A stretch of 64,000 bases of DNA from NCBI GenBank assembly GCA_026874595.1, contig CM049310.1, positions 35,465,558 to 35,529,557 on the forward strand, given 5' to 3'. A program made the translations under genes and the position numbers. This document shows positions 1 to 64,000 of this stretch, one piece after another (the first letter of the stretch is position 1; the number at the start of each line of letters is the position of its first letter). Origin of the DNA: Sipunculus nudus. Its lineage: Eukaryota > Annelida > Sipuncula > Golfingiida > Sipunculidae. A model generated the notes under the pieces. The model did not search any database and had not been told where the DNA came from. It saw nothing but the letters and a program-made list of their open reading frames with translations.

Positions 1-18
1 AATGTATATATCATGTAG

Positions 19-126
19 CTCAGTGCAACCCGAACCCGTGCCAGAACGGCGGTCAGTGCTTACTCAGCGGCGGCAGCTACATATGTCAGTGTCCACAAGG
101 GTTCAGCGGACAGAACTGTCAAACCT
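19..126 (+). CDS. EGF exon 1 (phase 1-1, 108 nt)
   Basis: First exon in the window, between an acceptor ending TAG at 16-18 and the donor GTGAGT at 127. Six Cys; C3-C5 core [13 protein letters not shown]. It resembles EGF 6 and 12, so it is the remnant of a further upstream repeat block. Confidence 0.9.
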
Positions 127-1061
127 GTGAGTACATATATACTTCTGTTCTCACTAGTTTAGTAACATATTCATATTAAAAATGCAGCTTGTCTGTTATT
201 TACATGCACGCATATAGTCATTTCCTTCAGAACAAATTCCTTTAACACTATCTCTGAATGATTTTTCTGAGATTTTAAAGTGCTACAAGTTGATCTCCAT
301 TTGTCTTGATGCACATGGAAAGAACAGTTTTACGCTAGAATCAGTAAGAAATATGTATGTTTTACACATTCATACGATAATTCTGTCTTTTTATGCTATA
401 GCTCCGTGTAACCCGAATCCATGTCTGAACGGCGGACAGTGTGCCATCAACGGCGGCAGCTATGTATGTCAGTGTAATCAAGGTTACTCTGGCCAGAACT
501 GTCAGACTGGTGAGTTTTCTCACAACTACCCTAGCCCACTTATGTATTTTGTTTGTTTACATTAGTTGATTTTAACGCCCTATCAACGTGAGCTCCGATA
601 ATTCATCTCATATTTTAATTATCCAAACACAATGATTTAGTTACGCACTTCCTTGATTAATTATGATGGCCCGATCATATTCGAGAATGCCAAGAAGTTG
701 ATGTCTCTTGATGTACTTGCTTGATAGGAGAAAACTAAGGAAATAAAGCATAAATCGATGTAATACTAATGTTAAAATTTGGGAGAATCCTCTGAACCAT
801 TTTGGCACAGGCGGAAGCAAACGAAACCGAGAGACTATCGCATTATATACAGTGTCATCGCTTGGCAAATATTGATATTACGATTATGTAACAACAGGCA
901 TTTTGTTTGATCACTCTATGTTACCCGATTGAATTCAACATGTTTTAAAAAAATCTGCGTATGCAAATCTAAGAATACCTTCCCGTTCCTATACCAGTTG
1001 TTATGTTCTGAATTGCTGACAATATTTATACAAATATGTAACCTTTGACCTGATCAAGTTA

Positions 1062-1100
<39 letters not shown>

Positions 1101-4100
1101 TGCGAGATTTATAAAAGGTATATTTCTTTTGCAGGTGGTCAGACAAGTAAGTATAGTCAGCCATATACTATTATTCTTGAACTTTATTAACTCACTTACT
1201 TCTACATCTTTGCCTCAGGCGGATAGACTCGAAAGTGAATTTTTATTCTGAAATGTCAAGGTAAACCTTGTAATTTATCATTTCAGCCAAGCATCTTAAT
1301 ATAAAATGCTTTATTTTCTAATAAATATGTAAAATCCCAGAATGAACCTATTGATAATCAATAAGAAATAAACAGGTCATAAAACCTTCTTGGTGAACAC
1401 TTTTCAAAATACTTTGCTCACTTTTATTTCACGTGCCACGTACCAATGACTAGACAGCATTCTACCTATCGTGAAAATTGTCCTTTGTATGACATATACA
1501 GCAAATTCAGATTCCAGCAACTTGCATTATGAAAATAATAACATTTCATATTTGTATGCCAGATCCTTGTTACCCTAACCCTTGCCAAAACGGTGGCCAG
1601 TGTGCCATCAACGGTGGCACCTACTCATGCCAGTGTAAACAAGGCTACGGCGGGCAGAACTGTCAGAACAGTAAGGATGGTCTCTCTTGGTTAAATTTGG
1701 TTTGTTTCTTGGCACCTATCCACATTTCACATAAAGTTCCGGAATTATATAAAATTTTGATAGTTTGCCCATTTTTCTAGGGATATTCAGTCTCAGTATG
1801 ATATGACTGAATCAGTAAAGCTTGTTAACCTTGTTTGTTAGATAATTCGCTCAATGTTACAGTATATATGGGTATATATAGTAACATATGGGTGTGTGGT
1901 TGTATAATTTTCATTTCTAAGCAGATCTTGACCTGTTTTAATGAATAAAAGAGAATAGTGTTATTATCCTTATTAAATGGTACATTTAAATATTGTTTAT
2001 TATAAAAAATATCAATATCTAAATACTAAGACATTTTGATTCTTTATTAAGACATTTTCTAAAATGCTGACGGTTCTGATATTATATTGTCTTTATATTA
2101 CATGCCGGCGGAAATGTACTATCCCAGTGTCAATTAACCTTTAGCTTTACGTTATATCCATACTTTTTGTCTTGAAGGAAGAAAGGATTAATTTATTGCG
2201 TCCTTGTGTAATAAGATTTAACGCTTACTCTTTATCGTTAGCTCCATGCAACCCGAACCCATGCCAGAATGGAGGTCAGTGCTCCCAGAATGGTGGTAGT
2301 TATACATGTCAGTGTGCCAATGGATTCATCGGCCTAACATGTCAAACACGTAAGTGTCTGGTATATATGTCAATTAGTCTTTCGCCGTCATTTTAACATG
2401 GATGCCATGAAAATTTAGCCAGCTAAAATGTAAAACATATAACCAACATCTGTTTTACTGTAATAAGAATGTATATAAACTGAAACCTATGCATACTCTA
2501 CCTTGTTATAATGGGTTTGTCAAAAATTATCAGTTGGCTAAAGAACATTATTATTAGTCAAAGCATTTCATAGAACTATTTATGAAATCGAGCTAAAGGT
2601 GCTTTGTGGTACCACATATTAGTGGTTCATACCTTGAATATAGGTTAGGATTTGCAAGTGTTCCTGATAATTTTGGTAATCTTAGAGACGAGCTTCATCC
2701 TAGGGCCTACAGAATGTCAGGAAATTTTATCAGATATGACTCCGCGAATATTCGGTGTTAAACCTTGTCACATATGACCGACCCGAATCCTTCGGGTAAC
2801 ACATGTTCGGAGAAGGCGTATTAATAAGAACGTTTGCTTGTGTCAAAATCTATAATTGAAATGAGTCATGGATTATGGATACATGAACTATTCAACTATA
2901 TTAGTAACTTTTTCTTTTTAACAGCACAGACAAGTAAGTGCAATTTTTTTATTATATGAGAAATAGGAAGAATCTATACCTCTCGTATTTACCTTGCCCA
3001 CAGTCGAATGAGTGGGTGGATATTCTACAATAATCTTACCTCGTATCTCATACTCGGTGTTTGATGTTGTCTGTGTTAATAGATTTCTTTGCATGTTTCT
3101 GATTTCTTCTTTCCTCCTGAATATAAACACTATTGGACTGTATTTCTACCTCGCTGTCGTCTGATTCTGGGATAATCTCTATCTCGGAAGCACATCATGT
3201 GTCTATGTCCTCATCAACGGCAAGTAAATAATCCTAATGGTGTACTTAGAGATACATATTTGGGACAGTTGATGTAGGTTGGACCAAGTGTTGGTCCGCT
3301 CGAATTTATAGGAAAGGACGAATGTATAGGATACACATGTAGTGTACCTTAACACCAGTTTATTGAATGTTAAACTAATTCACTGTCAATTAATAAATTA
3401 GCTTAAAAGTGAGGGGTGATTTCTTCCCAAACGTCTACATAAAATGCCTTCTTTCCAAAAGGAATTTATTAGCGGAAAGGGTTCATAACATCAATTTTTA
3501 TCTGATTTTTGTAGACATTTGGTATATGCAAAACAACCCTATCGTGAAATAAAGCCCGCCTGCTTAAAAACGTTTATATAAAAATACAGCAGTCAAACAC
3601 AGGATGTGAAACGGGTTTACTTTGTCAATATCTAACAGATTCGGTGTGCAATTCAACATATTTTGCTAGAACATGTTTTACTTTCTCCTGTCCTTAATAA
3701 ATATGTTCACATTCGTTAATTTGACTTTATTTAGTGCTTCATAATACACCTTCCCTGCCATTCAACTTGTGTCTCTCAAACTGTGTCTTCGCACATTGAA
3801 TGTGTTTTCAAGTAGGGAGATATATTTATATTTATCATAGATCCTTGCAACCCGAGTCCGTGCCAGAACGGTGCACAGTGCTTTGCAAGTGGTACTAACT
3901 TCTTTTGCCAGTGTCAACAAGGATATAGCGGCCAGTACTGCCAGAGCTGTGAGTAACATGCTGTGTATAAGTATCATTATCTAGGGCTCTGAGCTGATGA
4001 GAGCCCAGTATATATATTGAAACCCCGGTCACTTGTTGAGCATGAAAGTCAGTTATTACAAGAGTTTCATATTGTCAAATGGACCAACCCTGTCCCTCAG

Positions 4101-4608
4101 ATGTAATATAACCTATCCCTTGTGTATTTGTGTATATTCCTGATATTATGCCCAGCGTTAACGTAAGGTGAGAACAGTTTGTATTAAAAGCCTCTGAAGA
4201 GCAACAAAATGAATTTGTCATATAAAGATTTGAGAAACTCGGTTATAAATGTGGCCAGAGTTATTCATAATAAATTTTTTATATTGCTACCTTAATAATA
4301 GAAAGAAGAAATTTTAAAGGTAAAATTGACTTAATAATGTTGCAGCTCAATGCAATCCGAATCCTTGTCAGAACGGTGGCCAGTGTACACTCAGCGGCGC
4401 GGGTTACGTATGTCAATGTCCTCAAGGCTTCACTGGTCAACAATGTCAGACCTGTACGTACAGATCTTCAATCAAGCATCAACTATTAAGCATGATTATT
4501 GTTAAATGATTTAATCCATAGTATCATCGGATACGGTATATATACATATATATATTCTATTATTACTAAATGTACGTTTCAAAATAAGTGTTATCACTTC
4601 TTATATAT

Positions 4609-4654
<46 letters not shown>

Positions 4655-7600
4655 TCGAACCTGTCTTAGTGGGCACCTCTATAAAGTGGGCACTTTGGGT
4701 AGTACCATTTTTTTCTTCTCCTTATTATGTTTAGCTAAAGTGGGCACCTCTATATTCTGTGAAGTGGGCACTATTTCCCCAGCTTATGTGGACACTTCAT
4801 CGATTTTCCCAGTTGGAAGTGTCTTCTTATTTAAACTTTAAGAGCTTTATTAATTGTGAATTTTTAATTATTAGTAATCAGAATAAGCACCAATAATTAA
4901 ATATTTATATATCAACTATCAATAATATTGATCAAACAGTTGAACAAAGGTCAGAGGTGTATTACTTTCTTATTGCATAATCATAATAATAGTCTTCTTG
5001 ATTCAAGGCTAGGCATGGGATACATGCATAATAATTAGACTACTTTAATGTGCCTGCACATGCTCTGGTCAGACCCCAGCCCAGACTGGCTGTTCCTGTG
5101 TTGTTTATAGCCAGCAGTAAATGCATCTCTCAGTAGCCATTCATACTGGATTGGTAGGCATACCTTGATTTGACAGTCGCTAGACTTTCTTATGTAAATG
5201 AAGCAAATGACTGCTATAATTAATACCATGAGTGGAAGCTCTGTTCATTTACCCAATTACTTGGTACTCTGAGATAAGGTAATAGGGTAAGGTTCCCCCA
5301 ACTCAGTGCAATGTTTACTTTGCAGTTGCACTTGATGATCAACACCAAACACTGGTCGTTGGCATGCATTCTGTGTCATATTCACTGTTACTGTCCACTT
5401 ATAAAATGTCAACACTATACTGATATATAACTTCAAAGATTTACCTGTTCACAGATTCTGAGAGTGGCTTGTCTTACAGAAAGTATGTAGAACAGTATGG
5501 TTTATCTAAGGATGCATTTGGACTTATCAAAATACTCGAAAGATTTAAATAACAGGATCAATGCTTGCAAATTATATTCATCGATATATGTTGTAACACA
5601 CACATAGACACACATACACACATATATATAACAGTTATAAATTGTTACTTATTAAACTTTGTTTAAAAACAGGAAGAATGTATATGCATCAAGTTAATTA
5701 ATGAAGTACTCTTTAAACTGGAGCAACTATAGTAATATTTTAAGGAATAGGTGGCAGCAGTGAATGTGGCAGCTATTACCTCCATATAGTGGGCACCTCT
5801 ATAAAGTTGGCAGTTCGGCCCAGTCCCAAGGGTGCCTACTTTATAGAGGTTCGACTGTATATATGTGTACGTTTCAAAATATGCACACTCACTTCAAATT
5901 CTAAAAAAAACGACGGTTCTCATCGATTAAAATATCTAAAAATGACAAGTTTCTTTAATATACCATGGAAAGACCTCTACTCATCTTTATCTTTCTATTA
6001 ATGTTATAGCTCCGTGCAACCCAAATCCCTGTCAGAATGGCGGCCAATGTGCTATCAATAGCGGCAGCTATGTCTGTAATTGCCCGCAAGGTTACACCGG
6101 TCAAAACTGTCAGACAAGTAAGTTGATTTACTTTTTATAATAACACTTGCCTCAATAAAGCAATGTCATATCGTAACAGTTTATTGTTCCTCGTATGCAA
6201 TTATAATGGTACATCAAGATGGTTTTCAAAGTCTTGTTACTATTTGTTGTCTCATATATATGGTCCTAATGGTAAAACAGTGGGCTGAAATTTTGTGTCA
6301 AAATGGCATTACAATCTTTTACAAAATTTTAAAGATGTCATCATTAGTGAGGAGAATTATTTTCGAGTCAATGATAACAATCTTATATATATTATACCCT
6401 TTTTACAGGTGTACAAACCGGTAAGATTACATACAATTTACCAGATCTTTTCGGTGCAAGGGGCTCTCAAAATCTCGTTTCATTTTCTGTTGGTTTTTAG
6501 GACATAAATTGTTTACACCTCATTCTGGAATATTTATCATTTACTTACATAGTGATAAACCGAAGCATTCGAATACTATATGGAGAATTAGATTAATTAT
6601 TTCCATCAACATGCTACCCCACATTCCTGCATAAAACTTGCCTTTTGGCTGATGTCTCACAAGTGTTGCTCCATTACTTCGTTTCTGTTCACGACTTACA
6701 ACAAGGCACACACATAATTATAGGTGGTAAGTTCTGATGTTCTTCCACTGATTATATATGTCCAACCGTTTATACGTCTTATATGTACTGACCAACACAT
6801 GGTTTGCTATATTGCAATGTAATGAAATATATAAAATAACGCCACTCTGGTGGCAAAGCCATGAACAATGCCCGGGTACATGTGCTCGAAGAAACAGTGT
6901 ATTTACTTGTTACACGATAATATTTGAAATATTAATATTTTTGTGGAGTGCAAATACGTGAAATATCTTTTTTGTTTTTCTTATAAGGATAATAGCTCCA
7001 TACGTAATTATTATCTGTTTGAATTTATTCCATTACATTTAATGTGTATTTACTGATTTAAAGTGACGCCGTGAAACGCACGTGTATTTGCATTAAACTC
7101 AGTGTCAAGGGAAAACTAGATTCTTATTTGCCATTTAGAATAGCAAAATGAATACAATGTTGTCCGCGGGAAAGCGATAAACAAAAGCTTTGGTTGATTT
7201 ATGACAGATATTCTTATTACCTACTAATGTATGTTGTTTCATTGAATCTCATTTATCGACAAATGGCTTGTGAGCATTGCTCACAAATTTGTTGGGGCAA
7301 TCTGTCTGCTTTGCTCAGGGGCAAAGGGTTCTCCCATTTACTTCAGGAACCAGTTCCACGTTAAGCTTTATCCATACCGGTTTTGGAGCTGCTTTACTGA
7401 TCCGATTATTTGCCTCATTTGCGAAAAGACTATATCGTCACGTATACTGTTGTATTGTTAGATCCATGCAACCCTAATCCATGTCAGAATGGTGGACAAT
7501 GTACAAACAACGGTGGAAGCTATACCTGTCAGTGTGCACAAGGATGGAGTGGACAGAACTGCCAGGACAGTAAGTTTCTTCCATCACACCTGATTGATTA

Positions 7601-10600
7601 ACAGCCTTTGAATGAATATATGATTGTATGAATAAACTCTGATTGCATGAGTAATTAAATTCATAACCAGAACATATTTCCAAATACCAAGGTAATATAA
7701 TAAAAACATGTGTTCAGTCATCATCTAAAACCATCCCCGTATGAAAAGTTCCATCAGTGAATTTTTACAATCATATAATGTTGCTGTTTTATTTATTAAA
7801 TTGTTATATGGTTTACTGTTTATTTATTAAAATATTCCTATCTGTCCAAACAGAGCAGCAAAGTAAGTACATGATTAAACACCCCATTTTTTATCCTATA
7901 TTTTCATATTAAATAAAATGGTGAGGGAAAGAAGATAATTGATCTTTACCTGTGCATGTCGTGGACAGCCTTTGCTGGTTTTGACACACTGGTGCATCAC
8001 AACTTCTATACTTAGCCTGTGATCTCTTGTTCCATCGGGCGGTAACCGTCCGCGGCCCCAGTTGTGCTCGGACATGACCGATACCAGAAAACATTGCTAT
8101 CCGAAAGCCTGCCCATCCATTTTTATTCCCTGGATGGTCCTGTATGAGTCGACGCTTCCAACTGTCAGATTCGAACCAACATCTTCTAGTGTATTAGTTA
8201 GGCACGATAAACATTGGCCATCCGGGACTGATCAATATTTATACTAATTAGCTTTTTTCATTTAGTTTTCCCTTTTAATCAGATTAACATGTTAATGTGA
8301 CTGTCTTGATATCCTTTTGGGCCTGGCAAGTTTTTAACAAAATCATTTTTCAGTTTTTTTTTCAATATTCTTTTTTGGTTGTAAGGTCATGTAAAAACAA
8401 CGCAGTACAGATCGCAACATGGAGGTTATGAAAAGCAAGAAGAAGCCATTTCTAATCTTACGTGATATGTGCGGTTATTCTTCACAACTTTTCACTTTTG
8501 ACTCCGAAGGCATTTTCAAACTTAATATTCGCAGGTTTGAATAAGCCAGCAACCTTTATGATTATATACATATTGCTACTCACAGGTTACATTTGGACAA
8601 ATTAATACTTTTTAATACACTTGCAACCTATATTTCAGTAGAAGGTATAAACATGTATCTGTGCTAAGTCTTATATGAATAGATACAATACATTAAACAC
8701 TGAGAGGAAATCTAACCTTTTTTTCTCACTCATTTAATAACATTTATGTGTCGATCATAATTTTGTGTTTTGGATGAAGAATGGCTTCTACAATTCAATT
8801 GTCTTCCTTCAGCTCCTTGCAACCCGAATCCATGCCAGAATGGCGGACAATGTGTTATCAACGGTGGCGGCTACACTTGTCAATGTAAACAAGGCTTCAG
8901 CGGCCAGAATTGCCAGAACAGTAAGTTTTGTTTTACGGCACAATTATGCCTGATAGCTGTCCGATACGGATTTACCATATTGAAATTAAGGTTGTTTGAA
9001 TTTAAGATACAATATTTGCATATAATATGTTGAAAGTGATATATAATATAATAATTTGTAATATTGCAGTATATTTTAGTTCTACAATGAAATTGGGGGC
9101 CTTATGTCTGCTCTAAAAAGATGAATGTTAATTAAACTTGTTAATGTATATTCTACGATATTATTATCGTTTCTGGTTCAATTAAACTCGCCTGACTCAT
9201 ACTCGCCAAGGCTATAAGATTTCCCTCCCGCTTTCTTTCTTACCGGCACAAATTATAATAATTACACCGTGTACATGTCTAATACATCTGGCACTGAATG
9301 CTGAGACCAATACGTCAAGAGTTCTGTAGATTTTTTTACTCGTATTTTCGTCCTTAGCGCCATGCAACCCAAACCCATGCCAGAATGGAGGCCAGTGCAC
9401 CCAGAATGGTGGTATCTACACCTGTCAATGTGCCAATGGATTTATCGGACTTAATTGTCAGACCCGTAAGTCTCTTTTAAGAATATATTTTACATTTAAC
9501 AAAAGAATGTTATTTGGGGCCTGATTGCAGTAAAATTGACATAAATACAATATCAATATCAGTACATTTTTAGATTATTATATAGCAGGAACGCTTGATT
9601 TGAGACATGGATATGTTCCAGTAATTGTTTCACATCAGGAAGCGAAATAAAGGCATTGTATGTAGTTCACAGACCAGTCTGATTAGGATTAAAATACAGG
9701 TAGGATCAGGTGTGTTGTTGGTTACGAGATTAGTGGTCTTAATATATTTACATTTAATATTATGACAAATACACATGATACTTCAGTCACAGTTCCGTAA
9801 TTCTTTATATTACACAGGCTGGACGGGAAATTCTTGCTGGCATATTCACACCATGTTGCTATCTAATTAAATCAGGTGCATGTGTTTCATAATTTATCCT
9901 TTTCTGTATTGGAAATGCATATATTTGTATAAAATATGTTACTGATATAGATGATGGATGTTATAGCTTATTAGATACTAACTGTAGCATTCTTACATAT
10001 ATATATTTTCATTTCAATAGCACAAACAAGTAAGTGTCATATTATTTACTTAGTGTGATTTCGCTTACTTAATAGACTCTTGATAGGATACCAATCTCAC
10101 TTTTCTTTTCACTATTTAACTTACCTTATGTAGAATAAAGCGATATGCATATAACACACTTTTTTCTTAAGTAACCATGACTGGCATAGTATACTTGCCT
10201 TCCTACTTCTGTGAATATTATATCTGCTCCAAGAATGAAAGTTAACTATTAAGCCAGATTACATCACTGTCTCCTTCAACTGGTCTTGCTGTACCCTGGG
10301 TAGACCAACGCGGAACACAATCACAGTTTAGCGTTTGAGAAATACAGGATGGGAAAGTGAATAGGATGAATGATGGCCGATGGTGAATGCAGAAACTATG
10401 GATTAAAGCGTAGCTTCATCAACATTCTATAATTACGATGAAAGTGATATAAAAGATACCAAGTTACTTTACCTCTTTTTCGGGTTATTCACAGATTATT
10501 AGTATATCGTGAGTCTACAAAATAAGGCGACGTGCTCGTAAGGCATTTGAATTATTGGTAGTTTTAATGTACTATATTGTCATAAAAGAACCGTTTTCAC

Positions 10601-13153
10601 AATTTTATTACAAAAATGCCATTTACCAAATTGAAAAAAGATATTAAGTAAATGATCATACCGAGGAAGCACCACGCTAACGTAATCCGATCGAATGTGG
10701 CAATCCTTTGTTCAGCTGATTTTGGATTTTCTTGTATTAAGCTCAGTTTCAATACACTCTCAAGTTATTTTAATATCATGTCTCTGAAGCCTGTCTTGCA
10801 TCACCATTATTGCATGTTCCTTGTGCACCCCCTTATTGCTATCAAATGTCTATGCCAGATCCTTGCAACCCAAGTCCATGCCAGAACGGTGCCCAGTGCT
10901 TTGCAAGTGGTACTAACTTCTTTTGCCAGTGTCAACAAGGATATAGCGGGCAGTACTGCCAGAACTGTAAGTTTGTTAAGTATTTTGTAGATATATATAT
11001 GCCCAAGAACACACATTTATATGTCTTTTTAAACAGCATGGATGCATTTGTTATGTTCAAATAACATAATTAATGCCACACCACGGTGTTTCATTACTGT
11101 CTCACTGACCAACCCTGTTCCACATGTCAATTATATATTTGTTGTTATTGCGGCTAGATAAATAAGAAAGCAGCCTGAGAATACATTCTGTGTCCGCATA
11201 TTATATGCATCTCTGTTACGTTGGTATTTTGCCATAGTATATATATACCGATAATGTATAGCTGTGGTTATGTAAATTAACTTTAATGTCCAGTGTGGAA
11301 CTAAGGTAACCCTTCAGTAAAAATCTCTGAAGAGCTGAATAATTTGAACATATAAAGATGAAAGAACCTTAGTTATACTAGTGGCCAGTGTGATTTGTGA
11401 TTTGTTTTGCACTTTCCTAAATGAAAACAAATAGAAATAAATTAATATACTTAGTACATTCTACAGCCCAGTGCAACCCGAATCCATGTCAGAATGGTGG
11501 CCAGTGCATCCTAAGCGGCGCGGGCTACGTATGCCAGTGTGCTCAAGGCTTCACTGGTCAAAACTGTCAGACCTGTAAGTTTAACCTTCTCATTAACTAT
11601 CATAGTTAGGTTTTTTTAACACACACGTACACCAGTTTATATATAATATATATATTATAATAATATTTTAATTATTATAATAATAATATATTTATATATT
11701 TAATAATATAATTAATATTTTAATAAAATATAAATATATATGTCAATTATATATTTGTGTATTTAATTACTCGAGATTTTACTGTCAAGTGTAAATGTTA
11801 TCTTCACAGCTATTAAGTCCTATTTGCTGATTCAGCTTTGTCAGGACACTAACGACAATTTGTGGACATTTGTAGACATGTTTACACGGTTCATCCTGTG
11901 ATTAAAAAGTACTTCTCTTAAGAATTACATTGACGGACTCCTATGTGTATTTTTTATGTCACAGCTCCATGCAACCCGAATCCATGCCAGAATGGCGGCC
12001 AGTGTGCCATCAACGGTGGCAGCTATGTCTGTAATTGCCCTCAAGGATACACTGGCACGAACTGTCAGACACGTAAGTAAATATTGCCATTTTACACTAC
12101 AAAAAGTTAACCCAACTGAAAGCTTCATGTTACACCCTTGCCTGCGTGTTGTGCAGTTAAAATATTATATAGTTTATACAATTTTATAAAACTTCAACAT
12201 TTGCACATAGTACTAGAACTGAATTATCTTTGTCTTTTCTGTGGATGGTTACAATTTATTTCACCGATATATCATGGTCTTTTTATGGAGAGGTATAATT
12301 TATTTCATTTTATTCACTTTTGACAGGTGTCCAAACGGGTAAGCTAAGAAACACTTGACCAAAACATCTCGGTGACGTGAGCTTTCATTGAACCTCTCTT
12401 CCATTTAAAGACACATTAAATGGTTTCAAGTAGTTATTTCCTTTTACGTTTATAACACCTTCATAATTTTGACTAGGATAAATAGGTTATTTAAACAGAA
12501 AGGGGAATTTTAATTTTCTATCCAGCTTGCTTCCCACCATGCTTGCTTATTACCTGTTTTTTTCTTATTACCTCGATCATCATAATCTTCAATTTCATCA
12601 GTTACATATAATATGAAACGATGATAATTTAGTTCCCATTTAATATCTGTATATAGGCATAGACTTTGACTGAGATAACATTCTAATTACATTAACAACT
12701 TTCTCTTGGCATTTTTGTGCCCATGATGACAAACATAGGACGTAACCTGTCTTAGGAAAAGAATAAAATGTAGCCCCCGTTTGGGAAAAAAATCGTATTA
12801 GTGGTCACATTATGTTGGTTTAAAATATACCTTAATCTTGACATGCCTATTCCTATGTGATGTACCACTGAACCAAACACAGTAGAGGAAAACTGTACCT
12901 GCTTCGCCCTGGGGTAATCGATACTCTTCTCATTAACCGTCTCTCAAGCGATTTTCCTCACTGATGCCCGCTTGTTCAACTTGTGTCTTCCTTGCATCTC
13001 ATAACCGATTTGGGCAGTTCTGTTGCTGTATTCTTATTTTTTTCTTTTTTTGCTATTCAAAATATTGTCTATTTAATGTAACGAGCTCCGAAATATGAAA
13101 ATCTAGTAAAGTAATTTTTATATTATATGGTGTATTCTCTAATTGTTAATAAA

Positions 13154-13192
<39 letters not shown>

Positions 13193-16100
13193 ATTGTGTA
13201 AAAACTCATTTTCTGACAGTAATGTTCTCCCTTTAAAATTTTGAGTCCCTTTTACTTATTAAGAAGTTTCACTGTAGACACATTCTGAAGATTTGCCACA
13301 TTTATGTGGATAAAAACAAATGTGTTCTTCTGTCACGTTAGATCCATGCAACCCGAACCCATGTCAAAATGGCGGACAATGTACCGCGAATGGTGGAATT
13401 TATACTTGTCAATGTGCACAAGGCTGGAGTGGACAGAACTGCCAGACCAGTAAGTTGTTCTTCTACTTTCGATGTCTGGTTTTAGATGAACAGCCACTTG
13501 AAGTCGTGTTTTACACAATTTTCATATTAGTCTACAGTCCGGATACACCTGCACAAACTGTCAGACCTTCCCTACTGAACAGTTCCGCAGTATTCGGTAA
13601 ACTTTAAAAGATTAAGAGCCATATACGTTCGTCATGCCTTTATTGCAGTATTAAGTGCCATTCATACCAAATAGTGCATCGATCTGAATACATAATATAA
13701 TTTGGTAACTACACAAACGATCCCTTGATCTATCCCTCCACCTCTACAGACATCCAAACGCTACCATTGGAGCCATGGAGAGTACCTCATATTAGTTATT
13801 TTAGCTAGTTGTACAATGCATGTAAAATTTGGAGTGTTGAATTAAAAATGTAAAGTTTATATTATTATCTATTCCTATTAAATAGAAAGGGAAAATATGA
13901 AGTTATCCTGAATTAACTGTAAACATTTAATATCTTTTTTTTTTATTTTCCAACAGAGCAAACCGGTAAGTGCATTTTTACATTATCTACACTTTCTATG
14001 CTCATATTTGACTATTTTCATGTTTCACTATCATTTGCATTAAGTATATGAGATTTGGCAAAATGTACTATTTTGATGTTATGTCATTTTCTATATTATA
14101 TACTATTTATAGTATTTCTGCATTGATGCTGATCTCCATGACAACGCAATTTTTTTTCATTTTACTCGTTACGTACTGGTCCGTATAATTATTTTGAGGC
14201 ATTTGGCTTATTTGAACAAATGCGATTTACTGATGAGTTGACAGCCAGGTTTACGTATGAAAAATAAGGATTAGAGAATAGTGTAAGTAACTTCCTAGCC
14301 TGAAGCAAGATTGGATATCTTTTTAAAACTGAAATATATGTTTTAAACAAAATTCATGTAAAATATGTTTGAAAAATATATTTGATGTATCTTCAAACAT
14401 ACCGTAATTCGATGCGCTGGAAAATATGCATCATAAATAATGCATAGCTGCAGCTACCAATAATCAATTACTACCTTTCCTCGAAATTCTAGCATGAGTG
14501 GTCCGGTTTATGCTGTATTTTTTTTTGCCACTATGTCCACCAAGTAATAATGATCAGTGTTTCATATTATATATCAGACCCATGCAACCCGAACCCCTGC
14601 CAGAACGGTGGTCAGTGCTTCAGCAGTGGCACCAACTACTTCTGTCAGTGTAAGACAGGATACAGCGGACAAAACTGCCAGGACTGTAAGTTAACCTTCT
14701 GTAGCATAGAGTGTTTATGCACGTAGCATGCTCGTGAAGTATATATGTACACAATACATCGTTCTCAAGATCACAATCATACTAGAGTTATGTATTCCGA
14801 ATTCGGTAGCAAAGCTTCAGCTTGCGCTACCTTTCAGTGTGCTCAAGGCTCGGTCTCGAAGAATTGCCTGGTTCGTGAAATTGGTTTAAACCTTACGACA
14901 AAGTCAACAAATGAAGATATCAAAGAAAATAACTTCATATTTCATAATACAGCTAAAATATTTCGTGGTGCCCACATGAACTCTTGCTAGTGTACTTTCA
15001 TCCCTCTATCGGAATCTACAAATGAAAATATATGCAGAATAATTACTTTGAGTGTCTCTAGGTCATAGATATTTTATTGAACTGTATTAACAATTTTATT
15101 TAAGATATTATGAAATTAGTTGCATTTTATTGTGTATTTACCCGTTGCTGGTATCGTGTAATAAAATAAGTCCAGATAAAATCCTCTTTCTTCCAGTCAC
15201 TACTGTTGTACCGGTATTCCCTGAGGGTCCAGTTTGTTTACTTTTTAGCTCCATGTAACCCGAATCCCTGTCAGAATGGTGGCCAGTGTTCCCAAAATGG
15301 CGGCAGCTACACCTGCCAATGTGCACAAGGTTGGAGTGGACAGAACTGCCAGACCAGTACGTTTTTAACTTTAATATATGGTTGTAGATTAAAAGCCACT
15401 TGAAATGGATTTGCAAACATTCTTCAAATTATTCTATATATCGGTATATCAATGTGTTTACATAAACCAAAGTACGTATTCATTTATTTGTGCGATGACA
15501 TAACGTGGCAGATTTAGGATTTTAAATATATACATCTTTTTCTCTGTTTTCTTCTTCAAACAGCACAAACAAGTAAGTACTTAATGATTTAACTGACTGT
15601 CATATCATTAATACGCCGTTCCCCATTCTCCCACTCCCACGCGCATCATTGCTTTCTGTTTGTGATGGGAATATTTGTGTCCTCGTTTACGCAATATATC
15701 TGACATACCTGTACACACATTTGATTGTTAACAGGTTTAATAGTTCTCTGTTGATATAAACATAGAAAAGTCAAATCTAAAATGTCACTACAATAATACT
15801 GATAGTAATAATACGGATAGCAATACGCTTGTGAAACCAGTAATATGATAAAGCGTAACAAAGCAAGTAAATTAATTTTAACTGAATACCTCAATCCTAA
15901 ATCATTTGTTTAAATAGAATAACGCATGTTATATATAGTATGCATATATAGTATTTTATCCTTTTGCATATGATATGAAAAGTACTGATTAACCTTCATA
16001 ATGTAACTGTTAGGTCCATGCAATCCGAACCCCTGCCAGAACGGTGGCCAGTGCTTCAGCAGTGGGACCAACTACTTCTGCCAGTGTACGACAGGGTACA

Positions 16101-19100
16101 GCGGCCAAAACTGTCAGAATTGTGAGTAAATTAAGCGTCAGTCGAGTTTAGACCTTTTGATTATGTATGCAAAGGTTAACCGTCTCGGTTTGTTTATGCT
16201 TAGATCAACCCCTCTCATTTATAATTCCATATGACCTGTAAACGTGACAAAATGGCATCAAGTTGCATCTTGCAAGGTGCTCATGTGTGTATGTGATAGA
16301 CCTGTCGGATAAATTTAGGAATGTTGTTTAACACACATATTCGGTTCGATACCTCCATAGACAGTCACTTCGATATTTCAGGCCAGGCCTGAACGAATTA
16401 AACAATACTCGGGCATTCTTAATTGTTAGATTTAGTTGATTTTGCCTTCTTGGCCAACAGTTTTCTGGTATGATATAAGGAGCCAAAATATGGTATCATA
16501 AAATGTGGTGGTTCTTTTGAGGTGGTTGCTAAACTGAGGTGGTCGCAAGGAGACGTTTTGCTGTATTGGTAACGTTTACATGTTTAACATGCATTTCATT
16601 TGACCTTTCAAAAGCTCCTTGCAACCCGAACCCATGTCAAAATGGCGGACAGTGCTCTATCAATGGTGGCAGCTACACCTGTACGTGTGCTCAAGGGTGG
16701 AGCGGAGACAATTGCCAAACAAGTAAGTATGCTCATTGCATAATGGTTTTCCCATTATTTTATACTGGACATTATGCGCATTATCTTTGATAAGTTTAGT
16801 TCACACGAAGTCCAGCTGGTACATTGATTCCACCATACGGTATCTTGAATTGACCACCGACTTGTACTCAGTCAAATTATAAATTTGTAGTAAGGTGTTA
16901 GATATTTTGTGAAATTATTGCTTCGTGTTTATATCAGCTTTATATGAATTGTTAATACATAAAGATTATTTTAAATATGCCTTATAATTTTCTTACTTGA
17001 TTCCCAAGTATAACAAATCAGTATGTATTTGACCGTTAAGTTATATGGTCATTCTTGGACAGACATATGCCGATCCTGACCTCCTACTTGTAGCCAAGCA
17101 ACCTTTGTGGTCCTTTCTAGCCTCTTGTTTATACCCATTTGAGTAGAAGACCATATTCATAACTTGAACTTTGAAATTCATTGACCAAGGCATAATACAA
17201 GTAGAAACATACTTAAAAAAATTCTGTTATTTCACCAGAAATGTACATTATAGGCCATCGACCAAAGAGGGCTCGATCATAAAGAGGTATATGCCCCTTT
17301 ACTAATTACAGCACATTTATTAATCAGAGCAAACAGGAAATATTGTGCAGTAAACAGGAAATGTTCATGAATAATTGAAGGCCATGTGTAATATTGAATT
17401 AATAATTAATATTTGAGACATTAAATACTGTTTATCCTTTTTAATAAATACTTAGATAGACGTGGTCTTGTCAATACTGTTCTATAAAGATTACATAAAT
17501 TAACACTTTTAAATATGATAGTTCTATACATTGCTGCTGTTTTGCTAACTGGTATATATACATTTTACATCCTCTAGAGATTTTGTTACGTAACATCATA
17601 ATCTGATCATGCCAGTTTAATTAATCATCCAAAATATCCCCTAAAAATCTAGTTTTTGACCTTTGTTGTAATGGATATTGTTATCAATATTTTAATATTG
17701 CCTTCTCACTACTGTCTTTTTCTATTGATATTAAATACCATAAGGTGTGTTTATCAATATTCAAAGAAAACTTATGGACATTAAGCCACAGAACCAATTT
17801 AGATAATTCAATAATAAAAAAAAATCAAATGCAATTCCCCTGATACCATATTTTCTGAGTTTTGACAATAAAATATCATGACATACAGTATCAAAAGCCT
17901 TGAAAATCTAAAAAGACACCTATCACATGGTCACCATCATGGAGGTAATTCATTATCTTATCGACTCATGTGATGAGAGCTAGATTGGTACCATGATTTT
18001 TTTCTGAATCCAAACTGGTAATCATACAAAATATGCTTTTCAATGAACTGCAATAGTCTTTTATGCATCAGTTTTTCCAAGACTTAGTAATGGACATACA
18101 ATCACCTTTTTATATAAAAATGAATCACTTTTGCAATGTAAGTTCGTTTTGGAAGATACCTTGATCGAAAGATAAATTTAAAATGTGCACAAGAGGCTGG
18201 ATGTATAAATGAGCGGAAGTTTTCACAATTTGAGCAGTAATATTATCACAACCAGGGCTTGAGTCCTTTGAAGAAGTGACAATATTGGTAACTTTCGTTA
18301 TATCTGTAGGTTTAATGAACAATGAATGTTAATTTTCCTTATTATTATACGAGGCTGGCTGGATGCACTGTCCGTTTGTTATTAATTTGGCTAAATTAAA
18401 ATCCACATTAACAAAGAAATCATTAAAACTGTCTGCTTTATCCTTTTAATGTGTAATTATTTCCCCATTTATTGCAAACTTTCTACTTGTTAAATCTCTC
18501 TTCGGTTAATTAATTATATCTTGTTTTATATGTGATGTTCTTGTTAATTTGCTTTTATTTCTTTCTTATAAGGTAGCATAATGATCTTGTTCTGCCTTTC
18601 TTGACAGTTGGTGCAATTTTTTTCTGTTTTTTATGTATTTACATTGAAAAATGCGGGGATTTGGAAAGATTAGTATTTTAATTTACTATTTCGGATATAT
18701 TTACTCTATAGTTATTGTTATCTCGAGACCAAAGTTATAAATTATCCATTTTTCGTGTACGCTGATTTATCTTTAGAGATAATATCATTGGTAGCTTTAT
18801 ATATTTTCTTTGGTAATTATATCGGGGTTAAATTTGTTTGCAAATGAGTCTAGACGATTTCCTGGATAGATATCCCAAATATCAAGTTGTTATCCAGACA
18901 ATGTTGATATTAATGCATTAATCTGTACCTGTTTGTACATACTATGTGTTCTAATATTTAATATATTTTCACCAATCTGTGTGGGTGACATCTCATACTT
19001 CAATGCATATATTGTGCATAAAACCTAACATAAGTATGGTTATTTAAGGGTGGAGCGGACAGGTCTGTCAGATGTATAAATCTTGTAAAGGAAAAATAAA

Positions 19101-19837
19101 GATATATCAAATTAAACCAGGGGGACCATTATTTCATTATATCTCATCAAGAAATTGTAGCTAAACAGGATTTTGTTAATCAAACCTTGCGATTAATCCT
19201 TAAATGATATCTTACAATTATAGAGAATTATTCTCTTGCAAGTCTGAGTGATGTCGGAGAAATAACACAAGGTGTATTGTTATTTGATATATGAAAAATA
19301 TTCTGCATTTCATATTTTTCACTTTTCAGACCCTTGCAACCCTAATCCATGTCAGAATGGTGGACAATGTACAAACAACGGTGGAAGCTATACCTGTCAG
19401 TGTGCACAAGGCTGGAGCGGCCAGAACTGTCAGACCCGTAAGTTTTCGAATTAACAGTATTTTAAAAAGTTATAAGGATAATTTATAATTTGTATGTAGC
19501 AAACGGCTTGACAAGAATTTATAGATATTTTTCTAAATTAACTTAACAGAAAATATACATACTGTTTCTAAGTACTTTTCTTATTGAAATAAGCATTGTT
19601 CGATGCAGAATATTCAATGATAGTATGTGCGAATATTTAATACTATTTGTTTTCTGTTTTCCTACAGAGCAAACAAGTAAGTGCTTATTTGATTCATATT
19701 CTGTTTCATATTTACATTTCGCCCCTGAATATTGCTATTTCTATGACTATAGCTTTGAATCTTTCCTTCACAAGAGCTGGATTTGAAAATAAACCCACTG
19801 TTTCAAGTATAGCACTTGCAACAACTATTATCCAGTC

Positions 19838-19887
<50 letters not shown>

Positions 19888-22800
19888 TATGTATATATAT
19901 ATATAGTCAAAGCCTGCAGTCACGTAGAAATGTAGATTGTTAAATGCATGGCAAAATTAGACCTGGCCTTTGTGAGCGCTTGTGACAATATGTTGTCGGC
20001 TTTTTAACCGCGAGGGATTCAATATAGCGATACTCACGAAAGGGAATAATCACGGAAATATGACATTCGTGAATAACACGTCCGATTTCAGCAGGTGTGC
20101 GCTCATTTATACCGTTGCGTGTTTATTATATTTTTTGTCAATAGTAAACAAACAAAAAATCTACTTGTTCGTCGCTTCTTTGTCAAATTCTTCACGCTTT
20201 GTGCCAATACAAATATTAATTGATAAAATGATGGATAATCATTATGGAGACGGTGGTTATGAAATTAAAAAAAAAAAGAAACCTTAGGATACATGTGGTC
20301 GTAATTTCGAGTTTTTACGGTAATTCAGAAAATGAAGTAATGATATTTTATGTTTCGGGTACATTAAATATGTGTTTTATCTTTACTATATGTTGTGTTA
20401 CTGCTATATTTTGTATGTTAGGTCCATGCAGCCCTAATCCTTGTATGAACGGAGGAAACTGCTTCAGCAGCGGCACCAACTACGTTTGCCAATGCGCGTC
20501 TGGGTATAGCGGCCAGACCTGTCAAAACTGTGAGTATATGCAGCTATTTTAATTTTTTCTGGCACAACTAACGACAAGGAACTACATTACATGCGAATTT
20601 TTCTTCAGATGTTTTTTTTAGGGGGGGGGTATCAAAGTATAATATCTACTGATCTGACATAAATAACAAGTTTCGGAAATTTCGGGTATTTTTGTTTTGA
20701 AGATTTTAAAATAAAAGTTTTCTGCAGTAGAAGTTATTTCACACCTGACATTATTTTGACATCTAATTATGGTGCCATCGTAAAATACTTAAAATTATCT
20801 CCATACAGTTTTATTTTCCAATGATCGCCTTTCCTTATTGTTAAATTTTATTTAATCCATTTCCGATGATATGACAAATAGCTGATTATTGAAATGGTCT
20901 ATGACTGCTTTGTAAACGAATATAAAACGATTACAAGTTTCTAGATATGTATGCAAAACACGAAACATAAAGTCCTGATAGTTTTGGGGCAAAGATGCAT
21001 TTGGAAATATGTTAATCGATTAGAATTCTGAATTGTAAAAATGGCAAAATTTGTAGGGGAACAACACTTTCAGTCTGCCAAATTGAAATGAACACGTCAT
21101 GGATATTGTAATAAGATGCTGTTCTCTGAAGAAAAAAAAATAAATAACGTTACTTTTGTAACTTGACAGCTGCATGTAACCCGAATCCGTGCCAAAACAA
21201 CGGTGCATGCACCCTGCAGGGCGACAGCTACCAATGTCAGTGTACACAGGGATATACCGGACAGAATTGTCAAACAGGTCCCGCGGGTGAGTCGGCTTTG
21301 CATTATTTACCCCTTTGAGTGAGGACATTATTTATTCATTACCCTTGTTATTATACACATTGTTCAGAATGTATCTATCAGATAGATATTATGGATTTCA
21401 CTGATACTTGATTTTCTTACCAAACAAGACTTTTTTTAAAATAGATAATTCGTATAGGAACAGATATCTTTGCACAACATCAAACATTTGGCCACTTTCC
21501 GATCCCGAGGGCAGGATGCTTTTTAACTTACAGCAATATCTAGAGTACTATGTCGCATGCAAGTCCCTGTACTTTGAATATATCAGGTTAAGCTTAATGA
21601 CACACAACATGACCATGGTTTTAAAATCGAGAGCCTGTTTAAAGGTTTCTATATAAAAAATACTTATAAGGTTTTCTTATTTTCAGGTTGTGATAGCAAC
21701 CCTTGTAAGAACGGTGGCAAGTGTGCAAACACCCAAGGTGGTTACACATGTACATGCGTCAACGGTTTCTCAGGGACAAACTGCCAGACAGGTGGGGAAT
21801 TGTATGAACAGTGATAAGGATAACTTTTCTCTGATATTGATTATATAATAATAATAATAATTTAACTTGTAAAGTGTAAAATTCATGATACATGCTCTAA
21901 AACACTTTTACATAACTTAAATGCAATTAAATTATTAAATGTGCTATCATGGGAATATGATATGAAAGTTCATCTTTTAAAATATCACATTCAGGCAGTT
22001 ACAATATTAAATGAGAAGGTTAAACAAATACTGCAAATACCTACTAAAACATCAAAATTCGACTTCAAATCTTTCAAATCTTTCACTATCAATATGTAAA
22101 CGTTTTATTTAATGACGAGAAATCACAAATTATTCCATGAACAAGTTTCTTTTTAATTAACTTTTGCATTCTGAGAGACCCATGGCTTCCCTGAGAGTAA
22201 TGGTAGAGTACAGTTTCGGGCAAACAGCACTTAATGCACGATTATTATTCTTCTAGTATCAGTGAAAACCGGAAGCCTCAGTATCATTTTAACTAATGTT
22301 AAATGAAAAATGTTGGTCCATATAATTGTTTTTCTGTACCTTCAAAACTAATTTATTGTTACATCACATTATGTGTACTCTGTTTAATATTAACAGCACC
22401 TGCGTGTGTTAGCAACCCATGCCAGAATGGAGGACAGTGTACGAACGCCAATGGAGGATATACGTGTACATGCGCTAATGGATTTTCAGGCACCAATTGC
22501 CAAACAGGTATATCAATACGTCGGATGGATCACAATCAAATAATAAAGTAGATAACAAAGAAATAGTCCATGGTATATGAGAAGTGTATAAAGGGTCATT
22601 TTAAACAATCGACGAACTTGAAATGGAAAAATTAACATACCAAATGCTTACCAGAAGCTTTGTTTCTTTAGAATCCATGAGAGAAATCATTAGAATTTTA
22701 ATTATGATCCATTCAGCATTCTCAACCTTTTTCAAATATAATTAAAAACGTGCAGTTGGCCAAGGCTGAGGAAAGTATAGTGGACGAGGAAGAATGACAG

Positions 22801-25800
22801 ATTAGTAAATTATGTCATTATTAATCGTTGATCGGTGATCAATAAATCCTCAACTTGAATATTGATTTGTTAACAGCTACAAATAAGCCATGCGACAGCA
22901 GCCCGTGCAAGAACGGTGGTCAGTGCACCAACACCAACACTGGTTACACGTGCCAATGTGTGAATGGGTACACGGGTAATAACTGTCAGACAGGTGAGCT
23001 GATTTGTCATAAATACTTCCTTTACGGAACATCATTTAGTTTACCATACTATTTATTCTTACACAAACTGTACCTGGGCCTGTTTTTTACAAACCAACGT
23101 TCATACAACTTTCCAAAAGAAAATGAGAACGGTGCAAACGAAAAGTCAGGCAAGTTGTCTGTAAAAGAAAACTGGAAATGCATTTTGAATAGCGACTCCA
23201 CCTAGTGTGATATCAACTATTTCACATGAATGGTAGAAATGTCACAAGTGTTGTAATTAGATCAGAAAGCACGTATAGACAAAATATAGAGTGAGAGGTT
23301 CGTCTCCCGTCTTTTCCATCTACTTCTCTGAAGAATGGACTGTTTGTGTTTTGATTTATTTTTTGTTAAATATCTGTATGTTCCTTTTCCTGTTGTCCCA
23401 TTAATTCTCCTGGATTCTGTCATCCTCAGCTCCACCTTGTGCCAGCAGTCCATGCAAGAACGGTGGAACATGTACCAATGGCAACAACATTTACACGTGT
23501 AAATGCAAACAAGGCTTCGTGGGGACAAATTGTGAAATTCGTAGGTTTATGTTCACTGTCATGACATCTCCCCATGGTGGTTTTGGAATAAGTTCTTATT
23601 TCTTGAAAATGTGGGACAACATATCAATATTATATATATATGTAATGGGTTCTCAAGAGGGCCGTTGATGTCTGTTGTAACTCTTACACAACTTGTGTTG
23701 CTATTTTTTGCTGAATTGAACAAAGTTCTTTATTCTCCATTGTTTTTTTCCTAGTATGGCTATACTTATCTCTACATTTTGGAGCACAAGACCATTCGTA
23801 AAGTTATTTAACTTTAAAGTATATATAATTGACCTAGTTGTTCCGTTTTATCTTTCGGGGGATCGCATTCTGGCCGAATGTGCACATTTACGATATGGCG
23901 AATGAAGTAGTAGCTCTTTATTCCAGTAAAATCAAGACCCTTGCGTAGTTCATCAAATTCATTCAACACTTTCTGTTTCAGAATGTGATCCTATTGATCT
24001 GGCCTTCCTGCTTGACCAGTCTGGCTCCATAGGCGATGCTAACTGGCCAAAGGTTATCGACTTCGCCGAGAAAGTCGTCGGTGTGTTGATTTTATAGTTT
24101 TATTTGTTCATATTGTAACTTTAATTTATTTTAGTTAAAGGAAAGTTTTCAGTAAAAATATTTAAAAAAGAACGATTCAATACCATTTTTATTAAAAAAT
24201 CGTCCTAATCAGTAAACAGCCTATTGACCAAAAATTCCTTTTGGTATCTGTGGCCATTTAATCGAACTTATGGTATATGTTTAACGTTATATGTTCAGAA
24301 ACTATAAGTAAAACTCTAAAATTCAGTCAACTCGCATCAGTAAAGTATACTCTAGTACGAAGTCATTATCTTGTTCTTCAAAATACTGCAGGTTCTTTTG
24401 AAATTGGGGACACCAAAACCCGTGTAGGCGTGGCAAGATTCGCATCAAACGCTGCTGTGGACTTCCACATGAACAAATACAAAACTCGAACTGATGTCTT
24501 GAACCAAATCAAGGGACTCGTGTATCAGCCCGGTGGAACGAACACCCAGGCAGGCCTTAAACTTGTGCGAGAGCAGATGTTTACTAATGGCAATGGTGAC
24601 CGTGACGGCAGTAATGGATCCCCGAACTATCCTAATATCGCTATTGTGTTCACTGATGGGAAGAGTAATATTTCGCCAGAACAGACAATCCCGCAAGCCC
24701 AAGACCTACAAAATGCTGGTGAGAGATAATTCGGTGGTTATATATATTCTTAAAATCCACCAATTCATCACCTGTGGTTAAGAATTTCCTATGCATTCTC
24801 TCTTCAGCTAATCGGTAAATCCACAAATATTATTAAGATCTTACAAGATTCAATGTTACTTTTTAAAAATTGATAATATAGTTTCTCTGCAAAGAACCTT
24901 GAATTTATTATTGTTAAGAAACACATGTAGCAAAAATTTTACATACACTATAATCGTCTGAGTGATAAAGTAACCCCTGTACTGGAAGGGCCCTGGTCAT
25001 TACAATGAGCTGCTTGAGGAGGAATCGGCAGCTTTCTAATATAAACAATGTAATAATTCTTTCGCGATACGTTATATCGTGGATTGTTATAAAAACAATG
25101 GTATTGCTCTAGATTCTACACTTGTTTCACAAGGTTGCCATATCATCAGTTATCATGAAACAACGTGTGTTTGTTGGGGACAAAAATATTTAACGCAACC
25201 TAATCAATATCTTATCTGAAACTAATTTTATCATTTCATTTCAGGCGTTACTGTGATTTGTGTAGCTGTTGGTTCTGCACAAAGTCTGGATGAGGCAGAA
25301 CTGAAGGCCATCGCGTCAGATCCCGACAGCGAGTATCTGGTACAGAGGACGTCATTCGACGACCTGGATGCCGTCATCACTATCATCTCAGATGCAGTGT
25401 GCTCCGCAGGTGATATACGATTATATACTCTGTAGTTATGTTTGTGTTTGTATAGGGGTGACAGGACATAAACACTACAAAAAACGTATGTGAAACGTAA
25501 TGAAAATTATACCTTGGAGCAGAATGAACTAATTTTGTTAGTTTTTATCGTAGCTAGGGCATGAGATGTAGTTATTTTTCAATTTATGTTTGAATATGTT
25601 TATTTAAATTATGTTAATGTTAAATGCTCAGGGTTGCTGTTTATACATTTTGCTATCTACTTATTGTGTTATTAGATGAGGCTTTACTGTAATATAAATA
25701 AACACTAGCAGGTTTCAATACTGTTCTTCTTGATACAGTCAACAGAACTTGCCGATTCTTGTCTGTAGTTAACACAAACTGCAGTGTTTATATCACTGAT

Positions 25801-28800
25801 TAAATACTATGTATATGTTTATGTTATGCGTATTTTTGTCATAAGGGAATACAGTATGTGTCAAACTTTTGGTGTCAAAAAATATTTTTTTTCCTGAAAA
25901 GTTGTACTAAATGTTTGCCGAATCAGTAATTATTTAAGCTAAATCTGATTTGTTCTTGCACCTTGGTTTTTCAACTATTTCATTGACTAAAAATATGCAG
26001 ACATGTAATCGACACATTAGGCTATTTTCACTGTTTGCGTATCCTACAAAAATATTTTCTCTACAATACCCATAAGGGCCCCTTAGGTTGCATATATGTC
26101 TGCTGTATCTGTAAGAGAATATTTTTTTATATGTTTACAGCTAAAACTACACCATGCAGCAGCAGCCCGTGCAAGAACGGTGGTCAATGTACCAACACCA
26201 ACACTGGTTACACGTGCAAGTGTGTGAATGGGTACACCGGTAGTAACTGTCAGACAGGTGAGTTCATTCATCATAAATACCTCCCTAACGGAAACATTAT
26301 TTAGTTTATCGTACTATTTATCCTCACAAAAACTGTCACAGGGAACATATTTAACTAACCAGCGTTCATGCAACATTTACAAACGAAAATGAGAACGGTG
26401 TAAATGAAAGTTAAACATATTATCTGTAAAAGAAAACGGGAAGTGCACTTTGAATGGGGACTCTGTCTAGTGTGATATCATCATTACTGTTTCACATAAA
26501 AAATGGAAATGTGACATTTCATAAGTGTTGTAATTAGATCACAAAACGCTTGTAGACAAATATCTGGGTGATCTTTATGTCTCTGTTTTTTATGCCTCTT
26601 TTTCACTCTACTTCTGCTATGAAGAATCGACATTACAGAAATATCTTGTTTATTTTTGTTAAATATCTGTATGTTCCTTTTCCCTGTTGTCCCATTAATT
26701 GTTTTTATTCTGTCATCCTCAGCTCCACCTTGTGCCAGCAGTCCATGCAAGAACGGTGGAACATGTACCAATGGCAACAACATTTACACGTGTAAATGCA
26801 AACAAGGCTTCGTGGGAACAAATTGTGAAATTCGTAAGTATATGTTCACTCTCATGACATCTGCTCATGGTGGTTTTGGATTAAGTTCTTAATCTGTGAC
26901 AATGTGGGACAACATATCAATATTATATATATGTAATGGGTTCTTAAGAGGGCCGTTGTATCTGTTGTAACTCTTATACTGCCTGTGTTGCTTGTGTTTG
27001 CTGCATTGAACAAAATGCCTTATTCTCTATGTGTTTTACTAGTATCTCTGTTCTTATCAATACATTTTGGAGCACAAGACCATTCGTAAAGTTATTTGAC
27101 TTGATAGTATATATAATTGACCTAGTTGTTGCCTTTGGGAGGATCGCATTCTGGCCGAAAGTGCACAGTTACGATATGGCGAATGCAGTAGTACCTCTTT
27201 ATTTCAGTAGAATCAGGACCTTAGCGTAGATGTTCAACAATTATATTCAAAACTTTCTGTTTCAGAATGTGATCCTATTGATCTGGCATTCCTGCTTGAC
27301 CAGTCTGGCTCCATTGGCGATGCTAACTGGCCAAAGGTTATCGACTTTGCCGAGAAAGTCGTTGGTGCGTTGATTTTACGGTTTTGTGTAAATTGTAATT
27401 TTAACTTAATTTAGTTATAGTAAAGTTTTCAGTGAAAAGATTAATACCGTTTGCATTTTAAACTCGTCCTAATCAGTAAACAGCCTGATAATGACCCAAA
27501 ATTCCTCATTGTATCTGTGACCATTGAATCTAACTAACGGTACATGTTTAACGTTATATGTTCAGAAATTATCAGTAAAATTCTTAAAAATTCACTCATC
27601 TATTATATTCTTCACACGACAAGTCGCATCTGTAAACTTTTAAAGTCTACTAACGAAGTGATCATTTTCCAAGTCGCATTGGTAAAGTATACTTAAGCAG
27701 TGATCATCTTGTTCTTCAAAATACTGCAGGTTCTTTTGAAATTGGGGACACCAAAACCCGTGTAGGCGTGGCAAGATTCGCATCAAACGCTGCTGTGGAC
27801 TTCCACATGAACAAATACATAACTCGAACTGATGTCTTGAACCAAATCAAGGGACTCGTGTATCAGCCCGGTGGAACGAACACCCAGGCAGGCCTGAAAC
27901 TTGTGCGAGAGCAGATGTTTACTAATGGCAATGGTGACCGTGACGGCAGTAATGGATCCCCGAACTATCCTAATATCGCTATTGTGTTCACCGATGGGAA
28001 AAGCAATGTTTCGCCAGAACAGACAATCCCGCAAGCCCAAGACCTACAAAATGCTGGTGAGAGATAATTAAGTGGTTTTTATATATCCTTAAGAACCAAT
28101 GATTCTTCACATTCGGTGGTGACAACCCTTTGTCAACATTTCTACTTTTCGTTTTAACGGAATGGAAATGTCATATTAGGTTATATCCAGGGGCATCAAT
28201 ATAAGGGGTGTGGATATACCCCCCCCCCTATAAAATAGTTCCATTTTGTTCCATTTTAGTTCCTTAATTCCTTGCTGCTTGATGGCCCAGGATTAACTAA
28301 TGGGTGATAAATTATTGTTTAAATGACCTTAGCCATACACTGAATATATATATATATACATACATATATTAAACCGTTCGAACTAAGCTAAAGTTCCTTA
28401 AAAAAGGAAACAACTGTGGCCCTTTGTAGTGCAAAGGCACTGGCATTTCATTGACTTCTATTAGTTTTAAGAGAATTGAGAAGCTATCATTTATTCTAAA
28501 AATGTAATAACTTATTATTATTGATTATTTCTTAATGAAATGTTACAACTTGCATTTTCATAACAACCATTAATATATTTATAGATATAATACGTTTATT
28601 TTTATAGCAGTCATTAAAATATCATTACAATATTAATAAAATAATATTAATTTAGCGCAACACAAAAATATCATATAAAAAATTACATGCATTATTTTAT
28701 TTCAAGGTGTTACTGTGATTTGTGTTGCTGTTGGTTCTGCACAAAGTCTTGATGAGGCAGAACTGAAGGCCATCGCGTCAGATCCCGACAGCGAGTATCT

Positions 28801-29476
28801 GGTACAGAGGACATCATTCGACGACCTGGATGCCGTCATCACCATCATCTCAGATGCCGTGTGCTCTGCCGGTAGGAATACATACATTTCTTATTATACA
28901 TTTATATTCAGACGTGTGTCCGTTTGCTTCGGAGCATATAATTTAACACCCTACAACAAGCTGGAGATAAATTAGTATTCTAACTTTCGTCTGTCTGTTT
29001 GTCCTTCTATCTATATATCTTCACCCTCGATGAAATGAAACAGCAACACAAAATAGGCTGACAAACAGAGTTAAATGATATTTCAATTAACATTTTTTAT
29101 CTCCTGGGTTTGATGTAATTAAAATAATCTTTATTTTAGTGTATGTTATTTATCTGGCCTATCTCGGACAAGAATATATCTGATAATAATAATAATGCAT
29201 ACCGGTATATCATATCTGAAGAGCCTATATGAGTCGTGTGCGTGAGAGTGATTTTATTCAGGACGCTGGCAGTTTTTAATCATTTAATCTTTGAAAAACT
29301 TAAAATGGTCTAGAACCTTACTTCTCTCTTTGGATCCTTTGAAAAACGTGAAAAACTTTTGGCAAAATGTTTTTCTTATTTCAGCACATGACTTTGTGTG
29401 TGCTTATAGTTTATTTAGCATATTTCTAGTAAGTCACTGACGACTTCCAACGAATATATATAACTGTCTTTGTTTT

Positions 29477-29521
<45 letters not shown>

Positions 29522-32500
29522 CATATATGAACAATTTTCAGCTAAACCAGTCCCGTGTGACAGTAACCCTTGCAAGAACGGTGGCAAGTGCACCAACGCC
29601 AACAGTGATTACACATGCAGTTGTGTAAATGGATACACCGGCAAAAATTGCCAGACTGGTAAGTCGCCCAATGAATCGTGTCGTAGTTACCAGCATGGTA
29701 GTTAATGATCTGAAATTCTACCAGCAGCAGTCAGAATAAAACATTTACGTCCGAGTCGAAAATACGAATCCTATCTTGGACCTCTTTTGCTATCATTGGC
29801 TCATTGACCCATCCCTCCCCCTTTCGACCCTTCCCCGCAGGCTGAAAATTACTTTTACACAACCTTATTCTCATTGTTTCATCCATGTTCGTTTGAGTAT
29901 TTTGTAAGCAGTTGCCAATCAGATTCCTTCATTAGGTAGATTCGGTTTGGCATATGATACTAATAACACCCGGTTGGGACAGGACGTGCTGATCCAGTGG
30001 TTAAGGCATTGGACTTCGGAGCTGAAGATCCCACCGATGTCTCAATGACATAATGATGCAAACGCGCTAGAACCTCAGAGATTCGCTTTAATGTCTGAAT
30101 GACAGGTTATGATTTCTGGATTATTCCTGACCCCGTGCATATAAAACCTGAAATCCAGAAGGTTAATTAATAATAATCATCCTGATCGTTTGAATACCTT
30201 AATCCTCATTCAATATGCAGGGCCACCATCAGGCCATGGACCAATCCTAAATGAAAAAAAAAAAAAACAATCGCCCGGTTTCCAGTCGTGTCATATTGGT
30301 CTATATATAGAAAATTTGTTAAGTATTGTCTATATATGTGTGCCTGTGTGTGTGCCTTTTTCATTTTACTTGCATGTCTGTATTGTGTTAGTTATTTGAT
30401 GCGTACATGTTATGCTGCAGCTCCTGACCCATGTGCCAGTAACCCATGTAAGAATGGTGCAACGTGCAACGCCCAGGGTACCACGGGGTACACGTGCAAA
30501 TGTACTGCCAAGTATGCAGGAACCCACTGCAGTTATGACGGTATGTCAGCTTATCTCATTACCAAAAGAAGAAAATATCACACTTTCCCATTTGATATAA
30601 TTACAATACTATGATGATTATCAGGTCAACCCTAAGATCATTAAAAAACACTAAATCTCAACATAAATTAATACATTATAAATATGTTAAATATTAAAAT
30701 AAATTACGAATCTTGAATAATTTAAATGAAAGAACCTTATCACAGATATGGATTAAATGTCTGTGAAATTGACATTTAAGTTGAGTGTACGTTTATTTAA
30801 GTCGCACAAAGATTTAGTATACCGATAATAGACAAAAAGCAAGTCATAGAGCTCGGCTCACCAAAAGCAGCGGTTAGATTAAATACTCATATCGGTCCAA
30901 CTTGGAACCGATGCATTACAAGTGTTCCCTGTGATCTCCACTTCCTTTTTCTCAAATACAAACTGCAAACTGATGCAAGACATAAGAATAAAAAACATTA
31001 GTAATATATCTTTAACTATTAATTTCCATTCGTTTTGTATTTTTAAAACTGTAACCAAGTGATCGGTCTGGTGACGTCATATCCTATTTTTTACAGCTCC
31101 GGAAACGGTCACGTGCGTGGTATGTTCCTCTAACGTCCAAGGTTCACTCTGTGGCAAAGATCCTGTTGACCCGATCATACCTGTGGAGCTTGGCTGGACT
31201 ATTAAAACGTGTACTCAGGGCTGCTATACCTCCTACAACCCAAACACTAAAGGTAAGACACAAAAACAGAGAACGGTTATAACTTATTTTCCACAAATGT
31301 GTACCCTAGCGAGATAACAACCAGCCCTATTATTATAATATTAGAACGTTACCATGTACGCACAGGCGAAATGAAATTCAATTTCAGATTTTCTAATGCT
31401 CTCGCTTTTAAGCCCATGTCGTACCCCATCCGACATAAAACTTTTCATGCCATGACATGAGGGTACCGCTGTGTTCACTATAGGTCCTGCAGCAATGGCC
31501 TGTTTACCTGAAGTTCCTCCGAAACTTTCCTCCATCCGTATGTGAATATTTTGCAGGTTGTTGAAGGATCTTTTTCATATTTTCTATTGTAATAGTTGTT
31601 CTGCAAATTTTTGTGTAATTTTTCTGAATTTTAATGACGAGAAGACATTCATCGTCTTAAGCATGATATTTATTAAGGCATTGGGAAAAAATATGTCTAA
31701 TCTTTGACATATACTTTTGGAGAGGTTACCCATGATATCGCCTACATTTAAGTACACTTTGCGAAATCCCCCAGTGTAATTGTCTGTCATTCGCGTATGA
31801 GCATATGAAGAGTTACAACATGTATTCTGTTTGACAAAACAAATATATAAAACATTACACTTTTGAAAGATTTTGATTACGACGATTGTTTACCTGGCGA
31901 ATATATATTTTAGCAAATATTGTGACGTAGCATGAATCGGGAAATTTATGCATAGATCAAACTACATATTATTGCTACTTTTGATGTTGAATCTCTACAA
32001 TTTATGTTCGTTCAACTTGGCGCTTGTGAAATTAAAGTTTTATGTTCGTTTCATTGCCGTTGTGTTACTTATTATATTAAGCCTGAATTGTTAAGATTGG
32101 ATATGAAAGAGTAAATATCCAAAAGGAATAGAGTTTTGGATAGGATGTAGCCCAATGGGTCAGGCGATACACTATGGAGCTGAGGGTCCCCAGTTGAACC
32201 CAATCAGGGGCCCTGTCCAATTACATTATTATGGACTTTAGCCCTACTTTAGCCTTAATACCACTGTTACAATTGTGACGTCATAATGGTTACCACAGAT
32301 GCCACTGGGCTTAAGTTACCTATACGACTTAAGTCGCATCATTGCAACACACGCAAAGACTTCTGGGGCGGATCCAGGATTTAGGAAAAGGGGGGGGGGG
32401 GCAACCCAGGAGGACTAATGAAATCCCCCAAAAAAGGTCCCCGGGTCCGGAAAGGGGGGGGGGGGGTCCAGGCTACAAAATTTTGTCTGAACCCCTTAAA

Positions 32501-34617
32501 AAAAGGTTGCAGTAGATGAAAAAAAGGACCACCTGGACCCCCCCCCCCCCAGAATCCGCTTCTGGACTTTTATGGCAAAATGGCGAAATCTCGATAGGAC
32601 CATAGCGATTCCCTATGGTATATAAACGATAGATAATGTCTTGGAATATTCCTGACCAAGTGCAGGTAAACCTGGAATCCAGAGGGCTCAGTAACGACAT
32701 ATAATTTTATTATTGTGATAACCTTCATCCTCATTCAATAGACAGTGCCGCTGTACCATGGGGAAATACTGTGAGAAATGTTAGCATTAGTCGTGTGTCT
32801 CCTGATGAAATTCGAGCCATTAGTTTCAGTTTCTTCTTCGAAGTGCAGTGAGTTCATAACACATTCGCATGTATATTTGCTACTTTTTTATTGCAGTTGT
32901 GAAACGCGGTTGCGTTGACGACGTGTCCGGACTACCTAATAATCTGCCCAAGCCCATCCCGAAGAACTCGGTCTGTATACCTGAGCCTGCCCCCGAGGAG
33001 CTATGCTACTGCCGGGAAGCCAAGCAAACTCAAGGAGGTCTCGATAATCACTGTAACATGAATTCTTTCTCATCAATGGGAGGAGAAAACAATTTCCAAG
33101 CGGGTAAGTTACTTCATGAGACATATTGACTGTATAGTGACATTCTCCGTAAATTGTAGCCTCATCCCGCAGGGTCCACGGGTATTTTCGGTAAACGTGC
33201 TCCGATTCTCCTCCGTAGAGACTCGGGTATGTTCGGCAAATGTTTCCGAGTGGCGTCGATAGACACTCGGGTATCTTCTGTCAACGTTCACCGAGTTTAC
33301 TCGGTAAATGCTGGTATATAAGTCCCGAAAATGTAACAGTTATATATAAAATATATTACTGAATGTTGTGGTTCTAATAATGACATGAATATTTGATGAA
33401 ACAAAAGAATCGTGTCTAATATTCACTGTAGGAATGCCAATACATAAGCATTACTTCTTCTCTATCTCTATCAAAAATAAAAAGGTCATAGCTCAATGCC
33501 ACATCATGATTTGAATAGGTATATTGTTTGGATAAACAAGTTTCCCTAATTATTAATCAGGAATTTTATACCTTAGTGCCATGACTTAAGTTGTGCACGA
33601 TACCAGTTATAAGAGGAGTGGCAATAAACTCAAGGTGCTCAAACTGCATCATTAACAAACTGTAAATTTAAATTCATCAAATTATCACATTGTTCTGCCA
33701 TGGTAAAAATAATGAGTTTACTGACATCTTATACCATCATATAATATAGTGACATAGTCTTACCAAAACCTGGTATTTTGTCCAACAATCAGAACATGGC
33801 CAACCATGGATGCCTCCTACATTTTTCAAAATAGCTTGGCTTCCAGACTTTTTTTTTATGATTGAGGTTTTTACTGATGCAGTTTTGCAATATTTGATGA
33901 CTATACGCAATATGAGTAAGGTTGTAGTCTTGTAATAGGCGAACTAGCAAAAATCAAACGTTGGTCTGGTATAAGTATACATCTCCGTAAACATGTTTTT
34001 GCAGGGCACAGTCAAAATTTACTTCTGGACGTTCAATTTTTTTTCAGTTTAAAGGGGCCTATTCCCATACCAGGCATGTTACATATACATTAAATATAGA
34101 GTTTTCTCTACAGTATCCCATCATCTCGTTCCAAAACGGTTTGCTAAATCCTGTACACAATTGCTAAATCCTGTACACAACTGGCAAAAAAACTTAAACC
34201 GGGCGCGATCAGAGTACAAAACATAAACATTGCATGCACGCCACCTGGTAACCGTACCGTGCATCATCACATATCAAGATTTTTCATGTTTCTCATCGCT
34301 CATGAGCAATGGTAAACAGACACGCGTGGACTGTATTAAATCACACACAGAATCATAACAACGCATAAAACAGGTGAAGTGGAGTAAGTCCCTGTGTCGG
34401 GATACTTTTGTATTGAGTCAAAAATGGACAATTAGCGTGAGAAAATACACATGTTATTAAAATGATTATGTACTTTTAATTTCCAGACCAGACAACATGT
34501 AACTGCCCGTACCCGAAAGCATGCAGCCCCAATCCGTTCAAATGTGCATCTAAGAACGGCCTCTTCCAATCCTGCGATTGTTATAAATGTTCATGCAATC
34601 CCGTGGACTTGTACTAG
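19..34617 (+). CDS. Multi-EGF, double-VWA, Ly6-like extracellular protein (5' incomplete), spliced
   Basis: This entry is the whole gene span; the exons follow separately. Seen: 47 exons joined in one frame (4,952 coding nt, about 1,649 codons, TAG at 34615-34617), encoding 29 EGF domains, two VWA domains and a 10-Cys three-finger-like domain with a Cys-rich tail. No start codon or signal peptide is in the window, so the gene begins further left. Nearly all exons are phase 1-1, which allows whole-exon shuffling. Known of the families: EGF arrays and VWA domains are typical of secreted matrix and adhesion proteins, and VWA domains bind ligand through a metal site. Inferred: a secreted matrix or adhesive protein; tandem-EGF proteins occur in bivalve byssus and shell matrix. 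A Notch or fibropellin orthologue is unlikely, because there is no transmembrane segment, LNR or ankyrin region. Confidence is high for the gene and low for its role. Confidence 0.9.
402..509 (+). CDS. EGF exon 2 (phase 1-1, 108 nt)
   Basis: Core [13 protein letters not shown], the same type as EGF 7 and 13. Like them it is followed by a 12-nt microexon. Donor GTGAGT at 510. Confidence 0.92.
1064..1099. repeat. (TA)n microsatellite
   Basis: About 18 TA units, 35 bp before microexon 1. Confidence 0.9.
1135..1146 (+). CDS. 12-nt microexon 1
   Basis: GTGGTCAGACAA sits between TTTTGCAG and GTAAGT. It is phase 1-1 and adds residues GGQT after EGF 2. A 12-nt microexon occupies the equivalent place after EGF 7 and EGF 13, which supports it strongly. 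Confidence 0.78.
1563..1670 (+). CDS. EGF exon 3 (phase 1-1, 108 nt); starts repeat block A
   Basis: Core [13 protein letters not shown] and end [12 protein letters not shown]. Counterpart of EGF 9 in block B. The first loop reads CYPNPC instead of CNPNPC. Confidence 0.92.
2242..2349 (+). CDS. EGF exon 4 (phase 1-1, 108 nt)
   Basis: Core [13 protein letters not shown] with the distinctive end [11 protein letters not shown], shared only with EGF 10. Donor GTAAGT at 2350. Confidence 0.93.
2925..2933 (+). CDS. 9-nt microexon 2
   Basis: CACAGACAA between TTTTTAACAG and GTAAGT, phase 1-1, adding P-Q-T between EGF 4 and 5. Same sequence type and place as the microexon at 10021. Confidence 0.78.
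3841..3948 (+). CDS. EGF exon 5 (phase 1-1, 108 nt)
   Basis: SGTN-type [15 protein letters not shown], then [11 protein letters not shown]. Nearly identical to EGF 11. All five SGTN-type EGFs (5, 11, 15, 17, 20) directly follow a 9-nt microexon. Confidence 0.93.
4346..4453 (+). CDS. EGF exon 6 (phase 1-1, 108 nt)
   Basis: Core [13 protein letters not shown], counterpart of EGF 12. Donor GTACGT at 4454. The downstream intron carries the TIR element at 4652-5857. Confidence 0.92.
4652..5857. mobile_element. Non-autonomous TA-flanked TIR transposon (pogo/mariner-like MITE)
   Basis: Begins CAGTCGAACCTGTCTTAGTG and ends with ...TATAGAGGTTCGACTG, whose reverse complement is CAGTCGAACCTCTATA. The ends share CAGTCGAACCT and a GTGGGCACCTCTATAAAGT motif. 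TA dinucleotides flank it at 4650-4651 and 5858-5859, as expected of a Tc1/mariner/pogo target-site duplication. The 1,206-bp interior has no transposase frame. It is absent from the matching intron in block B. Confidence 0.82.
6010..6117 (+). CDS. EGF exon 7 (phase 1-1, 108 nt)
   Basis: Core [13 protein letters not shown], end [11 protein letters not shown]; counterpart of EGF 13 and EGF 2. Donor GTAAGT at 6118. Confidence 0.93.
6409..6420 (+). CDS. 12-nt microexon 3
   Basis: GTGTACAAACCG between TTTTTACAG and GTAAGA, phase 1-1; inserts four linker residues ending VQT. Block-B counterpart at 12327. Confidence 0.78.
7462..7569 (+). CDS. EGF exon 8 (phase 1-1, 108 nt)
   Basis: Core [13 protein letters not shown], end [11 protein letters not shown]. 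The N after C3 fits the Asx beta-hydroxylation consensus, one of the few EGFs of the first class that does. Counterpart of EGF 14 and 19. Confidence 0.93.
7854..7862 (+). CDS. 9-nt microexon 4
   Basis: AGCAGCAAA between CCAAACAG and GTAAGT, phase 1-1, adding K-Q-Q. Closes block A; counterpart of the microexon at 13957. Confidence 0.75.
7925..8245 (-). repeat. tRNA-derived SINE-like fragment
   Basis: On the minus strand it contains a pol III B-box-like GGTTCGAATCT (complement near 8,166-8,176), preceded by an anticodon-arm-like stretch (CTAATACACTAGAAGATG). No clear A box or tail. In the intron after microexon 4. Confidence 0.45.
8813..8920 (+). CDS. EGF exon 9 (phase 1-1, 108 nt); starts repeat block B
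   Basis: Core [13 protein letters not shown], end [11 protein letters not shown]. Counterpart of EGF 3, 7,250 bp downstream of it. Confidence 0.93.
9358..9465 (+). CDS. EGF exon 10 (phase 1-1, 108 nt)
   Basis: Core [13 protein letters not shown], end [11 protein letters not shown], matching EGF 4. Donor GTAAGT at 9466. Confidence 0.93.
10021..10029 (+). CDS. 9-nt microexon 5
   Basis: CACAAACAA between TTTCAATAG and GTAAGT; adds P-Q-T after EGF 10. Counterpart of the microexon at 2925. Confidence 0.78.
10859..10966 (+). CDS. EGF exon 11 (phase 1-1, 108 nt)
   Basis: SGTN type: [23 protein letters not shown]. It matches EGF 5 almost residue for residue (last codon N instead of S). Confidence 0.93.
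11467..11574 (+). CDS. EGF exon 12 (phase 1-1, 108 nt)
   Basis: Core [13 protein letters not shown], counterpart of EGF 6. The following intron is only 390 bp and lacks the TIR element found after EGF 6. Confidence 0.93.
11965..12072 (+). CDS. EGF exon 13 (phase 1-1, 108 nt)
   Basis: Core [13 protein letters not shown], end [11 protein letters not shown]; counterpart of EGF 7. Donor GTAAGT at 12073. Confidence 0.93.
12327..12338 (+). CDS. 12-nt microexon 6
   Basis: GTGTCCAAACGG between TTTTGACAG and GTAAGC; adds four linker residues ending VQT. Counterpart of the microexon at 6409. Confidence 0.78.
13156..13189. repeat. (TA)n microsatellite
   Basis: About 17 TA units in the intron before EGF 14. 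Confidence 0.9.
13342..13449 (+). CDS. EGF exon 14 (phase 1-1, 108 nt)
   Basis: Core [13 protein letters not shown], end [11 protein letters not shown]; counterpart of EGF 8. Confidence 0.93.
13541..13568 (+). pseudogene. Relic of an EGF exon 3' end (relic 1)
   Basis: The 28 bases match the end of EGF exon 13 at 23 positions, including GCAC and AACTGTCAGAC. The rest of the exon and the donor are gone. It lies in the intron between EGF 14 and its microexon, which is longer than the block-A equivalent (507 versus 284 bp). Confidence 0.6.
13957..13965 (+). CDS. 9-nt microexon 7
   Basis: AGCAAACCG between TTCCAACAG and GTAAGT; adds K-Q-T between EGF 14 and 15. Confidence 0.78.
14578..14685 (+). 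CDS. EGF exon 15 (phase 1-1, 108 nt)
   Basis: SGTN type ([11 protein letters not shown]), end [11 protein letters not shown]. Acceptor TATATCAG, donor GTAAGT at 14686. Near copy of EGF 17. Confidence 0.92.
14818..14872 (+). pseudogene. Relic of an EGF exon (relic 2, EGF 6/12 type)
   Basis: CAGTGTGCTCAAGGCT (14835-14850) is identical to part of EGF exon 12. It is flanked by weaker similarity (GCGCTAC before, GAATTGCC after) and has lost its donor and several Cys codons. It lies where a third block would have its EGF 12 equivalent, just after the SGTN-type EGF 15. Confidence 0.65.
15249..15356 (+). CDS. EGF exon 16 (phase 1-1, 108 nt)
   Basis: Core [13 protein letters not shown] (EGF 4-like) with end [11 protein letters not shown] (EGF 8/14-like), so it looks like a mosaic. 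Donor GTACGT at 15357. Confidence 0.92.
15564..15572 (+). CDS. 9-nt microexon 8
   Basis: CACAAACAA between CTTCAAACAG and GTAAGT; adds T-Q-T. Identical in sequence to the microexon at 10021. Confidence 0.78.
16014..16121 (+). CDS. EGF exon 17 (phase 1-1, 108 nt)
   Basis: SGTN type ([11 protein letters not shown]), end [11 protein letters not shown]; near copy of EGF 15. Donor GTGAGT at 16122. Confidence 0.92.
16615..16722 (+). CDS. EGF exon 18 (phase 1-1, 108 nt)
   Basis: Core [13 protein letters not shown], end [11 protein letters not shown]. It is followed by the longest intron of the gene (2.6 kb), which holds a decayed LINE. Confidence 0.92.
17700..18490 (-). mobile_element. Decayed non-LTR retrotransposon reverse transcriptase fragment
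   Basis: Read on the minus strand, conceptual translation gives [14 protein letters not shown] (near 18,400), then [14 protein letters not shown] (within the open stretch 18125-18322), then HVIGVFLDF with a frameshift into [20 protein letters not shown] (near 17,900). These are the connector, SSPGxDxI and (S)KAFDTV...LL blocks of LINE reverse transcriptases of the Jockey/CR1 sort. No endonuclease or intact 3' end was found. It lies antisense in the intron of the EGF gene. Confidence 0.8.
19047..19076 (+). pseudogene. Relic of an EGF exon 3' end (relic 3, WSG type)
   Basis: AAGGGTGGAGCGGA is identical to EGF exon 18, followed by a divergent CTGTCAGA-GTATAA that echoes CTGTCAGACCCGTAAG. There is no acceptor or first half. 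It lies between the LINE fragment and EGF 19. Confidence 0.6.
19330..19437 (+). CDS. EGF exon 19 (phase 1-1, 108 nt)
   Basis: Core [13 protein letters not shown], end [11 protein letters not shown], very close to EGF 8. Carries the Asx-hydroxylation consensus. Donor GTAAGT at 19438. Confidence 0.92.
19668..19676 (+). CDS. 9-nt microexon 9
   Basis: AGCAAACAA between TTTCCTACAG and GTAAGT; adds Q-Q-T before SGTN-type EGF 20. Confidence 0.78.
19839..19905. repeat. (TA)n microsatellite, interrupted
   Basis: About 23 TA units, then GTTTATG, then seven more, in the intron before EGF 20. Confidence 0.9.
20422..20529 (+). CDS. EGF exon 20 (phase 1-1, 108 nt)
   Basis: SGTN type: [23 protein letters not shown], end [11 protein letters not shown]. 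The most divergent of its type. Confidence 0.92.
21170..21286 (+). CDS. EGF exon 21 with nine extra 3' nucleotides (117 nt)
   Basis: [12 protein letters not shown] with [11 protein letters not shown]. After the usual CQT the exon runs nine more bases (residues G-P-A) before GTGAGT. It therefore carries inside one exon the linker length that microexons supply elsewhere. Last EGF of the CNPNPC class. Confidence 0.9.
21687..21791 (+). CDS. EGF exon 22 (105 nt), first Notch-like EGF
   Basis: [12 protein letters not shown] with [11 protein letters not shown]. Has the O-glucose consensus C-x-S-x-P-C and the Asx-hydroxylation consensus, neither typical of EGF 1-21. Donor GTGGGG is weak. Confidence 0.9.
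22397..22507 (+). CDS. EGF exon 23 (111 nt)
   Basis: [23 protein letters not shown], end [12 protein letters not shown]-glucose and Asx-hydroxylation consensus sites present. Donor GTATAT at 22508. Confidence 0.9.
22877..22993 (+). CDS. EGF exon 24 (117 nt), start of EGF-EGF-VWA module 1
   Basis: [23 protein letters not shown], end [11 protein letters not shown]. Counterpart of EGF 26 in module 2; the two differ mostly in the N-terminal linker. Confidence 0.93.
23430..23540 (+). CDS. EGF exon 25 (111 nt)
   Basis: [23 protein letters not shown], end [11 protein letters not shown]. Has both the O-glucose and O-fucose (C-x4-T-C) consensus sites. Differs from EGF 27 at a single nucleotide. Confidence 0.93.
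23982..24080 (+). CDS. VWA domain 1, exon 1 (MIDAS exon)
   Basis: Encodes [18 protein letters not shown], with the metal-binding DxSxS motif as DQSGS. Acceptor TGTTTCAG, donor GTGTGT at 24081. Confidence 0.93.
24392..24718 (+). CDS. VWA domain 1, exon 2
   Basis: The central 109 residues of the A domain, including [20 protein letters not shown] (the MIDAS Thr) and [11 protein letters not shown] (the MIDAS Asp). All metal-site residues are present, so it should bind a divalent cation. Six nucleotide differences from its copy at 27730. Confidence 0.94.
25245..25409 (+). CDS. VWA domain 1, exon 3
   Basis: Encodes the last strand and helix ([19 protein letters not shown] ... ISDAVCSA); the final Cys probably pairs with the Cys at the domain start. 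Donor GTGATA at 25410. Confidence 0.93.
26141..26257 (+). CDS. EGF exon 26 (117 nt), start of EGF-EGF-VWA module 2
   Basis: [23 protein letters not shown], end [11 protein letters not shown]. Copy of EGF 24; the intron after each is also recognisably homologous. Confidence 0.93.
26723..26833 (+). CDS. EGF exon 27 (111 nt)
   Basis: One synonymous base (GGA for GGG) separates it from EGF 25 over 111 nt. O-glucose and O-fucose consensus sites retained. Confidence 0.93.
27266..27364 (+). CDS. VWA domain 2, exon 1 (MIDAS exon)
   Basis: Four base differences from 23982-24080, all synonymous; DQSGS intact. Donor GTGCGT at 27365. Confidence 0.93.
27730..28056 (+). CDS. VWA domain 2, exon 2
   Basis: Two residues differ from domain 1: NKYI for NKYK, and KSNV for KSNI. 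Both lie outside the metal-binding residues, which are intact. Confidence 0.94.
28707..28871 (+). CDS. VWA domain 2, exon 3
   Basis: Eight base differences from 25245-25409, all synonymous. Acceptor TTTCAAG is less canonical than that of copy 1 (TTTCAG). Confidence 0.92.
29476..29519. repeat. (CA)n(TA)n compound microsatellite
   Basis: Seven CA then about 15 TA units, 22 bp upstream of EGF exon 28. Confidence 0.9.
29542..29658 (+). CDS. EGF exon 28 (117 nt)
   Basis: [23 protein letters not shown], end [12 protein letters not shown]-glucose and Asx-hydroxylation consensus present. A (CA)n(TA)n tract lies just upstream of its acceptor. Confidence 0.92.
29975..30250 (+). repeat. SINE-like interspersed repeat, copy 1
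   Basis: tRNA-like head (AGTGGTTAAGGCATTGGA) and a tail ending TCCTCATTCAAT. Both head and tail are shared with copy 2 at 32140-32760. Lies in the intron between EGF 28 and 29. Confidence 0.6.
30421..30540 (+). CDS. EGF exon 29 (120 nt), last EGF
   Basis: [24 protein letters not shown], end [13 protein letters not shown]-glucose and O-fucose consensus present; longest EGF exon of the set. Donor GTATGT at 30541. Confidence 0.9.
31097..31252 (+). CDS. Three-finger (Ly6/uPAR-like) domain, exon 1
   Basis: Encodes CVVCSS, then SLCG, then [10 protein letters not shown]: the C-x2-C start and the C-x2-GC middle of a Ly6-type fold. Phase 1-1 with donor GTAAGA at 31253. The fold is called from cysteine spacing only; a different Cys-rich module is possible. 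Confidence 0.82.
32140..32760 (+). repeat. SINE-like interspersed repeat, copy 2, interrupted by G/C runs
   Basis: Head GGATAGGATGTAGCCCAATG and GGAGCTGAGGGTCCC align with copy 1. The tail (ATTCCTGACC, then CCTGGAATCCAGAGGGCT, then TTCATCCTCATTCAAT) aligns as well. The middle contains extra sequence with long G and C homopolymers. In the intron between the two Ly6-like exons. Confidence 0.6.
32389..32552. repeat. G-run/C-run cluster
   Basis: Runs of ten or more G near 32,391 and 32,455 face a C run near 32,540. They could form G-quadruplexes or a long hairpin, and are also a common place for assembly error. Confidence 0.7.
32897..33103 (+). CDS. Three-finger (Ly6/uPAR-like) domain, exon 2
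   Basis: Continues with KRGCVDD, SVCIPEP, ELCYCRE and DNHCNMN. The closing Cys-Asn is the usual end of Ly6/three-finger domains. Read with the previous exon it gives about ten cysteines in family order. Donor GTAAGT at 33104. Confidence 0.82.
33179..33310 (+). repeat. About 45-bp tandem repeat, three copies
   Basis: CGGGTAT[T/G/C]TTC recurs at about 33179, 33224 and 33268, each time followed by a related GT[A/C]AA[A/C]GT and an ACTC-type end. In the intron before the last exon. Confidence 0.6.
34487..34617 (+). CDS. Terminal exon: Cys-rich tail and stop
   Basis: Encodes 42 residues with nine Cys ([11 protein letters not shown] ... [15 protein letters not shown]) and TAG at 34615. No hydrophobic GPI-anchor segment or transmembrane helix follows the Ly6-like domain, so the product should be secreted rather than anchored. 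Confidence 0.85.
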
Positions 34618-34830
34618 AGCTGCACCCTTATGAAGAAAGAGGATCAGTGAAACAACCAACCACGAAATGTCTAATGATGGACAACAGCTAAAATACACGG
34701 CTGAAGTTGAAAAGTGTATTTTTTCATATATATTTTGTTTTATAAATGATGGTCTTTACCCAGATCGCTAATGAGCTCGTTGTATACTGCTGTGAGTTTG
34801 AAATAAAATATACTCTTGCATTTAGATCCG
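34618..34830 (+). other. 3'UTR and probable poly(A) signal of the EGF gene
   Basis: AATAAA at 34802-34807, about 185 bp after the stop codon, with T-rich sequence around it. The cleavage site itself is not visible. Confidence 0.6.
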
Positions 34831-35081
34831 TCGTTTGTATAATTATTTACAATGGCGTGAGTTCTATTGTTGATTGGAGGTGCACGTGTAGGTGGTAAGA
34901 GATGACAAACCTTACAACCGAGGAACATGAAACGATTTCAGTGGAAAGCAAAGGAAATAAATGTTATCCATAACTGCATCTACATATCTCAATTTGATTA
35001 TTTTGATAAAAGAAAGTATAAATCGTCTTCCACTTTTAGACTTTCCTCTTTCTCTACTACTTGTTATGTTGAACCTAACAT

Positions 35082-35113
<32 letters not shown>

Positions 35114-36700
35114 GATAACTTGATCTGAACAATCAAATCATAAAATTTCACAATGGAGGCTGGTCCTCCTATTCGTAATAGTGACAGTCTACCCTGAAAT
35201 CTGTCTCAGTGACTGTATAGGTCAAGTGCTTGAGCTAGTCAGGAACGCCCGACCGTTATTAATAAAAGAAAGCCTGATGTGTTTGAACCAGAAATAGGCC
35301 AGGTCCAACAAACGCCGTGGACGTTCTCTGACCCTGTCACATCTTGAATCTCCTATCAGTGTATCTTTCCGAACAATGGGGGTTTATATATCTAATACGC
35401 ATGTTCTGTGTGTATTAGTGTGTGAGTGTGTGTGTGATTGACTTCTGATGGAACAGTTTCGCTTGTGGCCGAGCAGCAGTTATGTTAAATCGAGGCCCTC
35501 TTTATACAGATGGTTATTTTTATACATTTCAGTAACAAAATATAAGACAAAAAAATCTAGACAAAAGCCATTTCTTCCGGTTCGAGTTCCTATTTTTCTG
35601 AAGATCTCTGAATGAGAGATGGGGGATGGGGGAAGGGGGGGGGGGGGGTCGTTTGATTTCGAATATAAACCTTGACACACAACTACATACATGACAAGTC
35701 TTGAGATGACGAAATGTCTAGACAGGTCACTGGGTTATCTTAATCACTAAGTTTATCTCTAAAGATATGTAATATATGAGTCAGCCAGATGGAGTGATAT
35801 GGTCCAGCGACAGAAACACGTACACTTGACGGGTCTTGTGTATATGATACTCCTGTTTATATTAAGTAGTCAGTAATCCCCTTAATAGGATTAAAACTTA
35901 ATTGTGATAATGGATACCATAACGTGTTGGAAAATGATATTTAAATTAAAGTATGGAAAGAGATAATAAGATTAATTGCGGGAATAAAAATCTGGTTTCA
36001 TTAAACTATGATGGCTTGCTTTTGATGTAAACATATTTTAATATTTTAAAATATGTTTTAAAAATATTTGGCTAATAATTTTAAATCTTATATGGAATTT
36101 TTTGCAATGGTCCAGCTAAAAATCGAGGTTTCCCTTGTGCGCTCAGTCTTATAAGATACCCGGAAACCCTTCCACCTCGAACCCCTTCCCCACCCATTGC
36201 GCTACTTTATAGGGGCTGCATGCACTCGCTTTCATTTCCTTTTTTTTTATTAATGCAAATTTCCGGTGATATAGTGACTTTATCTTTATTTTATCTTCAA
36301 GATCGGGGGGGGGGGAGGGGGTTGGCTCAAAGAAACACACACGAACCGACCCTCACACATCCACTCACACACATTTATATATAAAATATATATGCAAAAA
36401 AGGTGACAATGTACAAATATATATATATATATATACCTACCTTTTTAGCGTCTGTATGTCATATTTAAAATGTATCAGCATCTGTATGACACATTACAAA
36501 TATTTATTCTTAATCACATTTCAAATATATTAAATTAAGTATAAGATTTCAAAAAATAAAGTATTATGTTTCCAGTATATGCTAATTCTAAACCAGTTTT
36601 AGATATAATATTTTATATAGTAAACATCTATATGGAACCACAAAGTCTTTAAATTTTATTAATTACTGTATTTCATTTGCAATATATAAATTATGTTCTC
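34831..36700. other. Intergenic, no gene seen
   Basis: Holds a (CT)n tract at 35087-35114, a GT-rich stretch near 35,400-35,435, a G-run at 35635-35649 and another at 36304-36320. Short open frames here lack splice or domain support. Confidence 0.6.
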
Positions 36701-36708
36701 TAAATAGT

Positions 36709-36790
36709 GGGGGGGGGGGAATACATTGACCATCCCCCTTGCCAAAAATGGGGGGGGGGGGATAAATACCCACCCCACCCCAAAATTTTG
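36709..36790. repeat. G-run cluster
   Basis: Two runs of about ten G separated by a C-rich stretch; quadruplex-capable low-complexity DNA next to the LINE fragment. Confidence 0.6.
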
Positions 36791-36799
36791 ACGCCCTTA

Positions 36800-37040
36800 G
36801 GTGAAATGTTGCAAGGGCATGGACGAGCCAAGGCATGTAAATCTGTCAAAGACATCGATATCTGCTCAAAGACGTCTTGTCCTATCACCTTAGTCTTATT
36901 GATGCCGATCTTCAGCCCTTACTACACACAGGCTTTCTCAATGCTGTCGACCTGTTGCTGCAGCTGCTGAGCTCTGCTGCGTGTAGGGTCAGTGCTGCGT
37001 CGTCAGCAAACAGAAGCTTTCGCTTTGTCTTTGGCTTTCG
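36800..37040 (-). mobile_element. Decayed LINE reverse transcriptase fragment (FADD box)
   Basis: Minus-strand translation reads LLFADDAALT near 37,010, i.e. the catalytic FADD box. After frameshifts it continues GLKIGINKTKVIGQDVFEQI near 36,880. Both are conserved blocks of LINE reverse transcriptases. Internal stops show it is dead. Confidence 0.75.
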
Positions 37041-37227
37041 GACGGACCAGGTTTAAGAGCTGTGAATCCAGAGGGGGAACAAGGGGCACGTGCCCCCCCC
37101 CCCCCCCCTACAGTTTTTTTCTGTGCTGCCTTGCATATTTCGTACGTCCCTTTCAATAAAATAGTCTTGCAACAATCAATGTCATAAGAGATTTTATCAA
37201 GGTTATACCCTTTCTATAACCATTTGT

Positions 37228-37440
37228 TGAGCGTGGTGGCGTAATGGATAGGGCGCTGGACTTGTGACCGCAGGGTTGTGGGTTCGCTTTGCCACAAGGG
37301 TGTGCTCTCTCGACCCAGAAGTGTATGGGTGCTGGTCATGGGCGGCTGGCAAAAGTAGAATGAATAACCAAGGAGATAACAGACTGGAGTATCAAGTGAG
37401 GGTTGGCCGTGTCGAATGTTGCTTACGGGGGTCATAAAAC
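37228..37440 (+). repeat. tRNA-derived SINE
   Basis: Head with an A-box-like GTGGCGTAATGGATAGGGCG and a B-box-like GGGTTCGCTTTGCC about 50 bp later, followed by a non-tRNA body (CTCTCGACCCAGAAGTGTAT). The cloverleaf does not close as a real tRNA would, so I call it a SINE rather than a tRNA gene. Confidence 0.65.
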
Positions 37441-39098
37441 TCGCTGCTCAAAGGCACACAGAGATGCCGCTTGATAAGCCCGGCATAAAGCTCGCTGCTC
37501 AAAGGCACACAGAGATGCCGCTGATAAGCCCGGCGCTAATTGAAACAGCGCGAGAGACCCCCCTTCGGCGTGACTTCGGAACATCTCGTTAATTCCCGGC
37601 TGCGGTAAACATGGGCGATAACACAAGAACAACGCCTTCAGTGACAGAGCGGGCGATGGCTCACTGTTCTCCATCAAAATAAAAGTCATCCGGTCATAAA
37701 CGTCAACATATTTAGTTATCCACGGAATACTCTAATACAAGGCTAATTATAAAAGTATGTCAGAAGTGTAGGAACTGATAAAATTTTTATAATTCCGAAG
37801 TTATTCAGGGAAAGTAAGGTTTACTTTTACCGGTCGTCCGTCATGAATCACGGCAGAAGTTGATGCAGAGAGAGTTGATGCAAAATCGATCCAGTGATTT
37901 CTGTAATCTCCTTGGAATAACCTTCTAGTGCCTGATATGGCTGCTTGGTTGTATGCTCCCCAGGGAGTCGAAAAAAAACTTACAAGAATGAACAAGCCCG
38001 AAAGACCTTTACCTTTCTCAAGTAATCCTCCCCCTGTGGCTTGAAACGTACCTAGCTCTTGGTCAATGGTCTGTCAGACGCGAATCGCAACTTTCTCACC
38101 ACGATAAGTTATGTTACAGTTTTTATTACAAGCTGTAACTGGTAATTTTTTTTCCGCCCCCATTTTTGGCCGACAAAATCCATTTTTTTTGTCGTACGTC
38201 AAAATAGGCCTTATAATGCCCCTGGCTTAACAATTGGAATTCATTAGGATATGGGCAACTTAACACATAGCTTTGTTATATTTGATTGAGACATTTGATG
38301 TTCCTATTTACAGAGGTGCTGAGGGAGGTAAGGGTTAAAGCTTTCTATTAAGCTTGTGCCCCGGGCCCGTATAACAAAATCCTTGACCCGCCACTGTTAA
38401 GATTATCAAAAAGGGGTACTACGAATGACCAGGGAAATGTTGTGTAAAAGGCTATGCAATTTACAGTTAAGACCTACATGTATATATATTATATACATCA
38501 TACTACATGAGAAATCTTGAGTTAATCAAGAGGTATTTCAGATTAGACATGTATGAAGATTTAATATTTAAGATTTTCCAAAGGGATTGGGTTAACGTTA
38601 CATTTTACCTTAAACATTATTAACTGTCTCCTTGGTTGTTACTCTAACTTTACCATCCTGTTCGCGCACCATCCCATATTTTTTAATAGTGCGATTTTCA
38701 TCTTATCATGTTTGTAGTTGTGTTTCACCATAACTTAATGTGATGGTATTGCATGGTCTTTTTTGATCACGTGATATTATAACGCTGCTTTCTACATGTA
38801 TGAGAAGAAATGACACATTCAGTGGACGTTCAATATGTGTTCTATGTTGTAGACTTGACATTTGACTCTCTGTGCGCTAATTGATGACATGGTATTTATT
38901 ATCATGAATATTATAAGCGATATAGAAACTGTAGGTAACAAAGCAAACACAATAAGGTGGTAGCAAATGGCAGATCGCTCGACGAAGGTCTTTAAAATAA
39001 TGCGTAGCTGGGTTTTTTTGCTGTATCTGCATATATTCTTTACATTTTTCATGAATTTCCTCTTTAAATGAATACCAAACGTGAAAACGCCCACATAA

Positions 39099-39100
<2 letters not shown>
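37441..39100. other. Intergenic, no gene seen
   Basis: A short direct duplication of the stretch beginning AAAGGCACACAGAGATGCCG lies near 37,449 and 37,499. Otherwise AT-rich sequence with no supported coding frame. Confidence 0.55.

Positions 39101-39102
<2 letters not shown>

Positions 39103-39167
<65 letters not shown>
39103..39167. repeat. (TA)n microsatellite
   Basis: About 32 uninterrupted TA units in the region between the EGF gene and the synthase-like gene. Confidence 0.9.
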
Positions 39168-39168
<1 letters not shown>

Positions 39169-39658
39169 GAGAGAGGAATTTTACACGACAATAAACTGAT
39201 AATTGTCGACCGGAGACCCGAGGTGATGACTTTGATTTTTTTTAACAAAATATAATAGAACGAAAAATCACTCTCGTCACATTTGATTCCATTAACATTT
39301 ATAAAGGTCTGTGGAATGTATAATACTGATGCCTTTACACACTCACACACACATATATATATCGTGATGAATGCCAGATCTGCAGAAGCCAAGAACTCTT
39401 AGGGTCAACGTTCAGCCATGAGGGCTTTGAACACGTGGACAGCTTACGGAGAGGAGTGACAGGGCGAAGTTCTGCTGACCAACGTTGGAAGATGGATGGA
39501 CCTGATGAGGCGGGTTTTACTTACATCGAGAGATCTTAACCCGATAAAGCAAAACAGACACGCGCACGGCCCTGCACATTACACTGGGCAAAGGTAAATA
39601 ATGCAAATGCTGGGGGATTCAATTTTGTGAAAAAAAATATCACATAGTAAATATTCTG

Positions 39659-39716
<58 letters not shown>
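39659..39716. repeat. (TA)n microsatellite
   Basis: About 28 TA units with one TTT interruption. Confidence 0.9.
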
Positions 39717-39718
<2 letters not shown>

Positions 39719-40130
39719 CATGTATACCTGATAGACATGATATTTTTAAATTTATTTTGAATCATCTTATTACACGACCCTAATGATAATCGTCCTATTT
39801 CCGTCAATGGACATGGTCCTAACATTTCAAGGGATTTCGGTAAATTCATTTCCCAATTTATAAAAAAAGTTCACTGATAAACAATTAACATATTGGTACT
39901 TAGCCAGTTAGGCAACTCATTAGCCTCACTCTGGTTGATAAATGTCAAACTATAATCTTGATAGGAGTTACATCACAGCTGAATGCTTGCTTTATGGACA
40001 TAAAAAGAGCGTTTGACCGCCTTGAGCATTTTATTCTTTGCATGTATAACTCACAAATTGTTGAACAGACAATGTAGAGCTTTTACATTTCAAGTCATAT
40101 CTGATCAATAGACAACATTTCGTTTCGAAA

Positions 40131-40132
<2 letters not shown>

Positions 40133-40171
<39 letters not shown>
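40133..40171. repeat. (TA)n microsatellite
   Basis: About 19 TA units. Confidence 0.9.
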
Positions 40172-40174
<3 letters not shown>

Positions 40175-40401
40175 AATATCAGTATTCCTCAAACTAAAAT
40201 ATATGTGTAGATAAAAATAAAATATTCATTAAGACTGACAGAAAGTTTATAATCACTAAAACTAAATACGTTTCGGCGGTGGATCATTTTATTTTAATAC
40301 TCTAACAAGTACTTGACGAAATGAAAGAAGCATACCTATACGTGGACATCTTGGACCCCCCCAGATATTAAAAAATAATCGAAGGAAGGTTCAAGTGTAT
40401 A

Positions 40402-40407
<6 letters not shown>

Positions 40408-40450
<43 letters not shown>
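40408..40450. repeat. (TA)n microsatellite
   Basis: About 21 TA units preceded by TATATGTAT. Confidence 0.9.
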
Positions 40451-40453
<3 letters not shown>

Positions 40454-40937
40454 CAGGATCATATATTAACTTGGCATCAGTACCATCAGGGATTTACGAT
40501 GTCGTGCCAGCTGAGCTAATCCATTTGTAATGGTAATCACAAGTCATAACTTCATATAATTCGGTATTTATCAATATACTGCATCTTTGGAAGTCTACAT
40601 CAGTTGTCGAGAAAGCCTTTCTAACCCCAGACAGAAGAGCTGCCCTCGCCTTTTGTTAAAAAAGTAGGTTTTGTCAGCCTTGGCTGGTAAGACACGACCA
40701 ATGAAGCACGACCCGGGCACGTTTACCTGTACAATCAGACGACGAACTCCGTCCGGGGCAGGTGTGACGAGTTGTCACTCTCAATCCATTGTTATAGATA
40801 AGGGTATCTACGACTAATACCTGGCGAGATCTAGGTAGATAAGACACACGTCACAGGACAGTTGTTTGGGGCATACTTTGTGTGGCCTTTTATTCCTAAT
40901 ATAATTTCCTATTTGCGATATTCGCTAATAAGAATTC

Positions 40938-40940
40938 AGG

Positions 40941-40971
<31 letters not shown>

Positions 40972-41262
40972 AGGGAGAGAGAGAGAGAGAGAAAGAAACT
41001 CACAGAGAAACAAAGCTAAACAGAAAGAAAGAGAAAACGCGGTAGGGGGGGGGAGAGAGAGAGCGAGAGAGAGAAAGAGAGAGAGAAAGAAAGAAAAAAA
41101 GTAAAGGAAAGAGAAAGAAAGCAAAAGAGAAAGAAAGAGAAAACGCGGAAGGAAAGAGTAAGAAAGAAATAGAAAGAAAGAAAGGGAGACAGACTGACGG
41201 AGACAGAAAGAAAAACTGAAAGAAAGAGAAAAAAAACTGAAAGAAAGAGAAAACGCGGAGAC

Positions 41263-41293
<31 letters not shown>

Positions 41294-41294
41294 T
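40938..41294. repeat. Purine-rich GA/GAAA tract with an internal period of about 105-110 bp
   Basis: Some 350 bp almost free of pyrimidines on the + strand, mixing (GA)n and GAAA units. The phrase GAGAAAACGCGG recurs near 41031, 41137 and 41247, suggesting an older tandem unit of roughly 105-110 bp. It ends about 280 bp before the TATA-like box of the synthase-like gene. Confidence 0.8.
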
Positions 41295-41518
41295 ATCGAC
41301 AATGAAATCGTTCCTGAGGCCAGTATGGAATATAATTAAATGACCGTATGTTAGTATCTTAACCATGAAGTGTATATGGCGTGTGCGATTTACAACGGTC
41401 AGTTATCTTTGAGCGCTCAATTACCAAGGCCTTATCGAGCGCTGACTGATTAACAACGTCCGGTGTAATCGTATCATAAGTGCTGTAAATGGGTCGCTGG
41501 ATGGTCAGATAGGCCGCA

Positions 41519-41528
41519 GTCACGTGAC
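41519..41528. promoter_or_regulatory. Palindromic E-box GTCACGTGAC
   Basis: Perfect 10-bp palindrome 46 bp upstream of the TATA-like box. The sequence matches the USF/MITF/TFEB class of bHLH-Zip sites; use in this organism is inferred. Confidence 0.5.
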
Positions 41529-41573
41529 CTACTGCCCTTTATCCCGAGGTCATGTCCAGGGTTCTAGAGACCC

Positions 41574-41580
41574 TATATAG
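41574..41580 (+). promoter_or_regulatory. TATA-like box of the synthase-like gene
   Basis: TATATAG in a locally GC-richer context, about 134 bp upstream of the chosen ATG. A start site near 41,605 is implied. Confidence 0.55.
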
Positions 41581-41707
41581 CGGCGAAGACTGCTGTATGA
41601 TTGACACTGTTACAGTCAAATTCAGGAGACCATGTTCAGAGCTGGGCCCTCCAGTGGTCGGTGAATCGGATATTATTATATTTTAAAATAAATACATCAC
41701 AGTCAGT

Positions 41708-41732
41708 ATGGCCAATGCAGCGATGAAAAAAG
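41708..41732 (+). CDS. Synthase-like exon 1 (start)
   Basis: MANAAMKK and one base of codon 9; donor GTGAGC at 41733. The 5'UTR probably begins near 41,605. Confidence 0.78.
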
Positions 41733-44700
41733 GTGAGCGAAATTCTTTTTTATCAATAATACATACAACTTTATAATTACTAGGGGTATCTATTTCATAT
41801 GAATTATCTAAAGACATTAAGCATTAGACGGGTTTGCGTAATATTCTGGAAGAGGAGTCAATGATAATCAATCAGGGAAGAGACAGGATGCTCACCTTAG
41901 TTAGACCGTGTGGATGTATAAATCGATTTCCAACAAAGTAATACTCTTAATGATATAATAATTTAAACGTCTTAAAATCAACTGGGAATATATTTGTGGT
42001 TCTATTTATAAAATATATATTTGTTCACTAAAAATTACAACAACATCGGTTTTGATTTTACTTTTTGGAAAATTAAAGTATATTAAAGGAGTTATTGTCG
42101 TAAATATATTATAACTTTGATTGCTTTAACGAGCTACTTGTTTATTGATCTTTTCCAGTCTGCTTGAGGATTGTTCCCGGTTTGCTTGAGAACTGCCAGC
42201 CTCACAGAGCAGCGTCGTCCATGCCTGACAGACTCCTGGGACAGTGCACCGAACGACTTAGACGCATGCGCCGCAACGCCACCTACCAGCGGCAAGAAGA
42301 AATGAATCCATCAGTTCAGCAGCCACACGTCATGTTGAATCATTACCCCAGAAAACTGTTGTCGTTTTGTTCAACTGATTACTTAGGACTTTCAGTAAGT
42401 CTGACATATTAATTATTTTGGCTAAACTCTTTTTTAGTTCATGTGTCTTATATAAAGAATTAAAATATTGCATTTTCCGGGAAGATTTTACAAAAATTAT
42501 ATGTTTCCATAAACACATGAATCTGGCGATATATCTGCAAGAATACCTCAGTAAGTTGCGAGGAAGCATCATCGAACGAAAGATTGATCGAGAAACACAT
42601 CCTTCTTTATGTTAGTGTTTTCGTCAAGACTTATGTTAAATATATTATTATATTATTCCCTGCGTGTTTATGTCGTATTTTTATATATTTATCTTCAGAC
42701 TAACCCCTCTGTCGTGGCTGCCTTTAACAGGTCGACATATGAAACCAACATATCCCCGACGCACAGGACAGGCGGGCCCGTTCAGGTATGTTCTGTGTAA
42801 ATCAATTAATTAATCTTTTTATGCCCCTTGATTATTCGAATATTTCTGGATTTTACTATATTGATTATCTTTGATGCTGATTTTTAAAACAAAGCTATTA
42901 TCTTAAACTCAATCTGTATATGTTTTTTTCTTTCAGAGTGACATACTCGCATTAGAAAGTACGGTATCGGATTTCCATGAACGTGAACAGACTCTGACTT
43001 TTGCGTCACTTGATCAGTGTATGACGTCAACATTTTTTGCGTTGTTTGATAATGATGACGTCATATTTTGTGATGAGAACAGCGAAGGATCAGCCCAGTT
43101 AACATCACGAGCATGCACGGCACAAACGATATCATACATGCATTGCAACTTAAATGGTAATTATCAAACATATCGGTGAAAACAGCTGTCTGTGGTGGTT
43201 GGTCAATAAGACTTCACAAAGCTAAGTTTAGTCAAATCAGATATAAATATAATCAGTTTCGTTTAAAAGTGTATATTTATAATAATATTATTATTTTGTT
43301 TTATTATATTAAATAAATTTATAGATGTATGTTTTAGTTTTAGCAGTTTATGAAGATGTTACAGATGTAAACATTTATATTAATTTTAGCCATTTATGGA
43401 GATATAAAAATGTTATAAAATTTAAAGATATAAAATTAAAGGTTTTACCATGATAATCTATGGTATGGAACAGAGGTCAGTATAATTGCTTATGAAAAAT
43501 AGTTGTCATTAAGTATGCGGCTGTTCATTAATACACTGACATGTATATAAAGACACAGTTTTATTATTTTTCCCCTCATTTTATTTTGGACCTGGAAACA
43601 TGTATTTTTATTTATTTATTTATTATCATTTTATTTTAGATCTGGAAGCACAGCTACTTTCTACTAATAATAAGGGGATGAAGGTGATTTTTACTCAAGG
43701 ATATTATACATCAACTGGAAGAGCAACGAATCTCAGGTTTGTACATTAAAAATGATGCAAATTTTAGAAATATAGTACATACATTTGTCGTTAGATGACT
43801 GATACATCCAAGACACGTTTATCCAGTTGAGGTCAATTGATGCCGAGTATATAAACCTCTAACCAGAAGTCTCTTTAGTACCGGTTATAGGACAGCTGTA
43901 AGCAATTCGGTGTACATGTAAAATCTGTCACAAGATGACATTGTAACATCAATAATATTTTCAATAATCATAGAATTTAAAGACTGAATTAAATTTAAAC
44001 TTTAAAATCAAATAAATATTTTTTTTAAAGAGGAATCTGTAGAATTTTGAGGGATTTGTCAGTGCGGTTCCTTGAATTGAAATGCATGTATTTTTCTTAC
44101 ATCGGAATATTGATTACATCCCTGATGAAGTATTTATACTGGCTGCACAATAAAAAAAACTGCATGTGCATAAAGTATGTGATTATTTTGACACTGTTTT
44201 AAATACAACAGGAAGCTTATGGATCTTGCGGATGAATACGATGCCCTGGTGATCCTGGACGACTCACAGTCAGTTGGAATTATGGGTAGTAATCTCAGGT
44301 AATTTATATTCAAACGCCGAAATATTTCCAAACTTTCTTATCTAATGCCATATATATTCTATCTCAAATAGGACATTTATTTACCCGAAAAGAGTCCGTA
44401 GTATATACAGAGCCACAGGTCACTGCCTTCATTTATCTAGCGGACGGAACGTATTCAAGTGGTAGACGCAGCACTTGTTTTGAGTATATCAGATCCTGTG
44501 TGTTGGATGCCTGTCCTTGTGAGCCGGCGTGATTGTTTCTGTGCATGTGTAACATCATCACTGCCGTGAGTGTCTTAGTGACTGGACCACTGGCTACACA
44601 CGCGAATGTTTCAGCCTGCGAAGTGTATTACACTTAAGCAGGGTGGACCAGGAGGTAAGCAGTCATGATGTAACACATGCACACGGCTTGCTGAAGGCAC

Positions 44701-44952
44701 ATGCACAAAGGCAGTGACCTGGGGCACTGTATTATACTACAGAGCCACAACTTATATACTTATATACTTCTCACCACATATCCGTCTTTTTCTTACATGT
44801 ATTGAAAGTCATCAAAAAAGAAAATTTAAAATACATTTAAAATTTTTATGTTATGTTAACTGCCTATGATTACTTATTGCATTATTTACTTACATGATTT
44901 CGAATGAATCCTAATCATTTTTAATTAGTCACTTGAAAGGATTTTGACAAGG

Positions 44953-45004
<52 letters not shown>

Positions 45005-46686
45005 TTCTTGAATGGACACACACAAAACTGGAACATACGGAACTGTACTTTTACCTCATTGTAATTTTCCAGAGGTATGGAAGAAACTCTTAAAGAAGGA
45101 CAGAGCCGACCCATGTTGTTATTTGGATCACTTGAGCACGCTTTTGGCCAGAGTCAAGGCGCCTACGTCACGGGACCAAGTCAAGTGATTGAGACCATTA
45201 AGGCAACTAACGCCATATATCGCCCAGACTCCGCAGTAGCATTGCACCCTGCAGTGGCAAAAGTTGCAAACTTGGTACTTGATTTTTTTTTCATGCATAA
45301 AGGCAGTTCCTAACAAAGAAAAATGTCAAATCCATATTACTTTGATATATGAATGTCAATGTGGCAAATTTAAAGACTTCTTGTAACCTTTCTAATGAAA
45401 CTGATCATTTTCTTCGTGGTCTGTGAGTTCATGCTTATGGAACATAAATCTTGACTTAAGCTTTAAAATATGAGACTTTTTCACATGCAAAGCCTTCAAT
45501 TTTTATAACGTTCAACCTCAAAGCAAGAAATTTGATAGACGATTTAGCATAACCAATTTACTGTTTCTTTGAGCCAAAGTTTAACTGATCCATAAATATT
45601 ATGCAAATTAGACTTGTACTTTTGTATATTCTTTCTCTAGATATTAGCCAAGAATGGTGGACTAAAGAAAATAGCGAGCTCAGTCCGCGGGAAGGGGTCT
45701 CACCTAAAGAAGGCCTTGAACAGCTTCGGTCTGTTGCCCTTTGTGGACACGCATCCCTCCGTGTCGGTGGTCGTTGGGCATGAGCGGAGAGTGGACCACG
45801 TCATGGATCAGTTGTTAGGCATGTCGTCTGCTTTGTTAATATAGACATGATCCCTGCTTCATTCAGTAAGATACGCATGACCCCCATCTCAAAGTGTGTT
45901 ATGACTAAATCATGAACACCAACATTTAAGATGGTTGGTTTTTTCTATCTCAATGCTATGGAACCTAACGTATAAACAACTCATACCTGATCCATTTAAT
46001 CCGAAAGCCCTACAGTTAGGGTCTGAATATCGATATCGGAATACACGTCAATATCGATTATCGGCTCTGGTCCAATGATCGACTAAAATTGTAAATAGAT
46101 TATAAAATATCAATATTTGTAAGCCAAGGGAGTCTGAAAAACGTATTTAAAAACAGCCATGCTTGTGTGACTACTACCGAAAATGTATGAAATAGCCTTG
46201 TTGTTGCAAAAAAAAGCTTGTTTGTCAAAGAAGTTTTCTATTTATTAGAGCTATTAAAAATAATTTCGGTCCTATAATACACCGAGCGATAAAATCAAAT
46301 ATTCCACCAGCCATGTATAACTGATTAGCTAAGCAAAACGGGATTTTGACGAAATGGAATATACTCTGTACATTTGTGTGCATTTAAAACAATGAAAATA
46401 CAACCATGAAAATGAAAGTAGTGACCGGGTGTGCTTGCAAAGATATAATTTTTGTCTACACCTTGTAGCTGAACGTCTCTTATAGAATTTAATTTTACGA
46501 AAACGCTTTCATATTAGTTTATAGATTATTTGAATTTAAAATAATTGTGATTTTCTGTTACTTATTAGATATGGGCGTACTTGTTTCTCCGGTAAAAAGG
46601 ACAACATTTCCAAATGGTAAGCACATTACTATGTTATATAAATCAGATTAAGCTGTATTTGAATGGGTTTGAATAAAAATTGTTTG

Positions 46687-46730
<44 letters not shown>

Positions 46731-47037
46731 GACTTACATTATTTATTCTAATAAAATGTAAATAAGATAATTATTAATAAGCAGAAATAGATGCTTGTTA
46801 ACTTTTCGAAAATAAAGATATAATGATTGAATCTGACAAAATAACAGATGGAGTGTTTACTTTTTCCGGATGTCTATCTATAATGTTTGTTTTGTTTCAG
46901 GCGCTGCCAGAGTGTCCCTGCACGTTACCGCGGTACACTCGTATGAACACCTGGACCAGCTTATGGAAGCCATCTTAGCAGTGGCCAGAAGATGTAAACT
47001 GCTTGGGCAGTCTCACAGAATACCTAATGCAATATAA
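41708..47037 (+). CDS. Alpha-oxoamine synthase-family protein lacking the PLP lysine (probable pseudoenzyme), 10 exons
   Basis: Exons: 41708-41732, 42159-42394, 42699-42785, 42937-43156, 43640-43736, 44212-44298, 45073-45274, 45641-45818, 46569-46616, 46901-47037; 1,317 nt, 438 residues, close to the family's usual 400. The ATG has a good context (AGTATGG). Family blocks: FCSTDYLGLS (about residue 78), DDVIFCDENSEGS (157-168), LVILDDSQSVGIMG (234-247), FGSLEHAFGQSQGAYVTG (268-285), and a C-terminal VTAVHSYEHLDQL. Known: family members bind PLP through Lys in a T-L-G-K-A-F/L-G motif and contact it with His in DDSH and in a xxHAS motif. Seen here: His273 for the Lys, Gln241 for the DDSH His and Glu166 for the other His. 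Inferred: no normal aminotransfer or decarboxylative condensation. The N terminus is basic and could be a mitochondrial leader, but weakly. Intact frame and splicing argue against a dead gene. Confidence 0.88.
42159..42394 (+). CDS. Synthase-like exon 2
   Basis: Acceptor CTTTTCCAG, donor GTAAGT at 42395. Ends in FCSTDYLGLS, equivalent to the FxSNDYLGL block at the start of the family fold. Confidence 0.9.
42699..42785 (+). CDS. Synthase-like exon 3
   Basis: 29 codons, phase 0-0. Encodes NPSVVAAFNR, then NISPTHRTGGPVQ where the family normally has a Gly-Ser-rich GSGGSR loop; that loop is degenerate here. Confidence 0.88.
42937..43156 (+). CDS. Synthase-like exon 4
   Basis: Encodes the small-domain helix (ALESTVSDFHEREQTLTF) and VIFCDENSEGSA. 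Glu166 stands where the ring-stacking His of the family sits. Donor GTAATT at 43157. Confidence 0.88.
43640..43736 (+). CDS. Synthase-like exon 5
   Basis: Encodes MKVIFTQGYYTSTGRATNLR, aligned with the family's (E/D)G(V/L)(F/Y)SMDG block but without its acidic residue. Donor GTTTGT at 43737. Confidence 0.88.
44212..44298 (+). CDS. Synthase-like exon 6 (DDSQ)
   Basis: Encodes KLMDLADEYDALVILDDSQS. The Asp that contacts the PLP pyridine nitrogen is kept; the following His is Gln241. Confidence 0.9.
44954..45000. repeat. (TA)n microsatellite
   Basis: About 23 TA units in the intron before exon 7 of the synthase-like gene. Confidence 0.9.
45073..45274 (+). CDS. Synthase-like exon 7 (missing lysine)
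   Basis: Encodes LLFGSLEHAFGQSQGAYVTG, aligning without gaps to the family's TGTLGKALGGASGGY block. The Schiff-base Lys position is His273. Donor GTACTT at 45275. Confidence 0.9.
45641..45818 (+). CDS. Synthase-like exon 8, probable GC donor
   Basis: Acceptor TTTCTCTAG. To stay in frame with exon 9 it must end TTAG before GCATGT, a non-canonical GC donor. Reading on instead gives a stop (TAG) near 45,841. Confidence 0.78.
46569..46616 (+). CDS. Synthase-like exon 9
   Basis: 48 nt encoding DMGVLVSPVKRTTFPN, the strand that carries a substrate-loop segment in the family. Donor GTAAGC at 46617. Confidence 0.82.
46690..46727. repeat. (AG)n microsatellite
   Basis: About 19 AG units in the last intron of the synthase-like gene. 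Confidence 0.9.
46901..47037 (+). CDS. Synthase-like exon 10 (stop)
   Basis: Encodes AARVSLHVTAVHSYEHLDQL and a basic tail, TAA at 47035. The usual family sequence here is an R-I/V-S/Q...A...H-T segment, which is conserved. Confidence 0.88.
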
Positions 47038-47328
47038 TGCATCAATTGCCTCGGAGGGTAGGGTTAAGATGGGAGGGGTTCATATTTTAAGGTGGGGCAG
47101 ATGGACATCTAAAATGTGACATGGAGCTAAAGACTTGCTTATGTATTATGCAGTTTTTTTTTTAGAACTATACTATTTTTATCCAAACTCAGGAAAGTCA
47201 GTCCTATCACTTCATTAATAATGGACAGCCTCAAGTTAAACCGACTTTGGGATTCACCAGACCATCAGTTAGCCGACATCGTTTATTATAAATTATATTT
47301 TTCTGAAATGGTCCTGCATAGTATTAAG

Positions 47329-47690
47329 CGGCGTTTACCGGGGACGTGGTATGCGGAACGCGGCAGCAATACGCGGAATGCGGTATAGATTCGCTTGGGG
47401 CATTTATCGGGCTGGGGGTAAAACACTGGGATATGGGCACGAAAACCCGCTAGATCGCGCTGCAACCGTAGGTCATATATATGGTAACCAAAGCACATGG
47501 GCGCTATACCGCGCGCGGTATACCGAGCCATTTCTCCCCTGAAAATTCCATTTTACCGCGTGTCTCCTGCCGCATACCGCGGGCCCGGTAAACGCTTTAT
47601 GATAGAATAACTAAAGCGAAAAAGAAAATCTTTTTCGCATACCGCTAACCGCATATTGCATACCGCGAGTTTGGTAAACGCAGCTTTTAA
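47329..47690. mobile_element. GC-rich foldback (MITE-like) element
   Basis: The left end reads AAGCGGCGTTTACCGGGGAC then GGTATGCGG. Its reverse complement is matched twice to the right: ATACCGCGGGCCCGGTAAACG near 47,574-47,595 and TACCGCGAGTTTGGTAAACG near 47,660-47,680. The interior repeats TACCGCG/CGCGGTA. GC content contrasts sharply with the AT-rich surroundings. Confidence 0.65.
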
Positions 47691-50564
47691 AGTGTACCTG
47701 GTATTTATGTAATGTATAATGTTCGTTAATCCGAAGGATCGATGATCGGCACTTTACAGAGACTGAAGTTTTCGGTTAATCGAGGCATCTCATTATACTA
47801 TATTCATAATTTAAATACGTGCTGAATACGCCTTGAGTCTAGGTTCACTAATAAAGCCAAAGTCACAGGGAATATGATTCATATAGCTTTGCGATACACA
47901 GCCGGGGAAAAGCCTATAAATTCTCAGATATAAAACCCTTAATGTTTTGTTTCACACATTGTGTCTGTGTCAAAATTCTGAAACTTACTTTATGTTATTG
48001 TTTGTGGTATATGATGTAGTAAAGCCTGCACACGCTAAAATGAGTAAAAAAAGACCTCGTGGGCCAAGCCGTGTCCTCATAAGATGAAAAATATGTATGT
48101 AAACCTTTTCAGCTATTTATGCATTGTTTTATTCCCTACAATAATTTTGTATTAAATACAAATAACCTTTCATAAGTTTTGTTGTTCGTCATGCGCACGT
48201 CTGATGAATATTCTGGCAAGCTGATTCAATAGAAAATGCCCAGGGGTCAAACATATATTAAATTACCATTTATTCTTAAGAATATCTCTAGAAACTATGG
48301 GGTATACAATAACAAGGTTTTTGTTTATATTTATACTTTATAATGTTATACTTATATCCTCTCACTCGCATGTCACTGCACTAGTATATATTAGGTAACC
48401 ACGAAATAAATATATAAATATTGCCGAAAGTTGATACGGTGGAAGGGATATTATAGATCTGTTACAAACATCGTATCGTGACAGAAGACCAATCTTTGTA
48501 TCTGCCAGGGGTCGTATCATATTGGCTCGGTGCGGTTTTACTTAAATGTGCAGTGTCCAACCAGAGCCCGACAATTAATAACAAAAAACTCTTGAGGACA
48601 TGTATTTGCAAAACAGATAAGCAATAAAATCACGTTTTATTCAATGATCCATATAAAAATCTTATATAACGAGATGACGTATTGCTTCTGTTTTTTTTTT
48701 TCTGTGGGCAAACTTTATTCCAAAAAGGTACGATGGCATTTTACGGAAGGCACCAGTGAAATCCTAGGAGGTAATCTAAATCACCATAACATATATTTTA
48801 AAGTTAAATGACAATAGACCATTGGCAGATAAGGTTTCACTGTCTCAGCAGATGATCGGGAGATTAAGCTGTATTGGGGCGGCTTAGTTTTAGAGACGGC
48901 TTCGTTTAGACTTGTTGAACAGCGACGGCTGTGTGCAGAGCAACGATTGATGAGGATTCAGGGGGAGGATGTAGTCTATCGTTACGTTCCATAGTGGGTG
49001 CTGTGTTCCCTTATTGTAAACAAGCGTCCAGTTTCGTATTTTCCTTGTAACTCCTACCTTTATTATACATTATAAAGTTGGCATAGAATATATTCCCAAC
49101 TGGTGGCCGATTTAATAGATGCGGTGATACAGATAATAATAAAAAATAACCCAATATCTTTATTTGGTGTTGTTGTAGGATCCTATTAATCTTTGAGGTC
49201 ATGGCGGTTATTTTCATGGCGCGTGGATACGAAACAAGATGCACTGACAGCGATCCGAATGTTTAAGCTGCAATAGCTACAAAAAATATGTTCTCAATTC
49301 ACTTATAGTCCCGTATACTGTTGTTTCCATTCATTGTTCTCATTGGAATAGGGAGATCCGGAGTAAAGGATGTTGCGCATTTATTTATTGATTTAATATA
49401 TAAAATAAATCACCTTTCAGGTGTACTCAGTAATTGGACTTAGCAAGAACAGAATTATCAGTGACAGAGAGCAGATATAATAGTTTTTATTCCATCATAA
49501 CAATATCACAGATGTACCATAACATTAAAAGAAAAAAAGACCACTCTTGGACTCCACACTGCCCTATCAGCATGTGTGAGTCTTAACCATAAATACTTCT
49601 TCGGCATTATAAAAAGTTCAGATTAAACAATTACATTCTTTTCATATTAATTAAACAGGTCAAAATATAAAAAAAATATGGCTCAAATCCCCAAAACTTG
49701 CAAGAAAGTGTTTTAAGGTGATTTCCTGTAAAATGGGGTCCGCTCAATAATATATAAAAAGTTTACTAAAACTGGACTCCATAAAAGTGAATATTTTCAA
49801 GTTGGCGTCCAAGATGGCCGCCAAGACCCTAAACTGGCCATATACAAATGTTTTATCCATAGGAACCAATGAAAACATCTTTATGTAGTCATGTTACTGG
49901 CTTATCCAATTTGGTTTCAAAAATGGCTACCAATTCCTTCAAAATGGCCATAAGTCATTTTTCATCATAGAGTTTTGATTTTGTTATGTGCTCATGGGCT
50001 GCATTTTTTTGCTGTTGTGGAAGTTTGTTCACATGTTATCCATCTATTAAGCGGTAGCGCATGAATTGTGCTTGTCACAGTTTTGAGTAAGTGGTCAAGC
50101 CACCATACAGTTACGTTTATAAAGTTTATATTTTTTCTTGTTTTTATTAAACTGGTGCTTGCTGACGTCCATGGTTGCAATTTCTTATAATTCCAGTTAT
50201 TTTGTTAAACCAGATACATCATTCACAGAGTACAGATGTGGGTGATATGAAGGAGGTTTTCCTGCAAATAAGCGAATTTGTGTTACATGAAGGGGTATAT
50301 TAAAAACAACTTGTTAACCCATTCAAATAATGGGATTTACGGTCTGCTTAAGCACATCACCGTCCATGAAATGCCAAATGTCACCACATACAAAAAATCT
50401 GCCGTGACTGCTGATAGATTCATAAATAAATGCAAGAATACGCCCTATCCATGCATGGGTCAAACGCTGGGCACAAATTATTGGCGATGTTAAAGTTCTT
50501 GAGGGCCATGGCTATGTAATTTCTCCTATGCATGAATAGTGAGATAAACATCGTTCTGCTTTTA

Positions 50565-50868
50565 GGCCAAAAAATAAAAGGTATGGTTCTCGGGCACCTT
50601 CAGCGTCACTTTTAACCCTCCGCAACAAAAATGGTATTTTGATTTACATCTTTCAAGAAGATAAAATAATACAATTTTAATGAAATTTCCTTCGTTATGT
50701 AGTGCTTTTACCTGTTTAGCAAAATATTCTGTTATGGTCATGCTTTGCCTGTTCATATGACATTTTTATCGTAACACACAAATAAGGTAAAAATAAAATA
50801 AAATAAAATACCGCCCTTCCGCACTGATTTCTAAAATAAAACGCCTGAGAACCATACCTTTTTTGGCC
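50565..50868. mobile_element. 304-bp MITE with terminal inverted repeats
   Basis: Starts GGCCAAAAAATAAAAGGTAT then GGTTCTCGGGC; ends GCCTGAGAACCATACC then TTTTTTGGCC. The inverted repeats span about 25 bp with one short indel. No coding capacity. Confidence 0.75.
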
Positions 50869-50909
50869 TCACAGATACATGTGATTGGCTGGCTGTGGAT
50901 TAATATTCT

Positions 50910-51308
50910 ATGATTAACTACTAGCTGGTTACGTTCGTCTGTGATTGAATAATAGCTGGTTACGTTCATCTGTGATTGGCTACTTGCTGGTTAGGTTTGC
51001 CTGTGATTGGCTACTATCTGGTTAGGTTCGTCTTTGATTGGCTAATAGCTGGATAGGTTCTTCTTTTATTGGCTACTAGCTGGTTAGGTTCGTCTTTGAT
51101 TGGCTACTAGCTGGAAAGGTTCGTCTTTGATTTGCTACTAGTACTAGCTAGTTAGTTTCGTCTATGATTGGCTACTAGCTGGTTAGGTTCGTCTTTGATT
51201 GGCTACTAGCTAGTTAGGTTCGTCTTTGATTGGCTACTAGCTGGTTAGGTTCTTCTGTGAATTACCACAAGCTGCGGGTTAGTTTCGTCTGTGATTGGAT
51301 GCCAGCTT
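50910..51308 (+). repeat. 31-bp minisatellite, about 12 copies
   Basis: Unit close to GATTGGCTACTAGCTGGTTA followed by GGTTCGTCTTT, with point variation between copies. Each unit carries ATTGG, the reverse of a CCAAT box. Begins some 40 bp after the MITE at 50565-50868. Confidence 0.85.
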
Positions 51309-52083
51309 GGTACTTTCTTCTGGGACTGGTCCATTGTTTTTCAAATCACCTTCGATGTAACTAAATGCTGCCTTTTTCAGTTCCAATGTTTCGTAAAAGT
51401 AAATCATCTGTCTTTCATAAACATACACGTGTATATGAAATCCCTCGGTTAGCGTATGCAAACGGCCATGTTATACCCTATTCTTCAACAAACCAATCGT
51501 CCGGATACCTGATACGAAAGCGTGAATAAATAAACCTCTGTTCAAAGAGGGATCCGGCGGTTATATAATCAACGTTTAAAGGAAATAGACACAGCCACCT
51601 GGAATATTCAACATATCTGTTCGTAACAACTGAATCCAGATACTGCACTTGTCTTCAGTGGAGGCTCTACGCTGCTTCAGTCTGCCTCGTATACAAATCT
51701 ATCAAACTGTATTAAATCTGCGCTCTCTGTTTCAAGGCCTGTAGCACTGGAAGTCTTGCCTTGGGATTATATGCTGAACCGCTCGTGCTGGATTGCTATA
51801 CTTACAGCAAATGTTACATTCCTCATTCCTTAAAAAATGAATATCTAGTTGTTTCGGAGTCATTCATCACAATCACCGTTAAATACTGAATGGTGAACTA
51901 GATTTACTAATACATTGTTGCAATGACTAGTTCAGTTTTGTTATACCCCGAAAAAAAATGTACTCCGTATCAGACCGTTGTCTTGTGACTACGTGGTCCC
52001 TGCTCGTACATGAGATAACCTTTCTATTCCATAAGGAATTATCTGACAAATACTTACTTCATCCGTTAAATACTGCCAGGCTT

Positions 52084-52244
52084 TCATACCGCTTTATTCA
52101 GTATACGCATCTGCTCCTTGAATCTTTTTTCAACATAATGATAAAACTTGTACTCCAGAAGAAGATTTTCTCTTACTAATTTTTCGGTCAGATTATTTGG
52201 TATCTTTACCTTTCTGTTCTTCATCTTTTCTTTCAATTGACTGC
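52084..52244 (-). CDS. Sulfotransferase exon 6 (stop)
   Basis: 161 nt encoding NNLTEKLVRENLLLEYKFYH then YVEKRFKEQMRILNKAV and TGA at 52086-52084. Acceptor TTCTGTTCTAG; joins in frame as Gly. Confidence 0.87.
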
Positions 52245-55200
52245 CTAGAACAGAAAACATATAACTGTGTAACGGTAAATGTTATTTATATCCGAATAAT
52301 TTATATTATTAAATTAGTTATATTATTGCACTAATATCTACTCCCACCCAGTATTAGCACGATGAAATCAAAAGAAAGCACTTTCAAAACATTCAATACT
52401 AATGAAACACTGGGTAATAGAATTTTTTTCGCATATTTTAAATGAATAAAAGGCACAATATGGTAAAAAGTGCTGCACCACTTATATCGTGTTTATGCTT
52501 TATCATACTCTCGTCAACATTACTCTGCTGGCGTTTCTTTTTAATATAGCTTTAGTTCAAATAAATATGAACATGTCGCACTGTTTGTCATCTGCGGTAC
52601 ATTTTACCGTATAAACGAGTCAGCTGTATCTTGATTGTACTTACCATAAAAATCATACATGGATGAAAGCCCACTGAAGTAGCTAGGTACAAGATCCTCT
52701 AATACCTTTAGGAAGCCACCCATCTGCTCAGCTACCCCAACCACAAGGTAGTGCTCCGCTACGTTCTTCTTTGCCTTCTCCAGTGCAGCCATGGGGTCTT
52801 TACTGAAAGTGACAACACAGCACCGTGTTATATTGATATTCATAAGGGTGAACAGCCGTCAACATACTGCCACGAGGAAGCGCTCTTTGTCATTTATGTC
52901 ACTTATTACCAAATAAACCAGGACTCTTTCAACTTCAGCCTAATTCATTAGTCAAATGACGTTGAGTAATAGATTTATTGTTAAATATTTTAGGGATTTT
53001 AAAATATTCCGACAGGAAAATAGACCGAATTGGTCACGTATTTTTCACTTTTAGCCAGGCACAGACAGTTTGAAGTTAACTGTCCGAGACTCTTGTCACT
53101 CTAATGTAAATTTAATTTAAAAGAGAAATAAATAGTAAATTATTCGTTCCATTTGATCAGTGGCTTCCACCATGATACCTTTATTTTTGCTCCATTTGAA
53201 GGCTGATATAAAGTTTGTTAACTATATACCCGTTTGTAAAACAGTAAAAATTGTGGGGCGAGCACCTGTATGAAAATTTTCCTGCACCTTGTCCAGTATG
53301 CCATCATACTAGAAGGAGAGACCAACCAGTGCTTATGTAATAGCCCATGACTTTTATTTTCTATTTTACCCCAACCTTATCGCCAAAGGTCGCTTCTATA
53401 CTCAAAACTAACCTGTTCCAGTTGGGAATTGTGAGGATATCCCAAACTACTTGTCTCAACTGTCAAATTTTATTACATTTCACACAAACACATTTTTTTT
53501 TGTTTACATTTCACATTGCGTAGGCTTTCAAAATATTACTTATTATGTGAAGTCCTTGCCACAAAATACCAATGTTTACGTAATTTGCCTTGAAAAAACT
53601 TTTATCCAACGTAAATGATCGGCTTACATTAACCCCTTCACTACATTTATCCTTGTAAGTTTAAAAGGTTTTTCCAAGATCTTTTAGGTTGAAAAAAGAG
53701 ATGGGACTGAATAGGGAGACTGGCGGGCGAGCTTTAACTCCCTGACGCGGGTAGACATGTGCGTTATTTGAAATCAACTCACCCGCATATTTCATCATAT
53801 CCACAGAAGAAGCGAAGCTGGGAGGTGAATATATTATGTCCCCAACATCGCTTATCTCTCCTCTTTATACATACGTCATAGGATTCTGAAATAGTCACAG
53901 TTTATAGCATCATATAGTTTCAAACATGTTAATCAGTACTTTGGAAAATATAAGCACTGAAAGTCCTTAAAATTATTAATTTTACGTATAAATTCCCTTA
54001 ATTTTAATGGACAAAAAAATATGTGTATTGCTTCAGGTTGTAGGTCTATTTTTACTGAATGAAAAAGTTTAACAGCCAAGCCGTCCCTTACACATGGTCT
54101 TATTATCTCCAGTTCAATTGTTTAATACCTTCTGTGTCAGAGTAATCACAGTCCACGTATGTGTTTTCCATAAAATTATATCGGTACAATCTTTCACATG
54201 GACAAGACATACGAAAAAAAACAAACAAACAAGTAACATCGGTAGGGAGCTTGTAAATATATTGATTTGTGATGTTGCGCGTTACGGCCACCAGGTGGCG
54301 TACACACGTTGTTCATGTTTTCAGCCGCTGATCGCGCCCGGAAGAGCTTTCTTCCACATGTGCACCATAGAATGCAAACGGTTTTAGAACGTAAAAATCA
54401 TAACATTTTAAGGAGAATACGCTGCACTTCATGTGTATCATACTTGTATGGTATGTAAATATTTCTATTGAGAGCTTAGATAGGGTCTTCATTTACGTCT
54501 TGCAGGATATCGTAAAAGTTCTCAGGGGAGAATTTTCTTTATCGAGATCATGTTAAGTCGTCACAAACAGACCCGAACATTAAGTTGTATGTATGTTAAA
54601 CTTGAGATTGTTGCGCAGCCGCATGACTTTGAATAGATCGGACTGTACGAACAGGTTTTCTTATTAAAACAGAGGTCACTTAGGTTGAAGAATCACAATA
54701 TAAGGAAAACCCGCGGTTTGCGGAACCCAACCCCCACCCCCTTGGGCGGACACCCCGCTATAACGGACAATTCGTCCGGATCCGTGGTTCTCCGCTAAAG
54801 AGGGGTTTCACAGTTTAACAGTTCACTTACCATTTCGTCCCGCTTGTAATGCTTCATAGTAAAACCGTGACACCAGCCGCTCATATGGATCACGGATAAG
54901 ATTTATATAAATAGGTTTTCTCTCAAACCTGAAATAAATGGAACCATCTACAAGCACATGTCTTCTACGGTGGCTGATTCAGGACAAAGATAAAAAATAT
55001 TTATCTCGAGATAATATCTCGAGATCTCGACTTAACATCTCGAGATCTCGACTTAACATCTCGACATAGGATATCACCAAAAATTTAGTTTATGCTGTAG
55101 AAAAAGAAAATATTTATCTTTAGATGTTAAGTCGAGCTCTCGAGAAGTTAAGTCGAGATGTCGAGATATTTTCTCGAGATCTCGAGATAAAATTTAAATG

Positions 55201-58119
55201 AAATAAATAATAAATAAATAAGTCCACGTGGACGATTTTTTTCTCTATTTTCGAGCCTTAAATATGCGGTTATCTGTTAACAGGGCAAAAATTGTAACCG
55301 CTGGACCTTGAACTTCTTACTTTACCACCAGGGAGGTCGATAAAAAGTCTTATTGGAAACATCGTAATAGGTCTCTGTTACCCATATTCTTCGTGCTATG
55401 GGGCTCCGAAGTACCCCCCCCCCCTCCCAGAATAATGAAAAAAATGATACAAAAGCTCGAGTATCTGAACAACTAATGCGTTGGTCACAATGATTTCTTG
55501 CATGGATATTGATCATGAAGTGTTTCATCAGTTTCTGCAGACTGGTGGCGCCACCTGTATTATTTCGATTTTTTTACGATTTTTTTTTTCTATTTTTGAG
55601 ACTTTAAAGATACAGTCATCTGTGAACAGGGCACATATCATAAACGCTGGACCTGGAATCATTTAACTCTACATCCAGAGAGGTCCATAAAAAGTCTCTA
55701 TGGAAACATGGAATAAGGTCTCTGTTACCCATATTCTTTAAGCTATTGGGCTCCGAAGTACGCCCCAGAATAATGAAAAATTTGATACAAAAGCTCAAGT
55801 ATCTAAACAACTAATGTATTGATCACTATGATTCTTTGCATGGATATTGGTCATGGAGTGTTTCATTAGTTTTTTCAGACTGGTGGCGCCACTTTAAATT
55901 TTTCGATTTTCTACTAATTTTTTTCTCTTTTTTTTTGAGATCTTTAAAGATATGGTCATCTGTTAACAGGGCACAAAAAAATTGTAAATACTGGACCTAG
56001 AATCTTGTATCTTGACATGCAGGAATGCCCATGAAAAAGTCTTCATGGAAACCTGAATTAAGTCTCTGTCACCCATATTGTCCGAGCTATGGGGCTTATA
56101 AACATCCCCCCCCCCCCCCAGCATAATTAAATATTTGATGCCAAAGCAGGGCACTGCAAATTTAAACAATTTTCTTTCTCTATTTTTGAGACCTTTAAAG
56201 ATGCGGTCGTCCGTTATCAGGACACATATGTAACCATTGGTCCTAGGATTTTCTAACTTAACATTCAGAAAGGTATGTGACAAATATCCTTGGAAACTTG
56301 AAATTAGGTCTCTGTTACCCATATTCTCTGAGCTATTGGGCTTATAACCCCAACCCCCCCCCCCCCCCGCCTAATTAAAAATTTGATACCAAAGCAGGCG
56401 CAAATCATAACCATTTGAACTGGAATCTTTTAAATCCAGGGAGGCCCATGAAAAGTTTCTTGGAAACGTGAAATTAGGTCTCTGTTACCCATATTTTCTG
56501 AGCTATGGGGCTTATAATCACCCCTCAGAATAATTGAAAATTTGATACCAAAGTAGGGCACAAACATAACCATTTGACCTAGAAAATCCTAACTTGACAC
56601 CCTGAGAGTTCCTCAAAAGTTCTCCCACAGAAACCTGAAATTGGGTCACTGTGACCTCTATTCTCAGAGTTTTGGGGTATGTTTAAGCACCCCAGAAATA
56701 ATGAAGAGTAAACACAAATTGCCAAATTCCTCAGGAAAGATTGGTTGGATTGTCATCACATTTGTTGTGCTTATGGGTCTTGATGAACTTAAGCTAAGAT
56801 GCATGAACAATGATGCCACCTAAATTATCTTAATAAGCTGCCTGTGCAAGGACATATTGTCATCATGTCAGTCGGCTGAGCATCATGACCCATGGGTCAC
56901 TTGTTAAATAAAATGGTACCCACAAGGCATGCATGCAGACCTAAACATTTCTATTTGTGCGATTTCTCAGCCATGGCGCCAAATTCGCCGTTCAGGTAGA
57001 ATGTTTCAGATTCTTTAGGCTTTGACATCTTCATTACGGGTATGAATAATCAAATATTGAATTTAAATTGAACTTTTCTTCATCTCGCCTTAACTTAGGG
57101 GAAATAAAAAATTGTTGATTTCAAATGAATTATATTGTATTACCGTTCGGTTAAACAAAGTATAAATGGTCTTTGTTTTATTATTGCAATAGTAAGCACT
57201 CTTAACGTATACTGACCCTTTAACCACAGGCGCTTGAATTGTTATTAGTGTAGATTTCGTTTATATTTGTTAGTTTTCTGGGTCATTTCCTTATAACTAT
57301 TTCTTATCTGACATTTTCCTAGCGTTTTTCACACTGTATGGTCCATATCTTTATTATTTACTTAATATTTGAGATAGGCAGGCAAGAAGCCCCGGTTGTT
57401 AGATCCGACAGCCATGGTTAACAACCGAGGACGCGCTTTCTGATTGGTTGAAATGTCTACTACTGGAGTCATCAGATGGTGATTCCGCTGACGTAACAAT
57501 GATTCAGCAAGTCACTCATGTACTTCAAATTTAACATAAAACCGATGTGCCATGGCTGTCGGGCCTAACAACGGGGGCTTCTTGTCCGAGATAATTTTTT
57601 TTCCGCAGCAAAAAAATTTTTGGGTGAAATTTTATATCGAGATCTCGAGATGTTGTGTCCTAAATCAGCCATCATAGAATTCCATGCCCCAAACAGTATT
57701 TTTTTTTTGGGGGGGGGGGGGGGGGTTGCGGGAAAGGCTAGACTTGTGACAACTATAAGTACTAATGTTCGTGATAAAACAGATATATAGCAATTGAACA
57801 ATATATATGTATACTGTATCCCTTTTTGTACTATGTTGAAATGGGACGCATACTCTGTCATTTTCTGTACAATGTTGAACTTTCTGAAATACAATAATAT
57901 TATCTCTAATGTTCTACATTCATTAATAAAAACAGATTAGGTCAGAATTTTTAAATGCACAATTGCGTCTACTACAAAACTGTCTACTTATCGATTATTC
58001 ATAGTGATTGGATTCCAGTGCAATTAGACGTTAGACATAAGCATTTTGACGTTATACGTTAGATATTCGTGGACATTAAGGTTCTACCTGAAATACGAAA
58101 CCGGATCTCGGTGGTTTCA

Positions 58120-58192
<73 letters not shown>

Positions 58193-60460
58193 CCAGTCAC
58201 GGATTTTATTATAGAGTTAATTTTATTGCTATCTAATATTGACAAGTTCTTTCATAACCTGTCGATATATCATGTTGATAAGTTTTTTTAATTAAAATCT
58301 GAACAGTGCCGTTGAGCCGAAGCCCGTTTAGTATTTCAGAATTACAATAAACGATGCATATTTATCCAACCAACGCTCAGGATTCCGTTCCCTGTTATGA
58401 GTACAGCTTTAAAAATATTGGTTATAAAGATGTGTGTATATGCATAATTTCCAGATTCATAAATTATACTTACAAAGAGAAGTCTAAATATAACATATGG
58501 CGTATATAGACTAGCGGTTTCTTCACATTCATAAAACTCTCAGTGAAGTTAGCGGCCTACAACAAATAAAAACGAATCAAGTGATCACTGAGGCATTTCA
58601 ATTAATTGCCAATGGGTATATATCTCCCTCGGTTTCTCTGAAATAATATGTGTTTGTTAAATGTAACAATGTTGAAGAAAGCATCTCATTGGGAAACAAA
58701 ATGTGTTTAATATACGGTAAAGGCCACAATGTATACCCTGAACATGAATAAGGAAAATATGGTCAGATGATAATAAGAATAATATTAAAATAAAAATAAC
58801 ATGAACAAATAAAAAAGAACAATTTTATTATTTAAATGAAAAATATACATTTTCGTAAGGCAACAAAAAATATTGTCAGCAGACTCTAAAAACAAAAATT
58901 TGTTGCAAGCGGCCGAAATTCGCTATTTTGCTCAGCGCTCAGATCCGTGCTTTGGGTGTGAACATTTTGTGAATGATCGATGTCCGTGTTTACTCAGTGC
59001 ACATACACGTATAAATAGTTGATGTCCAATACAAAAGACAATCATTAGTCAAGTAAGGTCCTTGAGTATAACACCTATGTGAAATGGTACGCTCCAGTGG
59101 TGATAAATTACCACTCACGATAATATCTGTGACACGTGGATACACGGTAGTGTAAGCTGTTGTCCATTTACACCAGTACGCCAAATACACAGTTTAAAAG
59201 AAATGCAGAACTATTTGATTGCCCTGTTTATTCTAATAATAAGAAGACTAAGAAGACGCGGAAGAAATATAGAGTATTTGTATTAAAATAAACCAAACAA
59301 AATTTCGTAAGGTAAGGCGTCACATAGATTCATCTTACTGGTTATATGGGGTTTGACAATCGTATTGACAATTTATCCTAATCCGGTAGAGGGCGACACG
59401 TACAAGTTTCTTATGTTTTGGTAAACAAGATACATTTTTATCATCATGTCGTGTTTGGGTAGCGAGAAGTTCACTCAGGGTTCAGAAAACGAGTTTCATT
59501 AGCAGCAGCAAAGAAGAGGAAGCAAAAGAAAAAAAAAAACACCAATCAAACTCAGTCTCGATCTATCAGGGGAGGCCCTCCTAAATTTATATTCATACAC
59601 TAGGATGACGTCACACCAAAAGAGGCACCTGCCAATGGCCGCAGGATAATGTCTGCCCAGCTGTTGGTCACGTGACACCATAACCAACATACTCTCAAAA
59701 AATGACCTCAATAGATCAGTGCCGATAACTATTTCTGGAATGTTTGGGATCACGCTTATTTGACATCGTTGAGACATATTTTTTTTTCAATTGAAACTTA
59801 AATGACCTTAGGAAACCTTATTAAAATATACCGTAGGCATGTTTAAATTTCAACTGAACCTTAACCGACCTTAGGAGACATTATGCATAGGCAGGTTTCC
59901 CCTATCTGAACTTGGGTTGTGCACGCGTTGTGAATGACCGATGTCCGTGTTTACTGCACATACATGTACAAATAGTTGATGTCATTTACAAAAGACAACC
60001 ATTAACAAGTATTGTCCATCAATATTACACCAACGGGGTCTGGTTCGCTTCGCTGATGATAAATTACTACCCCCGTTAATATCTGTTTCACGTGTAGGCA
60101 CGGTAGTTTAACCTGTAAACTTTTACACCAGAACGCCATATACATTTCCACGTAATCTGAGAAATTCAGAACGGCTTGCTCTCTCTGTTGCATCCTTTTA
60201 ACCATTAGCTGATTTGGTTTTTAGAGAAATGTATACATCATCCGTTCAGTACATCATTTATTCATGATATCTGAGACTGAATGAGGAAATCCAGTAAACT
60301 ATTAGAGAGGCTGGGAGTGAAGAAACACGAACACGAATGCAGAGGCGGTTTGGAGAATCAGAATGCCTGTGTGAGAAGTATCGAAACAAGGAAGTTTCAC
60401 TGATATTACCATCTTAGTAATACAGACCAGGGTGTTTATTACCATACAATATATGTATAT

Positions 60461-60517
<57 letters not shown>

Positions 60518-63140
60518 ACAATATCCACAGGTTCTGCTTACGCAATATACATCGACGTATCCACTCACTCAGTACGTATCATAGTGGTGAAGAGGGTTCA
60601 CAATGGCCGATGATATCCGGGATCTCCCGATATGATGTTAGTTTAAGATCGGAAATCGCATCGGATTTTATCGGGAAACATTTGATATCATCTTGAGGAA
60701 ATTTAAATTCTCAAAATACCCGGTATTTTTTTAGGGGGGGGAGGGATAACATCGGGTAACAACAAGATGTTGTTATTATTTAACTCCTGCTGCTTCATGA
60801 GGATGCTTAATTGGGTAAAGTTAATTTTCCTATTAACTGATCATACAGAAGTTTTACATATTAGTGGCTGATGCCAGTCTATATTTTATTTCACTGGAAT
60901 AAAGAAGGGGAGGGGAGTGCGACAATGGGCTAGAACATGTTATGTCGTCTTCCGAGTGTTAAATAACGATGGATATATAACAGGAAAAAAGTTATAAACT
61001 CGCGGAATCGATAGGTATTATACCTAACTGGTTATTACCTTGACTACACTCACGGACATATCACAAAAACGCAGCCTTTTAACTTTCGAAATAACATAAA
61101 TTTTCAAATGGGTTTTCAACTGGTACTTTTGTGCTTGTTCCAGGCCCCTCGTTCGTAATTTTGCTAAACCTGAAACTGTTTCATTATCAGAGCCGGAAGT
61201 GTAATCCCTTCTCTCTGTTCAACCAAGACCAATACAAATTGCTCCGAATACCGGCTGAAGCATAGCTGTGAACCGAACCCTTTTGGCCGTGACCAAACTT
61301 ATAAGGCTCAGAGCGCTGAAATATGCCTTTGAAATATACGTTTCCGGTACAAAAAAAATGGGGTTGGTGTTATCGGCGAAAAAGAGGCTTATAAATGAAA
61401 TAATGAAAACATAAGATTGAAGAAGTCAGTGGTTTTTTGTTTACAAATAACTATATTTTTTTCTTAAAGCAACCCTAACATTACAATACATTAAATCAAT
61501 ACAATTACACAATATAACAGCGGTATAACAACAAATCAATACAATCACACAGTAAAATAAACAAAGTGCACAGTACCTGATACCACCACTGTCCAAACGA
61601 TTAGTCCTTTTAAATGTAATACGGATGTAAAGTCCACACAAACTCTCCCGGAGAATAACAGTCCAATGTAAAGCTCTTTGTAACAATCCAGAAAGGAAAC
61701 TTGAGGCAGCCAGCACCAAATTATATAGAGTTATTAATAGTAGGATCCCTGAAATTACAGGATAATCAGACAGGTCCCACAAACTGACATAAACACGTTT
61801 GTGTCCGCCGGAATATTCTCTCCTCTCTCTCTCGGCTTAAAACACAGCCCCCTATTTATAACCTCTCACCCCAAGCTGAGAATTTTCCACTTCTCGAAAA
61901 GTCTAAAGAATCCAACATAACACACAGTAAAGACGCGTTACAGGAATCGTCTAGAAAAACATCGCTGTGTCTCAACATATAAGGGTTCACACGTGAGCTC
62001 GCCCCGGCTCGGCCAGGCGAGAAAGCCCCAAGCCAGCATGTCAACGAGAATTCAACCAGTACGGATTAAACTGAGAATGCAATATGCGGCCAGACACGGG
62101 CGCTACAACACGAGTTACGCCCGTGTCACACAATAAAAACGTCACCTGTAACAAAATTTATTCAACAAAACCAGCGATGCTGGCTCAAAGGACCCAAAGC
62201 AAGCAAATAAAGTGTTGTGCGCATGCTCGTAGGAACTGTCTAGTACGTACTAAGGTACCTTTTTGAGGGGCCCAATCACCTCTCTGACCTTTATAAACTA
62301 AAAGTAATCACTTGGAGCTTTTATAAAAATATGCTAGAAAACGTGAATATTACCGCACACAGGCTGCTTGTTTTGTTTATATCAACGTGTTTCTAATATG
62401 TGGGGTCAGCCAAAATAATCAAAACAAATTCAACAAGGGCTTCTGGTGGCAAGCCAGATAAGCCAGAGCTTTTCAAATGGCGTTTTGCAACAAGTGATCT
62501 TTCTTCCTCGGCATATATGCAACCTACCACCTTAGGTTATATGTTTTCCCGCTTGTCAACATTGCTGTGTTTACGAACACGTTGTTGATAAACCAGTTCA
62601 TACATCCTTCACGGAGGCGTAAAAGAATTTTTATTAAGAAGAATTACCCTAATATACTTATATATATATAATATCCTAAGATCACTTATATATAAACAGA
62701 AGAAACCAGAATCACATAAATTATTTTTTCATAAGGCAGGTTAATGGGCACCTATAAACACTTACCTGAATTGCTTTCAGTGATGGGGGCGGGGCCCTGA
62801 CCAGAGCAACGGCAAATCCTCGCTCTTTTGATTTCATCTTCATCAGTTCGTAGACAGCTCTGCTCCCGCACCGTGCAACCCTATTGTAGATAATCTGCGG
62901 CGTCGGGTCGGCCTGCAGGACTGCTCTCCACCGTTTCTCTTCCCAGTAACCGTATTCTGCCTCTACCAGTTCTTTCTTGCGCATTTCCACCCTCCTTTCC
63001 GGTAAGTATATTCTGTCGGGCTCCCTCTCCTCAACAAACTTCAGGTCGTAGTTTCCCAGCATTTGTTTGTGCTTGCTCGCGATCAGGAACACCAACGTCT
63101 GGAACCCAATCAGGATCACCAACAAACGCCACGTGATCAT
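52084..63140 (-). CDS. UST: Uronyl 2-O-sulfotransferase-like enzyme, 6 exons
   Basis: Exons in transcript order: 63140-62766, 58556-58474, 54928-54831, 53885-53783, 52802-52645, 52244-52084; 978 nt, 325 residues. Family role: transfers sulfate from PAPS to the 2-O position of uronic acid in glycosaminoglycans, in the Golgi lumen. Seen: an N-terminal membrane anchor (residues 4-21, LLVILIGFQTLVFLIA), a basic stem, IIYNRVARCGSR (83-94, 5'-phosphosulfate binding), IRHMLYLDF (143-151, with the probable catalytic-base His145), YINLIRDPYERLVSRFYY (160-177, 3'-phosphate binding), and a C-terminal LLLEYKFYHYVEKRF. The CGSR motif favours uronyl over heparan 2-O-sulfotransferase. It is shorter than vertebrate UST (about 400), mostly in the stem. 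Sequons at Asn128 and Asn185. Odd: Arg90 replaces the usual Lys. The start may extend upstream, since an acceptor precedes the ATG. Confidence 0.87.
52645..52802 (-). CDS. Sulfotransferase exon 5
   Basis: 158 nt encoding ALEKAKKNVAEHYLVVGVAE then LEDLVPSYFSGLSSMYDFY, the helix and strand VG(I/V)xE...LE block of the family. Donor GTAAGT. Confidence 0.9.
53783..53885 (-). CDS. Sulfotransferase exon 4
   Basis: 103 nt encoding SYDVCIKRRDKRCWGHNIFT then SQLRFFCGYDEIC. Three of the four Cys match the disulfide-bearing loop of UST. Donor GTGAGT. Confidence 0.87.
54288..54300 (+). promoter_or_regulatory. CTCF-like core motif
   Basis: CCACCAGGTGGCG matches the bilaterian CTCF core consensus. It lies in the intron between sulfotransferase exons 3 and 4. 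Binding is inferred from the motif alone. Confidence 0.35.
54831..54928 (-). CDS. Sulfotransferase exon 3
   Basis: 98 nt encoding FERKPIYINLIRDPYERLVS then RFYYEALQAGRN; the PAPS 3'-phosphate site. Acceptor TTTATTTCAG, donor GTAAGT. Confidence 0.9.
55230..56700 (-). repeat. Decaying tandem array inside the 2.7-kb element
   Basis: Six related units, each marked by TCTCTGTTACCCATATTCT or a variant near 55371, 55718, 56062, 56309, 56481 and 56644. Unit length falls from about 345 bp to about 165 bp along the array. C-runs recur at the same place in several units. Confidence 0.75.
57381..57587. mobile_element. 207-bp MITE nested in the 2.7-kb element
   Basis: GGCAAGAAGCCCCGGTTGTT at the left is matched by GGACAAGAAGCCCCCGTTGT (reverse complement of the right end). 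The similarity continues through a shared CCGACAGCCATGG, about 36 bp of inverted repeat. Confidence 0.8.
58122..58189. repeat. (CA)n(TA)n compound microsatellite
   Basis: About 16 CA then 17 TA units, in the intron between sulfotransferase exons 2 and 3. Confidence 0.9.
58474..58556 (-). CDS. Sulfotransferase exon 2
   Basis: 83 nt, acceptor TTGTTGTAG, donor GTAAGT. Encodes AANFTESFMNVKKPLVYIRH then MLYLDFS; carries the His of the R-H catalytic motif. Confidence 0.85.
58935..59225 (+). repeat. Diverged direct repeat, copy 1
   Basis: Shares with 59917-60200 the anchors CGATGTCCGTGTTTACT, AAATAGTTGATGTC, ACAAAAGACAA and GTGATAAATTAC-type blocks. Not recognised as a known family. Confidence 0.7.
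59917..60200 (+). repeat. Diverged direct repeat, copy 2
   Basis: Second copy about 980 bp downstream of the first in the same orientation, within intron 1 of the sulfotransferase gene. Confidence 0.7.
60462..60515. repeat. (TA)n microsatellite
   Basis: About 27 TA units in intron 1 of the sulfotransferase gene. Confidence 0.9.
61440..62131 (-). mobile_element. Probable solo LTR of a gypsy-type retrotransposon
   Basis: On the minus strand it starts TGTGACACGGGCGTAACTCG and has a core promoter TTATAAATAGGGGGCTG near 61,850 followed by a GA-rich stretch. That is the layout of an invertebrate Ty3/gypsy LTR. The 3' boundary is uncertain. I found no primer-binding site, gag or pol nearby, hence solo. 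Confidence 0.5.
62766..63140 (-). CDS. Sulfotransferase exon 1 (coding part)
   Basis: 125 codons from ATG at 63140 to KAIQ, donor GTAAGT. In transcript sense TTTCAG lies six bases before the ATG, so a 5'UTR intron or an upstream in-frame exon is likely. Confidence 0.85.
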
Positions 63141-63146
63141 CCTCCG

Positions 63147-63228
63147 CTGAAATGTAAATATTCAACCAATTATAATTACTATCAAACACAGATAGAGGTA
63201 TAGTCCCTAACAGTGATTTCTTAATTGT

Positions 63229-63285
<57 letters not shown>

Positions 63286-64000
63286 ATGGTATAAAGGATA
63301 CGAGATTAACGTTCAACCGAATCTGTTGACCACGCACCAAAGAGAGATTGCTTTTTAACAAATGTGTCAACACTTTAACACTACATTTCACGTGTCCAAT
63401 ACCGTAACCAATATCAGCAAAAGTAGAATAATACATATACGTTGGCTTCGATTTCAAAGAACTCATTTATCAATTAATCAGTTACCACTTATTTTAGAAT
63501 CGTACGAGCAGTTAAGGCCTGCTTCAATTCACTCAAAATATTCTCAATTTACTCTACATCTTATTTTTAATTGTTTTGATTTATAAGTATTACTTTTAAA
63601 TCTCTGCTTTTCGATTAATTTGATGATTAAGTCCTATAGTCAATATGAACTCTAGGTGAAGCGATTAAGTGTTAATCACCCCCTAAGTGTTATTGGGGAG
63701 GGCCGGGGGGGGGGGTATTGAGATGAAATCGAATTCATACTACTAGTTTATCCCTCTTAAAAAGTTCATGTAACTTTCCTTTTAATGATTGTAATCTTTC
63801 ATATTATTTCTTCCATAACGACTCTTTGTATGCTTTTGTTTGTGCATTGCTATGGGTATTTTTGAAAGCGCAGAATATGTTTCAACAGCAATCTTATAAT
63901 TATCATTTTGCTTATTTTTATTTGCTTAAATATTGCTTCTAGTCTCAAATTATGTATCTCCCACGGTTAATTCCTTTAACAGATAATGATGTAAAAACTA
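63147..64000. other. Upstream flank of the sulfotransferase coding start
   Basis: Contains a (TA)n(TG)n tract at 63233-63286 and a G-run at 63703-63714. No coding exon recognised; any 5'UTR or upstream exon is either unmarked here or beyond the window. Confidence 0.5.

Follow-up and report, generated by a model that had tools for sequence, protein, structure and literature searches.

A divergent glycine C-acetyltransferase-like gene in Sipunculus nudus with a probable non-catalytic product of alpha-oxoamine synthase fold

The Sipunculus nudus genome contains an open, ten-exon gene of the alpha-oxoamine synthase (AOS) family whose predicted product lacks the Schiff-base lysine and four further active-site residues. 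The gene is most likely an old duplicate of the animal glycine C-acetyltransferase gene (GCAT/KBL), and its product, judged from the sequence, is probably a catalytically dead AOS-fold protein that serves a purpose other than catalysis, most likely by pairing with or regulating a Lys-bearing relative. An earlier, sequence-only reading of this DNA had proposed a pseudoenzyme from its cofactor-site losses and intact frame, and this is still the likeliest interpretation. We infer from the gene that the protein is produced, as well as its location, partner and role.

Gene structure

The window is the whole stretch of 64,000 nt of Sipunculus nudus DNA that was analyzed (GCA_026874595.1, CM049310.1), and coordinates of the gene studied here, the window gene, are positions within it. 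The gene lies at 41708-47037 on the + strand, and its ten exons give a spliced product of 438 residues. The host genome also holds a canonical GCAT and three further relatives, called AOS-B, AOS-C and AOS-D. The elements of the window gene and its flanks are:

41573..41579, +, TATA-like element upstream of the gene; motif match only
41708..41732, +, exon 1 with start codon and phase-1 donor, placed by ATG and splice sites; its 8 residues have no homology cover
42159..42394, +, exon 2, possible presequence and N-terminal domain with CSTDYLGL; T81 at the position of Kbl N50 (codon 42374-42376)
42699..42785, +, exon 3, 87 nt, equal in length in AOS-B and AOS-C, 90 nt in GCAT
42937..43156, +, exon 4, 220 nt, equal in AOS-B, AOS-C, AOS-D and GCAT; E166 at the stacking His (codon 43084-43086)
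43640..43736, +, exon 5, 97 nt as in GCAT, 94 nt in AOS-B, AOS-C and AOS-D; GYYTSTG replaces GVFSMDG
44212..44298, +, exon 6, 87 nt; LDDSQ, with D238 retained and Q241 replacing His (codon 44267-44269)
45073..45274, +, exon 7, GSLEHAFGQSQGAY; S270; H273 at the Schiff-base Lys (codon 45137-45139); A307 at Kbl S276
45641..45818, +, exon 8, 178 nt; GC donor
46569..46616, +, exon 9, 48 nt, equal in AOS-B, AOS-C and GCAT, 39 nt in AOS-D
46901..47037, +, exon 10, AARVSLHVTAVH; R397 retained; S399 at Kbl R368 (codon 46915-46917); stop codon
47850..47855, +, first AATAAA 3' of the stop, possible polyadenylation signal; motif match only

Spliced alignment of E. coli Kbl on positions 41001-48000 with a purpose-written aligner reproduced the inner boundaries of exons 2-10; it covered neither exon 1, nor the start of exon 2, nor the end of exon 10. 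The donor at 45818/45819 is GC, the sole non-GT donor in the model, and this site has the same column (383) and phase (1) in the models of AOS-B, AOS-C, AOS-D and GCAT. Exon 8 spans what an intron splits into exons of 102 and 76 nt in AOS-B, AOS-C and AOS-D, and exon 6 is identical to AOS-B at 14 of 28 residues. The frame was described as intact in the sequence-only reading and we agree: no stop interrupts the 438 codons, same-base shuffles contain 22.8 on average and 0 of 20000 shuffles were stop-free. GC3 of the gene is 0.49 compared with an intron GC of 0.30. The same reading counted ten intact splice junctions, a number that needs correction, as ten exons are joined across nine introns with 18 splice sites.

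An alternative exon restoring the lysine, a possibility raised earlier, was searched for across the window and not found. Fourteen tblastn queries (AOS-B, AOS-C, AOS-D, GCAT, a partial ALAS-like model, Kbl and BioF of E. coli, six symbiont frames and SPTLC1) hit or overlapped the known exons, and matches elsewhere in the window all had E values of at least 0.71. A Lys-motif pattern run against introns 6 and 7 in each forward frame had no match.

Origin from GCAT/KBL

The best profile for the window protein is glycine C-acetyltransferase (NF005394, 195.5 bits, E 1.2e-57, residues 34-426), followed by bioF (165.2 bits), ALAS (144.2 bits) and bacterial SPT (at most 119.9 bits), and the best solved chain is KBL 3tqx (E 3.4e-41), in line with the AOS homology proposed from the sequence. 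The NF005394 score is below the NCBIfam equivalog cut-off of 460 bits, as are those of AOS-B (382.1), AOS-C (319.0) and AOS-D (214.4). PF00155 matches residues 74-418 (E 1.4e-19); this match or KBL homology alone could mislabel the gene as an aminotransferase or acetyltransferase.

By counts that rest on the final models of AOS-B, AOS-C and AOS-D, eight of the nine window-gene introns have the same column and phase as introns of AOS-B, AOS-C and GCAT, seven are shared with the shorter AOS-D model and none with the partial ALAS-like model, which has four introns. GCAT carries an extra intron at column 284 that is missing from the window gene, AOS-B, AOS-C and AOS-D. Because of the shared introns and the absence of this GCAT intron from all four genes, the window gene is most likely an old GCAT duplicate. 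The E. coli Kbl query gave boundaries that differ at exon 7-8 of AOS-B and near the C-terminal exons of AOS-C and AOS-D; the final models used a wider GC-donor rule and were queried with AOS-B and with the first model of each gene, and in them AOS-B exon 7 ends at GCGAGT. Junctions of GCAT and the window gene were obtained with the Kbl query alone.

The relatives and the host SPTLC1 are located as follows:

C5:75.59 Mb, AOS-B, keeps Lys, both His, Asn and Arg
C9:21.64 Mb, AOS-C, keeps Lys, both His, Asn and Arg
C8:16.37 Mb, AOS-D, Lys-less with Asn there (SLSNAFG), one His lost (DDRLG at the DDSH site); His of the HAS block and Arg kept, Asn position uncovered
C5:2.618 Mb, host SPTLC1, separate uninterrupted frame, named by eye

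A partial AOS-C-like copy was also seen at C9:21.25 Mb. The Lys-bearing AOS-B, AOS-C and GCAT provide candidates for the catalytic paralogue partner that had been suggested as something to look for.

The tree places the window gene, AOS-B, AOS-C and AOS-D on one side of a branch with support of 88/88, a value below the starred level of the tool, in a tree where long branches meet. The end branch of the window protein is very long (8.83), and the protein shares 18-27% identity with the remaining 14 rows of the alignment and at most 28% with rows of the tree. Pairing of the window protein with SPTLC1 (p 0.24) or with AOS-D (p 0.17) was not rejected by the AU test. AOS-D is joined with AOS-C in the tree, both being long branches of the kind whose joining the tool warns about, while the residues at Kbl 241, 246 and 252 (S, F and A) are the same in the window protein and AOS-D. 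Counts of shared rare residues are 8 for the window protein with AOS-D, 6 with AOS-C and 4 with AOS-B, and 14, 15 and 15 for the other three host pairs. These data fit either one or two losses of the lysine in the window gene and AOS-D. With the window protein as query, a genome-contig collection without animal genomes gave 28 pattern matches and no relatives; with alignment A1 as query, viral contigs gave two relatives (26-27% identity) among eight pattern matches.

Active-site residues

Compared with Kbl, the window protein has five losses: N50T, H136E, H213Q, K244H and R368S. E166 (codon GAA), Q241 (CAG) and H273 (CAC) were reported in the sequence-only reading and are found at those numbers in the spliced model, while T81 and S399 are two further changes, at positions that we take to be the substrate carboxylate contacts (Kbl N50 and R368). 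The wild-type residue, including the Lys of the T-x-G-K motif, occurs at each of the five positions in 80 of 80 bacterial relatives, which are all loci retrieved with two patterns, one of them covering Asp210 and His213. The His-Ala-Ser motif, described as strictly conserved across AOS in a review (PMC6148460), reads E166-G-S here. According to the same review, PLP binding by bacterial SPT requires the stacking His159, the PLP hydroxyl is bonded by His234, and the aldimine is carried on Lys265.

Other parts of the pocket are kept or conservatively changed (D238, S270, T213, S140), with the hydroxyls of Kbl S110, S185 and T241 persisting as S140, T213 and S270; the protein might therefore still bind PLP non-covalently or run a new reaction. 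The position at Kbl R80 was left out, being R110 in one alignment and H in another. Change is spread beyond the active site, as 29 of 81 KBL-invariant columns are retained.

Possible roles

Duplication of GCAT would have produced a small host group of KBL-like genes consisting of AOS-B, AOS-C, AOS-D and the window gene. The window protein keeps the AOS pattern but should be incapable of carrying PLP as an internal aldimine; Claisen-type condensation is very probably beyond it. It may pair through the dimer fold with AOS-B, AOS-C or GCAT as a partner or regulator, or alternatively act alone as a binding protein; its location may be mitochondrial. Both the window gene and AOS-D are missing a key residue, so these copies may have another job. 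The long branch and low identity also fit relaxed constraint, which, like the spread of change over the whole protein, counts against this reading.

One tentative possibility is an obligate heterodimer with AOS-B or AOS-C, in which the window protein would lend residues or stability to the active site in the manner of SPTLC1. SPT is such a heterodimer of Lys-less and Lys-bearing AOS subunits, yet the review calls it unique within the family (PMC6148460). Lys-bearing relatives are available in the host, and the host SPTLC1 likewise shows T241S, G243E and an absent Lys244. However, host SPTLC1 retains the presumed trans-subunit phosphate Ser (Kbl S276) and the window protein has A307 instead, which makes an SPTLC1-like shared active site somewhat less likely, though AOS-C and AOS-D carry Gly at this position. 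The comparison with SPTLC1 made in the sequence-only reading stands as far as possible Lys-bearing partners are concerned, while profiles and introns point to a GCAT/KBL copy, with the AU test leaving an SPTLC1 pairing unrejected.

By analogy with SPT, Lys-bearing AOS-B and AOS-C together with the Lys-less window protein and AOS-D might even constitute a second, GCAT-derived AOS system of heteromeric acyltransferases with an unassigned product that evolved in this animal lineage, a doubtful proposal at present. A KBL-derived group in a single animal genome, half of its four copies Lys-bearing and half Lys-less, would represent a second case of cofactor loss in the AOS family. Our search of PMC literature found nothing on oxoamine synthase pseudoenzymes, PLP/SPT pseudoenzymes or mollusc glycine C-acetyltransferase paralogues.

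It is improbable that H273 replaces Lys as an acid/base on non-covalent PMP or PLP, as in ColD/E1, and supports a new reaction. The window protein has also lost the stacking His, the O3' His and what stood at Kbl N50 and R368, and AOS-D has Asn at the Lys site, so that no His is kept across both Lys-less copies. ColD itself comes from a different branch of the fold. The idea draws on the same Lys to His change, relative to aminotransferases, in the sugar 3-dehydratases ColD/E1, whose His is described as the catalytic base (PMC8987622), and on the persistence of D238 and the three hydroxyls.

We regard a decaying gene, either a pseudogene or a relaxed copy that lost its function only recently, as similarly unlikely. 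The very long branch and low identity are consistent with decay, and the partial copy at C9:21.25 Mb is a hint that decay occurs in this family. Yet the frame is open and splice sites are usable over ten exons despite identity of no more than 28% to tree rows, and none of the shuffles was stop-free; such divergence needs a long time, and a neutral copy should have acquired stops over that period. Finally, a normal Lys-bearing enzyme masked by exon choice or assembly error is extremely unlikely: the single GC donor and the lack of homology support for exon 1 speak for it, but the inner junctions match the relatives in column and phase, the 14 queries turned up no other exon 7 with a Lys within the window, and an error of assembly would hardly alter five separate positions.

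Comparison with known systems

The probable non-catalytic protein described here resembles GCAT/KBL in its top profile and structure matches and in eight intron positions and phases common with host GCAT. It differs in the absence of the Schiff-base Lys, stacking His, O3' His, N50 and R368, in GYYTSTG instead of GVFSMDG, and in lacking the GCAT introns at columns 284 and 357. With AOS-B, AOS-C and AOS-D it has a common intron pattern and one side of a tree branch; the Lys, the two His, the Asn and the Arg missing from the window protein are all present in AOS-B and AOS-C, and AOS-D retains the HAS-block His and the Arg. ColD/E1 offer a likeness in an aminotransferase fold with the catalytic Lys replaced by His; there the His is the catalytic base (PMC8987622), whereas such a use of H273 would be hypothetical.

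SPTLC1 (LCB1) shares the Lys-less AOS pattern, with SMEN where the window protein has SLEH, and the loss of both histidines. In contrast, identity to host SPTLC1 is 18%, the presumed trans Ser is lost in the window protein, and host SPTLC1 is a single uninterrupted frame compared with ten exons. The review states that SPT1 is without analogues of Asp231 and Arg390 (PMC6148460), at odds with host SPTLC1, which keeps the residues at D210 and R368 in our alignments. A Lys-less AOS is already known, and SPTLC1 provides a precedent for the window gene.

Gene model and reading frame

Ten spliced exons at 41708-47037 on the forward strand of the window encode 438 residues with no stops, and the spliced translation places Glu, Gln and His at 166, 241 and 273, as the sequence-only reading had stated. 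Inner exon boundaries were reproduced by our own spliced aligner using E. coli Kbl as the query. One donor is GC; since the aligner's rules permitted GC donors beforehand, with a penalty, this recovery is not fully independent. The column and phase of this intron match those in models of the canonical host glycine C-acetyltransferase gene (GCAT) and of three GCAT/KBL-like host genes, AOS-B, AOS-C and AOS-D. Exon 1 (8 codons) is based on an ATG and splice sites only. The basic N-terminus (MANAAMKKVCLRIVPGLL...) may, judged by eye, be a mitochondrial presequence; it resembles, also by eye, sequence upstream of AOS-B.

Shuffles of the window gene bases contained 22.8 stops on average and 7 at the fewest, and 0 of 20000 were stop-free, compared to 0 stops in the real frame. 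Third-position GC is 0.49 vs 0.30 in introns. Identity of the window protein is at most 28% to every row of our tree, and a neutral copy would therefore be expected to have broken long ago. The stop-free frame together with this divergence argues, in qualitative terms, for constraint on the gene.

Other features of the window
22855-24729, forward strand: domains of the EGF-like and von Willebrand A types, possibly part of an extracellular matrix gene
40941-41293: GA-rich low-complexity tract, repeat of ~106 nt, immediately upstream of the window gene
62721-63140, reverse strand: 139-aa frame whose sequence (IIYNRVARCGS) resembles, by eye, the beginning of a 2-O-sulfotransferase, with zero Pfam matches at 0.001

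Family placement and relatives in the host genome

The window protein matched Aminotran_1_2 in Pfam (E 1.4e-19). Its top NCBIfam match was glycine C-acetyltransferase (195.5 bits), followed by bioF (165.2), TIGR01825 (158.8), ALAS (144.2) and bacterial serine palmitoyltransferase (SPT; at most 119.9), all far under curated cut-offs. This KBL profile was also the best for AOS-B (382.1 bits), AOS-C (319.0) and AOS-D (214.4). The closest solved chain was KBL 3tqx (E 3.4e-41). Identity was 27% to AOS-B, 25% to AOS-C and GCAT, 24% to E. coli Kbl, 22% to AOS-D and 18% to host SPTLC1.

Searching the host genome with the window protein recovered the exons of the window gene itself but no near duplicate. 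Alpha-oxoamine synthase (AOS) genes of the host were compiled via searches with AOS-B, AOS-C and AOS-D; their counts are lower bounds.

AOS genes of the host, by assembly contig
C14:26.96, 27.02 and 27.12 Mb: GCAT-like exons in three places spanning ~0.17 Mb; full canonical model at 27.12 Mb
C5:75.59-75.60 Mb: AOS-B, keeps Lys, His, His, Asn, Arg
C9:21.63-21.65 Mb: AOS-C, keeps Lys, His, His, Asn, Arg
C9:21251787-21255350 (21.25 Mb), other strand: partial AOS-C-like copy, matches for some exons only
C8:16.374-16.381 Mb: AOS-D, Lys and one His gone
C1:58.8 Mb: ALAS, named by eye without profile search
C3:16.19 Mb: SPTLC2, named likewise
C5:2.618 Mb: SPTLC1, named likewise

AOS-D has SLSNAFG for TLGKALG and DDRLG for DDSHG, in a frame open across nine modelled exons (C8:16373001-16381500, about 842-7667); its N-terminal exon was not found. 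AOS-D is a second Lys-less copy, and Lys-bearing candidate relatives exist in the genome; both points are new. The host SPTLC1-like gene is a single open frame of 496 residues (C5:2615001-2622000, frame from 2667), intronless unlike the other modelled AOS genes, and is possibly a retrocopy.

The window occupies C5:35465558-35529557 of an assembly of 1.43 Gb in 153 contigs, which includes bacterial contigs. Gene content points to an animal host, with EGF and VWA domains in the window and GCAT elsewhere in the assembly. Bacterial-type contigs (e.g. L004-L008, L029-L037) carry genes for aminotransferases and AOS enzymes; as many as nine copies share one frame length and score almost alike, as if several symbiont or companion strains had been assembled alongside the host.

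Introns and descent

Introns of the host AOS genes were placed as column/phase on one common alignment. Apart from 8/1 near the start, the window gene has introns at 88/0, 118/0, 193/1, 226/2, 255/2, 323/0, 383/1 and 400/1; AOS-B, AOS-C and GCAT have introns at all eight of these places, and the shorter AOS-D model has them at seven. Intron 357/0, present in these four genes, is missing from the window gene (exon of 178 = 102 + 76), and 284/1 occurs in GCAT only. A partial ALAS-like model had 0 of 4 introns in common with the window gene.

Our tree had 25 rows, with 12 of 80 bacterial rows used and two partial symbiont rows omitted. The window gene, AOS-B, AOS-C and AOS-D fell together on one side of a branch with support of 88/88 (not starred), found in 90% of 200 bootstrap trees. 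The end branch of the window gene is very long (8.83), and the tree tool warns of long branches. Taken together, intron pattern and tree make a GCAT-derived duplicate the most likely origin, and this probable descent is a new point.

Changed and kept residues

Window protein residues aligned to E. coli Kbl (Kbl numbering first)
N50: T81
H136: E166
S185: T213
D210: D238, kept
H213: Q241
T241: S270
K244: H273
S276: A307
R366: R397, kept
R368: S399

T81 and S399 are two residue losses beyond the three of the sequence-only reading and are new here. We take Kbl N50 and R368 to be substrate carboxylate contacts and S276 to be a trans-subunit Ser. Kbl N50, H136, D210, H213, T241, K244, R366 and R368 were unchanged in 80 of 80 bacterial relatives (the best 80 kept, KBL-like), with Asp210 and His213 counts biased by lying in one of two search patterns. 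For bacterial SPT, the review PMC6148460 describes Lys265 as the Schiff-base residue, stacking His159 as opening a His-Ala-Ser motif that is strictly conserved, His234 and Asp231 as bonding the PLP hydroxyl and pyridine nitrogen, respectively, and Arg378 and Arg390 as touching the substrate carboxylate at different steps.

With gaps left out, the window protein kept 29 of 81 bacterial-invariant columns, and divergence is therefore protein-wide rather than limited to the active site. The corresponding counts were 82/82 for GCAT, 61/82 for AOS-B, 46/78 for AOS-C, 38/71 for AOS-D, 33/81 for SPTLC1 and 45/81 for E. coli BioF.

Proposed working and comparison with known systems

Missing the Lys, the window protein cannot carry PLP as an internal aldimine, and the loss of the two histidines and of the residues equivalent to N50 and R368 makes AOS chemistry very unlikely. 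An enzyme with a new reaction, using H273 in place of Lys, has a precedent in the sugar 3-dehydratases ColD and E1, where PMC8987622 describes a Lys-to-His change as catalytic; by this analogy such an enzyme is conceivable, but we consider it improbable. The pseudoenzyme proposed by the sequence-only reading is the best available explanation of a gene that is real and unusual.

For such a pseudoenzyme, the dimeric AOS fold would be an obvious route for pairing with a Lys-bearing relative, and a pair of this kind may be useful on the precedent of SPT, whose combination of Lys-less and Lys-bearing subunits is called unique within the family in PMC6148460. Host SPTLC1, the Lys-less SPT subunit, keeps Ser at Kbl 276, whereas the window protein has Ala. 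This argument against a strict likeness to SPTLC1 is weak, since AOS-C has Gly there despite retaining Lys, both His, Asn and Arg.
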